Of a stretch of DNA of 64,000 nucleotides, positions 1 through 64,000 are shown piece by piece. Numbering within the stretch: the first letter of the stretch is position 1; every line of letters begins with the position of its first letter. This DNA is from Chloroherpetonaceae bacterium (lineage in GTDB: Bacteria > Bacteroidota > Chlorobiia > Chlorobiales > Thermochlorobacteraceae): the NCBI GenBank assembly GCA_025056565.1, contig JANWWA010000002.1, forward strand, positions 62,001 through 126,000, in the 5' to 3' direction. Below the pieces are notes generated by a model. That model was given only the letters and a program-made list of their open reading frames with translations, did not search any database and was not told the DNA's origin. The position numbers and the translations under genes are program-made.

Positions 1-1295
1 TGCTGGAGAAATTGCCGAAAGACATCTATGCACGTGACGACATTATCGGCTATGCTGGGCTGGAAAAAACATATGAAGAATACCTACGTGGTCAGCGTGG
101 CTACAAGCTGATGATTGTGAATTCATTAGGCAAGCAAATTGCCGAGTATGAAGGCGGGGCTCAGCATGTTCCTGCCCAGCGAGGCAGCGATTTGTTTCTG
201 ACCTTGGATGCATCGCTGCAGGCAGTGGCAGAAAGTTTGCTGACAGCTACAGGGAAGTCTGGCTCTATCGTAGCCCTGAATCCCCAGAATGGGGAGGTGC
301 TGGCTATGGTCAGCAAACCAGATTATGACCCTGCGCTGCTGGAAGGCTCGACCGACGCTGCAACTTGGAATGCATTAGTCAAAGACCCCAAAAATCCGCT
401 CTTTAATCGCACGACTCAAACGCGCTATCCGCCGGGTTCAACCTTCAAGATGATTTGTGCAATTGCTGCGCTGGAAGAAAAAGTCATCACGCCCTCAACC
501 ATCTTTGGCTGCTCAGGCTACTTCAAGTTTGGCGACAAAAACTTTCTCTGCCATCGTGGCAAAGGACATGGTGGAATGGACGTTGTCCGTGCAATTCAAC
601 ACTCCTGCAATAGCTACTTCTACCAACTGGTTTTGCGGGTTGGACTAGACCGCTGGGCAAAATACGCATCGCTTTTCGGGTTTGGTGAAAAGACAGGCTT
701 AGATATTGCCGATGAACAAACGCCGCCCTTGCCCACGCGTGAGTATTTCAACAAACGCTATGGGCCTTATAAAGTCGGCTGGCACGATGGCTTTTTGGTG
801 AATCTGGGTATTGGTCAAGGCGATATTGGTGCCACGCCGATTCAGATGGCGCGCTACGTGGCAGCACTGGCAAACTTGGGCACACTGGTGCAACCGCATC
901 TGCTCAGAGCCTATCGTGACAAACAAACAGGGGAACTGCGCTACCCGCAATTTGAACATAAGCCCTTACCTATTTCAAAGACGACCCTCGACATTGTGCG
1001 CAATGGAATGCGGCTCTGTGTCTCAGAAGGCACAGGCAGAGCTGCCCAAGTTCCCGGTATTGAAGTAGCAGGTAAGACTGGCACAGCTCAGAACCCACAC
1101 GGCGAAGACCACGCTTGGTTCATCGGCTTTGCGCCGTATGACAAGCCGACCATTGCAGTGTGTGTCTTGGTAGAAAACGCAGGGTTCGGTGGCGCGGTGG
1201 CGGCACCGATTGCAGGCAAGCTCATAGAGCATTATCTCAGGCGCATGCCTGCGCAAGACTCAACCCAAACCTTGTTGTCGCTAAGTGTGCCTTAA
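1..1295 (+). CDS. mrdA: Penicillin-binding protein 2 (peptidoglycan transpeptidase), 5' partial
   Basis: D,D-transpeptidase that cross-links peptidoglycan during lateral wall growth, acting in the periplasm from an inner-membrane anchor. The reading frame is open from the first bases of the window, so the N-terminal membrane anchor and part of the dimerisation domain lie outside. All three penicillin-binding motifs are visible in order: SxxK as STFK at about base 438, SxN as SCN at about 603, and KTG followed by TAQN at about 1074. The segment beginning YARDDIIGYAGLE and the stretch before STFK (RYPPG) match the MrdA/PBP2 type rather than PBP1 or FtsI. The gene ends nine bases before the convergent mutL stop. 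An rodA gene would usually follow mrdA; it is absent here. Confidence 0.93.
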   Translation, partial: LEKLPKDIYARDDIIGYAGLEKTYEEYLRGQRGYKLMIVNSLGKQIAEYEGGAQHVPAQRGSDLFLTLDASLQAVAESLLTATGKSGSIVALNPQNGEVLAMVSKPDYDPALLEGSTDAATWNALVKDPKNPLFNRTTQTRYPPGSTFKMICAIAALEEKVITPSTIFGCSGYFKFGDKNFLCHRGKGHGGMDVVRAIQHSCNSYFYQLVLRVGLDRWAKYASLFGFGEKTGLDIADEQTPPLPTREYFNKRYGPYKVGWHDGFLVNLGIGQGDIGATPIQMARYVAALANLGTLVQPHLLRAYRDKQTGELRYPQFEHKPLPISKTTLDIVRNGMRLCVSEGTGRAAQVPGIEVAGKTGTAQNPHGEDHAWFIGFAPYDKPTIAVCVLVENAGFGGAVAAPIAGKLIEHYLRRMPAQDSTQTLLSLSVP

Positions 1296-1303
1296 ATGCA
1301 GCG

Positions 1304-3154
1304 CTATGTTCTGCCGAACATCTTATCCAGCTCTTCAAGCGAAAGTTTGATGATAATTGGGCGACCGTGTGGACAGACATAAGGCATTGAAGTAGCAAAA
1401 AGCTGGTCAATCAGCACCTGCATCTCGTGTGCGGTGAGTCGATCTCCTGCCATAATCGAGCTGCGGCACGCATATGAGGCAGCCAATCTCTCCCTTTGCC
1501 CCAGCGAAAGCGTTTGCGTATAAGTTTGATACTGCTCAAGAATCTCTTGCAAAATGCGTTCCTCTGACCCCGGACGCACATCAGGCGGAATGCCCTCGAC
1601 CAGTAGCGTGCGACTGCCAAACATTCGGAATGAAAAGCCCAGTCGAATCAGGTCATCGCGGATTTGTTCCAAAATCTCGGCTTCCCATGGTTTAAGCTCA
1701 ATGCGGTGAGGAAAAAGCAGTTGCTGCGAATGCGGCACACCAGAATTCATAATTGCCAGCGCGCGCTCATAGAGAATGCGCTCGTGCGCAACATGCTGGT
1801 CAATAATCATTAGCCCCGACTTGATTTGTGTCAGGATATACTTGTTGTGAACCTGCCAAACAAATCGCTCATTGGTCTTCTCCTCCGGAGGAGCGGTGTC
1901 GGAAGGGAAGACAAGTTGCTGGGGCGAGTCAGGCAGTAGGCTTGAGCTGCTACGGTGCCGCTGGTTAGATGGTTCCGACGCAGTGGCTTGTCGGAAAGTC
2001 TGGTAATCTTCGTAGAGTATACGCGAAGTGCGGCTATCTCGGTCTGTGGTCTCGTAGCGCAAGCGCTTAGCCAGTCCAATGAACTCAGGCTCTACAGAGG
2101 AGGAATGCATTGAAATGGGTAACAAAGGCGCCTCAGACTTTTCTTCTAACTTGACAGTTGGTGCGTAGTCAATCTGCCGCACAGCATCGCGCACGATGGC
2201 ATAAACCAAGTTATAGACATTGCGTTCATCTTCGAACTTCACCTCCATTTTTGAGGGGTGCACATTTACATCAATATGTCGCGGGGGCAGCGTGAGATGT
2301 AAGCAAAAGAACGGTTGCTGCCGTTCAAGAAGCAGTTCTCCGAAGGCTTGCATCACTGCGTGCGAAATGAGGCGGCTGTGCACCACGCGTTCATTGATGA
2401 AAAGAAACTGCTCATTTTTGCTGCGCTTCATCATAGCAGGCTTGCTAATGTAGCCCTTGAGCGAAAGAAGCGAATTGCCGCCTGAAACTTCAATGAGTCC
2501 TTTACTGAAATCTTGACCAAAGAAAGCATCAAGTCGTTCTGGCAGCGAGCCACTTTTGAGGCGAAAGACATCCTCCCCATCTGAGACCAGAGCGAAGGCA
2601 ATGTCAGTATGAACAAGCGCCTGTGCTTGAACGGCTTCATAGATGTGCTTGAACTCCGTAGCATTTGATTTAAGAAATTTGCGCCGTGCAGGAATGTTGA
2701 AAAAAAGGTTACGCACGCTGACAGACGTGCCATCTGCGCCTTGCACAGCAGCCGTATCTTGGAGCATACCGCCCTCAATGCGCACTAGCGTTGCCACCGT
2801 ATCTTCACGCCGCTTAGTTTTTAGCTCCACTTGCGCTACCGCAGCAATGCTGGCGAGAGCTTCACCACGAAAGCCAAGTGTATGCAAATTCTCCAAGTCT
2901 TCTACATCGGAGATTTTGCTAGTCGCAAAGCGCTCAAAAGCAAGCACGGCGTCGTCTGATGCCATGCCGCAGCCGTTGTCAATGACCTGAATGAGCGTTT
3001 TGCCTGCGTCTTTGACAAGAACCAAAATATCATCTGCACCCGCATCAATAGCGTTTTCCACTAATTCCTTCACAACTGAAGCAGGGCGCTGCACCACTTC
3101 ACCAGCGGCAATTTTATTAGCAACTGCATCAGGTAGTTTCTTGATGAGAGCCAT
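1304..3154 (-). CDS. mutL: DNA mismatch repair protein MutL
   Basis: GHKL ATPase that links MutS mismatch recognition to strand removal. The N-terminal ATPase motifs are intact: E30 and N34 in KELVENAIDAG, then DNGCGM and GFRGEALASI. The C-terminal part carries the endonuclease motif as DQHVAHERILYE (residues 452-463) plus the late CPHGRP metal-site motif. This MutL is therefore of the nicking type expected in bacteria that lack MutH. At 616 residues it has family length, with a variable linker at about 340-430. The start is an ATG followed by MALIKKLPDAVANKIAAGEV, the usual family N-terminus. It is convergent with the PBP2 gene. Confidence 0.97.
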   Translation of the reverse strand: MALIKKLPDAVANKIAAGEVVQRPASVVKELVENAIDAGADDILVLVKDAGKTLIQVIDNGCGMASDDAVLAFERFATSKISDVEDLENLHTLGFRGEALASIAAVAQVELKTKRREDTVATLVRIEGGMLQDTAAVQGADGTSVSVRNLFFNIPARRKFLKSNATEFKHIYEAVQAQALVHTDIAFALVSDGEDVFRLKSGSLPERLDAFFGQDFSKGLIEVSGGNSLLSLKGYISKPAMMKRSKNEQFLFINERVVHSRLISHAVMQAFGELLLERQQPFFCLHLTLPPRHIDVNVHPSKMEVKFEDERNVYNLVYAIVRDAVRQIDYAPTVKLEEKSEAPLLPISMHSSSVEPEFIGLAKRLRYETTDRDSRTSRILYEDYQTFRQATASEPSNQRHRSSSSLLPDSPQQLVFPSDTAPPEEKTNERFVWQVHNKYILTQIKSGLMIIDQHVAHERILYERALAIMNSGVPHSQQLLFPHRIELKPWEAEILEQIRDDLIRLGFSFRMFGSRTLLVEGIPPDVRPGSEERILQEILEQYQTYTQTLSLGQRERLAASYACRSSIMAGDRLTAHEMQVLIDQLFATSMPYVCPHGRPIIIKLSLEELDKMFGRT

Positions 3155-3448
3155 TGCACATCAAGTTTAGACAGGTAAGAGTCACTCATCACTGCACTCA
3201 ACACAGTTTCTTAGCATCAGGTTCAGCGTGTGCCCGAAATTCAGTGGCACTGTTCAAAGAGGCGCTGACACTTTCCCGTAGAAGTTAAGCCAGTGTTGCC
3301 TTCCGTTCTCCGAAGAAAGCTGAAATGCAAAGAGAGAATTTTGGTGTTTGCATCAAAACAGGTTCGTGTTGCGTCTACGTTAAGTTTCTTTAGGATTTTT
3401 GAACGATTTTTTTCTTTTGTAAGTTTGCAGTTAGGGTAAAATCTCTTC

Positions 3449-4387
3449 ATGGCAAAGACGGTAATTCTGACCGGTGGCACAGGACTCATCGGGTCAGAGC
3501 TCTTTAGGCAACTGCGCCAGCGGGGGGATAACGTAATTGTCTTCACGCGAGACCCCCAGAGGGCTGCAACGCAGTTGCCGGGCGCAGCGGAGTATGTTCA
3601 TTGGGAGGCATACCAAAGCGAAGGAGGCTGGCAAGAAGCGCTAAGTAAAGCGGACGCAGTGATTCATCTGGCGGGCGCACCTGTAGCGCAACGCTGGAAT
3701 GATGACTACAAGCGGCAAATCTACGACACACGCGTTCTAAGCACGCGCTATATAGTCCAAGCACTGGCGCGCGCTGCTAAGCGACCTTCCGTCTTCGTTT
3801 CTGGGTCCGCAGTCGGTTACTATGGCGTTCAGGGCTACGGGGAAGCCGTGCCAGCGCTGGACGAAAGTGCACCGCCTGCATCTGACTTTCTGGCTAAGGT
3901 TTGCATAGACTGGGAGAAAGAAGCGCTGGCTGCACAGGCACTCGGCGTGCGAACCGTTGTTGTGCGAACAGGTGTTGTGCTTTCTACCAAGAGCGGGGCA
4001 CTGGAAAAAATGCTAACGCCATTTCGCCTGTTTGCAGGCGGTCCTATCGGCAGCGGCAAGCAATGGGTCTCTTGGATTCACCTTGATGACGAAGTCGGGA
4101 TTTTCCTCTTTGCCTTAGACCGAGCCGATGTCAGCGGAGCGCTCAATGCTACAGCGCCAGAACCAGTGATGATGTCTGTGCTGGCGTCAACGTTGGGGCG
4201 AGTGTTATCACGACCGTCCATTTTTCCTGTGCCAAAAGCAGCCTTGCAAGTGCTCTTTGGCGAAGCGGCAGATGTGATTGCTGAAGGTCAGCGTGTCATT
4301 CCAAAGCGGCTCTTGGAGCTGGGTTATACTTTTCAGTATCCAAGACTGGAAGATGCGTTGCGGGACCTGATTCAGCGCGGAAAGTAG
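3449..4387 (+). CDS. TIGR01777 family NAD(P)-dependent epimerase (YfcH-like)
   Basis: Extended short-chain dehydrogenase/reductase fold of the TIGR01777/YfcH family, 312 residues. The Rossmann motif GGTGLIGSELFRQL opens the protein, and the family signatures SGSAVGYYG and WVSWIHLDDEV are present. The C-terminal half contains the DUF1731-like region, ending in LGYTFQYPRLEDALRDL. The physiological substrate of this family is not established, so only a cytoplasmic nucleotide-sugar-epimerase-like role can be suggested. It stands alone between mutL (divergent, about 295 bp away) and a histidine kinase on the same strand. The 295 bp upstream is A/T-rich just before the ATG and presumably holds promoters for both directions; I saw no RNA gene in it. 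Confidence 0.88.
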   Translation: MAKTVILTGGTGLIGSELFRQLRQRGDNVIVFTRDPQRAATQLPGAAEYVHWEAYQSEGGWQEALSKADAVIHLAGAPVAQRWNDDYKRQIYDTRVLSTRYIVQALARAAKRPSVFVSGSAVGYYGVQGYGEAVPALDESAPPASDFLAKVCIDWEKEALAAQALGVRTVVVRTGVVLSTKSGALEKMLTPFRLFAGGPIGSGKQWVSWIHLDDEVGIFLFALDRADVSGALNATAPEPVMMSVLASTLGRVLSRPSIFPVPKAALQVLFGEAADVIAEGQRVIPKRLLELGYTFQYPRLEDALRDLIQRGK

Positions 4388-4487
4388 CAGCAGAGTGCGC
4401 TGAGCAAGCACCAAGTCAGGTGGCAATAGAGAGCTTAGTTATCAAGTCTGCAAATACTGATACTGATAACCAAACTTCGTTAGAACC

Positions 4488-6101
4488 ATGGCGAAAAAGG
4501 GTGATAGTCAGCAATTGACGTTCCAGTACACTGAACTGGTCATCTATGGCGTGCTTTTTCTGGCACTGGTTGCCGCAGTGTTTGTGCTCAACATCAATCT
4601 TTCTACGGAAAGCCGCCGCGATGCTGAACAAATCTTTTGCGCTACTAAGCAACAAGAATACTGGAGCCGTGCTTACCGCAACTTGCTCAAGACGCAGACG
4701 ACGCTGGCTGAGTATGAGCTAATTGCGGGCGACAGCACACAGTTTGCGCTAGCTGAACAGAAGCTCGCAACGATTGACACCAGTTTCCGTCTTTACCGCC
4801 GCTCCATTGAGGTCTTTGATGGCACAGTGAAGGCACTGGACAGAGGTGGCAAGATCATTTTGGAGGGCGTTGAGTATCAAATTGACCCTGTTAAAGATGA
4901 GCGCGCGCGCAAGTTTGTGATGGATATTGCAAGCAAATGGTATCCCCGCGCCGATTCCTTGATTGGTATTTCGCATCAGTATGAAGCCACGCGCAAGATT
5001 AACCCTGACATGCTACTAGCAGCAATTGATTTTGCTGTGCAAAATGATGAGCCGATTCTTGCCGATAACCGCGACTTTATCGTCAAGCTCGGTGAGCTGG
5101 CTACCGAGCGACAAAACCGCCTGCAAACTATTCAGGTCTTTGCGCTCTTGGCAAGCATTCTGGTGTTTGCTGCAATGGCTGTGCGGCTGACGATTTCACT
5201 GAGAAAGCAAGCCAAAATCATTCAAGATTCCCAGAGTCAGCTGGTGCAGTCCGAGAAGATGGCTTCGCTCGGTCAGATGGTCGCAGGTCTGGCTCACGAA
5301 ATGAATACCCCGCTTGGCTTTGTGCGCAACAATGTAGAAATCATTGCGGAGAATGAAAAAGAACTGCAGGCAGTGTTCCAGAGCGCCAGCAGCGTTTTCA
5401 AAGATCTTGCGAGAGGCAACTATGAAGAGGTAGAGAAAAAGATTCCTGAGACCGTCAAGAAGTTAGATGAGCTGGAGCAAATCGGCGTAGTTGAAGAAAA
5501 CAAAATGATGATTCAGAGTGCCTTGCAGGGTATTGACCGCATTCAAGAACTAATTGTCAATCTCAAGAACTTCTCTCGCCTCGACCAGTCTATGATGCAG
5601 ATGGCTGATGTCAATGAGTGCTTAGACTCCACACTGGTGATTGCAAACCATCTCTTGAAGCGCCATGTAACGGTTCACAAGGAATACGCACAATTGCCGA
5701 AAGTCCTCTGTGCGCCAGCCCAGCTAAACCAAGTGTTCCTGAATCTGATTTCCAATGCAGCCTATGCGATTGAAAAACACAAAGGGCAAGGTAACATCTG
5801 GTTGAAGACCTACATTTCACCCAAAGCTGCCGAGGTGGTCATACAAATCTCAGACGATGGTATGGGCATACCAAAGGAGATTATCAACAAAATTTTCGAC
5901 CCATTTTTCACGACCAAGCCAGTAGGTCAAGGCACGGGTATGGGGCTGTCTATTTCACGGAAAATTATTGAAGAAGGGCATAAGGGTCGTATTGAGGTGA
6001 AGAGTGTAGTCGGCAAAGGTACAGACTTTTTCATCTACCTGCCGATGAAGACTGAAATCAAGGAAGAACGGGTGTTTGAAAACGTGCCAGCGCTCAACTA
6101 A
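4488..6101 (+). CDS. Membrane-bound sensor histidine kinase
   Basis: Two-component sensor, 537 residues. One membrane segment lies at about residues 17-38 and a second at about 203-225. The extracytoplasmic domain of about 165 residues between them is mostly helical and has no recognised ligand fold. After TM2 comes a short coiled coil and the H-box, with phospho-accepting His270 in LAHEMNTPLGF. The ATPase domain shows the N-box LNLISNAAYAIEKH, G1 as DDGMGIP, F as FDPFFTTKP and G2 as GTGMGLS. No clear HAMP domain is seen. The H-box helix is followed by an acidic helical insert before the second DHp helix. The response regulator gene starts 75 bp downstream, so the two very probably form a pair. 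Confidence 0.93.
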   Translation: MAKKGDSQQLTFQYTELVIYGVLFLALVAAVFVLNINLSTESRRDAEQIFCATKQQEYWSRAYRNLLKTQTTLAEYELIAGDSTQFALAEQKLATIDTSFRLYRRSIEVFDGTVKALDRGGKIILEGVEYQIDPVKDERARKFVMDIASKWYPRADSLIGISHQYEATRKINPDMLLAAIDFAVQNDEPILADNRDFIVKLGELATERQNRLQTIQVFALLASILVFAAMAVRLTISLRKQAKIIQDSQSQLVQSEKMASLGQMVAGLAHEMNTPLGFVRNNVEIIAENEKELQAVFQSASSVFKDLARGNYEEVEKKIPETVKKLDELEQIGVVEENKMMIQSALQGIDRIQELIVNLKNFSRLDQSMMQMADVNECLDSTLVIANHLLKRHVTVHKEYAQLPKVLCAPAQLNQVFLNLISNAAYAIEKHKGQGNIWLKTYISPKAAEVVIQISDDGMGIPKEIINKIFDPFFTTKPVGQGTGMGLSISRKIIEEGHKGRIEVKSVVGKGTDFFIYLPMKTEIKEERVFENVPALN

Positions 6102-6176
6102 ATTTGCTTAGCATTCGCAAAAAACCGCTGGAAAAGATATATTTTCGCAAAACTCTTCAAACAGGGTGAGAGTTCT

Positions 6177-7169
6177 ATGTCTACAAATCCGCAAATCAAT
6201 CTGCTCTTGGTTGATGATGAGCCACTAGTGCTGCAATCGCTCTCGGCAACCTTCCGTAGGCAGTATAACATCTTTACGGCAACAAATGGCAAGGATGCAA
6301 TTGAGATTGTCCGTCAGAATCAAATCCATGTCGTTCTGAGCGACCAGCGTATGCCAGGAATGCTGGGACATGAGGTCTTGCGTATCATCAAGACAATAAG
6401 TCCAGGCACAATTCGGATTTTGCTCACTGGCTACAGCGACCTTGATGCGATTATGAACTCCGTGAACTCGGGCGAAGTCTTCCGCTACCTTACGAAGCCT
6501 TGGAAAGTTGACCAGCTTCGTGAGACCGTAAGTGCGGCTGCTGAAATTGCGCTCAAGGTCAGTCAGGTCTATCCTGACCGCTCGGAGATTTTGAAAAACA
6601 AAGCGAATGTGCCTGTGGAGGAGCTGGTTGAAGAAGAGCCGCCACCGCCACCAAGCGAACAGCAAGGCTATTTGCTCATCGTAGAATTCAACCGCGAGCA
6701 GCTGAACACGATGACAAAGGTCTTTGAGAAGAAGTATAAAGTTCTGCCAGCTGGCTCAATTCAGGAGGCATTTGATTTGCTTTCTAAAAATCCTGTGGAG
6801 GTGATGGTGACAGACCTTAACTTGAACAGCGAAGATGGAATGGATTTTCTCTATGCGGTCAAGCAGGAGTATCCTGACATCGTGACGATTCTCCTGACAC
6901 AGGTGCGAGATGCCTTGCTGGCTATTAAGTCTATCAATGAGTTTCAGGTCTATCGCTACCATGTCAAGCCGTGCTCTGTGGAAGACTTGGATAAGACTAT
7001 CCAGCTTGCGTTTGCAAGGGCACGCACCTACAAGACACAGCCCACGCGCAACATTCACGCCGTAGCTCAAAAAGTTGCGCCGAAGCTCATTGAGCAACAA
7101 GCTACAGAGAAAGGCAACTGGTGGCGTGAAAAGCTCCGTGCTGCCAAAAAGCTCTTTGGCGTTGGGTAA
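6177..7169 (+). CDS. Response regulator with two receiver domains, no DNA-binding output
   Basis: 330 residues. The first receiver (about 7-125) is complete: the acidic pair in LLVDDEP, phospho-acceptor Asp56 in LSDQRMPG, and Lys in LTKPW. An acidic, proline-rich linker (about 142-163) follows. The second receiver-like domain (about 165-285) keeps Asp213 in TDLNLN and Lys in VKPC, but its acidic pair is replaced by IVEFNRE, so it is probably a poorly phosphorylated or pseudo-receiver. The basic C-terminal tail (about 285-330) has no helix-turn-helix, HD-GYP or GGDEF. It most likely signals by protein-protein contact. It lies directly behind the histidine kinase. Confidence 0.9.
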   Translation: MSTNPQINLLLVDDEPLVLQSLSATFRRQYNIFTATNGKDAIEIVRQNQIHVVLSDQRMPGMLGHEVLRIIKTISPGTIRILLTGYSDLDAIMNSVNSGEVFRYLTKPWKVDQLRETVSAAAEIALKVSQVYPDRSEILKNKANVPVEELVEEEPPPPPSEQQGYLLIVEFNREQLNTMTKVFEKKYKVLPAGSIQEAFDLLSKNPVEVMVTDLNLNSEDGMDFLYAVKQEYPDIVTILLTQVRDALLAIKSINEFQVYRYHVKPCSVEDLDKTIQLAFARARTYKTQPTRNIHAVAQKVAPKLIEQQATEKGNWWREKLRAAKKLFGVG

Positions 7170-7192
7170 CCACTACTCTGCTACACTTTTGG

Positions 7193-7217
7193 GTCGCTCC
7201 CTCTGGGCGACTTTTTT
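7193..7217 (+). terminator. Rho-independent terminator after the two-component pair
   Basis: A five-base stem, GTCGC (7193-7197) pairing with GCGAC (7207-7211), encloses a nine-base loop and is followed by six T residues. It lies 24 bp after the response regulator stop and before scpA. The stem is short, so efficiency is uncertain. Confidence 0.6.
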
Positions 7218-7263
7218 ATTTTTGCACCACTTTCATCAGCTTTAACTTGGCAAACTTGACAGT

Positions 7264-7977
7264 ATGTATCGTGTAGCGCTCTCAGAGTTTGAAGGCCCAC
7301 TTGACCTTCTACTTTTTTTCATCAAGCGCGATGAGCTAAACATTTACGACATTCCGATTTCCAAAATCACAAGTGACTTTTTAGCATACCTTGATGCACT
7401 GCAAACACTAAACCTTGAAGTGGCGGCTGATTTCATCTACATGGCATCGGTGCTAATGAGCATCAAAGCCAAAATGCTTTTGCCACGCCCAGAGTCATCA
7501 GACGGAGAGTTAGATGAATTTGACCCACGCACAGAGCTAGTGCAGCGACTTTTGGAATACAAGCGCTACAAGGAAATGGCACTGGCGATGCAAGCACTGG
7601 AAGAGCAGCGGCGCAAGCACTTTGCGCGCACACACTTTGAGTCAATTGATGCTCCCATTGTAGATGAATCATCGCTTAGGCGTCCTACGCTTTTTGACCT
7701 CATCCAAGCCTACCAATATGCACTGTCGCACATTCCCAAAAAGACGGTGCACGAGATTCCACGCGTTCCCGTTACTATTGAGGAGCAAACACAGAAAATT
7801 TTAGATCGCCTTTCACAGACTATCCAGCTGTCGTTTCGAGAGTTTGTGCAAGATGCGACCGAGCGAATTGTGGTGATCGTAACTTTTCTGGCTATCTTGG
7901 AAATGGCAAAGTCACACCTGATTCACATTATTGTGCGCGACGACTACAGTGACTTCTGGGTGACCAAAGCGACATAA
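7264..7977 (+). CDS. scpA: Segregation and condensation protein A (ScpA kleisin)
   Basis: Kleisin subunit of the SMC-ScpAB complex that compacts and segregates the chromosome. The 237-residue protein begins with the family signature EFEGPLDLLLFFIKRDELN followed by IYDIPISKITSDFL. It also has the conserved MASVLMSIKAKMLLP stretch and a C-terminal winged-helix-like region ending in FLAILEMAKSHLIHI. Length and motif order are normal. scpB, often the next gene, is not adjacent; a DUF1015 gene follows after 16 bp, probably in the same transcript. Confidence 0.95.
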   Translation: MYRVALSEFEGPLDLLLFFIKRDELNIYDIPISKITSDFLAYLDALQTLNLEVAADFIYMASVLMSIKAKMLLPRPESSDGELDEFDPRTELVQRLLEYKRYKEMALAMQALEEQRRKHFARTHFESIDAPIVDESSLRRPTLFDLIQAYQYALSHIPKKTVHEIPRVPVTIEEQTQKILDRLSQTIQLSFREFVQDATERIVVIVTFLAILEMAKSHLIHIIVRDDYSDFWVTKAT

Positions 7978-7993
7978 AAACTAACCCACCTGT

Positions 7994-9268
7994 ATGGCTG
8001 AAATTGCAGCGTTCAGAGGTATTACCTACAATCCAGAGCGCATTGCTTCATTCGAAGATGTGCTCTGTCCACCTTACGATGTGATTTCAGAAGAAATGCA
8101 AGCGGCGCTGTATGCAAAGTCAGAATATAATGCGGTGCGGCTTGAGCTGCCCAAAGAAGAAAATAAGTATGAGGCAGCAGCTGAGCGACTCAGCCAATGG
8201 CTGGCAAGCGGGGTGCTGAGGCAAGATGAAAAGCCCGCAATCTATCCCTATCACCAGACTTTCACAACGAAAGAAGGCAAAGTCTATACGCGAAAAGGGT
8301 TTATTGCATGCTGCAAGCTCTACGAATTCAGTGAGGGCATCGTATTGCCCCACGAGAAGACACTTTCGGGACCGAAAAAAGATCGCTTGCAACTCTTTGT
8401 TAAGACTCAGGCAAATATCAGCCCAATCTTTGGACTTTATAGTGATGCAAAGAAAGAAGTTGAAGCCGCATTAGCGTCTATCACTGACTCACAAGCGCCC
8501 TTCATTGATGCAATCGATTACCAGCAAACGCGCAATCGCGTCTGGCGATGCACACATACTGGCATCATTGAGCAGGTGGTTGCAACGCTGCGAGAAAAGC
8601 AAATTTTCATCGCCGATGGGCATCACCGCTATGAAACGGCGCTGAACTATCGCAACTTGCGGCGCGCAGAGAATCCACATCATCAAGGCAGCGAAGCCTA
8701 TAACTTCATTATGATTTTCCTAACCAATATGTTTGATGAGGGCTTAGTGGTGTTTCCAACTCATCGGCTCGTGCATAGCCTTCCGCAATTTGAACTAAGT
8801 GACTTGCTGCATCGTTTGCAAACCTACTTTCGCATCGAGCCGCTGCCTGACAAGCTCAGTCTAAAAGCCTTTTTAGCAAGGCATCTGCATCACGCCTTTG
8901 GGGTCGTTGCGAAAGGCCAAATTTGGGGCTTGCACTTAACCTGCGATTTGGAGACCGCCATTCCCGATGCAATGCCTGCGGCCTTGAAAACCTTAGATGT
9001 AACGCTGCTTCATCACCTTATCATCGGCAAATTCTTAGGCCTGTCGCCGGAGGCGCAAGCATTGCAAACCAACCTCAATTACTCGAAGGATATGGATGAG
9101 GTCTTTGAGCAAGTAGAGCAAGGCAAAGCACAGCTGGGGTTCATAATGAACCCAACAAGCGTAGCTGAAGTAGAGGCAGTGTCCAAAATCGGTGAAGTAA
9201 TGCCACAGAAATCCACTTTCTTTTATCCGAAAGTGCTCACAGGCACAGTGATGTATCGTCTGGTGTAG
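7994..9268 (+). CDS. DUF1015 family protein
   Basis: 424-residue soluble protein of the DUF1015 family. Recognisable conserved segments are CPPYDVISEEMQAALY near the N-terminus, LPHEKTLSGPKKDRLQLF, and the central IADGHHRYETALNYR signature. The C-terminus (about residue 370 onward) has GFIMNPTSVAEVEAVSKIGEVMP, also typical of the family. The biochemical function of the family is not firmly established; in other genomes it often neighbours central-metabolism genes. It probably shares a transcript with scpA (16 bp gap). There are no membrane segments or signal peptide. Confidence 0.9.
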   Translation: MAEIAAFRGITYNPERIASFEDVLCPPYDVISEEMQAALYAKSEYNAVRLELPKEENKYEAAAERLSQWLASGVLRQDEKPAIYPYHQTFTTKEGKVYTRKGFIACCKLYEFSEGIVLPHEKTLSGPKKDRLQLFVKTQANISPIFGLYSDAKKEVEAALASITDSQAPFIDAIDYQQTRNRVWRCTHTGIIEQVVATLREKQIFIADGHHRYETALNYRNLRRAENPHHQGSEAYNFIMIFLTNMFDEGLVVFPTHRLVHSLPQFELSDLLHRLQTYFRIEPLPDKLSLKAFLARHLHHAFGVVAKGQIWGLHLTCDLETAIPDAMPAALKTLDVTLLHHLIIGKFLGLSPEAQALQTNLNYSKDMDEVFEQVEQGKAQLGFIMNPTSVAEVEAVSKIGEVMPQKSTFFYPKVLTGTVMYRLV

Positions 9269-9413
9269 TCAGTGTAGCGTTACATTGCTGACTGGCATAG
9301 GGACGGGTAAGAAACTTTCAGAAGCAGGTTCGAGATTGTAAGAGAGCAAGCAGGCATGTATCTTGAGATTTCAATTCAAAACTAACGGAAGGCTTTAACA
9401 AGCAAAGTAGAAC

Positions 9414-9773
9414 ATGTTGACGCTTCTATCGATTTTCTTTCTACTGGCACCGCCAAGTGGAAATCCAAACGAAACGCCGAACCCACTGATTCAAATCGTG
9501 CCACTTATCCTGATTGTGTTGGTCTTTTACTTCTTTATGATTCGCCCACAACAGCAAAAGGAGAAAGAGCGTCAGAAGGCGCTTGATGCCTTAAAGAAGG
9601 GCGATAAGGTAGTAACTATAGGTGGATTGCATGGCACGATTGTGGAAATCAATCCAGAAAAGAAGACCGTCGTCATTCAGGCTAGCGAAAATGTGCGGCT
9701 AAAATTTGACCGCTCTGCTATTGCAACGGTAGAAAAGACAGAGACGGCAAATAAACTCGAGCCTAAGGATTAA
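9414..9773 (+). CDS. yajC: Preprotein translocase subunit YajC
   Basis: Small accessory protein of the SecDF-YajC holotranslocon at the inner membrane. It has 119 residues with one membrane helix (about 26-45, [18 protein letters not shown]) followed by the YajC cytoplasmic domain, including [19 protein letters not shown]. Family length is normal. secD/secF, often nearby, are not in the window. The 145 bp upstream hold no gene. carA follows after 4 bp, so the two are probably co-transcribed. Confidence 0.94.
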
Positions 9774-9777
9774 GCCA

Positions 9778-10884
9778 ATGAGACGGGCGAAACTGGTGTT
9801 GGAAAGTGGTGATGTGTTTGAAGGCATTGCTTTCGGATACGATGCAGAAGCCGAAGGCGAGGTCGTCTTCAACACCGCATATACGGGCTATCAAGAGATT
9901 CTGACCGATCCCTCCTACGCAGGTCAAATTGTCGTAATGGCCTATCCACTAATTGGCAACTACGGTGCAAATCAGAAAGATGTAGAGTCGGCGAAGGTCT
10001 GGGCTGCAGGGCTGATTATTAAAGAGCTTTCACCGATTGCGAGCAATTTTGCGGCTGAACAAACGTTGGAAGAATTTTTAGTTGCACACCGTCGCCCTGG
10101 CTTAGCCGGTATTGACACGCGCAAGCTGGTGCGGCTTCTACGCAAGAAAGGGGCGCAGCGTGGCATTATCACAACTGCAGAGCAGAGCCTTGATACGCTG
10201 GTTGCCCGCGCGCGGAATCTTCCAGAGATGGTTGGACTGGATTTGGCAAGCTATGTCTCGACAGCAGAACCATATGAGTGGGAGCGCTTGGAGACAGCGC
10301 AGTATCGCGTGGTGGCGTTTGATTTTGGCATCAAGCGTAATATCCTGAACTTGCTAAGGCAAGTAGGCTGCAAAGTAACTGTAGTGCCAGCTCGAACAAC
10401 AGCTGAAGAAGTGCTGGCGATGCGTCCCGATGGCGTGTTTCTCTCCAACGGTCCCGGAGACCCTGAGCCACTCGGCTACGCTATTGACACGATTCAACAA
10501 CTTGCAAACCCGAAATTTGCTAAGCGAGAATTGCCAATTTTTGGTATCTGCTTAGGGCATCAGCTTTTGGCGCTTGCATTTGGCGCAGAGACCTACAAGC
10601 TCAAGTTCGGACACCATGGTAGCAATCACCCTGTCAAGAATTTGATAACTGAACAGATTGAGATTACTGCACAAAATCACGGCTTTGCGGTCAATCGCAA
10701 GTCTATGCCTAAGCAACTGGAACTCACGCACCTAAATCTCTACGATGAGACCGTAGAGGGCTTTCGGCACAAGAGCCTGCCGATTTTCAGCGTGCAGTAT
10801 CACCCAGAGGCATCGCCAGGGCCACACGACTCACATTACCTTTTCACACAGTTTACAAGGTTGATGGAGGAGTATCGCGACTGA
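9778..10884 (+). CDS. carA: Carbamoyl-phosphate synthase small (glutaminase) subunit
   Basis: Hydrolyses glutamine and channels ammonia to CarB for carbamoyl phosphate, the precursor of pyrimidines and arginine. The N-terminal CarA domain has the [21 protein letters not shown]-type opening and [12 protein letters not shown]. The class I amidotransferase domain shows catalytic Cys258 in GICLGHQ and the His342/Glu344 pair in [19 protein letters not shown] and QNHGF motifs are also present. At 368 residues it is complete. carB is not adjacent; an intergenic stretch of 190 bp and the sdh genes follow. Confidence 0.97.
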
Positions 10885-10893
10885 GGGTGAGAG

Positions 10894-10915
10894 GTGCAAA
10901 TTGCCTGCACTTTTT
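10894..10915 (+). terminator. Weak candidate terminator after carA
   Basis: GTGCA (10894-10898) can pair with TGCAC (10906-10910) across a seven-base loop, extended by one G-T pair, and is followed by five T residues. It lies about 10 bp after the carA stop. The stem is short, so this is only a candidate. Confidence 0.4.
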
Positions 10916-11074
10916 GCATGCGTCTAAACCGCTTTGCAATGCAGCAGCATATGCGCCTTTGGATTGAGGCAAAAGAGCAGTAAATTTTCGTAGCATTTTT
11001 TGCGTTAATCCTCTCTGCTGAACGCAGCAGCTGTAACAAAGAATGCTTCAAACTAAGAAAGGTAGTAACGTAGT

Positions 11075-11518
11075 ATGGCAGTTGAGACACAGAACCCGAA
11101 AACCGCCGCAAAACTTCCCTACTTTGCAGGCTTCCAGAGTGCAATACGGCGCATCTTAGAATACAAGTGGCGACCCGGAATGTGGGCGTGGCTTTTGCAC
11201 CGCATTTCTGGCATTGGAATGGTGATTTACCTCATCATTCACATTTTTGGCTTGCGGGCGCTGTATGACCCTGCTAAGTTCGATGCCCTGATGAGTTCAT
11301 ATCGTAGCCCACTCTTCAAACTGGGTGAGTTGGCGCTGCTGGCAATCGTGACCTATCACTCCATCAATGGCTTTCGTATCGTGATGGTAGATTTTCTGGG
11401 CTGGTCGCCTAAGCAAAAGAGAATGTTCTACGTAACGCTGGTGCTATCTGCCCTTATCATTTTGCTCGGTGGCTATCCGATTGTTGCCCCATATTTTATC
11501 ACGCCGCTCTTCAAATAA
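11075..11518 (+). CDS. sdhC: Succinate dehydrogenase cytochrome b subunit SdhC
   Basis: Membrane anchor of succinate:quinone oxidoreductase, expected to help bind haem b and quinone in the inner membrane. The 147-residue protein carries the characteristic opening WRPGMWAWLLHRISGIGM, followed by three hydrophobic segments (about 45-65, 85-105 and 118-140). Histidines in LLHRISG, LIIHIFG and TYHSING are candidate haem ligands. The start ATG follows AGAAAGGTAGT upstream. The sdhD-like gene begins 18 bp downstream. Confidence 0.88.
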   Translation: MAVETQNPKTAAKLPYFAGFQSAIRRILEYKWRPGMWAWLLHRISGIGMVIYLIIHIFGLRALYDPAKFDALMSSYRSPLFKLGELALLAIVTYHSINGFRIVMVDFLGWSPKQKRMFYVTLVLSALIILLGGYPIVAPYFITPLFK

Positions 11519-11536
11519 GAGAAAGGAGTTTTGAAA

Positions 11537-12043
11537 ATGAAGCGAGAAGCAAAGCGAAGTGGTGCTTTCGGCTGGTTTTTTCAGCGCATTTCAGGCATTT
11601 TGCTCTTAGCTACGCTCATTGGGCACTTCTGGGTGCAACACATGCCCACCGACTACCTCGCTGATGAAGAGGAATACAGGCAAATTCGTGCAGCCTACGC
11701 CGAGAAATATCCTGAATACAAAAAAGCGGTGGAAGCAGGATTGATTACTGATCCAAAGTTAGGTGAACATATCATTACCTACGAAAAAGTAACCAAGCGA
11801 CTGTCTAATCCACTCTGGAAAGTCTTTGACTTACTCTTTCTCATCTTTGGGCTGTATCACGGTTTTAATGGTATGCTCAACATTATTGACGACTACGCTA
11901 AGCATCAAGGTGTGCGACTTACACTCGTAGCAACTTGCTGGGTGCTGGCAATTTCGCTGTTTGTGATTGGGGCACAAACTGTGCTGACCGCAGGTCCATA
12001 CAATCCACCAAGTTTTAGCCTGAGCCAACTTTTGCCAAACTGA
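11537..12043 (+). CDS. sdhD: Succinate dehydrogenase second membrane subunit (SdhD-like)
   Basis: Second hydrophobic anchor of the succinate dehydrogenase complex. The N-terminal GAFGWFFQRISGILLL matches the sdhC/sdhD cytochrome b superfamily and resembles the RISGI motif of its neighbour. Three membrane helices are predictable, with an unusually long charged segment (about residues 45-95) between the first and second. The ATG at 11537 is preferred over the in-frame TTG six bases upstream because AAAGGAG lies 8 bp before it. A Uma2-type gene, then sdhA, follow in the same direction. Confidence 0.82.
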   Translation: MKREAKRSGAFGWFFQRISGILLLATLIGHFWVQHMPTDYLADEEEYRQIRAAYAEKYPEYKKAVEAGLITDPKLGEHIITYEKVTKRLSNPLWKVFDLLFLIFGLYHGFNGMLNIIDDYAKHQGVRLTLVATCWVLAISLFVIGAQTVLTAGPYNPPSFSLSQLLPN

Positions 12044-12062
12044 GCGTGGGACAATAGAGACA

Positions 12063-12542
12063 ATGGAAGCCGTGATTGAAGTAGCGCCGTCAGAGTATGA
12101 GCTTGAACGTGGGAAGCCAGTGCCAAGCAGGAATCACGGAAAAATACAGGCAAGGCTATCTCAAGTCTTGCTAAATCGTTACGGCACACAGTATGACATA
12201 GTGAGTGAAGTTACACTGGCTTTGCCAGAAAAAGATGCTACACCTGATTTAGCAATCTATCCAAAGCGTCCCGACGACTGGCAGCATGACGAAGTGAAAG
12301 TGACGGAAGCACCGCTGTTAGTTATGGAGATTCTTTCTCCCGCGCAGCGACTTTCAGAATTGGAAGAGAGAGTTCAGCAGTATCATCGTGCAGGAGTACA
12401 GGTAGTCTGGGTCATATTCCCGTCACTGCGTATGATTGCAATCTACTCGGCAAAAGAGCGGCCTATAGTAGTTGCAAGCGGTGAAGTGAAAGATGAACAG
12501 ACAGGTGTCCACATTACGATTGAAGAGCTTTTCGGCGCATAG
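12063..12542 (+). CDS. Uma2 family (DUF820) putative endonuclease-fold protein
   Basis: 159-residue protein of the Uma2/DUF820 family, which has a PD-(D/E)xK nuclease-like fold and is often found scattered as stand-alone genes. Visible signatures are [11 protein letters not shown], then LLVMEILSP, then a helix with [18 protein letters not shown]. In most family members the last helix begins with a Lys that belongs to the nuclease site; here the aligned position appears to be Arg (EER). The gene sits between sdhD (19 bp gap) and sdhA (50 bp gap) and must share their transcript. Its biological role is unknown and there is no obvious link to respiration. Confidence 0.82.
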
Positions 12543-12592
12543 TCGTCTGGGAAAATTTCTCTAATGCAAAATTCAAACGAAGCGCAGGGAGT

Positions 12593-14359
12593 ATGGCAGT
12601 ATTTAACCACGAAATAGTCATTGTAGGCGCAGGGCTGGCTGGACTACGTGCCGCCGTGGAGGCTGCAGAGTATTGTGATGTAGCCGTTATCTCGAAACTG
12701 CATCCTTTGCGGTCTCATTCAGGAGCTGCACAAGGTGGTATTTGCGCCGCGCTTGGCAATGAAGAAGAAGATTACCCTATCTGGCATGCTTTTGACACCG
12801 TAAAGGGTTCAGACTACCTTGGCGACCAAGATGCGATTGAGATTATGTGCAATGATGCCCCACGCGCCATCATTGAGATGGAACACTTTGGCGTGCCTTT
12901 TTCACGCACGAAGGACGGCAAAATTGCACAACGTCCGTTTGGTGGGCACACGCGTAATTTTGGCGAAGCACCTGTCCGCAGAGCCTGCTATGCAGCCGAC
13001 CGCACAGGACACGTATGCCTCCACACGCTGTATGAACAGTGCATCAAGCGAAAAGTGCGCTTCTACAATGAGTTCCAAGTGCTGGATTTGTGTGAGACCG
13101 ATGGCGTAATCTGCGGTGTGGTAACCTACAACATCCGCACGGGCGATATTGACCTCTTTCATGCCAAAGCCGTAATGTTTGCCACAGGTGGATTTGGGCG
13201 AGCTTACAAGACCACTTCAAATGCTCACGCCAATACAGGAGACGGGTTAGCAATTGCTATGCAGCACGGTATTCCGCTCGAAGATATGGAATTTGTGCAG
13301 TTTCATCCTACAGGACTATATCGCTTGGGTATTCTGGTTACGGAAGGTGCGCGCGGGGAAGGCGGCGTGTTGCGCAATGCAGCAGGTGAGCGCTTTATGG
13401 AACGCTATGCGCCCACAGTTAAAGACCTTGCACCGCGCGATATGATTTCACGTGCAATGTATCTGGAAGTGCGTGAAGGGCGCGGTGTGGGCAAAAATAA
13501 GGACTACATCAACCTTGACCTTACGCACCTTACGCTGAAGCAAATTGAGACGAAACTACCAGAAATTTCTACTTTCGCGAAAATCTACTTGGGGGTGGAT
13601 CCATCAAAGCACCCAATCCCTGTACAGCCGACTTGCCACTATGCAATGGGGGGCATTCCCACTAATGTGGATGGGCGCGTGCTATATAATGCAAAAAACG
13701 ATGTAAAGGTAGGCTTTTGGGCAGCAGGAGAAGTGGCTTGCGTATCGGTGCACGGTGCTAATCGCTTGGGCACAAACTCACTCTTGGATCTAATTGTGTT
13801 TGGTCGCCGTGCAGGCAAGGATATGGTCAAGTTCGTGCAAGAGACCAAAGGCAAGATGCCACTGCCAAAAGATGCAGATAAGAAGGTGCGAGAAAAGCTC
13901 AATGCAATTCTTTCACGCACGCAAGGAGAAAGCGTGGCGAAGATTCGAGAAGACTTGCAACAGATGATGATGGATAAGGTTGGGGTCTTTCGCACCGAAG
14001 AACTCTTAGCAGAAGCCTGCCGCGACATTAAGAAGTTGCGTGAGCGCGCAAAAAATGTGGTGGTGCAAGACAAAGGCAAAGAGTTTAACACCGATTTGCT
14101 CGATGCAGTTGAGCTGCAGTTTATGATTGAGTATTCTGCTACGATTATTGAGGGGGCATATCACCGCAAAGAGTCACGCGGCGCACACGCCCGTGAAGAT
14201 TATCCCAAGCGTGACGATGCAAACTGGCTCAAGCATACGCTCTGCCTCGTGCATGAAGATGGCAGCACAGAAATTTCCTACAAACCAGTCAATATGGCAC
14301 TGGCAGAACGTGATTGGGAGTATCGTGACAAATTCGTCCCGAAAGAGCGAAAGTATTAG
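12593..14359 (+). CDS. sdhA: Succinate dehydrogenase flavoprotein subunit
   Basis: Catalytic FAD subunit that oxidises succinate to fumarate. The dinucleotide motif [15 protein letters not shown] opens the protein, and the covalent-FAD region reads [43 protein letters not shown] and [11 protein letters not shown] line the active site, and [19 protein letters not shown] is the C-terminal FAD-binding signature. At 588 residues it is complete. AGGGAG precedes the ATG at a suitable distance. Three of four complex II genes are here; the iron-sulfur subunit gene sdhB does not follow, and the operon ends at a strong terminator. Confidence 0.97.
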
Positions 14360-14378
14360 AGCGAGAGTTTGCTACGCA

Positions 14379-14417
14379 CAAGAAAGCGAACTGACTCCAA
14401 GTTCGCTTTTCTTGTTT
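14379..14417. terminator. Strong bidirectional terminator between sdhA and the methyltransferase gene
   Basis: A 14-base stem runs from 14379 to 14392 and pairs with 14400-14414, with one bulged T and a seven-base loop. The A-rich left arm and T-rich right arm let it work in both directions, serving sdhA (plus) and the convergent methyltransferase gene (minus). Confidence 0.85.
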
Positions 14418-14437
14418 CTGTGCAAGCCTATGCTTCC

Positions 14438-15370
14438 TTACTTCGTTGCAAAAATGAACAGATACCACCCAATTTTAGATGCAAGTGCCTGTTCCAACCA
14501 AAGGGGAATCCACTTGCCGAAGCGATACTTGCGCAGCGGGAAGTGAGCAACTTTCATTTCAAGGTGGGTAAAGCGTGAAAAGAGCTTTTCTATTTCGTGC
14601 TTTGTGTAGACATATGCAAACGGGCACTCAGGGCCGTCCGTGCAGTGGTGCACAAAGTTTTCTGATTTCAAGTATGACCAACCTTGCCGCAAGAAATTCT
14701 CGTAGTGCAATTGCCAAATGCTTTTGTTGCTGTTGCCCCTAATGCCTAACAGGTTCTTGTGCAATCGTTCACGGTCGGAGCGATGCTTGCCAAGCCGCAG
14801 CAGAATTTTTAGCAGCACGCGCGCACGCATATAGAGCATAATGCGCACGTAGTAATTGAAGCTATGCTTGTGATAAAGCATAATAATAGCCCGACCTCCT
14901 TTTTTCAGGACACGATACACTTCATTGAACGCGTTGATGGGATTCGGGGTGTGATGCAAGACACCATGTGAATAGACTATATCAAACTGTTCGTCTGCAA
15001 AGCTCAGACTCTCTGCATTCTCCACTTGGAAGGTGCCAGATAGGTTCATCACCGCGAAGTGCTTACGTGTAGCTTCCACAGCGGTTGGCGTAAGATCAAC
15101 TCCCGTATAAATTGCACCGTGCTGCGCAAAGAGCACACCGTCAGCGCCATTGCCACAGCCAATTTCTAAGACCGATTTGCCTCTGGCTTCTGCAAAAGGC
15201 ACAAGCTGCGGAATGTGCCACTCGACTTGGTAGCGAAAGGCACGATATTTGTCGTAGAACTCTTTGTCGTCCCTGAAATCCTGAATGAAGTGAGTACCGC
15301 ATGCCTCAGTGTTCCAAAAGGCTTGCACGGATTTTACAGGTGACTCTGGTTCGAACTCCGTTGGCGGCAT
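14438..15370 (-). CDS. Class I SAM-dependent methyltransferase
   Basis: 310 residues with a Rossmann-type methyltransferase domain at about 60-180. Motif I reads VLEIGCGNGADGVLFA, followed by the acidic end of strand 2 in YTGVDLTPTAVEA and the post-I region DIVYSHGVLHHTPNP, close to the UbiE/Methyltransf_11 type. The C-terminal 120 residues are basic and probably bind the substrate. The substrate is unknown. The gene starts 3 bp after the stop of the upstream protease gene, so it is the last gene of that minus-strand operon. Confidence 0.85.
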   Translation of the reverse strand: MPPTEFEPESPVKSVQAFWNTEACGTHFIQDFRDDKEFYDKYRAFRYQVEWHIPQLVPFAEARGKSVLEIGCGNGADGVLFAQHGAIYTGVDLTPTAVEATRKHFAVMNLSGTFQVENAESLSFADEQFDIVYSHGVLHHTPNPINAFNEVYRVLKKGGRAIIMLYHKHSFNYYVRIMLYMRARVLLKILLRLGKHRSDRERLHKNLLGIRGNSNKSIWQLHYENFLRQGWSYLKSENFVHHCTDGPECPFAYVYTKHEIEKLFSRFTHLEMKVAHFPLRKYRFGKWIPLWLEQALASKIGWYLFIFATK

Positions 15371-15373
15371 ACA

Positions 15374-17110
15374 CTATCTCTTGACTTTTTTAGACATTAT
15401 TGCACCCCCGACTTGATGTCCAGCGGCAAGCATTGCTTTGTATCTCTTTTGGTCTTTAAGCAAGGCGATTGCAGCTTTAAGCTGTTTGTCAGATTTTAAG
15501 CCAGCAATTAGCCCAGCTTGGTCGCCGTAGTAGCGGGTGAGAATTTCTCGCTCCAAGACGCTAAGAATGCGTGATTTCTGACGCAACAGCTCTTTTTCTT
15601 TCTCAGCGGAAATCGCAGCTTGCAGATCTGCAATTTGCTTGCGAAGGTTTTCATTGTAATCGTATCGCACAGCAATTTCTGAAAGCTCTGCTAACTTTTT
15701 TTCGCCTTCTGAATCGTAGAGAAAATTGTCGCGGTCAAGGAAGGCTCTAAATTCAGCAAAGAGCTTGTCATCAGCTTTGAAATCTTTGGGCAGATTCGGG
15801 TGCTTACTGCGGTATTGATTGGCAAACTTAAAGAAGGCAGAACGGCGATATAGCGCCGACTCGACAACGGAAGGCACATCATCAGGTACTTCTAAATCAG
15901 GGGTAATGCCTCCACCATCATAGACAATGCGTCCGCCTCTGGTCTTGAAAGCTTGACGCACCGTATCAGGCTCATTGACAAAGACAGAACGCTTCCCTTC
16001 GCGCTTATTGCGATGGAAATAATCCACTTCCTGAATGAGCCGACCGGAAGGCGTGTAGTATTTCGCCGTCGTAATTTTAAGTGAAGTGTTGTAAGGCAAG
16101 CGTGTGATGGTCTGCACCAGTCCCTTACCAAAAGAGCGTGTGCCTACTACTACGCCACGATCCAAGTCCTGAATAGCCCCAGCTACAATTTCCGACGCTG
16201 AAGCGCTGTTGTTGTTAATAAGCACAGCAAGGGGCGTCTCTTTGAGAAGAGGAGGCGTGGAAGAAACATATGTCTTGACGCGTAGAGAGTCGCGTCCGCG
16301 TGTAGTTACAATCACGCTGCCTTGCTCGACAAACTTACCCGCAATATTGACCGCTGCATCTAAGAGACCACCTGGATTGCCACGCAGGTCTAAAACTACG
16401 CCCTGCAGAGATTTTCCTTTCGCGCGTGCAGAATCTTGCAGTGCTTGCAAGGCGTCAGCCACTTCATTAGCTGCATTGAGGCTGAATCGCTCTAAGCGAA
16501 TGTAGCCGATGGTTTCATCGTCAATAAGACCCGCATATGGCACATTTTTAATCTGAATTTCACGACGAATGAGCGTAAACTCCAATGGGTGGCGTTCTCC
16601 TTCCCGCTCCACTGTAATTTTGACTTCAGTGTTAGGCTCGCCTTTAATCAGTGCGCGCACCTCAGAGACATCTTTTCGCCGCACATCCATCCCGTTGACC
16701 TTGATGATTCTATCGCCAATGCGCATTCCAGCCTTCTGCGCAGAATAGCCATCAGTAATGGAATAAATCACTACACCACCTTCACGGTCAGAGCCAATTG
16801 AGACCCCAATGCCCGCATACTTGCCCGTTGTCAGCTGGTCGACATCTTCCGATTGCTCTTCGTCCATAAACACAGTGTAGGGGTCTAAGGTCGAGAGCAT
16901 ACCGTCAATGCCTGCGCGCATAAACTCGGAGATGGAAATTTCATCAACATAATTCATCGCAATTTCACGATAGACTTTGCCAAGCAGCTCGATATTCTTG
17001 GCGATTTCAAAAAAAGAGTCAGATGGACGGATAAAGCCTGCCCCGACCACGAACACCGACACGGCAAGCAAGATGGCAACAAGGCGCGTAGCCAAAGGAT
17101 GTTTCTTCAT
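15374..17110 (-). CDS. ctpA: S41 family C-terminal processing protease (CtpA/Prc type)
   Basis: Periplasmic serine protease that trims or degrades envelope proteins. An N-terminal hydrophobic segment after MKKHPLATRL is a signal anchor. A PDZ domain (about 85-170) contains YAGIGVSIG and the RIGDRIIKVNG ligand loop. The S41 core carries the catalytic Ser region NNNSASASEIVAG and Lys in GTRSFGKGLVQ. The C-terminal 180 residues are charged and helical. I place the start at ATG 17110 because the longer reading adds only 13 polar residues from a TTG and would delay the signal segment. It lies 50 bp downstream of a DUF58/BatA-type operon and probably belongs to it. Confidence 0.92.
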   Translation of the reverse strand: MKKHPLATRLVAILLAVSVFVVGAGFIRPSDSFFEIAKNIELLGKVYREIAMNYVDEISISEFMRAGIDGMLSTLDPYTVFMDEEQSEDVDQLTTGKYAGIGVSIGSDREGGVVIYSITDGYSAQKAGMRIGDRIIKVNGMDVRRKDVSEVRALIKGEPNTEVKITVEREGERHPLEFTLIRREIQIKNVPYAGLIDDETIGYIRLERFSLNAANEVADALQALQDSARAKGKSLQGVVLDLRGNPGGLLDAAVNIAGKFVEQGSVIVTTRGRDSLRVKTYVSSTPPLLKETPLAVLINNNSASASEIVAGAIQDLDRGVVVGTRSFGKGLVQTITRLPYNTSLKITTAKYYTPSGRLIQEVDYFHRNKREGKRSVFVNEPDTVRQAFKTRGGRIVYDGGGITPDLEVPDDVPSVVESALYRRSAFFKFANQYRSKHPNLPKDFKADDKLFAEFRAFLDRDNFLYDSEGEKKLAELSEIAVRYDYNENLRKQIADLQAAISAEKEKELLRQKSRILSVLEREILTRYYGDQAGLIAGLKSDKQLKAAIALLKDQKRYKAMLAAGHQVGGAIMSKKVKR

Positions 17111-17159
17111 CGTTGCAAGAGAGTTTGAGCTATTATGTGTTACAGACAAAAAAGATAGG

Positions 17160-19025
17160 TTAGAACAAGACCTTTCGCTCAGCCCAAAGATAGCCGACGG
17201 CAGCTACAAACAAAAGCAAGAACGGCCAAAGTGGAAGAGCAACTCTGCGCTGCACCACTTGAGGCGGTCTATGTGCCTGCGGACGCAGGAAATTGGTGTA
17301 ATGCTGCGTGAAAGCGTGCCTCACTAGCGCACGCTGTGCAATGCGGGCGGTTTTATCAAACACATAAAACCACATCGTGTAGCGTCCGTCGGAAATTGCG
17401 TGCCAGCCAGCTTGACGTGCCCAGAATGTGCCGCGCCAGATAGTTGGCTCGTGCAAGTCCTGTATCAGAAAAAGAGAATCTTGCATAGTGCCTGCTCGCA
17501 CCACGCTAATTGGGAAAGGTGCAAGCGTGCGGAGTTCAAGCATGAGTGGCTGATCCACAACGGGTAGCACAGTTAAGAGTCGCCACTCTGGCTGTGTTGC
17601 GTTAGGACGAGCAAGGTTTTTCAGAATCGTCGACCAATAGGCAGCATAAAGCTCACTTCGTCCTGCTAACGCCCAGCGATAAGTGTCTTGGACCGTGCTG
17701 CAACCTAAGTGACCCAGTCCGTGCACTTTTGCGATTGCAAGCGGACGCTCTGCAGCATCGTGCGCCAAGACTTTGCTGCGCCCATCGCTTCTTAGCAGTG
17801 CAGTTACAGCAGGCAAGGGTGGCACATCTGATACAGGAAAGTCTCTAATGTGAACCTTTGCATCGTGCAAGTCGTCTGGCACAGTGGCGGCAGCAGGCAC
17901 GCCAAACAAGCGTAACCACTCTGACGAGATTCGCTTCAGCTCAGCGGCATCATTCAAAAAGAGAAAGACGCCTAATCCGTTCTCAATGGCGCGCCGAAGT
18001 GCTATGCATTCCCCTGCGGAGAGTGTGGCGAGCGAAGAAGCATCAAGCAGGAGCACATCAAAATCTTGTAGCAGTGTTTCCGTCAATGCGTTAAGTGAGC
18101 GAGCAGAAAGGTTCAAAAACTCTGAGAAAGTGTTCTCTTTACTGATTGTAGTGCGACTGGCAACATGGTTACCACGCGCAGCAAGCCATGCCTTAAGCTG
18201 ACGGGTCTCAAAGTTAGGAGCACTTTCTATCAAAAGCACGGTGATTGTATCAGCAGGCACAACGGAAATAGGCACAACTTCTTGCCAGAGTGTATCACCT
18301 GATGCAGTGCGGCTGAATAGCGTGTAGAGATATTGCCCCGTCTGCTTGGGCGTGGTAGAGAACTCAAAGCGTGTGTTCCCGATTGGCTGCAGTGGTAGAG
18401 AATCCAGAATTTGTGAAGCACTGGCAAAGCAAAGCATCGTCGCTTCACCGCTGGCTTGATAGTATAGTCCGCGAACAAAGACTGGCTGACCAAATGAGAC
18501 AGAGGGTGGCACAGAAATCCAGCGAAATCCACTTGGCACATCGGCGAGAAGAAGGCTGATGTCGAAGGGCGCAAGGTCAGTAGTATCACTATGCTCAAAT
18601 CCCCAGCCGAACACAATAAGCTTATGCACATCAGGGAAATGTCGGTGGAGAAACGCAAGGTCAGGCACAGGCGTGATGCGCAGTGTGTGCTCAACCCGCG
18701 CACTGTCTTGCAAGCTTTGCCACACGGACGGACCGAGCGCAAAGATATGAGAGACTTGAGCTGTGTCAAGAAAGCGTGTAAGGCGAGAGAGGGAAAAACC
18801 TTCCGTCAGTAAGACAGCCTCGGTCGCAGGCACTCTAAGCACACGTGAGGGCTGCAGGGCGAGCATAGAAAGAGAAAGAACTGCAAGAAAAGTTGCAAGA
18901 AGTCGCCAGAGAAGATGCCGACGCTCAGGACGCTGCCATTCGCGCCAAAAAAGCCAAGCAAGCAGTGCAAGACTGGTAGCGAGCACAAACCCGCTATATG
19001 CGCTGGAAAATTGCAGTTCGCTCAC
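17160..19025 (-). CDS. Large membrane protein of the DUF58/BatA cluster
   Basis: 621 residues. Two hydrophobic segments near the N-terminus (about 10-27 and 40-60) and one just before the C-terminal RKVLF anchor a long, probably periplasmic region. The middle part has a stretch resembling glutamine-amidotransferase-like folds found in BatA-associated proteins (VLLIESAPNFETRQLKAWLA, then DVLLLDASSLATLSAGE); I see no convincing catalytic Cys-His pair. The GTG start overlaps the stop of the upstream gene by 4 bases (GTGA), indicating translational coupling. No function can be named. Its position suggests a role with the BatA/DUF58 proteins in envelope stress or protein assembly. Confidence 0.7.
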   Translation of the reverse strand: MSELQFSSAYSGFVLATSLALLAWLFWREWQRPERRHLLWRLLATFLAVLSLSMLALQPSRVLRVPATEAVLLTEGFSLSRLTRFLDTAQVSHIFALGPSVWQSLQDSARVEHTLRITPVPDLAFLHRHFPDVHKLIVFGWGFEHSDTTDLAPFDISLLLADVPSGFRWISVPPSVSFGQPVFVRGLYYQASGEATMLCFASASQILDSLPLQPIGNTRFEFSTTPKQTGQYLYTLFSRTASGDTLWQEVVPISVVPADTITVLLIESAPNFETRQLKAWLAARGNHVASRTTISKENTFSEFLNLSARSLNALTETLLQDFDVLLLDASSLATLSAGECIALRRAIENGLGVFLFLNDAAELKRISSEWLRLFGVPAAATVPDDLHDAKVHIRDFPVSDVPPLPAVTALLRSDGRSKVLAHDAAERPLAIAKVHGLGHLGCSTVQDTYRWALAGRSELYAAYWSTILKNLARPNATQPEWRLLTVLPVVDQPLMLELRTLAPFPISVVRAGTMQDSLFLIQDLHEPTIWRGTFWARQAGWHAISDGRYTMWFYVFDKTARIAQRALVRHAFTQHYTNFLRPQAHRPPQVVQRRVALPLWPFLLLFVAAVGYLWAERKVLF

Positions 19026-21253
19026 TGAATTTGACGAATGGAATTGAGATACATGTGCCCAACACTGGAAGGTAGAGATGAAGGCTGTGAGACAGAAGAC
19101 TCAGCGGGTGGAAGAAGTGACAAGAAAGCGTGCTCAATTGGTTCAAGCCAGCTACTTGCAATAGCTGCTTTGCGCTCCAGGGTGCTGAGTGTGCGGCGCA
19201 GCAGGCTGAGTGCTCTAAGGTATTGCGTAGGCTGATGGCGTGCAGCTTCTGCCAGTTGCATGCCGCCTTGCTCTAACGCATGCAAGTCTATGCCAGTCAA
19301 GATGTGTCCAGCCTTTGCCTTTTGCAGCGCGGTCAGGGCAGCACGAACAGGCTGATACGCATCGGGCAAGGTAACAGTTTGCTCCGAGAGGCGAGACTGA
19401 ATGTTCTCAAGCTTGCCTGATAGGCGCTTTTCGTCAGGTTTTAGTGGAGGAGGCTCAAATCCCATTCGTTGCACATAGAGCCGAGATTGATGCTGCAAGG
19501 TTTTTAGGAGTCGCAAAGCTTTAAGTTCGAAGGGCAGTGCTTCGGCAGGTCGATGCATTCTTAGATAAAGTTCAGCCTCCCACATTTCTGCCAGTGCCGC
19601 TTTAAGTTGCGCCTTAATGTCATCGGAATAAAATGTAGCACCCTCTTCGCTGTCGTGTATGTGCATAAAGCGGCTCATTATTTTCTCGACCGACTCCGAA
19701 CCCAGACCTTTTTCAGCTGCATCGCTTGATAGTTTAAGATGCCCGCAATGCTCATCGTGAATGTGACGCACAAATTTCATCAAAGGGTGCATCACTGAAT
19801 CCTTAGGGGTAATAGCATTCATCACTTCCTCAATATCTGTGCCGCCGATAGCAGACTCAAATTCCTCGCCTAAAAATTTACCGTAGCGCAAGCGCAAGAC
19901 CTTCTGGTCAACCCCGATTGCTTCCGAGCGGCGATTGAACTCTGCTTCAGAGAGCAATGCTTTTTCGCGCAGCAATTTTTCAGTATCAATGATAATCTGG
20001 CGCTGGCTGCGGAAGTATTCGGGCTGTTCAGCAATCGGTAGCGACATACTAAACTCGCTGTCCGTATCTGCTGTGTCTTTGATGAAAACGAAGTGCGTCT
20101 CGGAACGGGTGCGATGCGGTTTCGGCTCATATGTATCAAGCGCTTCAACAAAAAAGTAGAGTTCATCGCCAGGCGAAAGTCCCAGTGCCACCAAATCAAG
20201 CCGAAGCGAATAAGTCTCACCAGAAATTGCTGCAAAAGGTAGACGATACTCTTTGAAGGTGATGTTTTCGCCCTTGCCGTGCGCAGTGGTTACCACAACG
20301 CTGGCAGTACTGACGCAGTAATCATCTGAAATATGAGCTTTGAGCCACACTGCAGGGCGATGCAGCATATCCACTTCACTGCGAAGCATGGGTTCAGAAA
20401 CCACAATTGTAGGGGCTTGGTCAGGTTGCATCTCAAGCGTATAAAAATCGCTGGTATGCAGTGCGCCTGCACTGTCTGCAAATTCTAACGTGTAAAATCC
20501 ACTGGCGTTTAAGACTGTTTGGCCAGCAAAGTGGCTCTGGCTATAAGGATAGAGCAGAAGCGTGTCACGCGCATTGAAAACAAGACGTGCCCACAAAGTT
20601 GGCTGTGAGAAGTGTAGTTCAAATAGCGCAGTGCTGCCCTGAGGAAACGAGATGTTCGGCTGTGAAAGACGTATGGTAGGTTTGCCAGTGTAGTGTGGAG
20701 GCACTATTGTAATGTGAAAATGCGGCACATCGGCTGGTAGTGATGACGACAAGCGGGTAGCAGTGGAAGGGGATTTGGTAGTGTGAAGGCTCTGAACAAA
20801 AACATGTGTGCCGAAAATACATAGCGCACAAATGATGCCTACAGCAGCGCGCAAGAGGGCTGGTCGAATCGGATTGGGTAACAGCGCGCGAAACTGCACA
20901 GCGGAAAGCCGATTACAGATGCGCTGACGCTGCAAGCGTTGCAGGGGAGGCAAGTCATCAGGGTGGGCTAAGAGCAATTCAGCGCTCTCTTCCAGCTCAG
21001 GGCATACACGGTTCAGATGCTGGGCAACTTGTGCAGGAGTAGCCCACGATACTTTTCGCAGAAAATGCAGCACACCGCCTGTGCCGACTGCAAGTGTAAA
21101 CCAAACCAAACTGAGTCCCCAAAGTGGTAAAGCAACAAACCAACTTGTTAGTGCAAGCGGCACAAGTGAAATGCCGGCGCTGCTCAGAACAAGGCCGACA
21201 AACTGCTTGCGATTCCACTCGTGCGTGAGTGCGTGCAGCATGTCAGATGACAT
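19022..21253 (-). CDS. DUF4175-like membrane protein
   Basis: About 743 residues. Two hydrophobic segments lie in the first 60 residues and another near 135-155, followed by a long extracytoplasmic region with beta-rich repeats (for example a DQAPTIVV motif, then AHISDDYCVSTASVVV). This is the pattern of the DUF4175 family, commonly encoded in DUF58/BatA operons of Bacteroidota. The C-terminal 300 residues are helical and charged. I choose ATG 21253, which overlaps the upstream stop by 11 bases; a TTG at 21283 and an ATG at 21241 are alternatives. Function is unknown. Confidence 0.6.
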   Translation of the reverse strand: MSSDMLHALTHEWNRKQFVGLVLSSAGISLVPLALTSWFVALPLWGLSLVWFTLAVGTGGVLHFLRKVSWATPAQVAQHLNRVCPELEESAELLLAHPDDLPPLQRLQRQRICNRLSAVQFRALLPNPIRPALLRAAVGIICALCIFGTHVFVQSLHTTKSPSTATRLSSSLPADVPHFHITIVPPHYTGKPTIRLSQPNISFPQGSTALFELHFSQPTLWARLVFNARDTLLLYPYSQSHFAGQTVLNASGFYTLEFADSAGALHTSDFYTLEMQPDQAPTIVVSEPMLRSEVDMLHRPAVWLKAHISDDYCVSTASVVVTTAHGKGENITFKEYRLPFAAISGETYSLRLDLVALGLSPGDELYFFVEALDTYEPKPHRTRSETHFVFIKDTADTDSEFSMSLPIAEQPEYFRSQRQIIIDTEKLLREKALLSEAEFNRRSEAIGVDQKVLRLRYGKFLGEEFESAIGGTDIEEVMNAITPKDSVMHPLMKFVRHIHDEHCGHLKLSSDAAEKGLGSESVEKIMSRFMHIHDSEEGATFYSDDIKAQLKAALAEMWEAELYLRMHRPAEALPFELKALRLLKTLQHQSRLYVQRMGFEPPPLKPDEKRLSGKLENIQSRLSEQTVTLPDAYQPVRAALTALQKAKAGHILTGIDLHALEQGGMQLAEAARHQPTQYLRALSLLRRTLSTLERKAAIASSWLEPIEHAFLSLLPPAESSVSQPSSLPSSVGHMYLNSIRQIQ

Positions 21254-22661
21254 GGGACTTGCGTTGTGAAAATAGGCGTTCAATGATAAACAAAATCACG
21301 GCGAAAATCCAGATAGGAAGTGTTAGGGACTGGCGTGCGGTGTGGGGGGGCGTTAGGAATGGAACACGGTGCAGGCTATCGTGCTGCGGCAGGCATTGCA
21401 AGTGCGTAATGCGGCGCAAATCGTTTTCAGCGGTGATGGAAGCAGGTTCTTCCAAAAGCGACATCAGCCACTCAGGGAAAGCTGGGCTAAGCACAAAGTC
21501 GCTCCACTCGGGTGAAAAGCGGCTATGAAACGCATATTGCTGGTTTGGGCCAACCTTGCTTGCTTCAAGAATCGGCTCACCAAAGTCATCATACCAGAGT
21601 GCAAGGTTCGAGGGCGAAGCAGGCGTACGACGCCAAAGCGCAATGCGCTCCCCTGTGGAGGTTAGAAAACTCTGTTGCACTGCTTTGCCTTGCGTGCGTG
21701 CATCAAAGAAAATTTTTGTCTTGCCGCGTAGCGATGAAAACAGTGAGTCTGGGACGGGGGCGCTCGAGAGCCAAAAAATCAGTGATGCGGTGCTGAGCAG
21801 TGGCAAGGAACGTGTGCGCACAACTTTCACCGTGCGTTTTAATCCCTCACTGGCTGCTTTGATGGCTAACTCGAGATATTCAGCATCGCGCTGGCGAGAG
21901 TCCTCATAAAGGATTGCCACAACTTGTGGCGCCATGGGGGGCATCACAGTGGTGTGACGCATCGTTGCGGCTGCAGCACTTTGCAGCGCTGCTTGAAAGC
22001 GTGTGTAATGTGGGGTGCTCTCTCCTGTAATGACCCATACGCTATCATGTCCAATGAGTCGTGCCGATTGAACCCAAGTCTTTTGCTCACTTAGCGTGAA
22101 GGTGTGCCACTGCACCCTTCGGCGTAAAGTAGGTCTGGTGCCGTAAAACTGCAGCAGTCTGTCGCTAGTAAGTATCCAGAGTGATGATGAGAGCGGCAGT
22201 GCAGCATCTGCCTCTTGCAGAAGCGACCAGATGGATTCACTGGCTAAGGCAACGCTATCGTACTCTTTGAAGGGTGGAAAATCAGCAGCAAGCCAACGAA
22301 GTTCTACGCCTGATGCTCGAAGCGAATCCAAAAGTAGAAAAAAAGTCTTGTCGGTTGTGTGGTAATATAGTTCAGGGCTAATGAGTGCCCAGCTCTGGCT
22401 GCGCTTCGCATGGCTGGATGGATACCAGACAGGGTCAGCCATCAACAGCACCAACGCACTAAGCAGCAGAAGTCGCAGCGTTAGTAGAAGCCACTCGCTG
22501 GGTTGCCAGCGCCGAGAGGTAATTGATTCAGTCTCTCTTAGAAACTTAATTGAGCCAATCTTGACAATCGGGGCAGTGCGACTGCGAAGCAGATGAATAA
22601 TCAGGGGTATGGTAAGCGTAGCAAGACCAAACAGTGCCCACGGCGAGAGCAATTCCATCAT
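21243..22661 (-). CDS. BatA-type membrane protein (aerotolerance regulator N-terminal domain)
   Basis: 472 residues. The N-terminus LLSPWALFGLATLTIPLIIHLL followed by paired-helix residues to about 80 is the BatA N-terminal domain, which ends with a second membrane helix (about 56-75). A single hydrophobic helix near the C-terminus (about 445-462) closes the protein. The central region lacks the MIDAS DxSxS motif of a von Willebrand A domain, so this is not a complete BatA/BatB. It starts with an ATGATG that overlaps the DUF58 stop by 4 bases. Known relatives are linked to oxidative or envelope stress; the exact role here is not known. Confidence 0.8.
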   Translation of the reverse strand: MMELLSPWALFGLATLTIPLIIHLLRSRTAPIVKIGSIKFLRETESITSRRWQPSEWLLLTLRLLLLSALVLLMADPVWYPSSHAKRSQSWALISPELYYHTTDKTFFLLLDSLRASGVELRWLAADFPPFKEYDSVALASESIWSLLQEADAALPLSSSLWILTSDRLLQFYGTRPTLRRRVQWHTFTLSEQKTWVQSARLIGHDSVWVITGESTPHYTRFQAALQSAAAATMRHTTVMPPMAPQVVAILYEDSRQRDAEYLELAIKAASEGLKRTVKVVRTRSLPLLSTASLIFWLSSAPVPDSLFSSLRGKTKIFFDARTQGKAVQQSFLTSTGERIALWRRTPASPSNLALWYDDFGEPILEASKVGPNQQYAFHSRFSPEWSDFVLSPAFPEWLMSLLEEPASITAENDLRRITHLQCLPQHDSLHRVPFLTPPHTARQSLTLPIWIFAVILFIIERLFSQRKSHVI

Positions 22662-23551
22662 AGTTTTTTGCGTGCGTTGAGAAAAGCCTGTAGCGCTCTA
22701 TCCAGTGGCTCTTGAATCAGAAAGCGATGGTAAAAGATGCGATGCTCCAAAAACTTTTCTCGCAGTGAGGATAGATGCGCTGTGAATGCAGCTTGATAGG
22801 CTTGGCGTATGGCTTCGGTTTGCACAGGCACGCGTTCACCTGTCTCCAAGTCTTCAAAAATAGCGGCTGCAGGTTGCAAGAGTGTAAGCTCATTAGCGCC
22901 AAGTAGATGGCAGAGCAAGACTTCGTTGCGCTGACCTGCTAATTTACGCAGAGCTGTTTGCAGCTCTTCGGTGTGTTCATGTAAATCACTAATGAAAACA
23001 ATTAGCTCACGATGGCGCAAGGGACGGAGCACGGTCTCGAGCGTATGCCACTCGCCCCATTTACTTTGTGCAGTCAATGATTCCAGCGTGTGCAAGATTC
23101 GGTGCAAATGTTGTGGATGGTGGCGTGGTTCAATGCATACTTGCTGCTGTGAGTTCAAGGCGGTTAGAGCAATTGCATCACCTTGATGATGTGAAAGGTA
23201 GGCTAGTGATGCCACAAGGAAGCGTGCGTAGTCAAACTTGGAAAGCCCATTTTCTGTATGGTTCATTGAGGCACTGCTATCGAGCATAAAGCGAATGGTA
23301 ATGCTGGTCTCAACTTCGGACTCACGCACGAAGAACTTATCGGAGCGCGCATACACTTTCCAGTCCACTTGCCGAAGGTCATCACCCGGCTGATAGCTGC
23401 GATACTGACTGAATTCCAAGCCAATGCCAGAGTGCGGGCTGTGATGCAAGCCTAACATAAAGCCGTCGACGACGGTTTTGGCAACAAGCTCCAAGCGTGC
23501 AATTGCAGCCAGCGCACGCGGGTCAATAAAGCGATAAGTGTGAACAGACAT
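22658..23551 (-). CDS. DUF58 domain-containing protein
   Basis: 297 residues. The DUF58 signature is evident: GLHHSPHSGIGLEFSQYRSY followed by PGDDLRQVDWKVYARSDK, then the vWA-like FMLDSSASMN and later ELIVFISDLHEH. The residues LDSSAS provide a DxSxS metal-ion-dependent adhesion site. The family nearly always works with a MoxR AAA+ ATPase encoded just upstream; here the gene upstream is a divergent glycosyltransferase and no MoxR is visible in the window. It is the first gene of a minus-strand operon continuing to about 14.4 kb. Confidence 0.92.
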   Translation of the reverse strand: MSVHTYRFIDPRALAAIARLELVAKTVVDGFMLGLHHSPHSGIGLEFSQYRSYQPGDDLRQVDWKVYARSDKFFVRESEVETSITIRFMLDSSASMNHTENGLSKFDYARFLVASLAYLSHHQGDAIALTALNSQQQVCIEPRHHPQHLHRILHTLESLTAQSKWGEWHTLETVLRPLRHRELIVFISDLHEHTEELQTALRKLAGQRNEVLLCHLLGANELTLLQPAAAIFEDLETGERVPVQTEAIRQAYQAAFTAHLSSLREKFLEHRIFYHRFLIQEPLDRALQAFLNARKKL

Positions 23552-23656
23552 TCTGGCAAATCCAGTGTGAATGCAAAAGCCTAAATTTCACATTCCTAAT
23601 GGCTTAGACAAAATCCTCTCCCCAAGATTGCTCTCTGCAGCCGAGAGAGAGAATGG

Positions 23657-24721
23657 GTGAGCAAAAAACCGAACGGTCAGTGTATTGCTATGCTGGAGCA
23701 TTACCCGTCAGTTATCATCTTGCTGCTCAACTGGAATGGCTGGTGCGACACAATTGAATGCCTAGAGAGCGTATTTCGTTTGAACTACCCGAATTACAGG
23801 GTAATAGTGTGTGACAACGGTTCTACCGACGATTCGCCTGCTTACATCAAGGCGTGGGCGGAAGGGAGATATCACTTCACTGTGCCGCCTGAAAGTCCAC
23901 TGTCGGCTCTGCCCTGCACACCGATTGCTAAACCAATTGCATACCTTGAGCGTACTCTGGCACAGACAGGACCGTGCAGCAAACAAGATGAACCTGATGC
24001 AAAGCTCACGCTGATTCAGGTGGGCAAAAATCTTGGCTTTGCAGGCGGCAACAATGTAGGTTTAAGTTATGCACTATCGTATTGTCAATTTGATTACATC
24101 TGGCTGCTTAACAGCGACACAGTTGTTCTACCAGATACGCTTACACGGTTGATTGAGGCGGCAAGCAAAGACTGCAAAATTGGACTATGTGGCTCAACGG
24201 TGCTATACTACCACAACCCTTCGCGTATTCAAACGCTCGGCGGGGGACGATACCACAAGTGGTTTGGACTCACTTCACACATTGCTGAGGAGGAGTGCCT
24301 GACAGATATTCCTGCTGAAATGCGCTGTAGGCTTGCTGCCTCAATGGACTATGTGATGGGCGCCTCAATGCTGGTATCAAGAAATTTCTTGGAGACAGTT
24401 GGCTTAATGAGCGAAGAGTATTTCCTTTACTTCGAGGAATTGGATTGGGCTATGCGCGCCAAAGGGCGCTTTAGGTTGGGCTATGCCGTAGAGAGCATTG
24501 TCTATCACAAGAGTGGGCGAAGCGTAGGCAATACGCCAAAAGAGTGGAGTCCAACATCTGTGTTTCATACCACGCGCAGTCGGATTAAATTCGTGCGCAA
24601 GTTTTATCCAGCATTTTTGCCAATCGTGTATGTGCGACTTCTGCTCTCGCTATTCAATCAATGGCGAAAGGGACAGTGCGCACAAGCTCAAGCAATTTGG
24701 AAAGCAATGCGACACCAATGA
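23657..24721 (+). CDS. Glycosyltransferase family 2 (rhamnosyltransferase-like)
   Basis: GT-A fold transferase of 354 residues, expected at the cytoplasmic face of the inner membrane. Signatures are SVIILLLNWNGWCDTIECL, VIVCDNGSTDDS, NLGFAGGNNVGL, and the DxD-type metal motif within WLLNSDTVV. The late EEYFLYFEELDWAMR matches WbbL-like rhamnosyltransferases. The start is GTG 23657, or ATG 23690 if the shorter form is made. The last four bases overlap the next gene (ATGA). It heads a plus-strand operon of polysaccharide genes and is divergent from the DUF58 operon. Confidence 0.9.
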   Translation: MSKKPNGQCIAMLEHYPSVIILLLNWNGWCDTIECLESVFRLNYPNYRVIVCDNGSTDDSPAYIKAWAEGRYHFTVPPESPLSALPCTPIAKPIAYLERTLAQTGPCSKQDEPDAKLTLIQVGKNLGFAGGNNVGLSYALSYCQFDYIWLLNSDTVVLPDTLTRLIEAASKDCKIGLCGSTVLYYHNPSRIQTLGGGRYHKWFGLTSHIAEEECLTDIPAEMRCRLAASMDYVMGASMLVSRNFLETVGLMSEEYFLYFEELDWAMRAKGRFRLGYAVESIVYHKSGRSVGNTPKEWSPTSVFHTTRSRIKFVRKFYPAFLPIVYVRLLLSLFNQWRKGQCAQAQAIWKAMRHQ

Positions 24722-26100
24722 GAGATGTAATTTGTCGCACTGTGTTGCTGACAACCATTTTTACAATCCCTCTGCAGCAGCTACTCTATCTCTCAGTAGC
24801 AGGCATCACAGTAAAGACATACCAAGTGTTGCTGGCTGTGCTGGGCGTGCTATCGTTCTTTCAGGTGCGAGAAAGTCAGGCGCTATCTGAGTGGCAAAAA
24901 ATCGGTCTTGCATTCTTTCTCGTCAGCGTGAGCGCAGAACTTGCAGGCTACATTGAGCTGCGTAACTTTGGCAGCCTGCCAGAGCTGAAATACATTGGGT
25001 CGGTGGAGACACATCGCTTCACACTGAACCTGTATCTCTTACTGAATATGCTGTTTGCGTGGCAAGTTGTGCGCTTCATCACGGAAGTGCCAGAAGGCCT
25101 TAGGACAATCTTAACGACAGCTGCACTGGGGTCTCTATTACCATCTCTCTATGCGCTGTATCAACTGTTCAGTTTTGTATTTGGCTTTGAGATTGAAGCA
25201 CTGGAATTCGGAAGAATTATTGACCGTCCTGAAGCGCCACGCGGCATTTTCTTCGACAGTGGCACAGTGCGATTTGCTTCCACATACTTTGAGCCTGGTC
25301 CATTTGGGGGCTACCTGAGCATAATCATTCCGCTGACCGTGTTAGCTATCAAGCAGTGGCAGTCTGATGCCAAAGAACATTTAGCAATCAAATGGGTGCT
25401 CAAAGCAATCTTGCTACTGAATATTGTGGCACTGCTACTTTCTTTTTCTACATCTGCACTGGTGGGTATGATGCTCTTTGCACTGATTGTAACTGGGCTA
25501 ACCTATCCACTGGGCAAAGTTCTTAAAGGTGTGGCAACAGCGCTGTTGGCAGTAGCTGCTATGGTGACGCTACTCGGACAATGGGAGTTTGTCTTAAATA
25601 CAGTAGATGTCGCTTTTCTCCGAAAGCTGTTTGCCGAAGAGACAGATGTGTATGCTATATCTCGCATAGCAAGGATTCATCAAGCGGAAGTGGGTCTCAA
25701 AATTTTTCTTGACCATCCGATAGTCGGTATTGGACCCTTTGTGCCTTTCTTCTTCGAAGTCTATGAGCCTAGCACCGATGGAATGCCGCAAGCGGTGTCA
25801 ATCGTCTATGTAAATGTGCTAACGCAGACGGGTTTAGTCGGTGGTGCGCTATTCTTCTATGCAATTGGCAAGCTGATGATAAAATTGGTGCGCGCAGTGC
25901 GGCTATCAAATCGCATTGTAAAGGCAAATAGCGCTGTGCTCTTGGGGCTATTTGCCGCTGTGCTAACTTTATTTTTTACCTTAGGCTCGCTGGTAGCGGT
26001 GCATCTCTGGCTGGCAGTGGGTGTGATAGTAGGCTGGCTAATGTTGCACGATATAGCTTCATCTGCAACCTCGGAAGAAACCCTGACAGATGCCGAATAA
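24718..26100 (+). CDS. O-antigen ligase/polymerase-like membrane protein
   Basis: About 460 residues with 10 or more hydrophobic segments and a large loop at about 295-350, the layout of the Wzy/WaaL O-antigen ligase superfamily. The stretch around AEVGLKIFLDHPIVGIGPFVPFF resembles the conserved Wzy_C region (the HP..G.G motif). Ligases in this family join a lipid-linked polysaccharide to lipid A core or to protein. Which of these applies cannot be read from the sequence. I choose ATG 24718, which overlaps the GT2 stop as ATGA, instead of the in-frame ATG at 24661, which lies 61 bases inside that gene. Its 3' end overlaps the start of the C25 peptidase gene by 11 bases. Confidence 0.83.
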   Translation: MRDVICRTVLLTTIFTIPLQQLLYLSVAGITVKTYQVLLAVLGVLSFFQVRESQALSEWQKIGLAFFLVSVSAELAGYIELRNFGSLPELKYIGSVETHRFTLNLYLLLNMLFAWQVVRFITEVPEGLRTILTTAALGSLLPSLYALYQLFSFVFGFEIEALEFGRIIDRPEAPRGIFFDSGTVRFASTYFEPGPFGGYLSIIIPLTVLAIKQWQSDAKEHLAIKWVLKAILLLNIVALLLSFSTSALVGMMLFALIVTGLTYPLGKVLKGVATALLAVAAMVTLLGQWEFVLNTVDVAFLRKLFAEETDVYAISRIARIHQAEVGLKIFLDHPIVGIGPFVPFFFEVYEPSTDGMPQAVSIVYVNVLTQTGLVGGALFFYAIGKLMIKLVRAVRLSNRIVKANSAVLLGLFAAVLTLFFTLGSLVAVHLWLAVGVIVGWLMLHDIASSATSEETLTDAE

Positions 26101-29100
26101 GGCTGCTCAATGGCTGCTCCTGCTGAACCTTGTGATGGCCCTGAGCGCAGAAGCGCAGCCAAATCAACTTTCAGGAAAAACATATGTGCCCTCGTATCAC
26201 CTGCGTTTGGTGAATGAGAAGGTGGGCGGTAGAGAATTTGTGCGTGCAGAACTCAGTGAAAGTAGCATTGCAGAAGAGACGCTCAAGGCTGATGAAACAG
26301 GAGTGCTTGCACCGTTTGTGCCTGTGAAGGTGCTCTACATTGGTGTGCCGCTCGGTGCAGCGTTGTCTATTTCTGCAAAAAGCCTTGCAGGTGAAACAAA
26401 GTCAGAGGTTCTACTGTCGCCATTTCTTGGAGAAGCGGCAAGGTATGCAGAAAAAGACCTTGCGGCGAAACTGCGTCAAAGTCCGCTATACCAATCGGCG
26501 GAAGTGTTCCCTACTTCGCTTGCCAGAGTGGTGCGATATTTTTTTGTTGGCTCACAATATGTGGCGGAAGTGCAAGTAGCGCCTTTGCAATATGCTGCAG
26601 CGCGCAGAGAACTGCGCTGGCATCGCCTGATTGAACTAAGTTGGTCATTTGTGCCTGCAGCAAACCGTCAATGGTCTAACCCGACATGTGCTCATAGCGA
26701 CCTTGATGAAGAGTTTCTGCGTCGAAACCTTGTGAATTACAAGGATGCCAAAGCCTTTCGCGCCCCGCCTTCTGTAACCAGCCAAGTAGGAAGCGCATTT
26801 AGCGATAGCACAGGGGCTTGGTATAACCCCTCGCAGCCATATCTCAAATTGCTGACCACTGAAGATGGACTCTACCGCATTTCGGGTGCCGAAATTGCTG
26901 CTGCAGGGGTTAGTCTCTCTGGCATTGACCCGCGCACCTTACGGCTAATTTACAAAGGCAAAGAGATGCCGATTCTGGTGCGCGGTGAAGACGACGGGCG
27001 ATTTGACCCAACTGACGAAATCGAGTTTCTCGGCTCCTTCAACCGTGGCAATCCTGAACCACTGCTGGACGAATTTACAGGGAATGTGGTGGGCACAGTT
27101 ACCGAGCTAAGAAACGCTTACAGCGATACCAGTGTCTATTGGCTGACTTGGGGTAGCGAGCGGGGACGGCGCGTACAGACTGCCTCAGCCACACCGCGTG
27201 GCACAGCGCTGGCACAAAGTTTTTTAGCGACATACTACATTGAGCAAGATTGTGTCTATGTTACGGCACTCACAGAACAAGGGCAATACATCACTGAGCG
27301 GGTTCTGGGCGAAGGGTGGGCGCAGCGACTCTTTCAAGTCAGCCCAGCCTTTCCTACTGATGCAGAGCAAGTTAGCTTCCAGCTCGAGGGCGCACTAAAC
27401 ACGGGCATTGCGCAAGCGCGACTTCGTTTTGCGCATACTACAAACGGCACGGCTGAATTTGAAGTGATTCTAAACGGCGCACCAATCGGCACAATTCCGC
27501 TTTCAGGTCGAGGGGCTGAGACTTACACGCTATCGTTTAACGCATTAGCTCTGCGAAACGGCACAAACCAGCTGCTGTATCGACTGCGGCGCACTGGTGC
27601 GCAAACGGCGGTAGCAATTGTGGCACTCGATTGGATTGAATTTTCCTACCTACGCAGTTTTGCCGTGCCTACACTAGAACGGCAATTCTTCTTCGCTACA
27701 GGTAACACAGGGCAAGATATTGAGCTGTCAGGTGTGGTTGAGGGTGATTTTGTGCTCTATGACCTGACGGATACAGTTAGGCTATCGGGGGCAGTCCGAA
27801 GTGGAGAGCGGTTGCGCATGAGCACAAGCGCAAATAAGCGATATCTGTTTGCAGAGCAGCGTAACATCTTTCGTCCAATTGTGCGTGTGCATCAGGCAAA
27901 GCTGCCACTTCGCAGTCCGAATCGCACAGCCGATTACATTATCATTACACACCCTTTGTTTCGAGCGCAGGCAAATCGCTTAGCAGCGTTTCGTGCTTCA
28001 CCGCAAGGCGGTGGATACCGCACCGAGGTAGTTGAGACCGAGCAGATTTATGACGAATTTGGTTTTGGACTTTATGACCCTATGGCGATACGGCAGTTTT
28101 TGAAGTATGCGTTTGAAAACTGGCGTGCGCCGCGACCGCGCTATGTGGTGCTCTTCGGCGGCGCAAACCGTGATGTCAAAAAGAAGTTGCGCGTCTCATC
28201 GGAGCGACCCGCACTTGTGCCAACTTTTGGGCAGCCAGTGAGCGACATCTGGTTCGTGAGTTTTAGCAACGACCCTGCACGACCGTTTCGCAACATTCCC
28301 CGAATGATGATTGGGCGTATCCCCGTCTACACCATCGCCGAAGCTGAAACGTACCTCAGCAAGCTGCTAAGCCACAATCAAACGGCTGCCAGAGCGGAGA
28401 GGTGGCACAAAAACTTTCTTTTCATCAATGGCGGATTCAATGTGCAAGAGCAGCAGCTATTTCGCTTCTACGCCAATAGCATTATTTCCACATTTGTAAC
28501 GCCGCCGCCCATTGCAGGCAGAGCCGATACGCTATATCGCGATGACCAAAATCCCTTCGTGAGTACGCAGCTTGAGGCGCAAATTCGCAGTGCAATGCAG
28601 CGTGGCAGCTCAGTGGTGCACTACATTGGGCATGCGGGCTCTAACACTTGGGATTTGGCGCTGGGCGACCCGCTGACGCTGCAAAATCGTGCGCGCTATC
28701 CGCTGGTGCTGAGTTGGACTTGCAATACGGGACGCTTCGCAGAGCCGTTTGGAAAGTCGTTTGCAGAAAAGTTTCTACTCTCGCCAGAGGGCGGCGCGCT
28801 ATGCTTTATCGGCACAGCTGGCTGGGGCTTTCCATCGCTCGACCACCTTCTCAGTCAAGGTGTCTTTCGTGCCATTTGCGATACGCTGCGCACTGCAGGC
28901 GAAATTTGGTTCTCCGCACATCGGGCGTTTCGTGAGCAGTTTGGCTTTTTTAGCGCAGCGCTGGAAGGCACAATTGACCACTACAACTTGCAAGGCGACC
29001 CTGCGGCTCCAATCCCGCTTGCCACTTTGCCCGACCTTGCACTGGAAGCTGGACAAGCAACCTTCCTGAATCAAACATTAGACGAAAGCCTTGCGCAGCC

Positions 29101-31627
29101 GCTGTCCATCGTGATTGAGAACTATGGACTGGCGACCCGTGAAGGCGTAAGTCTGCGCATTTATGACCGCTGGGCAGAAAACCCTGCGCCAGTGTTGATG
29201 CTTGATACCACGCTGCATCCGATTGGCTTACGCGATTCACTGGTGGTGCAACTTCGCTTTACAGGGCAGGTCGGTGTGCATGAACTTGAACTGGTCATCG
29301 ATGAGCCAAACCGCATTCCAGAGGTTACAAAAGCTAACAACCGCCTACTGCTGCGTGCAAATGTGAGTGCCAACACGGTGATCGGAACAAAGTTACCAGC
29401 CTTCGGGGTGCTCCGAGCCGAGAGGCCTGTTTTGACTGTGCTCAGTCGCAGTGAGCGTCCGAATGCGCCGCGCATCTATCAATTTGAACTCGATACCACC
29501 GACCGGTTCAATAGCCCGCTTTGCGTGCGAAGCGGTAATGTGCAAGAAGGGCAATACATCACTGAATGGCGACCCAGTGTTTTGCCATTGCCAAACACGC
29601 CCTACTTTTGGCGCGTGCGGGTGTTGGAGGGCAGCTCGGATGCGCCTTGGCAAGTGATGCCTGTCTCATTCTCCGATGACCCAGCACTGCAAACCACATG
29701 GCAACAATTTGGCACGCATCTTCTTCGCAATCGCTTGGAAGGATTGGTGTGGCAAACCAATGGTCTCACGAATGGCACAGGGCGTTTGCCGCTGATTGTG
29801 CGCTCAGTTGGATTGAATGCACAGCTTGCCAGTCTCTTCTATGAAATCATCGTGGGTGAGGATAGGCAGTTTGATATTATTTCCATTGGCGCACCTTCAC
29901 GCGGGCCGCTGCGTGGCTTAAATGTGGTGATTCTGGACACGGCACAAGGGGTGCGCGTCTCACGCGTGGAGAATTTTGACTTTCTTACAATGTTTCCCTA
30001 CACGCTGGTCAACTCGGATACCTCGCTGCCCGGACGCTTCACTCGCCTAATTGATGCAATGACGCCAAGCCAATTTGCGCTCATCAGCCTTGTTGATGCC
30101 GTGCCGGATACGCGCGACATTGGGATGAATCCGATTCGTCAGCGCTTGGAAGCATTAGGCAGTCAGCACTTCAGCCGCCTTCGCTTTCGGGAGTCATGGG
30201 CATTTATTGGCACAAAAAATCGAGGCTTTTATGCCGAAGCATGGGGCACACGCTGCGACCGCTCCCAGCAAATTGGCTGCGACGCCACACAGGAGGTAAC
30301 CACTATTGACACTGCCATCACCATTCAGCGTCTGCGTGCAGATTGGCTTACGGACCGAATTGGACCGGCTGCACGCTGGCAACGGCTGTCTTGGCAAAGC
30401 ACAGGTGAGACACAACAAACACGCTTTACCCTTATCGGCGTGCGCTTGGACGGACGAGAAGATTCCTTGCTAACCACCACGCAGCGCATAGGCATGGACC
30501 TCTCTCGCATTGATGCGCAAATGTATCCCTACCTTCGACTGCGTGCTACCTTGCAACGCAGTCCTGCAACGGGCGAAGCGCCGCTGCTTTCGGCTGTAAC
30601 ACTGGCTTACACCCAAGCAGGTGATGCGGCGCTATCGTATCAAACGGCACGGGTCGTGCGCGATTCTGTTGAAGCCGGTGAGCCAATTGAACTGATTGCT
30701 GAAGTGCGCAACTTGGGCGAGTCGACGCTGCGCAACATTCCAGTTCAGCTCACTCGATTGCTGCCAAGCGGCGCACGCCAAACGCTGCAAATGCTGCGCA
30801 TTGATTCACTCTTGCCAAATCAAGCGACGCTACTGCGTCTTAGTGCAAATACCGAGCCTCGTTTTGGCTGGCAAACCGTGGCGATTGAGCTTGACCCTAA
30901 CAATCAACTGGCAGAGCTTTCCAAGCAAAACAATCGGGTTACGCTTTCGGCATTTGTGCGGGCTGATACCATACGCCCCACTGCAACGATTGAGTTTGAT
31001 GGGCGCCGCATTTTTAATGGCGAGACCGTGCGCCAGCGTCCACGCATTGTAATTCGCGCAACCGATAACACACTTTCTCTTACAGACACAAACTCCATTC
31101 GGTTGTTTCTCAATCGTCGTCCGATTTTTTATGCACAGTCAAATGTGCTGACCTTTGTGCCTGCCACACTGGGCAACCCCACTGCGACCGTGGTCTTTAC
31201 GCCAACGCTGGCAGATGGCATCTACACGCTCTCTGTGGTCGTGCGTGACGCAGCAGGCAACACTGCTGATAGTGCCACAACGACAGTGCGCTTCGTCGTA
31301 GAAAGCAGCTTCAAGGTGGAGAACCTATTCAACTATCCAAATCCGTTCTCTGACAAAACGGAATTTGCGTTTCGGCTCACCAGCCCAGATGATGAGCGAC
31401 CAACGGAGTTCAAAATTTACATCTATACGATTGCAGGTCGCTTGGTGCAAGTGTTAGATGCAATGCCGGTCATTAGCGCAAGCTGGCAAGAATACTACCG
31501 CATTCCTTGGGACGGACGTGACCAAGATGGCGACCTATTAGCCAGCGGCGTCTATCTTTATCGCGTGGTGGTGCGCTCCCCAAAGGGAACAATTACGAAG
31601 ACAGAGCGACTGGCAATTGTGCGATAA
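26090..31627 (+). CDS. Giant C25 (gingipain-type) cysteine peptidase with T9SS C-terminal domain, PorU-like
   Basis: 1845 residues. A signal peptide ends near ALSAEAQP. A PorU-type beta-rich N-terminal region is followed by the C25 peptidase domain (about 620-960). The catalytic pair is visible as His848 in HYIGHAGSNTWDL and Cys878 in LSWTCNTGRF, 30 residues apart as in gingipains. Two CARDB-like repeats (about 980-1090 and 1515-1625), an Ig-like segment and a T9SS type A C-terminal domain (about 1745-1845, starting NYPNPFSDKTEF and ending VYLYRVVV...KTERLAIVR) follow. PorU is the T9SS sortase that cleaves cargo and attaches it to anionic LPS, and it keeps its own C-terminal domain. A secreted C25 protease that is not the sortase is the alternative. 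It sits inside a glycan operon. Confidence 0.85.
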   Translation: MPNKAAQWLLLLNLVMALSAEAQPNQLSGKTYVPSYHLRLVNEKVGGREFVRAELSESSIAEETLKADETGVLAPFVPVKVLYIGVPLGAALSISAKSLAGETKSEVLLSPFLGEAARYAEKDLAAKLRQSPLYQSAEVFPTSLARVVRYFFVGSQYVAEVQVAPLQYAAARRELRWHRLIELSWSFVPAANRQWSNPTCAHSDLDEEFLRRNLVNYKDAKAFRAPPSVTSQVGSAFSDSTGAWYNPSQPYLKLLTTEDGLYRISGAEIAAAGVSLSGIDPRTLRLIYKGKEMPILVRGEDDGRFDPTDEIEFLGSFNRGNPEPLLDEFTGNVVGTVTELRNAYSDTSVYWLTWGSERGRRVQTASATPRGTALAQSFLATYYIEQDCVYVTALTEQGQYITERVLGEGWAQRLFQVSPAFPTDAEQVSFQLEGALNTGIAQARLRFAHTTNGTAEFEVILNGAPIGTIPLSGRGAETYTLSFNALALRNGTNQLLYRLRRTGAQTAVAIVALDWIEFSYLRSFAVPTLERQFFFATGNTGQDIELSGVVEGDFVLYDLTDTVRLSGAVRSGERLRMSTSANKRYLFAEQRNIFRPIVRVHQAKLPLRSPNRTADYIIITHPLFRAQANRLAAFRASPQGGGYRTEVVETEQIYDEFGFGLYDPMAIRQFLKYAFENWRAPRPRYVVLFGGANRDVKKKLRVSSERPALVPTFGQPVSDIWFVSFSNDPARPFRNIPRMMIGRIPVYTIAEAETYLSKLLSHNQTAARAERWHKNFLFINGGFNVQEQQLFRFYANSIISTFVTPPPIAGRADTLYRDDQNPFVSTQLEAQIRSAMQRGSSVVHYIGHAGSNTWDLALGDPLTLQNRARYPLVLSWTCNTGRFAEPFGKSFAEKFLLSPEGGALCFIGTAGWGFPSLDHLLSQGVFRAICDTLRTAGEIWFSAHRAFREQFGFFSAALEGTIDHYNLQGDPAAPIPLATLPDLALEAGQATFLNQTLDESLAQPLSIVIENYGLATREGVSLRIYDRWAENPAPVLMLDTTLHPIGLRDSLVVQLRFTGQVGVHELELVIDEPNRIPEVTKANNRLLLRANVSANTVIGTKLPAFGVLRAERPVLTVLSRSERPNAPRIYQFELDTTDRFNSPLCVRSGNVQEGQYITEWRPSVLPLPNTPYFWRVRVLEGSSDAPWQVMPVSFSDDPALQTTWQQFGTHLLRNRLEGLVWQTNGLTNGTGRLPLIVRSVGLNAQLASLFYEIIVGEDRQFDIISIGAPSRGPLRGLNVVILDTAQGVRVSRVENFDFLTMFPYTLVNSDTSLPGRFTRLIDAMTPSQFALISLVDAVPDTRDIGMNPIRQRLEALGSQHFSRLRFRESWAFIGTKNRGFYAEAWGTRCDRSQQIGCDATQEVTTIDTAITIQRLRADWLTDRIGPAARWQRLSWQSTGETQQTRFTLIGVRLDGREDSLLTTTQRIGMDLSRIDAQMYPYLRLRATLQRSPATGEAPLLSAVTLAYTQAGDAALSYQTARVVRDSVEAGEPIELIAEVRNLGESTLRNIPVQLTRLLPSGARQTLQMLRIDSLLPNQATLLRLSANTEPRFGWQTVAIELDPNNQLAELSKQNNRVTLSAFVRADTIRPTATIEFDGRRIFNGETVRQRPRIVIRATDNTLSLTDTNSIRLFLNRRPIFYAQSNVLTFVPATLGNPTATVVFTPTLADGIYTLSVVVRDAAGNTADSATTTVRFVVESSFKVENLFNYPNPFSDKTEFAFRLTSPDDERPTEFKIYIYTIAGRLVQVLDAMPVISASWQEYYRIPWDGRDQDGDLLASGVYLYRVVVRSPKGTITKTERLAIVR

Positions 31628-31629
31628 CG

Positions 31630-32751
31630 ATGAAAGTCTTCTACCTTGCCCCGAAGCCCCATCCGCTCAATGGCATTTCACAATATGCCTCGCTACTGAT
31701 GTCGGCAATAAAGAAGTATGCGCCCCATATTGCCTTTCACCGCTTAGATGAGCAGGAGTTTATGCAGTGCTATGCCGACCTGCCAAAAGGCAGTGTGGTG
31801 ATGGCAGAAATGAGTGTCGGAGAAGGCAAAGTGTTCCAAGCACTTTGGCAGCAAAAGCGGCACCGACCTGACCTCAGGCGCGTGATTACAATTCACGACC
31901 CGCCACGCTTTGCAGTGGAAATGACCCCACTTTTAGAGCGAATGTCAGCTACAACACTGATGCGGGCACTGCGCCGAGCATTCCTCGACACGCTGGGCTG
32001 GGTCGTTGAGCGACAAGTGACTATGCCGCACGACATATTTCTCTGCCTAACACAGCTGGGCAAACAAGTACTGGAACAGAAGTTTAGGCAATATTTCCCC
32101 TTTGTGCCAAAAGTCTTCTATGTGCCGCATCTACTCTACCTTGACCCTCCCGAATGTGTGCCTGAGCCAGAGTCACTAGTCCCGACACTCGGCTATTTTG
32201 GCTACATCAATCCGCACAAAGGCTTGCATATCTTGATTGAAGCCGTGCGTCGCTTGAAGGCTGAAAGAAAATCTTGCCCGCAACTGATAATCTATGGTGA
32301 GCCTATTACACTCAAAGGTTGCCGCTATTATGCACGCTTGCGAGCACAAGTAGCAAAATATCGGCTCGAAGAAATCGTGCAGCTAAGGGGCTACTTACCA
32401 GAGCACCAGATTGCGGCATTCCTGCGCACAGTGGATGTGCTGGCTATGCCGTATTTGGATTTAGGATTCGTCTCAGCCAGCGGGGTACTACAATGGGCGC
32501 GTAGCGTCGGGGTGCCTGTGCTGGCAAGCCAAACCCCTGCACTAAGGGCACTCATTGCAGATGGCGTAGAAGGTAAGCTGATTCCAACCTACAACATCGC
32601 AAAATGGGCTGAAGCGATACATTCTGTCGCAACCGAGCGCAAGATGTGGTGGGCATTTCGCAGCGGCGTCGTGCATAGACGCACCGAAGCAGAGTGGAAA
32701 ACTGTCGCAATGAAGCTATCGGCTATTCTTCAAGAAATTCAGGGAGCTTAG
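31630..32751 (+). CDS. Glycosyltransferase family 4-type protein
   Basis: 373 residues with a GT-B layout. The N-terminal domain begins MKVFYLAPKPHPLNGISQYA, a donor/acceptor loop typical of GT4. The C-terminal domain has LGYFGYINPHKGLHILIEAV and the late FVSASGVLQWARSVGVPVLAS, a variant of the usual E(x7)E region in which no clear first Glu is seen. It starts 2 bp after the C25 peptidase stop. The sugar and acceptor are unknown; context points to surface polysaccharide assembly. Confidence 0.85.
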   Translation: MKVFYLAPKPHPLNGISQYASLLMSAIKKYAPHIAFHRLDEQEFMQCYADLPKGSVVMAEMSVGEGKVFQALWQQKRHRPDLRRVITIHDPPRFAVEMTPLLERMSATTLMRALRRAFLDTLGWVVERQVTMPHDIFLCLTQLGKQVLEQKFRQYFPFVPKVFYVPHLLYLDPPECVPEPESLVPTLGYFGYINPHKGLHILIEAVRRLKAERKSCPQLIIYGEPITLKGCRYYARLRAQVAKYRLEEIVQLRGYLPEHQIAAFLRTVDVLAMPYLDLGFVSASGVLQWARSVGVPVLASQTPALRALIADGVEGKLIPTYNIAKWAEAIHSVATERKMWWAFRSGVVHRRTEAEWKTVAMKLSAILQEIQGA

Positions 32752-32753
32752 CA

Positions 32754-33872
32754 ATGCATATTGCAATTGATGCGCTGCTGCTCAAAAATCAAAATGCAGG
32801 CACTGGTTTCTACACCCATCAATTGCTTGTGGCACTTTCTCGCCTGCCTTCCGCGCATTGCTTCAGCGTATTTGTTGATGCACGCTATCAAAAAGCAAGT
32901 GAGTTTGAGTCTGAGAAAATGAATGTGCGGAAAGTAAAGTTACGCGGCACAGCGCATCGGATTTTGTGGGAACAGCTTGTGCTACCAAAGGAGCTACAGC
33001 ACATCAAAGCCGATGTTGCGCTCTATCCTTTTTTCATCAAACCAGTGCAGAGCCATGTGCCATCAGTGGTAATTATTCACGATGCGCTGATTAAGATATA
33101 TCCAGAGCTAATTGAGCCAGTTCGGCGCTGGTATCTTAGTGCGATGATAGAGCGCTCTATTCGGCACGCTACGCGCATCATAACTGTATCGAAATATGCA
33201 AGAGCAGATATTGTAAAGCACTATGGCGTAGCGCAAGAACGGATTTCGGTCGTGCCTGCAGCGGCAGCGCCGCATTTTGAAACAAAGCTTTCAAGTGCTG
33301 AACAGAGAGCAATTCTGCAGAGCTATGCCGTGCTCTTCGAGCGATTTTTTTTATGCGTTGGCATTAGCCACAGGTATAAAAACTATTTGGAACTTTTGCG
33401 TGCATTCAAAGCTGCTTTGGAGAGAGAACCTTCATTGCGGCTTGTGATGGTCGGTAGCGACGGCAACGATGCAACGCGCATTCAGGCGTTTATTGAGCAA
33501 AACGCGCTGCAGGAAAAAGTCTTTCGTGCAAAGTATGTGGCATCGGAAGATTTGCGAGCCTTTTACACTGCTGCTGCAGCGCTGGTTGTAACCAGTCAGT
33601 ATGAATCCTTTTGTTTGCCAATTGTGGAAGCGATGCAATCAGGCTGCCCGGTGATTGTGGCAAATCGTGCAGCACTGCCTGAGACAGCTGGCAATGCAGG
33701 TTTAATGTATCGCACAGAGGAAGACCTTTCACAAGCTTTGCTGGAAGTTTGGCGCAACGATGCATTGCGAGCCTCTTTGGTGAAGAAGGGGTATGAACGC
33801 GCAAAGGCATACTCGTGGTCAGATTCTGCCAAAAAGACATTGGCAATACTTGAAGCAAGCGTGAGAGCATAG
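32754..33872 (+). CDS. Glycosyltransferase family 4 (mannosyltransferase-like)
   Basis: 372 residues, GT-B fold. Motifs are MHIAIDALLLKNQNAGTGFY at the start, RIITVSKYARADIVKHYGV in the first domain, FLCVGISHRYKNYLELLRAF at the start of the second, and the retaining-GT4 E(x7)E region in SQYESFCLPIVEAMQSGCPV. The ATG at 32754 is preceded by GGGAGC and follows the previous stop by 2 bp; the in-frame ATG at 32694 would overlap the preceding gene by 58 bases and is rejected. It is the last gene of the operon. Confidence 0.9.
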   Translation: MHIAIDALLLKNQNAGTGFYTHQLLVALSRLPSAHCFSVFVDARYQKASEFESEKMNVRKVKLRGTAHRILWEQLVLPKELQHIKADVALYPFFIKPVQSHVPSVVIIHDALIKIYPELIEPVRRWYLSAMIERSIRHATRIITVSKYARADIVKHYGVAQERISVVPAAAAPHFETKLSSAEQRAILQSYAVLFERFFLCVGISHRYKNYLELLRAFKAALEREPSLRLVMVGSDGNDATRIQAFIEQNALQEKVFRAKYVASEDLRAFYTAAAALVVTSQYESFCLPIVEAMQSGCPVIVANRAALPETAGNAGLMYRTEEDLSQALLEVWRNDALRASLVKKGYERAKAYSWSDSAKKTLAILEASVRA

Positions 33873-33947
33873 TGATGGGCATGTCTTGACAGTATCGTCA
33901 TCAAGGCGTAGTATGCAAAGGGGTGCAAAGCAAGGCAGGCACAGCAA

Positions 33948-35612
33948 CTAAGTCTCTTCCAGTGATAAGCGTGGCGTGACGATGAGCACCTCTTCTCGAG
34001 AGACCACGACGCTACCGGGCGGAGCCCCTTTGGGCTTGCGAACATACTTTTTCTCCGTGCAAATAACGGGTGCAAGTTCACTGGTGCGGGCTGAGGAATA
34101 GTAGGCTGCAATCTCGGCGGCGCGCAAAAGTTCTTCTTTGCTTGGCTTGCGTGAGGCTTTAAGCACGCAGTGCGACCCTGAGACCCCACGCGCATGAAGC
34201 CAAATATCATTCGGGCGCGCATACTTGAAGGTAAGCACATCGTTGTTTTCTGCGTTTTTCCCAACCCAAAGTTCTGCGCTGTCGCTAATCTTAAAACGAC
34301 GAAACAGTTGCACCTGCTCTGCTTGTGCTGTCTGTAGAAGAGAAAATTTTTTAAGCCACTCCAAGTTTTTTTCTCGCCATGCTCTAAATGCTTTGGGCGT
34401 GGTGAGGCTCTTAAGCTCGGAAAGCAGCGCTTGCTGCACGCTAAGATGATGCTCAAACTCAGCCAGTCGCTTTTGGGTGGTGGCGATACTCTGTCGTGCA
34501 GATTTGGCGCGTGAAAAGTAACGCTCTGCATTTTCCAGCGCGGACTGAGCAGGATCGAGTGGGATTGTGACGCGCTCACCTGCTGCGAACACATCACTGA
34601 GTTCAATTTCTGTCAGACCTTTGGCAATCTGTTCACGGTGCAAAAGCAAGAGATGTCCAAACCGCTCATATTGCTCAGCACGATGGTGTGCTAAGTGTAT
34701 TTTCATTGCTTGAATTTGCTCAGTCGTCTTCTGAAGCAAGCGCTCCAGTGATTTTTGCAAGGAAAGTAACTCTTTGCCGAAATGCTCTTGCTGATGCATC
34801 CGTTGCGCATAAATGCGCAGGGCATCGCCTACTAACTCAAAGGTTTCCACTCGCTCAAAGGGGGTATGGGTGTGCGTAACGAGAGAGAACCAGATACGGT
34901 TTTCAGAAGAGTAAATTTTTGGCTCAGGTGAAAGCAGCTCATAGAAGAGATCTTGAAAAGCGTGGTAAAGTGCATCGGGTAAGAGCGCAGAGTGAGCTTG
35001 ACGTGCCCGAAAAAGCAGCTCTCGCGCCAAATACAAATCAAAGCCAATAAGCTGCTTGGTCAAAAATTTTTCTTGCTCTTTTTTGCTTTGTTGGAGCAAG
35101 AGTGAAGCGTTGATAGCTTGGAAGAATGCATCTTTGTCTACTGCAAGCCGTTCAAGTGAGCGCAAAATTGGTGTGCGGGCTTCTACTTGCAGAGGCTTTC
35201 CGATTTTCTCTGGCGCTTGCTTGAATGATTCCTGCACAAGTCCATCTTTGAGCAAAAAGAAGTTGGTATCAGCACTGAAAAGTTGAAAGGCAAACGAGAG
35301 ATTGTCTTCAAGCTCCAAGTATAGAATGCGGTCGCTGTCGGAAATCTTTACGGCTTGGATTTGCTTATCGTTGGCAGATGGCATAAGGCTGGCAGTGTTG
35401 CGCTTCTTGCGCTGAAAGTCCTCAGAGTAATAGAGTGGCAGATGTGGTGAATGAGCCGTCGCAACCAGCGACAAGCGCTCTTTGTTGCGACCGAAAACCA
35501 AAATGCGCAGCTCATTTTTTTCTTGTGAGAAAGACTCGAAGATGTAGCCGCCTTCGAGACGCGCTTTAAGTTCTAAGGCCAGCGCATAGAGCGTAAAGTA
35601 ACTTTTAGTCAT
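33948..35612 (-). CDS. rqcH: NFACT/RqcH-like protein (Rqc2 homolog, FbpA family)
   Basis: About 554 residues. The N-terminal NFACT-N region (KSYFTLYALALELKARLEGG) leads into a helical coiled-coil middle, and the NFACT-R domain at the C-terminus contains PNDIWLHARGVSGSHCVLK. RqcH binds stalled 50S-nascent-chain complexes and adds C-terminal alanine tails that mark proteins for degradation; family members were earlier called fibronectin-binding proteins. The ATG at 35612 is preferred over the TTG at 35630, which would overlap the divergent DUF547 gene. The 3' end faces the glycan operon. Confidence 0.9.
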   Translation of the reverse strand: MTKSYFTLYALALELKARLEGGYIFESFSQEKNELRILVFGRNKERLSLVATAHSPHLPLYYSEDFQRKKRNTASLMPSANDKQIQAVKISDSDRILYLELEDNLSFAFQLFSADTNFFLLKDGLVQESFKQAPEKIGKPLQVEARTPILRSLERLAVDKDAFFQAINASLLLQQSKKEQEKFLTKQLIGFDLYLARELLFRARQAHSALLPDALYHAFQDLFYELLSPEPKIYSSENRIWFSLVTHTHTPFERVETFELVGDALRIYAQRMHQQEHFGKELLSLQKSLERLLQKTTEQIQAMKIHLAHHRAEQYERFGHLLLLHREQIAKGLTEIELSDVFAAGERVTIPLDPAQSALENAERYFSRAKSARQSIATTQKRLAEFEHHLSVQQALLSELKSLTTPKAFRAWREKNLEWLKKFSLLQTAQAEQVQLFRRFKISDSAELWVGKNAENNDVLTFKYARPNDIWLHARGVSGSHCVLKASRKPSKEELLRAAEIAAYYSSARTSELAPVICTEKKYVRKPKGAPPGSVVVSREEVLIVTPRLSLEET

Positions 35613-35624
35613 TATGTCTAACCG

Positions 35625-36404
35625 ATGCAAATTGTAAAGACCTATCTTGTAAGTTTATCTGTAATGTTTCACCTATCACCGATTGCGTTGGCGCAAATGA
35701 AACAAGCGTTTGACCACAGCAAGTTTGACGCAGTGCTGAAAAAATATGTGCAGGATGGAAAAGTAAATTATGCAGGACTGAAGCAAGAGCCACTGCTTGA
35801 TGCATATCTCAAAGACTTAGAGCAAGCTGACCCAGAGGCGCTACCGACAAAGGAAGAAAAAATCGCATTTTGGATTAATGCTTATAATGCCTACACACTC
35901 AAACTTGTCGTAGACCACTACCCGATAAAGAGCATCACCGACCTAAGCGCTTTGGGCTACCTCACGCTCCCAATTGATAGCCCTTGGAAGCGCAAGTTTT
36001 GCAAAGTTGGTGGTAGAGTGTATTCACTGGATGAGATTGAACACGACATTTTGCGTGCCAAGTTTGGCGAAGAGAAAATTCATTTTGCGGTAAATTGTGC
36101 CTCAGTGTCGTGCCCTATCCTAAGAAGCGAAGCCTACACGGGTGAAAGATTGGCGCAACAGCTAAGAGAACAGGCAGAAAACTTTTTGCGCGATGGTGTG
36201 CGCAATGCATTCCGATTAGAAGAAAATACGCTATACCTTTCCAGAATTTTTGATTGGTATCGCTCAGATTTTGAGAAGAAAAAGTCATCGCTTCTTCTGT
36301 ATCTTGCGCCATATTTTTCCGATGAAGAACGCCGACGGCTGGAGTCAGGCAACATCACCATTAAATTTCTAGACTACAATTGGGAACTCAATGAGCAAAA
36401 ATAA
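35625..36404 (+). CDS. DUF547 domain-containing secreted protein
   Basis: 259 residues. A signal peptide is likely (about 1-24, ending near SPIALAQ). The mature part carries DUF547 signatures: KVNYAGLKQEPLLDAYLKDL, KIAFWINAYNAYTLKLVVDHY, and the Cys-containing HFAVNCASVSCPILRSEAY. The family has a transglutaminase/peptidase-like fold but no settled enzymatic role. The gene is divergent from rqcH with about 12 bp between start codons and is followed after 9 bp by a dCMP deaminase gene. Confidence 0.88.
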   Translation: MQIVKTYLVSLSVMFHLSPIALAQMKQAFDHSKFDAVLKKYVQDGKVNYAGLKQEPLLDAYLKDLEQADPEALPTKEEKIAFWINAYNAYTLKLVVDHYPIKSITDLSALGYLTLPIDSPWKRKFCKVGGRVYSLDEIEHDILRAKFGEEKIHFAVNCASVSCPILRSEAYTGERLAQQLREQAENFLRDGVRNAFRLEENTLYLSRIFDWYRSDFEKKKSSLLLYLAPYFSDEERRRLESGNITIKFLDYNWELNEQK

Positions 36405-36413
36405 TCTCGCCTT

Positions 36414-36941
36414 ATGCAAGCGTTTGAGCATGAAAATGGGTCTTTAAGTGCAGCCGAAAAGCCCAAGCGAATTGGCTGGCAGGAGTATTTTATGCGTGTA
36501 GCACATCTGATTTCGCTGCGCTCCACATGTGAGCGGGCGCATGTTGGCGCTGTAATTGTGCGAGACAACAATATCTTGGCAACTGGCTACAACGGCTCGC
36601 CGTCCGGCTTACCCCATTGCGACGGTCCAAACTGCCTGATTTACAGATCTACGCACCCCGACGGCACAGTCGAAGAGAATTGTATGCGCACCATTCACGC
36701 AGAAATGAATGCTATCATTCAAGCGGCAAAGCATGGGGTCTCTATCAAAGATGCAGAAATCTATGTAACGGCAAGCCCGTGCCTCAATTGCCTGAAGGCT
36801 TTAATCAATGTCGGCATTAAGACCATTTACTACGACAAGCCTTACAAGATTGAGCATATTTCGGAACTCTTGCGTCTTTCGGGCGTGCGCCTCATTCAGG
36901 TGCATATTGAAAACGCACACATCTTGCCGAACCATTCTTAG
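36414..36941 (+). CDS. Deoxycytidylate (dCMP) deaminase family protein, ComEB-like
   Basis: 175-residue cytidine-deaminase-fold zinc enzyme that would convert dCMP to dUMP for dTTP synthesis. The zinc and catalytic residues are His95 and Glu97 in THAEMNAI (read as IHAEMNAI) and Cys123 and Cys126 in SPCLNCLK. The [10 protein letters not shown] and [12 protein letters not shown] segments match ComEB/dCMP deaminases, the latter supplying an extra zinc-like Cys-His pair. A deoxycytidine or guanine deaminase is less likely. It is 9 bp from DUF547 and 8 bp from the next gene. Confidence 0.9.
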
Positions 36942-36949
36942 CTGAACCG

Positions 36950-37864
36950 ATGTCACGGAGACCTCTCTTCTACCTTTGGGACGAAGTCTATCACCTTGAC
37001 CCTAATTCACTGACGAAATCAGCCTTGCTCGACTTGCAAAGCAGCATCCTGCCAGAAAAGAAACAGCAAGCCCGTGCTGTGCTGCTGTTTCTCTATGTCT
37101 CAGGCGTAGCCAAAGAAGAGCGGATGGAAGTGCAAGCTAAAGCAGAGCTCATTAAGGCAGGAGAGACTATACTGCTGTCGGCTGACCGTGAGAAAATCTT
37201 GGAAGAAGTCGAGGTGGAGTTAAGCAAACTAAGTGGCAAGCCAGATGAGATTGAGGAAGATTTCTGGAAATACGAAAGCCTTCGGCTGGCCGCAATGCTG
37301 ATGTATGCGCCGTTTGATACAGCCGTAATGGAGTCCTCGCTTGATGCCGTGATGCTGCTCTCTCGCCTAAAAAAGGTGCCAGCCGATGCGGCATTTATGC
37401 TGCTTTGGATGCTGTACGAGCGGGCAATGAATCCGATGTACAAGCGTTTTTTTGCCTCAGCCGAGCCAGACTTTTGGGAAAATTATTGCGCAATGTCGCT
37501 TAAAGTAATGGGACGCTATCTACACGATGCAGCGATGGCGTATATCCTCTACTACGAAGAGCCACCGGGTTCTCAGACCTCAGCTCGACACTTGGAGCGA
37601 TGCGGAAAGTTATTAGACGTAGCACTGGAAGCCTGTTACCTCGTGCATCGACTGTCGCCGTTTATTACTGCCGAAATCGATAGGGGCATCTACGAATTCT
37701 GCTCGAAAGCAATCATAGAACGCGACCCCAAGCCACTGATTACATACTCGTATCGCCTATTGGATTTATCGAGCGAAGATTTCTTCGTAACCCTGCCAAA
37801 AGAACAAATCAATACACTGATTTTGAAGGCTATAAACAAGTTACCTCTCGAAGTCAGGGCGTAG
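36950..37864 (+). CDS. Hypothetical helical cytoplasmic protein
   Basis: 304 residues that I do not recognise. It appears soluble and almost entirely alpha-helical, with charged helices (about 60-110) and regularly spaced hydrophobic positions that could form TPR-like or HEAT-like repeats. There is no signal peptide or membrane segment. It begins MSRRPLFYLWDEVYHLDP and follows the dCMP deaminase gene after 8 bp, with ribD 55 bp downstream. The codon pattern and steady reading frame support a real gene. Function is unknown. Confidence 0.72.
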   Translation: MSRRPLFYLWDEVYHLDPNSLTKSALLDLQSSILPEKKQQARAVLLFLYVSGVAKEERMEVQAKAELIKAGETILLSADREKILEEVEVELSKLSGKPDEIEEDFWKYESLRLAAMLMYAPFDTAVMESSLDAVMLLSRLKKVPADAAFMLLWMLYERAMNPMYKRFFASAEPDFWENYCAMSLKVMGRYLHDAAMAYILYYEEPPGSQTSARHLERCGKLLDVALEACYLVHRLSPFITAEIDRGIYEFCSKAIIERDPKPLITYSYRLLDLSSEDFFVTLPKEQINTLILKAINKLPLEVRA

Positions 37865-37919
37865 CTGTGCAAGTGAAGTAAGAAAGGCAAAAACCAAAAA
37901 CCAGTGAAAAGCGGCAAAT

Positions 37920-39041
37920 ATGCCGAGAGAGAAGTGGTCAGAAGCAGAGCGGCTGGCACAAGATGAACGCTATATGCGTGAGTGCTTCCAATTGGCTCGA
38001 CGAGGCGTAGGCAAGGTCAGCCCGAATCCAATGGTCGGAGCGGTGCTGGTGCATCAAGGTAAGGTGATTGGGCGGGGGTGGCACAAAGTCTTTGGCGGTC
38101 CACACGCCGAAGTGAACGCTATTCAATCAGTGAAAGACCCCACGCTTTTGCAAGCCGCGACGCTTTATGTCAATCTTGAGCCGTGTGCACACTACGGAAA
38201 AACACCACCCTGCACAGACCTTATTATTGAGAAGAAAATTCCGCGCGTGGTGGTTGGCTGCAAAGACCCTTACAAGAAAGTCTCAGGTCGGGGTATTAAA
38301 AAACTGAGAGAAGCAGGAATTGAGGTAACAGTAGATGTCCTCAAAGAGGAAGCCGAGCAGCTCAATGAAGCTTTTATCAAATACCATACTCAGGGCATTC
38401 CCTTCGTGGCTCTCAAGCTCGCACAAAGCCTTGACGGAAAAATCGCAACCAAAACCAAAGAATCAAGGTGGATTACAAGTGAAGCAGCTCGCGCATATGC
38501 TCATCAGCTTCGCGCTGAACATGACGCAGTGATGATTGGGACTGGCACTGCCTTAGCAGATAATCCATTGCTTACAGTGCGTGCGGTCAAGGGGCGAAAC
38601 CCCATCCGCATTTTGCTAGACCGCAAGTTGCGTGTCCCACTTCACGCTAATCTTTTTAACCAAGATGCAAAAACGATTCTTTTTACTTCCAAAGTGAACC
38701 GCAAGCACCCCAAAATCGATGCACTAAATCGTCAAGGCGTAGCAACCCGATTTGTGGCGGAAAAAAATGATGAGTTAAGCCTTGTGCAAGTAATGGAAGC
38801 GCTCTATGAAGAAAAAGTGCTCTCGGTGCTGGTCGAAGGTGGAGCTAAGCTCTTTGCATCGCTTATACGCGCTCAGCTCTGCGATAAACTCTACCTCTTC
38901 ATCGCTCCTAAAATTCTCGGTGCCGATGCGCTCTCGAGCATCGGGCAGCTTAACCTTAGACACCTCGACGAGAGCGTAAAATTGCGCAACCTGTCGCTGA
39001 AAATCTTGGAAGAGACAGTGCTCTTGGAGGGATACTTTTGA
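37920..39041 (+). CDS. ribD: Bifunctional diaminohydroxyphosphoribosylaminopyrimidine deaminase / reductase
   Basis: Second and third steps of riboflavin synthesis. The N-terminal deaminase domain has zinc ligands His62 with Glu64 (PHAEVNAI), Cys89 and Cys98 (LEPCAHYGKTPPC). The C-terminal reductase domain shows KLAQSLDGKIAT, SRWITSEAARAYAHQLRAEH and GTGTALADNPLLTVR, then VLVEGGAKLFASLI. At 373 residues it is complete. It is not next to ribE, which lies on the other strand at about 50 kb. I see no FMN riboswitch in the 55 bp upstream. Confidence 0.96.
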   Translation: MPREKWSEAERLAQDERYMRECFQLARRGVGKVSPNPMVGAVLVHQGKVIGRGWHKVFGGPHAEVNAIQSVKDPTLLQAATLYVNLEPCAHYGKTPPCTDLIIEKKIPRVVVGCKDPYKKVSGRGIKKLREAGIEVTVDVLKEEAEQLNEAFIKYHTQGIPFVALKLAQSLDGKIATKTKESRWITSEAARAYAHQLRAEHDAVMIGTGTALADNPLLTVRAVKGRNPIRILLDRKLRVPLHANLFNQDAKTILFTSKVNRKHPKIDALNRQGVATRFVAEKNDELSLVQVMEALYEEKVLSVLVEGGAKLFASLIRAQLCDKLYLFIAPKILGADALSSIGQLNLRHLDESVKLRNLSLKILEETVLLEGYF

Positions 39042-39220
39042 GTCTATCTGCCCCCGGCTAAGAAGAGCGAATAGGCCTTTTGTAGCTTGAAAACCCTTAA
39101 AAGCGGCGTGTAGCTGCTTCCCCATCAAGCGAGACGCCCAAGACCCAGTGATGCGTGAAAATTCACAAAAAAGTAGCATTTTTGGGCTAAGCAATGCCTT
39201 AACCCTAAACCAGTGGTGCT

Positions 39221-41500
39221 ATGCCAGCCTTTTCTTTTGACCCGACATCTCGTGCAACTCGAACAGAGCAATATCTTGCTTACCTAAGAGCAATGTCCAA
39301 TCTGGAGAAGGAAGAGCAAGCTCAAAAAGCACTGACAGATTGGTATCAGCAGCGCTTAGAGCAGGCTCAATCACTACTGCAAAGCGACGATAGCCAAGCG
39401 CGCCAGTTAGGCGACGCAATGAAGCGAGCACAAGCAGCGGTGATAGGTGAGCTAAACGATAAAGTATGGGAAAGTGCAACCGCCTTAGGAAGGCATAGCA
39501 CTATCTGGACTGAGAATGCAGCGGCTTTGGACTGGGTTTATGCATTCAACTTAGACCAAGAGCATTGCAAGCGCTTCGAAGTCCGAGATATGCAACTTCT
39601 CTATCGCATCTCAACAGCAGAAGAATACCTTGCCAAGCGCATTGAGCAAGCAATGCAGCACTACTCAAAAGGTCTAAGTGATTATGACCTTTACGACTTA
39701 GCGCTAAAGCGTATGGAAGAAGTGTTGGAGAAAAGACCAAACGAATACACGCTTTGGCATCGGGTAGGGCTGATATACCTGTATGTGCCTAACCTATTCA
39801 ATCCAGAGAAGGCAAAAGAGGCGCTTTGCAAAGCAGCAGACCTTGCAGAGAAAGAAGAAGATACGTTAGCATTGCCGCTGTTACGCGTCTTCTACGGTGA
39901 AGAATTGAGCTTCCAAGACGCCGTGCGCGCTGCGGCATCGGATGCGTATTTCCATTCAGCGGTGGTAAGCTACGTGTTGGGTGACTACAACGCTATGAGC
40001 CAGATGGCGCTAAGAGCCTATCAACTCTCGCCCAAATTCTTAGAGGCAGGTTTTCTTTCTGCCAAAGGCTATGCGCTAACCAAGAAGGATAGCGATGCAA
40101 TTGACCTGCTGCGGCGTGTGCTTGAGGTTGAACCTTTTTATGCCATCAAGACTGCAGCAGATTATGACCTCATAATGCGCCCTGCGATCTTGGACTACTT
40201 GCACCAGCTTTTGACCGAAGCCGATGCAAAAACAAGAGAACTGCTAAAGAAATGCCGTGAAATGATGGTCAGCGATAGTGAAGCGGCACCAATTTTAGAC
40301 GAACTCGAAAAGCGCGCTGAGATGAAGAACTACTTCAATCTGCGCGACATTCAAAATGAGGTGCGTCGAGAACGCCGCTGGCGACTTTTGCCCACCAGTT
40401 TTCGCTTGCAAAAGAACCTGTCAGGTCACGCCCTACGTATCAACGCAATGGTCTTTAGCCCGAATGGGCGGCAGTTGGCTTCGGCAAGCTGGAAAACCAT
40501 TATCACCGATACCCGCACTGGCGAGCAACTGCAAACTTTGATGGAAGAATCAGCCAGAAACTATGTCTATGCCTTAGCCTACAGTCCAGACGGAAAAATC
40601 CTTGCAACAGCGGGCAGTACCCACGTCATTCGGCTTTGGAATGCAGAGACGGGACAAGAAATCAAAAAATTAGAGGGACATAGTCGCGCTGTACACACAG
40701 TAGCATTCAGCCCAGATGGTAAGCTCTTGGCGTCGGGTAGTGCCGATAAGACAGTCAAAATTTGGGACGTGGCAAAAGGCAAAGAAGTAAAAACGCTAAA
40801 AGGACACACGGATACGGTCAATAAGGTCGTCTTCAGCCCCGACGGCAAGCAACTTGCCTCTGCCAGTGCCGATAAAACCATAAAGCTTTGGAGCGTTAAA
40901 ACCGCTGCCAAACCCAAAACACTAACGGGGCACACGCACAGTGTAACCTCTATTGAATACAGTCCTTCTGGTGAGATGCTGGCGTCAGGCAGTTGGGATA
41001 AAACGATTCGCCTGTGGGAGATACCCTCTGGCAAAGAGCTGCGGGTGTTACAAGGACACGAAAGCGGCATCGAATCCGTGCAGTTTGCCAGAGACGGTCG
41101 CTCACTGACAAGCACCTCATACAACCGCATTTCTAAACAGTGCCAAATTAAGCTGTGGGATGTGCACACTGGTGCACAAATTGACCAGAGTGAAGGGCGC
41201 TTCTACGCTGTAACACTCAGTGCCGATGGCAACGGCTTGGCGGTGGCAACGGGCGAGAAAACAATTAAACTTTCTACTGCACCGATGCTGTCGCTCGAAT
41301 CCTTTGTAGAGTTGGAGAGACGCTACAAGGAAGGCGCAACGAATTTAGACCGCCGCAAAGGGCCTCGCCGTGAGCGAGAAGAACGGCGCAAGGTAAATAT
41401 CCCAGTGGCTGTCGAGCGGCGCAAGGCAAATCGCACGCCAGGCGCAAAAGGTCCAGACCGGCGCACAACCAGCGATGATTTGGATATTCCATTCTTGTAA
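39221..41500 (+). CDS. TPR/WD40 repeat protein with Arg-rich tail
   Basis: 759 residues. The N-terminal 370 residues are helical, with TPR-like spacing. Seven WD40-type repeats follow (about 395-690), several ending in the classical GHxxxV...IxLWD pattern (for example DKTVKIWDVAKG, DKTIKLWSVKT, DKTIRLWEIPSG); seven would close one beta-propeller. The last 70 residues are rich in Arg-Arg pairs (DRRKGPRREREERRK, then VERRKANRT and PDRRT). No catalytic domain is visible. A scaffold or cytoplasmic adaptor is the likely role. The 180 bp upstream hold no gene. Confidence 0.88.
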   Translation: MPAFSFDPTSRATRTEQYLAYLRAMSNLEKEEQAQKALTDWYQQRLEQAQSLLQSDDSQARQLGDAMKRAQAAVIGELNDKVWESATALGRHSTIWTENAAALDWVYAFNLDQEHCKRFEVRDMQLLYRISTAEEYLAKRIEQAMQHYSKGLSDYDLYDLALKRMEEVLEKRPNEYTLWHRVGLIYLYVPNLFNPEKAKEALCKAADLAEKEEDTLALPLLRVFYGEELSFQDAVRAAASDAYFHSAVVSYVLGDYNAMSQMALRAYQLSPKFLEAGFLSAKGYALTKKDSDAIDLLRRVLEVEPFYAIKTAADYDLIMRPAILDYLHQLLTEADAKTRELLKKCREMMVSDSEAAPILDELEKRAEMKNYFNLRDIQNEVRRERRWRLLPTSFRLQKNLSGHALRINAMVFSPNGRQLASASWKTIITDTRTGEQLQTLMEESARNYVYALAYSPDGKILATAGSTHVIRLWNAETGQEIKKLEGHSRAVHTVAFSPDGKLLASGSADKTVKIWDVAKGKEVKTLKGHTDTVNKVVFSPDGKQLASASADKTIKLWSVKTAAKPKTLTGHTHSVTSIEYSPSGEMLASGSWDKTIRLWEIPSGKELRVLQGHESGIESVQFARDGRSLTSTSYNRISKQCQIKLWDVHTGAQIDQSEGRFYAVTLSADGNGLAVATGEKTIKLSTAPMLSLESFVELERRYKEGATNLDRRKGPRREREERRKVNIPVAVERRKANRTPGAKGPDRRTTSDDLDIPFL

Positions 41501-41562
41501 CCGAAGTCAAGTGTTCTGCAAGCGTGACAGGCACTTCACTAGCGATTCGCAGCGAAGCGGCT

Positions 41563-42378
41563 TTACCCCTCATGTCGCACGCTGGTGTAGGGGCGAATGA
41601 ACTGACGCTTGCTGGGAGCTTCAAAGAATTGCAAGATTTCTTGCCGCTCTGGGGAGTCGGGCACTTCAGTCTTCACGCGTTCAATTGCGTTGCGCAGCAA
41701 TAAGCCAGACTGGAAGATAATGCGGTAACAGTCACGCATCGCATTAATTTGTGCTGAACTGAAATTGCGTCGCCGCAGCCCGACGACATTGATGCCCTCG
41801 AAGCGCGCAGGCACTCCATCAGCTGTTACAAATGGTGGCACATCGTGCACCACCTTGGCCGCTCCACCAATCATGGCGTGCTTACCGATGCGCGTAAATT
41901 GATGCACTACGGAGCCGCCACCCAGAAAAGCGTATTCGTCGACAACCACATGACCGCCAAACTGCACTGCGTTGGCGACAATCACATTGTCACCAATCAC
42001 ACAGTCGTGTGCGACATGAACATATGCCATCAAGAAGCAATGTGAGCCAATCACGGTTTTGCCAAGCGCAATAGTGCCACGATGAAGCGTGGCGCACTCG
42101 CGAATGGTTGTATGGTCGCCGACAACAAGCAAAGTTTTTTCACCAAAAAATTTGAGGTCTTGTGGGATGGCTGCAATTACGGCGTTAGGAAAAATGCGGC
42201 AGTATTTTCCAATGCGTGCGCCGCTGTAGATAACGACATGGTGACCGACTTCAGTGCCTTCACCAATTTCTACATCATCTTCTATCACAGAGTATGCACC
42301 GACTTTCACGCCATTGCCGAGCTTTGCACCTGCACTAACAATAGCTGTCGGATGAATGTCCACTTCCGCAACGCTCAT
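41563..42378 (-). CDS. lpxA: UDP-N-acetylglucosamine acyltransferase (LpxA)
   Basis: First committed step of lipid A synthesis: transfer of a 3-hydroxyacyl chain from ACP to UDP-GlcNAc. The 271-residue protein starts with left-handed beta-helix hexapeptides (IHPTAIVSAGAKLGNGVKVG) and holds the catalytic His124 in VHVAHDCVIGDNV. The C-terminal helical region (about 185 on, VVGLRRRNFSSAQINAMRDCY) is characteristic and excludes generic hexapeptide acetyltransferases. The ATG overlaps the stop of the 2OG-oxygenase gene by 4 bases (ATGA). It is the last gene of the minus-strand run beginning with the porV-like gene, and it is convergent with the WD40 gene. Confidence 0.96.
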   Translation of the reverse strand: MSVAEVDIHPTAIVSAGAKLGNGVKVGAYSVIEDDVEIGEGTEVGHHVVIYSGARIGKYCRIFPNAVIAAIPQDLKFFGEKTLLVVGDHTTIRECATLHRGTIALGKTVIGSHCFLMAYVHVAHDCVIGDNVIVANAVQFGGHVVVDEYAFLGGGSVVHQFTRIGKHAMIGGAAKVVHDVPPFVTADGVPARFEGINVVGLRRRNFSSAQINAMRDCYRIIFQSGLLLRNAIERVKTEVPDSPERQEILQFFEAPSKRQFIRPYTSVRHEG

Positions 42379-43235
42379 TCTGCCTTTTCTTTGTTTCGCG
42401 TTTTCAAGGCAAAGAAGGTGCGGTTGTAAAGCTCAATAAGCCCAAGATTCTTGAGCTGACGCTTGATGAAGTTCTTGGTGTGCTCTTTCACCAGAGTTTG
42501 TGCCTTCTTTGTGAAAGGTTCATTGGGGCGAGTGCGGAAGGTCGTATCATGGTATTTAATCTCTTTCGGTGCAGGTGTATAGTAGTAAGCGTAAAACGAC
42601 TTGCGTGATTCATGCGCTGGCACGCTGATTTTAGAGTAGCCGTGATAGGATCTATCGTTGGTCTCAAAGATCACGCAGCGATTGAAAATAGGCAGGTAAG
42701 CAGCACCACAGGCTGTAAGGTGTTCGTCCCAAAGCTCCAGCTGGCCGCCGTAGTCTTCTTTCCAAAATTTGTTAAGGAAAATCAGCACATTGATGCGACG
42801 ATGCAGTGGCTCAGTAGGGTGAATGTTGAAATCAATATGCAGGTCTAAGTAGCTGCCATTGCCCCCTTGATGCGTACCTGCACCCAAAGGTCCTTCACAA
42901 GTAGTGAGGTTGCTGATACCAGTGAGCGTTTCCAAAAAACGAAGAAAAGTGGGACTGAAGAGTTCTGCACGCAACTCACGGAAAATCGGATGATACTGCT
43001 CAAACTGACTGTCCTCTGCCTTGCGCTCGTTGAGACCGTCGTAGTGTGTTTTCATCTGTGAGAGCTTGGGGAAATGCTCATAAAGCATCGTTGCAACGGA
43101 CTCGTCCAAAAAGCCATCAATTGCGATATGCGGATAAGGATGAGCTGTATCATAACGCCGCTTCAAATTCAAAAGCGTCTCAGGTTCGAGCCACTTTGGC
43201 TGAATCAGGCGTAGCGTCTCTGTAGCGATAGCCAT
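42375..43235 (-). CDS. 2-oxoglutarate-Fe(II) dioxygenase (prolyl-hydroxylase-like)
   Basis: 286 residues with the double-stranded beta-helix signature of 2OG-Fe(II) oxygenases. The iron ligands are His and Asp in YLDLHIDFNIH and a distal His in SYHGYSKI; the 2OG-binding Arg is in SRKSFYAYYY. The motif RINVLIFLNKFW followed by YGGQLELW is shared with prolyl-hydroxylase-type (P4Hc) members found in bacterial envelope and glycan loci. The substrate is not known. It starts 32 bp after the DUF2723 gene and overlaps lpxA by 4 bp. Confidence 0.82.
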   Translation of the reverse strand: MAIATETLRLIQPKWLEPETLLNLKRRYDTAHPYPHIAIDGFLDESVATMLYEHFPKLSQMKTHYDGLNERKAEDSQFEQYHPIFRELRAELFSPTFLRFLETLTGISNLTTCEGPLGAGTHQGGNGSYLDLHIDFNIHPTEPLHRRINVLIFLNKFWKEDYGGQLELWDEHLTACGAAYLPIFNRCVIFETNDRSYHGYSKISVPAHESRKSFYAYYYTPAPKEIKYHDTTFRTRPNEPFTKKAQTLVKEHTKNFIKRQLKNLGLIELYNRTFFALKTRNKEKAE

Positions 43236-43266
43236 AGCGGTAATAGGTTAGAGTTACAACACGCTG

Positions 43267-46056
43267 TCAATTTAATTTTTCTTTCTGCAAAACTGAACTA
43301 TCAACCGCTTGCATACCAGCGGCTAAGCGCCTAAGTTCCTCTACTTCTTGCTTTAGCTGCGGGTCATTCGGATAGAGGCTAGCAAGCTGCTGGTAAATTG
43401 GCAAGGCTTTTTGGTATTCACCAAGTGAGCGGTAGGCTTGTGCAAGGTAAAAATTCGGCAGCGGGTCTTGTGGATACTTAATCATCATTGCTTGCACCTC
43501 GCGCTCCATTTTGCTCATTAGGTTCATTGCTTTGTCTTTGGCGCCTGCAGCCGCATACATGCGAATCGCGGCTTGCGTAAGGCGGTAGTCTGCGTCTTGC
43601 TCGGAGTCCAGTAGCGTCGACTCAGCTCTGTCCAAGATAGCAATCACAAGCTCACGGTTAGGTACTTCTCTCACCGTGCCATCTTTCTCACGAATGCGAC
43701 TTGTGCCGTTAAGGTCGCTCGCATACTCCGATGCCAGACGCAGAAAGACATTTTTGTAGTTGCTGACCAAGCGGCGCGTGTTTTCATCGTAATAAACACT
43801 CGGATTGTTCAGGTTGGTGTAGCGAAAAACATTCATCAGCTTATCATACATAATCTCCGTGTCTATCACACCATAGCCTTCTGACTTAATCGGCACGACG
43901 CGATAGGCAAAGCCGTCCATACGCAAGTATTCGTCAATGCCAATGCGGTTCGATTCACTGACCGTCATTGCAAAGTAAATCGGGCGTGTCCAGATGTTAT
44001 TGGTGATAACTTCATAGACCACACGGTCTTGTGCGCGAATGTAGCCCTGATTGTTAGGACCTTGCAGGACAGGCTGCATTGTCCAGCGAATCGTATCCAC
44101 AATTGTGTAATTGCCTTTTAGATTTGGAATCGTGCCGCGCTCACGTCCTTCATAATAAGCTTTGAATTCGCCCCGCTTAACTTCGTCGGGCACAGGGAGC
44201 ACAACTTCTCTTGTGCGCCAAGGCTCATAGCCAAAGTCCTTTGAATTCAACTCACGGTCAGAGATGTTCATTTTAACTTTCTTCGCACCACGAGGCTCTT
44301 CGTTTTTTAACTGCCACACATGCCAATCCGTGTTGGCTAAACTGAGGTTGCAGACGCGCACATCTTGACGAATGCCATAAACCTCCTGCAAACACCAGAG
44401 TGGAAAGGTGTCGTTGTCACCATTAGTGAAGAGCACTGCATCTTTGTCGCAGCTCATCAGGAGATTGTAGGCATAGTCATAAGGCACGTAGTTGCCAGAG
44501 CGGTCGTGCGTGTGGTAGTTGACACGCAGCATATTACCGTTAATGAATATGAGACCGAATGCACACGCTGCAACGGCGCCAGCCGTGAGCTTAGGTTCTT
44601 CCTTGATGCTTTCGCGTAGGGTCTCAAAGAGTGCATCAATGCCAATACCGACCCAGATAGCAAAAGCAAAGAAACTACCCACATAGACATAGTCGCGCTC
44701 GCGTGGTTGCGGTTCGGGTGGGTTAGTGTAGATGTTAATGAAAACACCGGTCAGCAAAAGCAGCGCGACAACCATCAACGCCATCTGCCAGTTGCGCCTA
44801 AAGTGGTAGATTGCACCGAAAATGCCCACTGCGAAAGGAATACCCCAGAGCTTTGACCAATCTACACCGTCATCTTGTTCATCACCAGCGCGCCCGATGA
44901 ACTGCCAGCCAAAATAACGCAGGTAAAGATGCGCCACTTGATACTTGATGAAAAAATCAAAGTCGCTACTATACTTCTGGTAGTTGCGCTGATGCTCTGG
45001 GTCATTTGACCAGCGGCGTTTGAACAAAGGATAATCGCCGTATTGCTCACGGTTGAGGTAGGAGAAGAGCTTCTCAAATGTAGCAGGCGCATTTTCGTTG
45101 ATAGGTGGCTTAGCTTGCGCGCGCAGCATAATGAGCGTCATTGAACTGTAACCAATGATAATGAGCATGAGCGCGGTGGCAACCAGATTGGCTAAGCGCA
45201 TTTTGTTTTGATAGGTGTAGTAGACGGCATAAATGAGTGCGGCAACAATTAGCACGCCGACAAGGGGGGACGTGTCGCGCATCAGTTGCGGGAGCTTTTG
45301 CACAATGCCCGGATAGATGACAAGGAACATAAGCGACGAGACCACAACCAAAATCGCAAAGCCCTTGATAGAAAATTCGTAGCGACGGAAGTAGTAAATG
45401 AGCGCCAGCGCAAAAAATGCTAAGAGCGCTTGCAAATGCACGCCCAGTGCAATGCCGAAAGCATATGCAATCAAAAGAAGCCACCTATCGCCTGTTTCTG
45501 TATCGGCATATTCGTACCAGCGCAGCATCAGCCAGACCACAACCGTGTTGAGAAACATTGAGGATGCATACACTTCGGCTTCCACCGCATTGAACCAAAA
45601 ACTATCGGAAAATGCAAGAGTAAGCGCAGCAACCACACCTGCACCGTAGGCGGAGATTTTCTCCGGCAGTGTCCAGCTATCAGGGTCTGTGCCACGATAA
45701 ATGCGAATGAGGCGAATGGTAATAAGGTAGGTCAGCATCACCGCCAGTGATGCGGCAATCGTGCTGATAAGATTAACGCGCAGGCCAATGTCTTCAATAA
45801 AAGGCAGAAGAATGATAAAGACCCTACCTAAGAGTGTAAAAATAGGCGTCCCTGGCGGATGTGGCACACCCAAGGTGTTTGCAACAGCAATAAACTCGCC
45901 ACAATCCCAAAAAGAGAAAGTCGGCGCAACAGTGAGCAGATAGACAAACTGCGCTACGGCATAGACCCCGATAGCAATGTAAGCATTGAGTTTGCGATGT
46001 GTGAGCATCGGACGAGTTGAAATGGTTTCAGAGGAAGAGAGATTCGGCGATTTCAT
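43267..46056 (-). CDS. DUF2723 multi-membrane-span protein (putative O-mannosyltransferase-like) with TPR tail
   Basis: About 929 residues. The DUF2723 signature follows the first membrane helix: APTFSFWDCGEFIAVANTLG and the following HPPGTPIFTLLGR. At least 12 hydrophobic segments fill residues 20-430, as in GT-C transferases. A large non-membrane region follows, and the C-terminal about 150 residues contain TPR-like repeats (YLAQAYRSLGEYQKALPIYQ). The human homologue TMEM260 is a protein O-mannosyltransferase, so protein O-glycosylation is a reasonable but unproven role. I choose ATG 46056, which overlaps hemW by 29 bp; a TTG 6 bp earlier is possible. Confidence 0.88.
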   Translation of the reverse strand: MKSPNLSSSETISTRPMLTHRKLNAYIAIGVYAVAQFVYLLTVAPTFSFWDCGEFIAVANTLGVPHPPGTPIFTLLGRVFIILLPFIEDIGLRVNLISTIAASLAVMLTYLITIRLIRIYRGTDPDSWTLPEKISAYGAGVVAALTLAFSDSFWFNAVEAEVYASSMFLNTVVVWLMLRWYEYADTETGDRWLLLIAYAFGIALGVHLQALLAFFALALIYYFRRYEFSIKGFAILVVVSSLMFLVIYPGIVQKLPQLMRDTSPLVGVLIVAALIYAVYYTYQNKMRLANLVATALMLIIIGYSSMTLIMLRAQAKPPINENAPATFEKLFSYLNREQYGDYPLFKRRWSNDPEHQRNYQKYSSDFDFFIKYQVAHLYLRYFGWQFIGRAGDEQDDGVDWSKLWGIPFAVGIFGAIYHFRRNWQMALMVVALLLLTGVFINIYTNPPEPQPRERDYVYVGSFFAFAIWVGIGIDALFETLRESIKEEPKLTAGAVAACAFGLIFINGNMLRVNYHTHDRSGNYVPYDYAYNLLMSCDKDAVLFTNGDNDTFPLWCLQEVYGIRQDVRVCNLSLANTDWHVWQLKNEEPRGAKKVKMNISDRELNSKDFGYEPWRTREVVLPVPDEVKRGEFKAYYEGRERGTIPNLKGNYTIVDTIRWTMQPVLQGPNNQGYIRAQDRVVYEVITNNIWTRPIYFAMTVSESNRIGIDEYLRMDGFAYRVVPIKSEGYGVIDTEIMYDKLMNVFRYTNLNNPSVYYDENTRRLVSNYKNVFLRLASEYASDLNGTSRIREKDGTVREVPNRELVIAILDRAESTLLDSEQDADYRLTQAAIRMYAAAGAKDKAMNLMSKMEREVQAMMIKYPQDPLPNFYLAQAYRSLGEYQKALPIYQQLASLYPNDPQLKQEVEELRRLAAGMQAVDSSVLQKEKLN

Positions 46057-47182
46057 CAGCAAGTGTGAATCCTTTGTCGGTCAGTTTAATGATGTCGCCC
46101 GCAGGCGACCGTTCTTGCAGCAAAAGCCCAGAAGCGACAAAAGTTGAAACCTTCTCTTCATACTGTTTTAGAAGTTGAGCTTGCAAGTTACGAAACTTTT
46201 TTGCCAATTCCGAGAGATTAATGCCCTTCTCCTGCCGCAAACCTAAAAGCACAGTTTCATTGAAGATATCTTTTTCAGTAAGCGTTTCTTGGAAAAGCAG
46301 CGCATCTGTAGGCGAAGCAAGGTAGGTGTTCAGACTCGCCACATTTGCAAAGCGCACCTCACCACGCTCAGTCTTCACAAAAGAGTGCGCCGCAGGACCG
46401 AAGCCCAAATAAGGCACGCGATTCCAATACGATGAATTGTGTTGCGACTGAAAATGAGGCTGGGCAAAATTAGAGACCTCGTAGTGCACATAACCATATT
46501 GGCGCAGCACGTGCATTGTGAGCAGAAACATATCCGCTTGCAAAGAATCCAGCGGGGGTTGGCGCTTGCCCTGCTTGATGAGCTTACTGAGCAGCGTGCG
46601 TGGCTCAATCGTGAGCGAATAGGTAGAAAGGTGCGGCAATTCAAAAGAGAGTGCAGTGCGCAGTTCGCTCTCCCAATCCGTCAGCGATTCATTCTCGACA
46701 CCAAAAATGAGGTCTATGCTGACATTCTGGAAGTGTCGCTTAGCACATTCTACGGCTGCCTGACTTTTTTCGGCGGTGTGTGTCCTCGAGAGCCAATGCA
46801 GTTTCTCTGACTTGAAGGACTGAATGCCCAAACTGAGTCGATTGATACCGATGTTCGCAAGGTCTTTTAGATACGCGTCGGTAATATCCTCTGGATTTGC
46901 CTCAAGCGAGATTTCCAGTGAGGAAGCCAGCCGATAATGCTGCTCAGCGTTTTTGAGAATAGACTCAAGCTGTGCAGCGGTTAGCAGCGAAGGCGTGCCG
47001 CCACCGAAGTAAATGGTGTCAACGATTTCATCTTGGAAAAGCTCAGCACGGGCGACGACTTCCACTGAAAGGGCGTCCAAAAACTGCTCTATGAGACGCG
47101 TGTTCGTCGTGAAATAGAAGTCGCAATAGTTGCAGCGGCGCCGACAAAACGGAATATGGAAATAGAGTCCTGCCACCGTCAA
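46028..47182 (-). CDS. hemW: HemW-like radical SAM haem chaperone
   Basis: 384 residues. The radical SAM cluster motif C-x3-C-x2-C is seen at Cys13, Cys17 and Cys20 (PFCRRRCNYCDFYF). TIYFGGGTPSLL and GINRLSLGIQSFKSEKL are conserved, and the C-terminal winged helix with LTDKGFTLADEI fits HemW. It is shorter than HemN (about 450 residues) and lacks HemN's N-terminal extension, so haem trafficking is more likely than oxygen-independent coproporphyrinogen oxidation. The start is TTG 47182, overlapping the upstream stop as TTGA, or GTG 47176. Confidence 0.9.
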   Translation of the reverse strand: MTVAGLYFHIPFCRRRCNYCDFYFTTNTRLIEQFLDALSVEVVARAELFQDEIVDTIYFGGGTPSLLTAAQLESILKNAEQHYRLASSLEISLEANPEDITDAYLKDLANIGINRLSLGIQSFKSEKLHWLSRTHTAEKSQAAVECAKRHFQNVSIDLIFGVENESLTDWESELRTALSFELPHLSTYSLTIEPRTLLSKLIKQGKRQPPLDSLQADMFLLTMHVLRQYGYVHYEVSNFAQPHFQSQHNSSYWNRVPYLGFGPAAHSFVKTERGEVRFANVASLNTYLASPTDALLFQETLTEKDIFNETVLLGLRQEKGINLSELAKKFRNLQAQLLKQYEEKVSTFVASGLLLQERSPAGDIIKLTDKGFTLADEIAESLFL

Positions 47183-48159
47183 ACTTTCTTGGTATGCAAG
47201 CGATAAAGAAGATAGCCTACTTTGGCAAGCTGACGCAACTTGCCAAGAAAAGTCTGCCCATAAAAGAGCGAGACCCGACGACCGTTAAATCGGCTCGGCA
47301 CAAAGCGCTTCGTGCGAATGTCAATCACAGGCTTAATATACACCCTGCCAACGTAGGGGTCGGACATTAAGGGTGAGTAATAAATGCAATTCTCAAAGTA
47401 GTAGTGTGTAACTTGGCTGAAGCGTGTGCGCGCACGGTTGCGAATAGGCGAGCCACCGTGAAAAAGATTGGCAGCCCAGATGAGTGCTTCACCTTTTTTC
47501 AGTTCAAGCTCTTTGCGCTCAAAGCCTTGCGAGGCAATGAAAGATTCTACAAATGACTCGTAGTGCCCATAGTGCTCAGGTTGCGGTGTTGAAAATGCCA
47601 GTGTGCCACAGCGACCAATGTCATACAGCTCATAGAGCGGGAGCTTGTGGCTGCCCACATAGTAATGAAGTGGACCGCTGTCGGCATCCACATCTTCCAA
47701 AGCAACCCAAACACCGCACATATAGCGCGGCGGGTAGGAGTGAAAGTGAATCGTGTCGCTGTGCGTCTTTTGCTCCGTGCCTACGGGAAAGTTCAAAGTT
47801 TGAAATGGGATAGGCTCACGCTGGTAGAAAAGCCGAAGATACCTCAGCACCTTATCGGCTATGGCAATTTGGCGAAATGCGTCCTCTACCATCCACGCAT
47901 CCATAATGCGCGTCTGCCGAAGCGACCCATCGGGAGCATAACACAATTGGCGAATAGCTTGGGCCGCATGGTCTAAGAGCGCCATAGGCAACTCTGTGTG
48001 AAGCACAAAGTAGCCATCGCGTGCAAACTGACGCACCGCTTGCTCATGCTCAGGTGATAGCTGAAGGCGCTGAATTTCCTGCGAGAGCAGTGGTTCAGGC
48101 AGTTCAACCAGTGGAATGTTGAGTGGCATCGCCTCTCTTTTGCAAAAATCAGTGTGCAT
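47179..48159 (-). CDS. Phytanoyl-CoA dioxygenase (PhyH) family protein
   Basis: 326-residue non-haem iron, 2-oxoglutarate-dependent oxygenase. The iron site is His-x-Asp in THSDTIHFHS, with the second His in LFHGGSPIRN and a downstream Arg in RARTRFSQVTHYYF. PHYH-family core motifs GVWVALEDVDADSGPL and YVGSHKLPLYEL are evident. Bacterial members hydroxylate diverse small molecules, so the substrate is unknown. The upstream ATG (48159) is used; ATG 48129 is a possible shorter start. The 3' end overlaps hemW by 4 bp. Confidence 0.88.
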   Translation of the reverse strand: MHTDFCKREAMPLNIPLVELPEPLLSQEIQRLQLSPEHEQAVRQFARDGYFVLHTELPMALLDHAAQAIRQLCYAPDGSLRQTRIMDAWMVEDAFRQIAIADKVLRYLRLFYQREPIPFQTLNFPVGTEQKTHSDTIHFHSYPPRYMCGVWVALEDVDADSGPLHYYVGSHKLPLYELYDIGRCGTLAFSTPQPEHYGHYESFVESFIASQGFERKELELKKGEALIWAANLFHGGSPIRNRARTRFSQVTHYYFENCIYYSPLMSDPYVGRVYIKPVIDIRTKRFVPSRFNGRRVSLFYGQTFLGKLRQLAKVGYLLYRLHTKKV

Positions 48160-48214
48160 TCTAAGAATTCAAGGCAGAAAAAGCAATGAGAGCGTGCACT
48201 GGGCATATCCAAGC

Positions 48215-49207
48215 TCATGGCAGAGAGAGCGAGACAGGAGTAGATGCAAAAGCATGCACACAGTGGCGCTGCGCAAATTGAATAAGACTGTCTGCGATGC
48301 GTTCAACCAGCGTGTTGGGCAAACCGTCAAAATGGCGAGATTTGGGGCGCAAGTCAATTGGGTCATTGACATAATCTACAGCTACCAAGCGGTCATCTAC
48401 AGAAAGCGCAAGTTCACTGGAAAAAAAATCCATCTGTGAGACTCTGGCAATGCGCTGCATCGCGTCGCACATTGCCTCAAAAGGAATGCGCAGTTTATCA
48501 CTGTCTGAAAGGGAGCGATAAAGGTGGCGTTCATCGTCCCACCATGCGATTTCAACTTCGCCAAAGAGATAGTAGGCACGAAACCAGCATCGCCAACCGT
48601 AGAGATACTTTGGATAGATTTTTTCCTGTGCCAGATACTTGTCCCAAGGAATAATCTGTCGCCACGCAGAGGCATCAAAGGGTGAGTAGACGGACTTTGC
48701 CACGCCTTCGCCGCCACCGCCGTTAGCGGGTTTCAGCACAAATGGCATTTTGAGTTGGGCAATCGCTTCAATTAGAGCAGTGTTGAGCTTGCGTTCAACT
48801 TCAAATGGCGGCAAAATCACGGTATGAGGCACATTCACGCCAGCTTGAATAAGCAAATAGTGCATTGTGGCTTTGTCCATCGTGCGTTGCGAAATCTCAA
48901 ATGGGTTGATGATGCGGGTGCCGTGTCGCTGGGCAAGTGGCTGAAGTGGCATAAAGAGTTCGTTGGTATCGCTGGCTCTGTCGAGCAGCACCCCGATTTG
49001 CAGCCGGCTGGCACGCAAAGCAGCTAGCACTTCATCTAAGTTGTAGGCGCAGATAGTTAGCAACCGAGCTTGATGACGCTGCGCCGCTTGCTCTAAAATG
49101 CGAATGAAGTCGTAGTCGTATTCCCAATCCCAAGCCACAGCCAAGTGAACGGCGGTTGGTGCAACCGTCGTGCGTGTGTCCTGCATTCTCCAATCTTTTT
49201 CGTTCAT
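48215..49207 (-). CDS. ATP-grasp superfamily protein (RimK/YheCD-like)
   Basis: About 330 residues. The ATP-grasp core is seen as PFVLKPANGGGGEGVAKSVY (the nucleotide-binding strand and glycine loop), then KYLAQEKIYPKY and a late VAVDYVNDPIDLRP with metal-ligand-like Asp/Asn. The N-terminal domain (about 20-120) has a pre-ATP-grasp fold. Such enzymes ligate a carboxylate to an amine or thiol using ATP, but no substrate can be assigned. Start: ATG 49207, preceded by CAGGGG at suitable spacing; a longer reading to 49273 or 49279 is possible. It is 42 bp or more from the methyltransferase gene. Confidence 0.8.
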   Translation of the reverse strand: MNEKDWRMQDTRTTVAPTAVHLAVAWDWEYDYDFIRILEQAAQRHQARLLTICAYNLDEVLAALRASRLQIGVLLDRASDTNELFMPLQPLAQRHGTRIINPFEISQRTMDKATMHYLLIQAGVNVPHTVILPPFEVERKLNTALIEAIAQLKMPFVLKPANGGGGEGVAKSVYSPFDASAWRQIIPWDKYLAQEKIYPKYLYGWRCWFRAYYLFGEVEIAWWDDERHLYRSLSDSDKLRIPFEAMCDAMQRIARVSQMDFFSSELALSVDDRLVAVDYVNDPIDLRPKSRHFDGLPNTLVERIADSLIQFAQRHCVHAFASTPVSLSLP

Positions 49208-49321
49208 ACTGGCGCCCCTGCAAAGGCTGCACAGTGCATCTCGCCACAAAGTGCCTACGCCAGCGCTAAACATACTCAAAACTTGACGTTTCTTCGTTAT
49301 GCCCTCGGTAAGTAGGCGCGC

Positions 49322-49924
49322 TTAGCTGCGCTCTTTGCGTAGCAGGAATTGCACTTGTAGCAAGGTGTTCCGCATTTGGACGACCGTGAAATCAGCTTGC
49401 TCGAAAGCTATGCGCAGTGCAGGTTCATTTCTTAGGAAAAGAGGATGCAAAAGTGCATATCTCAGCCAATTCAGCGCAGTAGAAGTGGCAGCCGTAATGA
49501 CCAAAAATCCGTCCGGCACCAAGACACGAGAAAGCTCCTGCAACAACTGAGGCAGCGAACTAATGTATTCTGAGACACCAATGCAAAGAATCAAATCAAA
49601 TGTGTGGTTGCAAAACGGCAAGTGTTCAGCTTGTGCACAAAGCGATTGCACTGTGGGAAATTGTTGGCGCACTGCACTGACCATCTCTTCTGCGCTGTCA
49701 ATCGCATAAAAATGCTGGCTGGCAAGACCCGCTTGCTGAAAAACTGTAATAGCGTTACCTGTGCCAGTGCCTACATCTAAAACGGCTCGGAAAGTGCGGT
49801 GCGGAATGCTGTGCAAAAGCTGCAAGAGAGCCTCATTTTCCTTTCTGAGTATGCATGCTGAAATAGGGTTAGCCCGCAAGATGGCGTAAAACCTTGCTTG
49901 AACATTCCATAGTGTTCTGGACAT
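49322..49924 (-). CDS. Small SAM-dependent methyltransferase
   Basis: 200 residues, class I methyltransferase fold. Motif I reads VLDVGTGTGNAITVF, the strand-2 acid lies in FYAIDSAEEMVSAV, and motif post-I is DLILCIGVSEYISSL. The short C-terminal region lacks a distinct substrate domain. The substrate is unknown. The gene sits between ribE (32 bp) and the ATP-grasp gene on the minus strand, so it may act in the same pathway as these neighbours. Confidence 0.84.
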   Translation of the reverse strand: MSRTLWNVQARFYAILRANPISACILRKENEALLQLLHSIPHRTFRAVLDVGTGTGNAITVFQQAGLASQHFYAIDSAEEMVSAVRQQFPTVQSLCAQAEHLPFCNHTFDLILCIGVSEYISSLPQLLQELSRVLVPDGFLVITAATSTALNWLRYALLHPLFLRNEPALRIAFEQADFTVVQMRNTLLQVQFLLRKERS

Positions 49925-49956
49925 CTGTTTAGAGATGATGAATCTGCAGCCTAAGT

Positions 49957-50610
49957 TCAGTAGCCAAGTTGCTTTAGTCGTGCTTCGCTAAGTGGCTCTG
50001 GCGCAGACTTGCTGGATAGCCACGCTTGCACTTGCTTTGCCACGTATTTGCCAAGCACATCGAACTCCAGATTCACATAGTCGCCAACCTTGCGGTCGCA
50101 AAGGGTAGTGTGGTGGTAGGTGTAAGGAATAATCGCAACAGTAAAAACATTTCGCTCGAGCGCTGCAACCGTGAGGCTAATGCCATCGACTGCGATTGAG
50201 CCAACAGGGACAATGTAAGGTTCAAACTGTGAGTCGAAAACAACCTTACAAATCCAGCTTGCAGAAAGTGGGCGCAGCTCGATAATTTGACCCACGCAAT
50301 CGACATGACCTTGCACATAGTGTCCACCCATTCGGTCACCAGTGCGTAGAGCGCGTTCCAAGTTAATGCGTGTGCCCACTTGCCAGCGACCGAGAGTCGT
50401 TTTCTTCAAGGTTTCTTCAACGGTGTCTACTTCAAAACACGGCGGATGGGTGGCAACGACAGTCTGGCATACACCGCTTAGTGCAATGCTTTCATCGACC
50501 GCTATATCACGAAAGTCGGTACTCTGATACTCAACCGTGATGCGTAAGCCGTTGCCTCGATGGGCAATATGCCGCACAACACCCACATCTTTGATGATAC
50601 CTGTAAACAT
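49957..50610 (-). CDS. ribE: Riboflavin synthase alpha chain
   Basis: Dismutates two 6,7-dimethyl-8-ribityllumazine molecules into riboflavin and an amino-pyrimidine. The 217-residue protein has two lumazine-binding repeats: the first begins MFTGIIKDVG and the second begins near residue 98 (GGHYVQGHVDCVG). The conserved VDESIALSGVCQTV and VAVDGISLTV-type motifs (SIAVDGISLTVAAL) are both present. It starts 3 bp after the porV-like stop. It is complete. Confidence 0.95.
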   Translation of the reverse strand: MFTGIIKDVGVVRHIAHRGNGLRITVEYQSTDFRDIAVDESIALSGVCQTVVATHPPCFEVDTVEETLKKTTLGRWQVGTRINLERALRTGDRMGGHYVQGHVDCVGQIIELRPLSASWICKVVFDSQFEPYIVPVGSIAVDGISLTVAALERNVFTVAIIPYTYHHTTLCDRKVGDYVNLEFDVLGKYVAKQVQAWLSSKSAPEPLSEARLKQLGY

Positions 50611-50613
50611 CGC

Positions 50614-51726
50614 TTAGCGGCGCTGAGCATGGTTATCTGGTTCCTCCTTCTCAGAGGGAGCTGGCGCTGGTTCCTCAGAGGCCCCCGTTTCTTCAGGCGG
50701 AGGCACATAGCCTTTGCGGCGGAAAATTTCTTGGTCTAACTCTAACTGCAAAGAGATTCGATGTGAATTGCCAAGCTGGTCTGTGCCATCGAAGCGAGCA
50801 AAGCTGTAATCAATGTTCAGCTTGGCAATGCGTAACCCTGCACCTAAGGTTAAGCGACCAATGTCATCTATGCCTGCGCGAATTGCGACAATGTTTTTGT
50901 ACGCATATTCTAAACCACCTCGGAAGTTGAAGCTAACAGTACCTAACGAAAGATGCGCCGCATGTTTGCGTCCCTCAAAGCGGGTGTCAATGTCAATTCC
51001 CACCGTGAAGCGGCCAAAGAGTGCTTCCAGCGTGTAACCCCCGCCTAATTTTGCAGTAGGAGCAATTAGCTCATTGCGTCCAGTTGTCCAAGAGACAAAA
51101 GTAGTTGTGATGTCTTGCACGGCAATGCCAACGGTAAAACAGCTCCCAAGCTCATACAGCACGCCTGCATCAACACCAACGCCAAATGCATTCGCAAAAG
51201 TGCCAACATTGCGAAAAATAAACTTGGCACTTAGACCGTAAGAGAGCTTGTAAGGCGTCTTTACTGAATACGATGCCAGAACAGCCCAATCAGCTGCTCC
51301 AAAACGCGTGATAAGATTTTCTGCGTTATCTATTGGACGATTGCGTGCTTCGTCCCAAGCGCTGCGCGTGTCGGGAATATCAGAGACGCCCAAGCGCATC
51401 ACGCTTAGCCCGAGACTTTTATTCTCTTCAAATGGAATGGCAGCTGCAGCGTAGTTATAGTTCACCACATTGCCAAAGCTTTGCGAGTGCATCAAGGCAA
51501 TTTGTGGATAATTAATGTGCGAAAGCCCAGCAGGATTCCAGTAGCCAGCAGTTACATCTTGTGCTAACGCAGTGGCTGTGCCGCCCATTGCAAGGGCTCT
51601 GGCGCCAACCCCGAATGCCAGAAATTCACCTGCATATTTGCCCAAAACGACCTGTGCCTGCCCAGAGGGAAGCCAAAAGACAAATAATCCAAGTAGTAGT
51701 AAAATGATACGCCACTGCGCTAACAT
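50614..51726 (-). CDS. porV: PorV/PorQ family outer membrane beta-barrel protein (T9SS)
   Basis: 370 residues, UPF0164/PorV type. A signal peptide ends at SGQAQ. The conserved mature N-terminus is AGEFLAFGVGARALAMGGTA followed by DVTAGYWNPAGLS, the hallmark of this family. FadL-like beta strands follow, and the C-terminus is a Pro/Glu-rich tail (about 335-370). In T9SS organisms PorV shuttles cargo from the Sov translocon to the PorU sortase. PorQ-like and non-secretion relatives exist, so the exact subtype is uncertain. The start is a clear ATG. It heads the longest minus-strand run in the window. Confidence 0.82.
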   Translation of the reverse strand: MLAQWRIILLLLGLFVFWLPSGQAQVVLGKYAGEFLAFGVGARALAMGGTATALAQDVTAGYWNPAGLSHINYPQIALMHSQSFGNVVNYNYAAAAIPFEENKSLGLSVMRLGVSDIPDTRSAWDEARNRPIDNAENLITRFGAADWAVLASYSVKTPYKLSYGLSAKFIFRNVGTFANAFGVGVDAGVLYELGSCFTVGIAVQDITTTFVSWTTGRNELIAPTAKLGGGYTLEALFGRFTVGIDIDTRFEGRKHAAHLSLGTVSFNFRGGLEYAYKNIVAIRAGIDDIGRLTLGAGLRIAKLNIDYSFARFDGTDQLGNSHRISLQLELDQEIFRRKGYVPPPEETGASEEPAPAPSEKEEPDNHAQRR

Positions 51727-51824
51727 CGTTAGCAGGGAAAGACTTGTCTGTCCGACGCCTTCGATATAGAAGTTTTCAGGAACACTTCAAAGCCGCTCTG
51801 CAGTCTCTCTACTGTGGCTCAAAC

Positions 51825-52043
51825 TTACTTATCCGTTGCCATAATATCGTCGTGACCAGCGGTGCGTACCGTGTCAGGCAGTTTCTTTTCTTTCTTTATC
51901 ACAGTCTTTTTGACCTCTTCAGACACCTTCGGTTTGTTAAGCAAGGTGCCCATATCTGTTTCGCGAATGCTCTCAGAGCCAGCGGTGCGCACCGTGTCAG
52001 GCATCTGACGCTCCTCAGTTCGACCTTCCTTATTCTGCGACAT
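51825..52043 (-). CDS. Small hypothetical protein with a twin PDTVRTAG repeat
   Basis: About 72 residues, strongly charged, with no signal peptide or membrane segment. It contains two copies of a motif: MPDTVRTAGSESIRETD in the N-terminal half and LPDTVRTAGHDDIMATDK at the C-terminus, separated by a lysine-rich spacer (KKTVIKKEKK). I chose ATG 52043, giving MSQNKEGRTEERQ. A GTG at 52103 would add 20 residues. I recognise no family. It is upstream of the porV-like gene (99 bp) on the same strand and could be the first gene of that run. Confidence 0.5.
   Translation of the reverse strand: MSQNKEGRTEERQMPDTVRTAGSESIRETDMGTLLNKPKVSEEVKKTVIKKEKKLPDTVRTAGHDDIMATDK
51856..51880. repeat. Direct repeat copy 1 (25 bp, within the small twin-repeat gene)
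   Basis: Nearly identical to 51979-52003 (one mismatch in 25), 123 bp apart. Encodes the PDTVRTAG core on the minus strand. Confidence 0.85.
51979..52003. repeat. Direct repeat copy 2 (25 bp, within the small twin-repeat gene)
   Basis: Partner of 51856-51880 with a single T/C difference at a synonymous position. The spacing is exactly 41 codons, so the coding frame is kept. Confidence 0.85.
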
Positions 52044-52257
52044 GGTTTCTCTATTGTTTATGACCGATGCGTCACGGTCAGTTGAAAAGGCAATCTCCTT
52101 CACCTAAGCACCCAACAGTAAGCTACCCTAAATCGTTGCGAGACAGTAAAGTGAAAATTGGAACTTTGGGCAAGGCGAGCCGTATAGACGGGAAAGTTCT
52201 CTGCTGCCGATTTTTTATCTTGGACTGCTTTGACTGAACTCCTTTCTTTGAGAAAAT

Positions 52258-53448
52258 ATGGCGACACGATGCTTTGTCTATGCTGCTGCATTTGTTCTTT
52301 TGCGCTGTGTGCTCCTGCCCGAGTTGCTTGATGCGCAGGACAAATCCGCCCGAGCAAAGAAACCCGCTACGGCTCAGCCGAAAAAGTTGCCTGAATCAAA
52401 CAGGGAATTCAAACTGCTCCAACTGCCCGATGAAGTCAGGCAGGCATTTGAGCAAGCATATCCAACTGATGAGTTCATTCGTGCAACCAGTGTGCAACGC
52501 AGCGGTGAGATGTTCTACAAAATTAGCGCAAGAAATGCGACCAAGCAGCGTGAGTTACTCTTTGCGGCAGATGGCAAGCTGGTAGAACTGGTGGAGATCA
52601 TTTCGCCTGTAGAACTGCCTGAAGCCATCAAAGAAGCAGTGCGCAGTGAGCACGCCGACGCAGCGATTGTTTCCACAAAGAAAATCGTCAGTGCGGCCCC
52701 AACGCTTTATGAGGTTACGACCAAGCAAGGCGAGGAACAAGCTGTAACGGTCTATGACACAAAGGGGAATGTGGTGCGCAAAGTCGATGTGCTGCCCAGC
52801 GCCGTGCAAAAAGCCTTCAGTGCTGCCTATCCCAATGCAGAAATTTTAGCGTTCAGGCGGTATGAAAATGATGGAATTGCCTACTGGGTGATTGAAAGCA
52901 AGGAAGGTAACACCTTTCGTGAAACCATCTATGCGGAAGGCGGCGAACTCATTCGGCTCACCGAAAGTCTTTCTCCGTTAGAATTACCCGAAGCTATCAA
53001 AGAAACTTTGGCAGATAGCTTTGCGGGCGCAGCTATCACCTCAGTCCAACGAAGGGTCAATATCACATACCACATTGGCGTAAATGACAGCACAGGTAAC
53101 TCAACCTTAGCACTGGATGCCACAGGAAGGTTGATAAATTTGCATAGTGAAAGTGAGCCAGACGAGAGCGTAACGCTTCTAGCGCAAAATGCCTCTGCAG
53201 ACAAAGCAGGCGAACAGGTTGCAGCGAAAGACAGAGAGATAAGTTTGCTCAAGCCGCAGCCTGTTAAAGCCACCCTGCCTGTCTTGAAGCTGGACTCGCT
53301 GGCTGTGCTAAAACCGCTGCCAGCAGTAGAAGTGCCAGACGAGCGAAAGCCAGAGAAGCGCATTATCGTGATTCGACGATACTATGCGCCTTCACTGATA
53401 TGGATTCCACCTGTTGTGCGAATTTGGCGCCCGTCTTGGTGGTGGTAG
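52258..53448 (+). CDS. Secreted PepSY-like repeat protein with Trp-rich C-terminus
   Basis: 396 residues. A signal peptide (about 1-24) ends near LPELLDAQ. Four PepSY-like (putative beta-lactamase-inhibitor-like) repeats follow, each starting with LPxxVxxAF or LPEAIKEAV and ending in a pattern like TVYDTKGNVV. A charged linker leads to a short C-terminal tail with many aromatic residues (RRYYAPSLIWIPPVV then IWRPSWWW). The family is often periplasmic and of unknown function. The gene is transcribed alone, divergent from the small twin-repeat gene and convergent with DUF4159. Confidence 0.75.
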   Translation: MATRCFVYAAAFVLLRCVLLPELLDAQDKSARAKKPATAQPKKLPESNREFKLLQLPDEVRQAFEQAYPTDEFIRATSVQRSGEMFYKISARNATKQRELLFAADGKLVELVEIISPVELPEAIKEAVRSEHADAAIVSTKKIVSAAPTLYEVTTKQGEEQAVTVYDTKGNVVRKVDVLPSAVQKAFSAAYPNAEILAFRRYENDGIAYWVIESKEGNTFRETIYAEGGELIRLTESLSPLELPEAIKETLADSFAGAAITSVQRRVNITYHIGVNDSTGNSTLALDATGRLINLHSESEPDESVTLLAQNASADKAGEQVAAKDREISLLKPQPVKATLPVLKLDSLAVLKPLPAVEVPDERKPEKRIIVIRRYYAPSLIWIPPVVRIWRPSWWW

Positions 53449-53508
53449 TTGCAAGCGAGGCAGAATAGGCAAAAATAGAGTGCAGTCAGTTCTAACTTCC
53501 CATAAGCC

Positions 53509-54204
53509 TTAGTTGCTAATTGCGTAGAGCACCACATTCACGCCGAATTTCAAAGCCTCCTCACGCTTTTCAGGCGGGTCGTTGTGCACATCAGGGTTTG
53601 CCCAGCCATCGCTGGGGTTGGATTCATATGTGTAGAGCAAAACCAATCGCCCATTGTAGAAAAGCCCGAAGGTTTGTGGGGGTTTGTTGTCGTGTTCGTG
53701 GATTTTCGGTGCGCCGTTTGGAAACTTGTAGTAGTGATGAAAAATAGGGTGCGAGTAGGGAAGTTCTACAAGGTCGGTGCCTGGGAAGATGCGTTTGACC
53801 TCACGGCGAAAACTTTTGTCCATTCCGTAATCGTCATCGGCATAGATGAACCCACCTGACTTTAAGTAGTTGCGAATGTTATCCAGTTCAGCATCCGTGA
53901 AGCGCACATTGCCGTGTCCCGTCATAAAGACAAACGAGTATTGAAAAATAGCAGGGCTTGAGGCTTCCACAACTTCCTCTTTTAGTGGTGCAAGGATGCC
54001 GACCTTTTCGCGAATGTATTTCATCAGATTCGGCACGGCAGAGGGATCGTTATACCAATCCCCGCCGCCCGAATACTTCAGACGTGCGCACCGAAACGCA
54101 GGCGGCAAATTGGCTTGAGCAAAAAGTGGCACAGCGTCAAGTAAAAAGAGCAGCAGCTGGATGCAAAACAGGCCGAAAAGCACTTGCTTTGAACGTTCAG
54201 TCAT
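53509..54204 (-). CDS. DUF4159 domain-containing secreted protein
   Basis: 231 residues. A signal peptide (about 1-31) ends near PLFAQA. The rest is a DUF4159 domain: FRCARLKYSGGGDWYNDPSAV, FVFMTGHGNVRFTDAELDNIR, and YLKSGGFIYADDDYG. The domain resembles class I amidotransferase-like folds but lacks an obvious catalytic triad. In Bacteroidota it often occurs beside MoxR/DUF58/BatA genes; here it stands alone, 30 kb from the DUF58 operon. It is divergent from the UbiA operon. Confidence 0.85.
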   Translation of the reverse strand: MTERSKQVLFGLFCIQLLLFLLDAVPLFAQANLPPAFRCARLKYSGGGDWYNDPSAVPNLMKYIREKVGILAPLKEEVVEASSPAIFQYSFVFMTGHGNVRFTDAELDNIRNYLKSGGFIYADDDYGMDKSFRREVKRIFPGTDLVELPYSHPIFHHYYKFPNGAPKIHEHDNKPPQTFGLFYNGRLVLLYTYESNPSDGWANPDVHNDPPEKREEALKFGVNVVLYAISN

Positions 54205-54270
54205 CGTAGGCAGAGTTTTAACCCCATAAAAAGATACACGGTTGAACGAATTTCCTAAGGGAACTGTTTT

Positions 54271-54292
54271 ACCGACCGACGAGTCAGTCAGT
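54271..54292. repeat. Quasi-palindrome in the DUF4159/UbiA divergent promoter region
   Basis: ACCGACCGAC (54271-54280) and GTCAGTCAGT (54283-54292) are imperfect inverted copies. In minus-strand RNA they could form a 10-bp hairpin with two G-U pairs. In plus-strand RNA two C-A mismatches spoil it. It may be an operator-like site or chance. Confidence 0.35.
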
Positions 54293-54315
54293 TTTTAACC
54301 AAATCAGCTTATCAA

Positions 54316-55269
54316 ATGCAAGAAATTGGAGGGGCTAATGCTGTGCTGGGAGGAGCAGTGCTTGCAGATGAAAGCCGCTCTGCAGCAAGAGCATTACAAA
54401 TTTCACCAGAGCGAGAGCGCGCAATTCGCATCATAAAGATATTGCTTTTTAGTGCCTCGATTGTGCCTGCATGCGTAACAGGTGCAATTATTTTTCATCA
54501 AGGGCATCTCGAGTGGCTGCCTTTCGCACTGGTGCTCTTGGGCTTATTTATTGGTCAAGCAGGAGGGGATTACCTCTACTACTACGGCACGAATTTTCAC
54601 ACCGACCAGCGCGATGCACACACCAAAATTTTTGCAGGTTGGCGTCCTTTCTTTGCAGACAATCTTTTCAAAGATGAAAAGACGCTCTGGGCGGGCATCT
54701 TGTGTCTGCTTATAGATGCGGCAATCGGTCTTTACTTTGCCTATAAAGTTGGCTACGAAATTTTGCTCTTTGCGCTTTTGGGCGGATTAGTAGCGATTTT
54801 CTTTACGCCTCTAATGCTACGCGGCTACAAGGAAGTAGTCATTTTCATAACATTTGGGCCGCTCTCAATGACGGGAGCTTACTACGCGCTCAATTCAACC
54901 TTTGAGCTGACACCATTGGTAGCATCGCTGCCCATAGCATGCTTCGTAACGGTCGTAGCCTATCTCAAAGGTGCGCGCTACGAAATTCGTGAGGAAGCTG
55001 GTCATGCATTCGTTGTAAAGCTCAATAATACCGTCATCAAAGCGCTGCTTGTAGCGGGCTACGCTGCGCTAATTCTGAGCGTAGTCGTGCGGGTGCTGCC
55101 GCCGCTAACGCTGTTAGGCTTGCTCTCTACACCATTTGCGGTCTCAGTGGTAAGGACGGTAGAGGCGAATCGTAGTGAGGTGCATGAGTATCTGTGGGCT
55201 ACAGTGCGCGCAATTGCCGTACTGATAACCTTCGGCGCAGCAGTAAGTGTCGGGTTTATTTTCTCTTAA
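54316..55269 (+). CDS. UbiA-superfamily prenyltransferase-like protein with degenerate active site
   Basis: 317 residues with 8-9 hydrophobic segments and the UbiA fold (conserved ITFGPLSMTGAYYALN stretch). Active prenyltransferases have two Asp-rich motifs that bind Mg-diphosphate. Here the first motif position reads GGDYLYYYGTNFHTDQRD (residues 83-100), not NDYFD-like, and the second reads YLKGARYEIREEAGH (216-230), with the aspartates replaced by Gly and Glu. Catalysis in the usual way is doubtful; a heteromeric partner or altered substrate are options. It is the first of three linked UbiA genes, 29 bp before the second. Confidence 0.75.
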   Translation: MQEIGGANAVLGGAVLADESRSAARALQISPERERAIRIIKILLFSASIVPACVTGAIIFHQGHLEWLPFALVLLGLFIGQAGGDYLYYYGTNFHTDQRDAHTKIFAGWRPFFADNLFKDEKTLWAGILCLLIDAAIGLYFAYKVGYEILLFALLGGLVAIFFTPLMLRGYKEVVIFITFGPLSMTGAYYALNSTFELTPLVASLPIACFVTVVAYLKGARYEIREEAGHAFVVKLNNTVIKALLVAGYAALILSVVVRVLPPLTLLGLLSTPFAVSVVRTVEANRSEVHEYLWATVRAIAVLITFGAAVSVGFIFS

Positions 55270-55298
55270 CCTTCAACGAAACTCAAGGAGTCCCTAAG

Positions 55299-56228
55299 AT
55301 GAACACCACTGCAAAACAATTTACGCTGATTGAATGGATTGGCATCTGGATTAAGGCAGCAAGAGCGCCATTTTTGGTGACCAGTGCAATCCCTGCTGTC
55401 TTGGGTGGCGTTATCGCATATGCAAACGGTTCATTTGACTGGGTAATTTTTGTGCTGGCATTTTTGGGTATTCTTTCGGCACATACGGCTGCTGACTTTA
55501 TTGATGATTACTTCGACTATAAAAACCGCAACTTTGGTAACAAAGACCAGCAATTTCACGACAGCCCGCTGGTGCGTGGTATTATCACAGCGGAGCAAGT
55601 TCTGTTGGCATTTTGGCTCTCGCTGGGACTGGCGCTGGCTGCTGGGGTCTATATTTTAATTCGTGTCGGTGCGCCTGTCTTGTGGCTCGCTGCAATCGGC
55701 GCTTTCATTGTTCTCTTCTACACTTCTCCGCCCATTCGACTCAACTTTCGCGGTCTTGGTGAAACTGCACTCTTTCTGGCATTCGGCCCGATGATTGTCT
55801 TCAGCGTCTATTTTGTCCTGACGCAGAGCTTTAGCTGGTTGCCCATTTTAGCAGCTGTGCCAGTTGGGATTTTTGTGATGAATGTCGGCATTGTGAGCAA
55901 CATTTTTGACCATAATGACGACATCAAAAACGGCAAGTTCACAATGCCAGTAAAGCTGGGTCAAGCCAGAGCCGTGCAAGTGCTGGCAGCTGTAACGATT
56001 CTGGCTTATCTATTCGTGGTGAGCGGCGTAGCGCTCAGGGTGCTGCCTTTGGGTTGCCTTCTTACCTTGCTGACTGCACCAATGTCATACAAAATGGTGG
56101 CACTAGCGCGTAACTACACTGACCTCTCACAATACCAGCCAGCAATGTCTCAGGCAATCGGTGTGTCGACGCTTGGGGGATTGGCAATGGTTATAGGTTA
56201 TGCAATTGAAATTATTGTTACTCCATAA
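55299..56228 (+). CDS. UbiA family prenyltransferase
   Basis: 309 residues, 8-9 predicted membrane helices. The first Asp motif reads AADFIDDYFDYKNR (residues 65-78) and the second NIFDHNDDIKNGKFTMPVKLG (200-220, here split across the active-site loop), so catalytic aspartates are present. YTSPPIRLNFRGLGE is the conserved central motif. The acceptor (naphthoquinone, benzoquinone, porphyrin or other) cannot be read. The start ATG 55299 is preceded by AAGGAG at 55285-55290; upstream in-frame codons run into the previous gene and are rejected. Confidence 0.85.
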   Translation: MNTTAKQFTLIEWIGIWIKAARAPFLVTSAIPAVLGGVIAYANGSFDWVIFVLAFLGILSAHTAADFIDDYFDYKNRNFGNKDQQFHDSPLVRGIITAEQVLLAFWLSLGLALAAGVYILIRVGAPVLWLAAIGAFIVLFYTSPPIRLNFRGLGETALFLAFGPMIVFSVYFVLTQSFSWLPILAAVPVGIFVMNVGIVSNIFDHNDDIKNGKFTMPVKLGQARAVQVLAAVTILAYLFVVSGVALRVLPLGCLLTLLTAPMSYKMVALARNYTDLSQYQPAMSQAIGVSTLGGLAMVIGYAIEIIVTP

Positions 56229-56245
56229 CTAAACAATTAGCTGAT

Positions 56246-57199
56246 ATGGAATCCATGCAAGTTCAAGCAAAACCAGTTTCACTTCAAACGTGGTGGATAG
56301 CGTTGCGTCCATTTTCTTTCACGGCATCGGTGACCCCTGCCGTGATGGGTGGAGTGATTGCGCTCTGGATGCGAGCGCATGGAATGGTGGAATTTGACTT
56401 CAGCATCCTGAACTTCCTGCTCTGCATTCTGGGCTGCGTTGCAATTCACAGCGTATCAAACCTTGTGAATGATTACTTCGACCACAAGACAGGGCTGGAT
56501 GACAAGGATAACTTCGGTGCAATGAAAATCTTGGTGCAAGGTGCACTGACGCCTGCACAAGTGCGCAATGCAGCATGGGTAGCATTTATAATCGCAGCTG
56601 CAATTGGGGCATACTTCATCTGGGAGGCAGGAAGCAAAGCCGATGTGCTAATTTATCTTATCTTATTTGGGGCACTCTCTGCTTACTTCTACACTGCACC
56701 ACCCCTGTCGCTTAAATATCGTGGCTTAGGAGATGTGCAAGTGATTCTCTCTTTTGCGGTCTTAATGGTCTTTGGCGCTTACTACGTGCAGACAAAGTCA
56801 TTCTCATGGCTGCCAATCTTATACTCCATTCCGATTGGCTTGCTGGTCGACGACATTTTGCACATTAACAACCTGCGTGACATTCCTACGGACAAAAAGG
56901 CGAACATCTCAACATTGGCGATTTGGCTTGGTGAGGAAGGCGCAAAGAAATTCCACTATGTGCTCTGCTTCGGTGCGTTCGCTGCCGTGCCACTGATGAT
57001 TATTTTTGCAAAGCTAACTTGGTTTTCTCTGCTGACGCTGCTTGCACTGCCTACAGCAGTGAAGCTCTCAAAGGAAGTATCTGCCATGACGCAGCCAAAT
57101 GTCGACCCGATGATTGTAGCACGGATTGCGCAACTGCACGCGCAGTTTGGTGCGCTAATGATTCTGGGCTTCGTGCTGGGAACGTTTTTCCCATACTAA
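56246..57199 (+). CDS. UbiA family prenyltransferase, MenA-like
   Basis: 317 residues, 8-9 membrane helices. The first Asp motif is NLVNDYFDHKTGLDDKD (73-88) and the second NNLRDIPTDKKANISTLAIW (209-228), both close to 1,4-dihydroxy-2-naphthoate octaprenyltransferase (MenA). YTAPPLSLKYRGLGD is the central signature. MenA makes demethylmenaquinone at the inner membrane. Other UbiA subfamilies remain possible, so no gene symbol is given. It starts 17 bp after the second UbiA gene and ends at a clear terminator. Confidence 0.85.
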   Translation: MESMQVQAKPVSLQTWWIALRPFSFTASVTPAVMGGVIALWMRAHGMVEFDFSILNFLLCILGCVAIHSVSNLVNDYFDHKTGLDDKDNFGAMKILVQGALTPAQVRNAAWVAFIIAAAIGAYFIWEAGSKADVLIYLILFGALSAYFYTAPPLSLKYRGLGDVQVILSFAVLMVFGAYYVQTKSFSWLPILYSIPIGLLVDDILHINNLRDIPTDKKANISTLAIWLGEEGAKKFHYVLCFGAFAAVPLMIIFAKLTWFSLLTLLALPTAVKLSKEVSAMTQPNVDPMIVARIAQLHAQFGALMILGFVLGTFFPY

Positions 57200-57276
57200 G
57201 AGGTTCTAAGCTTGCTGTTTCGCAAGCAGAAGTTGCGGAACGGGTAGTAAAAAACTTGTTCCTTATTAGTGCTTGA

Positions 57277-57315
57277 GGGTGAGCCGCTCAATTGGGGGAG
57301 CGGCTCGCCCTTTTT
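57277..57315 (+). terminator. Rho-independent terminator after the UbiA operon
   Basis: A 13-base stem (57277-57289 with 57298-57310, one G-T pair) closes an eight-base loop and is followed by five T residues. It ends the three-gene UbiA transcript 78 bp after its last stop and precedes comF. Confidence 0.9.
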
Positions 57316-57347
57316 CATTTTGCGTTGCTACAAGTGAGCGAAGAGTG

Positions 57348-58046
57348 ATGCGTGAAGCATTAAAGGGGATTTTGGACTTTCTCTATCCGAAGGTCTGTCT
57401 GGTGTGTGAGCAAGTGAGACTTGCATCTGATGAACACTTCGTGTGCAAAGCCTGCGAGCGCGACTTTGATACTTTTAGCTTGCCGAATGAAGCCACTAAT
57501 GAAATGATGGCGCGGCTTTGGGCAAATTTTCCTATGCAGCAAGCAATTGATGATGCAATAGCGTTGTATCGCTTCTATAAGAGCGGTAAAGTTCAAGCGG
57601 TGATTCACGCATTCAAATATGAGGGGCTGCCAGCTGTAGCGGTGGAGTATGGCAAAAAGCTTGGGCAGAAGATTTGGGCAGAACGTCCAACTGCACACTT
57701 TGACGGTATTGCATTTATGCCGCTTCATCCTGTGCGAAAGCTGGAGCGCGGCTACAACCAAGCAGAGCAACTGGCAAAAGGTGTCTCGGAGATACTGCAA
57801 ACGCCTGTGCTGGACTGCTTGATACGCACACGATACACTGCGACGCAAACGGGCTTAGATGTTGCCGAGCGAGAGAGGAATATGAAAGATGCCTTTGAAG
57901 CCACAGGCGATCTCTCAGGCAAGCGGCTGATACTGGTAGATGATGTCTTTACCACTGGCTCTACGATGCTCTCTTGTGCAAGGGCTTTGCGTAAGGCAGG
58001 CACAGTGCATCTGACTATTGCCGCGCTGGCAGTGGCAACGTCGTAG
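57348..58046 (+). CDS. comF: ComF family phosphoribosyltransferase-like protein
   Basis: 232 residues. An N-terminal zinc-finger-like pair of Cys motifs is present (CLVC at 17-20, CKAC at 33-36), followed by a type I phosphoribosyltransferase domain with the PRPP loop LILVDDVFTTGST. Homologues take part in DNA uptake during transformation or recombination. ATG 57348 is preferred: the upstream in-frame GTG would start inside the terminator hairpin. It is followed by rsmE after 52 bp. Confidence 0.9.
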   Translation: MREALKGILDFLYPKVCLVCEQVRLASDEHFVCKACERDFDTFSLPNEATNEMMARLWANFPMQQAIDDAIALYRFYKSGKVQAVIHAFKYEGLPAVAVEYGKKLGQKIWAERPTAHFDGIAFMPLHPVRKLERGYNQAEQLAKGVSEILQTPVLDCLIRTRYTATQTGLDVAERERNMKDAFEATGDLSGKRLILVDDVFTTGSTMLSCARALRKAGTVHLTIAALAVATS

Positions 58047-58098
58047 TCTCTCAGAAGTTTTGTAACGTTTGCAAAAACCAAGCTGCCGTGACTGCAAG

Positions 58099-58818
58099 AT
58101 GGATTTATTCTATGCACCGCCCGAAGCGATTTCAGGCGATGTACTCACGCTGGTTGGCGATGAGCGCCATCATGCTGTAACCGTGCTACGAAAGAAAGCA
58201 GGCGATACGCTCTATGCAATTGATGGTGAGGGTACTTGCTACACAGCCCGCATTCTTGAAATTTCCAAATCAACGCTGAAAGCCAGAATTGAAGCAAAAG
58301 AGTATGAGCCTGAACCGCTTACGCACATCACGATTGCAATTTCACTGACTAAGACAAGTGACCGCTTCGAAAATTTCTTAGAGAAAGCCACTGAACTGGG
58401 CGTCAGCGAGATTATTCCAATGCTGACTGCTCGCACAGTGTCCAGACCACGAGAAGACCAACGGCAAAGTAAATTAGAGCGGTGGCGAAAAATTGTGCTG
58501 GCAGCAGCCAAGCAATCGCAGCGCTACCGCTTGCCAAAGCTCCACCCTATTACAACATTTGAAGCCGTGCTGAGGCGCAACGATGAGCTGCGTGTGCTCC
58601 CATATGAGTTTTCCAGAAAGAAAATTGCCTTGTCATTTGTGGGGAAGCGAGTGCTGTTTGTGATTGGAAGCGAAGGCGGTTTCACACCCGAAGAAGTGGA
58701 AGCTGCGCTGCAGGCTGGCTTTGAGGAAATTTCATTAGGGAGAACCATTTTGCGAGTTGACACCGCAGGCATCTTTGTTGCAGCAATGGTGCGTGCTGAA
58801 GAATTGCGGCAAGCCTAG
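58099..58818 (+). CDS. rsmE: 16S rRNA m3U1498 methyltransferase RsmE
   Basis: 239 residues. The N-terminal PUA-like domain (DLFYAPPEAISGDVLTLVG) and the C-terminal SPOUT knot with VIGSEGGFTPEEVEAA and SLGRTILRVDTAGIFVAAMV match RsmE. It methylates N3 of U1498 in 16S rRNA. The start at ATG 58099 is chosen over a TTG at 58069, since RsmE proteins begin near the LFYAP motif. The FAH-family gene follows 24 bp downstream. Confidence 0.94.
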   Translation: MDLFYAPPEAISGDVLTLVGDERHHAVTVLRKKAGDTLYAIDGEGTCYTARILEISKSTLKARIEAKEYEPEPLTHITIAISLTKTSDRFENFLEKATELGVSEIIPMLTARTVSRPREDQRQSKLERWRKIVLAAAKQSQRYRLPKLHPITTFEAVLRRNDELRVLPYEFSRKKIALSFVGKRVLFVIGSEGGFTPEEVEAALQAGFEEISLGRTILRVDTAGIFVAAMVRAEELRQA

Positions 58819-58842
58819 ACAAATAAGGCAATCATTTTCGGT

Positions 58843-59544
58843 ATGGCAACTGTCTTTTTGGGCACAACACCGATTCAAGTCGGCACAATTTTCTGCGTTG
58901 GCAAAAACTATGAGGCACACGCCCGAGAAATGCGTGAGAGATTAGGGCTTGGCTTTCCTGACAAAGCGCCAGAGCAAGAGCCGATTGTTTTTTCAAAGCC
59001 AAGTAGTGCGCTGATTCACTCGGGAGAGTGCATCAAAATTCCCCACTTCGGTGGCAAGCCGATTTCTAATGAATTGCATCACGAGTTGGAGCTGGTAGTC
59101 TTAATTGGCAAGCAGGCAGTATCACTCAGCGAACAGGAAGCAGACGCCTGCATTGCAGGTTTCGGGGTTGGACTGGATATGACGCTGCGAGACCGACAGA
59201 CTGAAGCGAAAAAAAATGGTCAGCCATGGCTGATTGCAAAAGGCTTTCGCACAGCTGCAGTGGTATCAAGTTTTATCGTTGAACCACTTGAATCGGTATC
59301 TGCCTTCTCAATTGAGCTACTGAAAAATGGCAAGCGTGTGCAGGTAGGCTATCCACGCGAGATGATTTTCAGTATCCCATTTCTCATCTCCTATCTCTCA
59401 CACATCTTTGGGTTAGAGGCTGGTGACCTAATTTTTACAGGCACGCCTGAGGGAGTTGGCAGAGTCGAAACAGGCGATGAACTGCGAGCCTACCTGCGGA
59501 AAGGCGAAGTGCTGCTGGCAGACTTAAAGACTTGCGTTGCGTAG
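58843..59544 (+). CDS. Fumarylacetoacetate hydrolase family protein
   Basis: 233 residues, FAH/YcgM type. The metal-binding residues include HHELELVVLIGK (Glu-x-Glu) and the Asp of GFGVGLDMTLRDRQTEAK. FRTAAVVSSF and FTGTPEGVGRVETGDEL are family signatures. Such enzymes act as acylpyruvate hydrolases, oxaloacetate decarboxylases or in aromatic catabolism; the substrate is not determined here. It ends 3 bp from the convergent TolC-type gene. Confidence 0.9.
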   Translation: MATVFLGTTPIQVGTIFCVGKNYEAHAREMRERLGLGFPDKAPEQEPIVFSKPSSALIHSGECIKIPHFGGKPISNELHHELELVVLIGKQAVSLSEQEADACIAGFGVGLDMTLRDRQTEAKKNGQPWLIAKGFRTAAVVSSFIVEPLESVSAFSIELLKNGKRVQVGYPREMIFSIPFLISYLSHIFGLEAGDLIFTGTPEGVGRVETGDELRAYLRKGEVLLADLKTCVA

Positions 59545-59547
59545 GCT

Positions 59548-60972
59548 CTATCGTAGCCAGCGTTGTTGGATTTTTCCTGTCGCCCAGAGGTAATCGCTGA
59601 TTGCACGCAGGTAGTCGGCGCGAGCGTTCACCAAGCCTTGCATGGCTGCCGCTGTAGCACGCTCGCGTAGATTTAGGATAAGCAAGGAGCTTTCACCAGC
59701 CAAAAAGCGCTTACGCTCGCCCTCTTGCACGAGATAGGCATAGCGGGTTTCTCGCTCAGCTGCTTCAATGCGCTCCAAAGCACGTCCAATGGCTGACAAG
59801 GCATCATCAATGTCAGCTTGAATTTTTCGGTTAATCTCCAAGCGCTTGAGGAGGGTGCGTGTCGCTTTAATTTGCGCCAGCTGCAATTGTGCATTGGCAT
59901 TGCGAAAGAAAAGCGGTTGTGAAATAGAGAGACCAATGCGGTAATCGAAACCGCTGGCAGAGCCAAAGTATTGCAGGGCTTGAAACTGTGCTTCCACATT
60001 AGGACGCAAAAACTCGGTGGAAAAACGCACGTCAATATCTGCTGAACGTTGCTCAACATCAATTTGCAAGGCTTCTGGACGAAGTTGCAGAGCTTGCATA
60101 CGGTCAAACTCAATTTGAGCTGGCGTAAGAGTGGGCGCAGGTGGCAGTGAATATGGCACAGCGTTCAAGGGGCGTGGCGTGCCATCTGGATTCCAAAGCA
60201 AAACGGCTGCCTTAATGCTGGTGGCTTCATACTTGCGTTGCGCTTTAAGCATATCGCCACGCCGCTTTTCAACTTCTTGCAGAGCCTCAATGCTATCAAT
60301 CGCTGCGGTCTCGCCGCGGCGCACCCGCTCAGCAATTGCAGCGGCACGCACGACCGCAATCTCATAGACTTGCTTTGCAACGGCTAGTTGTGAGTAGGCT
60401 TCCGCCCAATCCCAATAAACCTCTGAGGCAGTAAGCAGCAAATTGTTCTTGATTTGCATTTCGTTAGCGCGTGAAAGGTCAGGGCGCAGGGCAGCCTTTT
60501 CAAACGATGCGCGACGCTTATCTAAGAAGATACCTTGCAGGAGCGGAACTTTCAAGCCAATTTCAGCTTCACCTGGCGGGTCGGTAACATCTACATTACT
60601 AAGGCGACTGCCAAACCCACGCTTATACTTTGCGACAAGTTTAGGTCCAAAAAGCGAGCCAATCGGTAGTTCAAAACTGGCACTGACTTGGTCGACAGTG
60701 GGAAAACCATTTTTGGTTTTGCGTTCTACCAAGCCCTCGAAGATAGGGTCAAACGCACCGTATGCATCACGCACGGTGGCTTCTGCAATGTCGGTTTCCA
60801 GCGCAGCTGAGATGGCTGTTGGATTGGCAGCTAAAACAAGGTCTAAGTATTGCTCGAGTGAGAGGGAATCTTTTGCAGATGTCGTGATAGGAAAAGTCGC
60901 TGTAAAAGGCTGAGCCTGCACAGCCGAAGCGGCTACGAAAAACGATGCAACAAAGAGGATTCTGAGACGCAT
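59548..60972 (-). CDS. TolC-type outer membrane efflux protein
   Basis: 474 residues. A signal peptide (about 1-22) ends near SAVQAQP. Two internally related outer membrane factor halves contain long helices (about 50-230 and 280-450), with the stretches LSLEQYLDLVLAANPTAI and FRIGLS...FFRNANAQLQL-like region (YRIGLSISQPLFF). The OEP (Outer membrane efflux protein) fold would form the channel of a tripartite exporter with the neighbouring HlyD and ABC proteins. ATG 60972 is preferred over GTG 60984. Confidence 0.9.
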   Translation of the reverse strand: MRLRILFVASFFVAASAVQAQPFTATFPITTSAKDSLSLEQYLDLVLAANPTAISAALETDIAEATVRDAYGAFDPIFEGLVERKTKNGFPTVDQVSASFELPIGSLFGPKLVAKYKRGFGSRLSNVDVTDPPGEAEIGLKVPLLQGIFLDKRRASFEKAALRPDLSRANEMQIKNNLLLTASEVYWDWAEAYSQLAVAKQVYEIAVVRAAAIAERVRRGETAAIDSIEALQEVEKRRGDMLKAQRKYEATSIKAAVLLWNPDGTPRPLNAVPYSLPPAPTLTPAQIEFDRMQALQLRPEALQIDVEQRSADIDVRFSTEFLRPNVEAQFQALQYFGSASGFDYRIGLSISQPLFFRNANAQLQLAQIKATRTLLKRLEINRKIQADIDDALSAIGRALERIEAAERETRYAYLVQEGERKRFLAGESSLLILNLRERATAAAMQGLVNARADYLRAISDYLWATGKIQQRWLR

Positions 60973-61151
60973 CGGACGTATCACGCTGTATGAATTAGTG
61001 TTTCAGTATGTCAGAGATAAAACTGAACTCTTAAAGAAGATGAGTAAAACGATGACCGTTTGAGACAGGGCAAGCAGCGTGCAATCAAAAAGCAGATACA
61101 CGCTACACTGGAACGGTAAGTGCTACCCTGCGTGCAAGTGTGGAAGCGTTG

Positions 61152-62510
61152 CTACTTATCTTCATCTTTGCTGACTGCATCTTTGCTCTTCTTGGCTTTG
61201 TCGTCACCGCCTTTTTTCTTGTCGAGACCGCCAGTGCGAGCGGGAATGATGGGTGGGAAGCCACAGAGCTGACGCCACGCTTCATATGCCAAACTGACTT
61301 CGTTAAGCAAAATCCAGCCAGTTACCTCTGTGCCTTGACGCAGGTAAGTGCGGTTGGGCCAAGGTTTATCGTTGGGGTCAGGCACGACCAACACACGGAA
61401 GCGACCGCTGCCATCATCGACTGCATCGACGACGGCGACTTTGCCGCCAAATGTGCCAACCGAAAGATTAGGCCAGCCGCCGCCCCAAACTTGAATGGCT
61501 GGAAAGCCTGCAAACTGCAGGCGCACAGGACGACCCGTATCAATAATAGCCGCATCTAAGCTGCTGACGAAAATTTCAGCCGCAATATCTTCACTGGCAT
61601 TCGGCGTAATGATGCAAAGCATATCACCTTTCTTGACCGTTTGTCCAGGGCCGACTTGAGCAATGCGTGTAACTTGTCCATCAATCGGGGCTATGACAAT
61701 ACCCAAGTTTCGGCGCGTGGCGACATTGCCAAGTTCCAAATCTGCTTTTGCAATTGTTGCACTTGCCTTACGCTGCTTAGCAGCCAGTTCTGCCTGTGCA
61801 TTCTTCACCTCTTGAATTGCAACTTGTAGGTCAGCATATGCCTTTGCCGAGTCAGCCATTGCTTTTTGCAGCCTAAGAAGAGCGGTTTCATAATCTTTGC
61901 GAGCAATCAAGCCTTGCGACTCGAGCGCTACAGCACGTTGGAATTGAATGCGAGCCGTATTGACATCAACATTAGCCTGCTGCACTGCTGCCTCAACAGC
62001 GCGCTGTTTCTGTTCAGCTTGCTTGACTTTGTTGCTGGCTTGCACAATTTCCAATTCCATCTCTCTGGCAGTGTTTTCACGAATCGTCTTCTGATACTCC
62101 ACGAAATTTTCTGCCAAAAACTTTGTGTCAATATCGCGCAAGATCGCAATCGTATCCCCTGCTTTGACTATTGTGCCCTCATTAACAAACCACCTTACAA
62201 TTCGTCCATCAATTTGTGCATCAATGGTCTGCGGGCGTAGCATTGGTGCAAACGAGGTTACTGTGCCAGAGCCTGCAACATTCTGCTGCCAAGTGTTGGG
62301 GATAAATGCGACAATAATGATAGCAAGCAGGGTAATGCCAAACCCGCGTGCCAGCGGTTCAGCAGTCTTAGGTGCTGTAGCCATTCTTAGCGCTGTAGTG
62401 TAGTAGTAGGGGATAACTTCTTCAATCGTAATCTTGCCATTACCGTTTTGGTGCCCATTTGTGGGTGGCAGTTCCGTAGTAACTCTCACCATCTGAATTT
62501 TTTCAGCCAT
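61152..62510 (-). CDS. HlyD family membrane fusion protein
   Basis: 452 residues. One membrane helix (about 55-73, GFGITLLAIIIVAFIPN) follows a cytoplasmic N-terminus. Biotinyl-lipoyl-like and coiled-coil regions follow: IDGRIVRWFVNEGTIVKAGD, two helices (about 115-250) and APIDGQVTRIAQVGPGQTVK. The C-terminus has a lysine/aspartate-rich tail. This is the periplasmic adaptor bridging inner-membrane transporter and TolC. It lies 32 bp downstream of the ABC gene and 179 bp before the TolC-type gene, in the same direction. Confidence 0.93.
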   Translation of the reverse strand: MAEKIQMVRVTTELPPTNGHQNGNGKITIEEVIPYYYTTALRMATAPKTAEPLARGFGITLLAIIIVAFIPNTWQQNVAGSGTVTSFAPMLRPQTIDAQIDGRIVRWFVNEGTIVKAGDTIAILRDIDTKFLAENFVEYQKTIRENTAREMELEIVQASNKVKQAEQKQRAVEAAVQQANVDVNTARIQFQRAVALESQGLIARKDYETALLRLQKAMADSAKAYADLQVAIQEVKNAQAELAAKQRKASATIAKADLELGNVATRRNLGIVIAPIDGQVTRIAQVGPGQTVKKGDMLCIITPNASEDIAAEIFVSSLDAAIIDTGRPVRLQFAGFPAIQVWGGGWPNLSVGTFGGKVAVVDAVDDGSGRFRVLVVPDPNDKPWPNRTYLRQGTEVTGWILLNEVSLAYEAWRQLCGFPPIIPARTGGLDKKKGGDDKAKKSKDAVSKDEDK

Positions 62511-62542
62511 ATCAAGAAATAGGTTGAAGTTTCAGGTCACAA

Positions 62543-64000
62543 TTATGACTTTTCTTCAGGACCGTTGCCATTGCCAATACGCAACTGAATAGTCTTATCA
62601 GCTAAATCCATTGCTTCTTTTTCGGAGATAACTTGACGCACAAGGTCAGGGAAAAGTTCCGCAAAGCGTCCATGCGGTCGGAATGCCAACTCTCTGGGAG
62701 AGCCGGACTCGCAAATTCTGCCCTTATCGAGCACAAAAACCGTCTCAGAGCGACGAATGAGCTCAGCGTCATGTGAGATGTCGATAATCGTCCAGCATCG
62801 CTCTGCATAGAGTGCTTGAATAAGTTGCAGTTTAGTGCGCTCTTCTAAGCCACCGAAGGCTTCGTCGAGAATAAGAATGCACGGTTTGCTAATGATGGTG
62901 CGCGCAAAAATGATGCGTCGGATAAGTCCCAGCGGCACATTGTTACCAGTAGAGGTCAGCATCGTATTGAGCCGATTGGGCAAGGCGCGCACGGCATCAT
63001 ACATCTGAGCAACTCGAAGTGCCCAATCGAATTGCTCTTTCGGGAAGTGCCGACCCATTAAGATGTTTTCCTCGATTGTGCCTTCGAAAATCTCATTTTC
63101 GGCGAGCACAATGCCGACGGTTTTGCGCAAATCTGCAAGACTAAGACGCATAATGTCATATCCGCCGAACTCAATGAGCCCTTTGCTGGGCGGATAGATG
63201 CCTACCAAGAGTGATGCGAGCGTGGTTTTACCCGCTCCACTCTCACCCACAAGGCTGACACGTGCACCACTGCGAATGTAGAGCGAGAGGTGATTAAAAA
63301 CCTGATGACCATCAGGATAGCTAAATGAGACATCCGTGATGCGAATGTCTGGAGGCGTCTCCGACCACTTGATGCTGACTTCTGTGTGTCGTGGCGCTTC
63401 AAGGGGCTTATCAATCAGATATGACAGCTTGTCAATAGCGGTAAGCAAATCATAGTGTTCCGCAAATTGCGAAACCAGCTTCTCGATCGAGCCAAGCATA
63501 GCCACAATAACAAGCTCTGCAGCGACCAGCTGACCAATAGATAGCTGACCTTGAATAACAAGCGAGCCACCAATACCGAGCACACCTACAATTGCAAATG
63601 CTCTAAAGACCACAGAACCTGTAATCTGGCGTGCGACCACCATAAAGTGCTTGTGGCGTGCTTTCATATACTCTGTGCCGATTTCATCAACACGCTGGTA
63701 AATGAAGTCAGGATTAGCAAAGAGCTTGAAGCTGGTCTGGCAGCGCCCAATTTCTTCGAGCCATGAGGCAAGAGCATACTTTTTCTTGGATTCCTTAATG
63801 CTGGTAACAAGCCCGCCACGCCCCAACACGAAGACCAAGATCGGCACAAAGGCAATCAAACTGAGGTTGAAGAGAATGAAAAATGGGTGATAAATAGCCA
63901 AGAGGAAGAGTCCAATCACCATAACCAGCGTGGCGCTCACTCCGTCAAGCAAAAACTTACCGACGGTTTTCTGAATGGTCAGCACATCGAAGAAGCGGTT
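62543..64000 (-). CDS. ABC exporter with fused membrane and ATPase domains (partial, degenerate signature)
   Basis: At least 485 residues; the frame is open to the last base, so the N-terminus lies outside. The visible TM part begins NRFFDVLTIQKTVGKFLLDG, matching HlyB/LapB-like type I exporters. In the ATPase domain Walker A is GESGAGKTTL and Walker B is CILILDEAFGG, with the H-loop in IDISHDAEL. The usual LSGGQ signature is not seen: the equivalent region reads NNVPLGLIRRIIFART, and the Q-loop reads VLAENEIFEGT. This divergence recurs with the intact catalytic Glu, so the protein may be active but is atypical. It is operonic with hlyD. Confidence 0.88.
   Translation of the reverse strand, partial: NRFFDVLTIQKTVGKFLLDGVSATLVMVIGLFLLAIYHPFFILFNLSLIAFVPILVFVLGRGGLVTSIKESKKKYALASWLEEIGRCQTSFKLFANPDFIYQRVDEIGTEYMKARHKHFMVVARQITGSVVFRAFAIVGVLGIGGSLVIQGQLSIGQLVAAELVIVAMLGSIEKLVSQFAEHYDLLTAIDKLSYLIDKPLEAPRHTEVSIKWSETPPDIRITDVSFSYPDGHQVFNHLSLYIRSGARVSLVGESGAGKTTLASLLVGIYPPSKGLIEFGGYDIMRLSLADLRKTVGIVLAENEIFEGTIEENILMGRHFPKEQFDWALRVAQMYDAVRALPNRLNTMLTSTGNNVPLGLIRRIIFARTIISKPCILILDEAFGGLEERTKLQLIQALYAERCWTIIDISHDAELIRRSETVFVLDKGRICESGSPRELAFRPHGRFAELFPDLVRQVISEKEAMDLADKTIQLRIGNGNGPEEKS

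Follow-up and report, generated by a model that had tools for sequence, protein, structure and literature searches.

A PorU2-type C25 peptidase encoded among glycan genes in a Chloroherpetonaceae bacterium and its relatives

As a protein-anchoring enzyme of the T9SS, PorU (PG0026) of Porphyromonas gingivalis acts on cargo with a C-terminal domain (CTD) and joins this cargo through a linking sugar to LPS (PMC4560394, PMC13086638). Gorasia et al. singled out its Arg722 as PorU-specific and proposed this residue for a sortase-like mechanism (PMC4560394). Beyond Porphyromonas and its close relatives, the anchoring of T9SS cargo is a largely open question, which is addressed here by an operon holding a gene of PorU2, a family carried in NCBIfam as "putative" (NF052324) and paired with PorV2 (NF052325). 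The operon lies in a stretch of 64,000 nucleotides from a Chloroherpetonaceae bacterium, a relative of the green sulfur bacteria, analysed as a whole and called the window below.

Regarding the placement of the gene, a comparable described case is the exosortase/PEP-CTERM system, in which the gene of the sorting enzyme stands inside polysaccharide biosynthesis loci and a link of surface proteins to EPS biology was drawn from genomics (PMC1569441). The PorU2 operon parallels this arrangement, likewise on genomic grounds, with an unrelated enzyme: exosortase spans the inner membrane several times and has no relation to C25, whereas PorU2 is predicted to be a secreted multidomain C25 enzyme, and no EpsH-type multi-spanning exosortase domain was found among the Pfam and NCBIfam matches of the window enzyme. 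What is co-encoded over a wide bacterial span, cultured Ignavibacteria included, is a sortase paralogue, the glycan that it probably works with and an ILEI-type domain that is a candidate for reading this glycan, and therefore it becomes directly testable which glycan, which cargo and which enzyme belong together. If this is true, the enigmatic ILEI/FAM3 fold gains a bacterial context.

A five-gene unit with a C25 peptidase gene

The unit occupies positions 23657-33872 and consists of GT2, Wzy_C, C25 peptidase (1845 aa), GT4 and GT4 genes, with PF00535, PF04932, PF01364 (245 bits), PF00534 and PF00534 as the Pfam matches in this order and with ORF calls that leave -4, -11, +2 and +2 bp at the four junctions. 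The initial annotation had put the C25 gene between GT2 and O-antigen ligase/polymerase-like genes on one side and two GT4 genes on the other, and its ORFs and spacings were reproduced. The unit is isolated, being bordered by a divergent DUF58 gene (22658-23551, minus strand) and a convergent NFACT gene (33948-35630, minus strand). A promoter and terminator scan of the region gave no more matches than shuffles did, so it is from the gene spacing only that we infer co-transcription of the five genes.

The first gene (23657-24721, plus strand) encodes a rhamnosyltransferase-like GT2 (PF00535, 71 bits; PF13641), which scores under the cut-off of TIGR01556 and falls in one cluster with the GT2s adjoining PorU2 in relatives. 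The Wzy_C membrane protein (24718-26100, plus strand; PF04932, 47 bits, cut-off 31.7) would be an O-antigen polymerase or ligase, two roles that its sequence fits alike; its ORF opens at 24661, and the ATG at 24718 is the most plausible start and fits the 4-bp overlap with GT2. This protein is one of two Wzy_C proteins of the genome, and its homologues within the family are found only adjoining PorU2, in the genomes G002 and G005, while G001 has neither such a homologue nor PorU2. The C25 gene (26090-31627, plus strand; NF052324, PF01364, PDB 6za2) overlaps the end of Wzy_C (26100) by 11 bp and is followed after 2 bp by the first GT4 (31630-32751, plus strand; PF00534, 66.5 bits), which has an orthologue at the equivalent place in G002 with 69% identity (38-42% in G004, G006 and G007). 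The last gene, a second GT4 (32754-33872, plus strand; PF00534, 93 bits), comes after a further 2-bp gap; its ORF opens at the GTG 32694, with the ATG 32754 as the most plausible start.

Family membership and active site of PorU2

Against the PorU2 model NF052324 the C25 protein scores 464.5 bits (cut-off 450; residues 241-1084, model positions 22-879 of 879), and against the PorU model NF033707 it scores 336 bits, under the cut-off of 420; the PDB match is 6za2, a PorU (E=5e-21). A check for another PorU found a canonical one elsewhere in the same genome (G000:C10:20374-23763, 975 bits), so that the window gene is neither the sole PorU of this genome nor the canonical one. A separate canonical PorU was also found in 40 of 46 PorU2 genomes, and in the tree the PorU2 sequences group in a separate clade (SH-aLRT 97). 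Judged by sequence, the window enzyme belongs to PorU2 and not to canonical PorU. What stands of the "PorU-like T9SS sortase candidate" initially annotated is a sortase-like C25 enzyme in a glycan operon; the identity with PorU does not hold, in view of the score and of the missing Arg722.

Like PorU (PG0026), PorU2 has by its sequence the C25 fold, the His/Cys dyad, a propeptide-like N-terminus, a probable CTD of its own and a predicted export by the T9SS. On the plus strand, a putative Sec signal peptide read by eye (residues 1-23, MPNKAAQWLLLLNLVMALSAEAQ; 26090-26158) is followed by a C25 propeptide (residues 75-219; 26312-26746; PF08126, 34.5 bits, cut-off 22) and the C25 catalytic domain (residues 616-973; 27935-29008; PF01364). 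The alignment assigns the catalytic dyad to His848 (28631-28633) and Cys878 (28721-28723), and these alignment columns are invariant in all C25 homologues aligned. Further along are a CARDB Ig-like domain (residues 1524-1618; 30659-30943; PF07705, 34 bits, cut-off 22.7) and the putative T9SS CTD (residues 1749-1845; 31334-31624), a marginal match to TIGR04183 (type A cargo) with 23.4 bits in a six-frame search and 19.6 in hmmscan at a cut-off of 23, which aligns with the CTD of PorU in 6za2.

Unlike PorU, PorU2 stays under the NF033707 cut-off, is without Arg722, has the ILEI domain added and is encoded in a glycan operon. The position of Arg722 is alignment column 911, where Arg is present in 23 of 23 canonical PorU, while no group of the aligned PorU2s has an Arg listed; the window enzyme has Gly. 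On this ground PorU2 could be a hydrolase instead of a transferase, and the initial description of an enzyme to "attach the cargo" is not established, because the Arg distinguishing PorU from proteinases is missing.

This brings in the possible, though less probable, explanation that PorU2 is a glycan-docked surface protease, in which the ILEI domain tethers the enzyme to the operon's glycan and the C25 domain matures, sheds or degrades proteins of the layer with no protein-glycan bonds made. The absence of Arg722 from every PorU2 speaks for it, C25 enzymes are otherwise proteinases, and the ILEI domain and the operon linkage suit docking as well as transfer. However, the PorU-like N-terminal region, the length and the predicted CTD are all kept in PorU2, and the NCBIfam curators class it as a putative sortase. 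In addition, the glycan clade of PorU2 conserves a different basic residue near the Cys, K/R882 (92%), which could, speculatively, stand in for the missing Arg.

Glycan genes beside PorU2 in relatives

In Thermochlorobacteriaceae, PorU2 is found at glycan clusters in four of six loci, and the pairing is also found in Ignavibacteria and KSB1. The gene order is GT2-Wzy-PorU2-GT4-GT4 within the genus, GT9-Wzy-PorU2-methyltransferase-GT4 or Wzy-PorU2-GT4 in other genera and Wzx-Glf-GT2-GT2-GT2-GT4-GT26-PorU2 in Ignavibacteriota; GT26 (WecG/TagA) is immediately upstream of PorU2 in 40 of 67 loci. One cultured bearer is Stygiobacter electus, whose locus has GT2-GT4-GT26-PorU2. A scan of contigs with the single window protein gave no relatives, and it was repeated with an alignment. 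Two controls were used, namely the genes downstream of PorU2 and, within each genome, the locus of canonical PorU. Counted with HMMs that were built from neighbours in the same set of 45 loci, at least two glycosyltransferases within five genes occur in 33 of 45 PorU2 loci versus 0 of 23 canonical PorU loci (Fisher p=1e-9), and the discordant pairs of PorU2 and canonical PorU in the same genome are 15:0 (p=6e-5). In 70 further PorU2 loci, not used to train these HMMs, glycosyltransferases make up 150 of 244 upstream neighbours and 6 of 252 downstream ones; the corresponding numbers at canonical PorU loci are 3 of 115 and 0 of 95, with 20 of the 23 loci having no glycosyltransferase nearby.

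The arrangement of PorU2 with glycan genes is thus far beyond chance across relatives. Two findings had been named beforehand as jointly refuting a dedicated system, a separate canonical PorU and a glycan neighbourhood not conserved in relatives: the former is true (975 bits), the latter is false, the linkage being conserved across large phylogenetic distances. Among the papers searched, none was found that describes PorU2 or PorU in glycan operons. Apart from this, a DUF58/MoxR synteny common to the window and Ignavibacteria was seen in only a dozen loci and is not relied on.

That glycan clusters are merely hot spots which took in PorU2 with no common function is already disfavoured, and we regard it as very improbable. 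Three genomes of the same family (G004, G006 and G007) have no glycosyltransferase beside PorU2, with one contig of only 6.3 kb, and the glycosyltransferase content differs between clusters, which would suit such an incidental co-location; against it stand the tight overlaps, the strictly one-sided distribution of glycosyltransferases, the same-genome controls and the co-occurrence with a glycan-fold domain. Another account, improbable to a lesser degree, has PorU2 serve the glycan pathway itself in quality control or assembly, for example by processing an outer-membrane exporter such as the ~450-aa barrel encoded directly after PorU2 in Ignavibacteria, and leaves the sorting of cargo to canonical PorU. 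The position of PorU2 between or after glycosyltransferases fits this, as does a conserved outer-membrane-barrel-like gene (~450 aa) downstream of PorU2 in many loci, including Ignavibacteria, but this gene is without a Pfam match and is missing from the window unit, and no C25 enzyme is known to process a glycan exporter.

The ILEI domain, the proposed mechanism and the T9SS

The ILEI domain of PorU2 (residues 1275-1377; 29912-30220, plus strand; PF15711, 39.4 bits, cut-off 27) is a candidate glycan-recognition module and is single-copy in the genome. Its profile matches FAM3B (5e-23) and the POMGNT1 stem (1e-19), and its AF2 model (pLDDT 78) matches FAM3/POMGNT1 in Foldseek with E down to 8e-7. 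In animals, this FAM3/POMGNT1-stem fold binds GlcNAc, the contacts in POMGNT1 being Arg129, Asp179 and Arg207 (PMC9802357). By motif correspondence with FAM3C and POMGNT1 these match R1275, D1336 and R1367 of the window PorU2, which are kept in 22, 34 and 37 of 45 respectively. Sequence and model thus indicate the same fold and matching GlcNAc-site residues as in FAM3, the POMGNT1 stem and TMEM2; those are eukaryotic proteins, whereas in PorU2 the domain forms part of a C25 enzyme from bacteria. The domain occurs in 7 of 7 PorU2s of the window family, 40 of 44 of the "mid" set and 77 of 77 of the "new" set, versus 0 of 23 canonical PorU, and KSB1 PorU2s have two, one on each side of C25. It may be the reader of the operon's glycan.

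From the observed operon linkage, domain content and active-site residues we infer the substrate and the product of PorU2 as follows. GT2, the two GT4s and Wzy_C would, by their families, help to assemble or ligate an undecaprenyl-borne glycan, with the remaining pathway presumably encoded elsewhere in the genome. PorU2 would leave the cell through Sec and, by means of its own CTD, through the T9SS afterwards, and the ILEI domain would recognise the glycan at the surface. In a subset of the T9SS cargo, the C-terminal signal would be the target of the His848/Cys878 dyad and be cleaved, and this cargo would most likely be transferred to the operon's glycan, presumably through a covalent protein-glycan linkage, in parallel to the general PorU; no PorU2-specific cargo was identified. 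The most likely role of PorU2 is that of a further surface enzyme of the T9SS, a transpeptidase or a protease, which recognises the glycan of its operon and acts on cargo in connection with it, and the recurrent pairing suggests that there is a dedicated route by which secreted proteins become attached to one particular surface glycan. That the unit yields both a surface glycan and a cell-surface enzyme working with it, which cleaves and most likely transfers a cargo subset, is in our judgement about evenly balanced. Against this reading count the missing Arg722, the three same-family genomes with no glycosyltransferase beside PorU2 and the sister clade "hi" described below. We put rather lower, as a tentative proposal, a second glycan-dedicated T9SS anchoring route throughout Chlorobiales, Ignavibacteria and KSB1, in which PorU2 would read a specific polysaccharide encoded by the operon through a FAM3/POMGNT1-type lectin domain and join a subset of secreted proteins to it by a non-Arg722 active site with a basic residue near the Cys, the glycan genes being rebuilt in each lineage.

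Regarding the secretion system itself, the genome has SprA (1348 bits) and 38 CTDs above cut-off, which indicate a working T9SS. As for the described PorU2/PorV2 pair, the window holds, besides an enzyme passing the NF052324 cut-off, a PorV2-like outer-membrane shuttle candidate (50614-51726, minus strand), which reaches the cut-off of the PorV_fam model NF033709 (134 bits, cut-off 90) and misses that of the PorV2 model NF052325 (242.9 bits, cut-off 325); 19 kb away from the PorU2 gene, it is a possible partner. The sister clade "hi" of PorU2 has the highest NF052324 scores and is mostly paired with PorV2, with glycan genes nearby almost nil and the ILEI domain mostly missing, whereas the branch of the window is glycan-linked and ILEI-bearing.

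The five-gene unit and the C25 genes of the genome

The unit at 23657-33872 in the window (G000:C2:62001-126000, from a genome of 2.9 Mb, here G000) consists of five genes, all on the plus strand, which stand isolated between a divergent DUF58/BatA gene block on one side and a convergent NFACT gene on the other. By Pfam, the gene order is GT2, a Wzy_C protein predicted to be an O-antigen polymerase or ligase, a C25 peptidase of 1845 aa, GT4 and GT4. The genes were called mechanically, and with start codons chosen for fit (ATG 24718 and ATG 32754) the spacings of the initial annotation, -4, -11, +2 and +2, are reproduced. The genes are probably co-transcribed, and the glycan that they would help to build is probably of the undecaprenyl-borne type.

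The C25 protein had been described as a PorU-like sortase candidate, which is right as to a C25 enzyme and not as to its family: it scores above the cut-off of the NCBIfam model "putative T9SS sortase PorU2" (464.5 bits against 450) and below that of the PorU model (336 bits against 420). By sequence, its closest solved structure is P. gingivalis PorU (6za2, E=5e-21), with the C-terminal domain also aligned. G000 is T9SS-positive (SprA, 1348 bits; 38 C-terminal domains over cut-off) and holds three C25 genes. Besides PorU2, there is a separate canonical PorU of about 1376 aa on contig C10 (975 bits), whose possible presence the initial annotation had raised, and a third gene lying between SecA and a PorV-family gene and split over two contig ends (L044 8660-10459, at the end of C5; L052 7413-9818, at the end of C21). 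In most of the Chlorobiales genomes examined that are not Chlorobiaceae, this third type, which scores well under both the NF033707 and NF052324 cut-offs, lies behind a gene the size of SecA (identified as SecA by Pfam in L045) and ahead of one of the PorV family. A quick tree of 121 C25 domains, with SH-aLRT as its sole support measure, splits PorU2 (87 rows, in which the window protein groups with its family relatives) from the remaining 34 rows, namely canonical PorU, the SecA-linked type and a further long C25 group (SH-aLRT 97). A PorV2-like gene at 50614-51726 on the minus strand (NF052325, 243 bits, below the cut-off of 325), 19 kb from PorU2 and on the opposite strand, is a possible outer-membrane partner of PorU2.

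Glycan neighbourhood of PorU2 in relatives and beyond

Among the family relatives of the window (Candidatus Thermochlorobacteriaceae/Chloroherpetonaceae), whose kinship places the host within the Chlorobiales, the glycan neighbourhood is conserved in several genomes, as it is at loci beyond the family. G002, of the same genus, has GT2-Wzy-PorU2-GT4-GT4 with a GT4 and a Wzx-type gene upstream, G003 has GT9-Wzy-PorU2-methyltransferase-GT4, and G005 has Wzy_C-PorU2-GT4. No GT stands beside PorU2 in G004, G006 or G007, the G006 contig being only 6.3 kb, and G001 lacks PorU2, a homologue of the Wzy protein and a close GT4 orthologue.

We surveyed a first set of 80 PorU2 loci out of 393 genomes of the phylum, with 20 canonical PorU loci of the same genomes as controls, and a second set of 79 loci, from another named collection (Ignavibacteria, Melioribacter, Stygiobacter, KSB1, Caldithrix and others), taken as the best-matching 80 and not by random draw. 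Profiles of GT4, GT2 and GT26 were built on first-set neighbours, with their identity confirmed by Pfam; the statistics of the first set are thus obtained with profiles trained on it. With duplicates removed, the second set leaves 70 loci, in which GTs make up 150 of 244 upstream neighbours within five genes versus 6 of 252 downstream; in the 'mid' group of the first set the counts are 109/209 and 11/216, and at canonical PorU loci 3/115 and 0/95. When PorU2 and canonical PorU are compared within the same genome, discordant pairs are 15:0 (p=6e-5). The commonest gene immediately upstream of PorU2 is a WecG/TagA-type GT26 (40/67), and a complete example on an Ignavibacteriota chromosome (L238) reads Wzx-Glf-GT2-GT2-GT2-GT4-GT26-PorU2-barrel-like protein. 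In some loci the GT4-GT26 pair lies on the opposite strand with adjacency retained, so the linkage is not always that of a single transcript. In a sister PorU2 clade, the one with the highest NF052324 scores, PorV2 is instead the partner of PorU2 and GTs are nearly absent from the surroundings. DUF58 genes (with BatA or MoxR) occur near the PorU2 cluster in the window (21243-23551), as they do in a dozen or so Ignavibacteria loci (L238 23315-24951, for instance), in differing orientations.

Canonical PorU is also present in 40 of the 46 PorU2 genomes searched, and the other six all belong to family f34, in which PorU2 may be the sole sortase-like enzyme; the f34 loci L119, L120, L123, L143 and L145 carry PorU2-like genes, with no canonical PorU over cut-off.

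ILEI domain, active site and proposed working

Residues 1275-1377 of PorU2 match Pfam ILEI (39.4 bits, cut-off 27), a fold known from FAM3 proteins, from the stem of POMGNT1 and from TMEM2, and this is the sole ILEI domain in G000. In the PDB, a profile built on 45 PorU2 regions hits FAM3B (5e-23), the POMGNT1 stem (1e-19) and TMEM2 (3e-15), and an AlphaFold model (pLDDT 78) matches the same proteins and no others at E<=0.001. The domain occurs in 7/7 PorU2 proteins of the window family, 40/44 of the 'mid' first-set group, 77/77 of the second set and 4/27 of the PorV2-paired clade, and in 0/23 canonical PorU and 0/8 SecA-linked C25 proteins. KSB1-type PorU2 has two ILEI domains, one on either side of the catalytic domain (L197 5768-11527; also L201, L206, L207, L209, L218, L241, L243, L252 and L194). 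The stem of animal POMGNT1 is a binder of beta-linked GlcNAc, which it contacts via Arg129, Asp179 and Arg207, and FAM3C and FAM3A are likewise sugar-binding (PMC9802357). The counterparts of these residues in the window protein, by motif, are R1275, D1336 and R1367, retained in 22, 34 and 37 of 45 sequences respectively, and the ILEI domain of PorU2 probably binds sugar as well.

His848 and Cys878 are invariant across all homologues aligned, and PorU2 is thus an active-looking C25 enzyme; the glycan-linked PorU2s also share a post-Cys motif, roughly C-[SH]-T-x-[KR]-F-A-E-P. One Arg is conserved in PorU and not in gingipains (Gorasia et al., PMC4560394). All 23 canonical PorU have it, at one and the same alignment column, where no PorU2 group has Arg and most have Gly or Ser, and hence the transpeptidase character of PorU is not transferable to PorU2. 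The main alternative, less likely in our judgement but made a serious contender by the missing Arg, is that PorU2 docks on the glycan and acts as a protease, transferring nothing. T9SS cargo of P. gingivalis undergoes cleavage and amide linkage to the terminal sugar of an O-polysaccharide, itself made by GT assembly on undecaprenyl pyrophosphate, Wzy polymerisation and WaaL ligation (PMC13086638), and steps of these kinds are encoded in the window operon. On the simplest reading, whose chances we put at about even, there is a second route: the glycan of the operon would be exported to the surface, PorU2 would meet it there through the ILEI domain, and its dyad would act on some of the CTD cargo, most likely attaching it to the glycan. 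The gene order with its conservation, the domains, the catalytic residues and the separate PorU are seen directly, and the PorU2 cargo and a covalent protein-glycan linkage are inferred.

PorU2 is already named and modelled as a "putative sortase", and the literature searched gave no account of PorU2, its operon linkage or its ILEI fusion; the closest conceptual precedent is the exosortase in exopolysaccharide loci (PMC1569441). Tandem duplicate PorU2 genes, with ILEI domains in both copies, are found at L129, L136, L236 and L242. At L142 (4963-7650) and L133, the gene that follows PorU2, without any gap, encodes a YCF48/BNR protein bearing a T9SS C-terminal domain, which is a candidate for dedicated PorU2 cargo.
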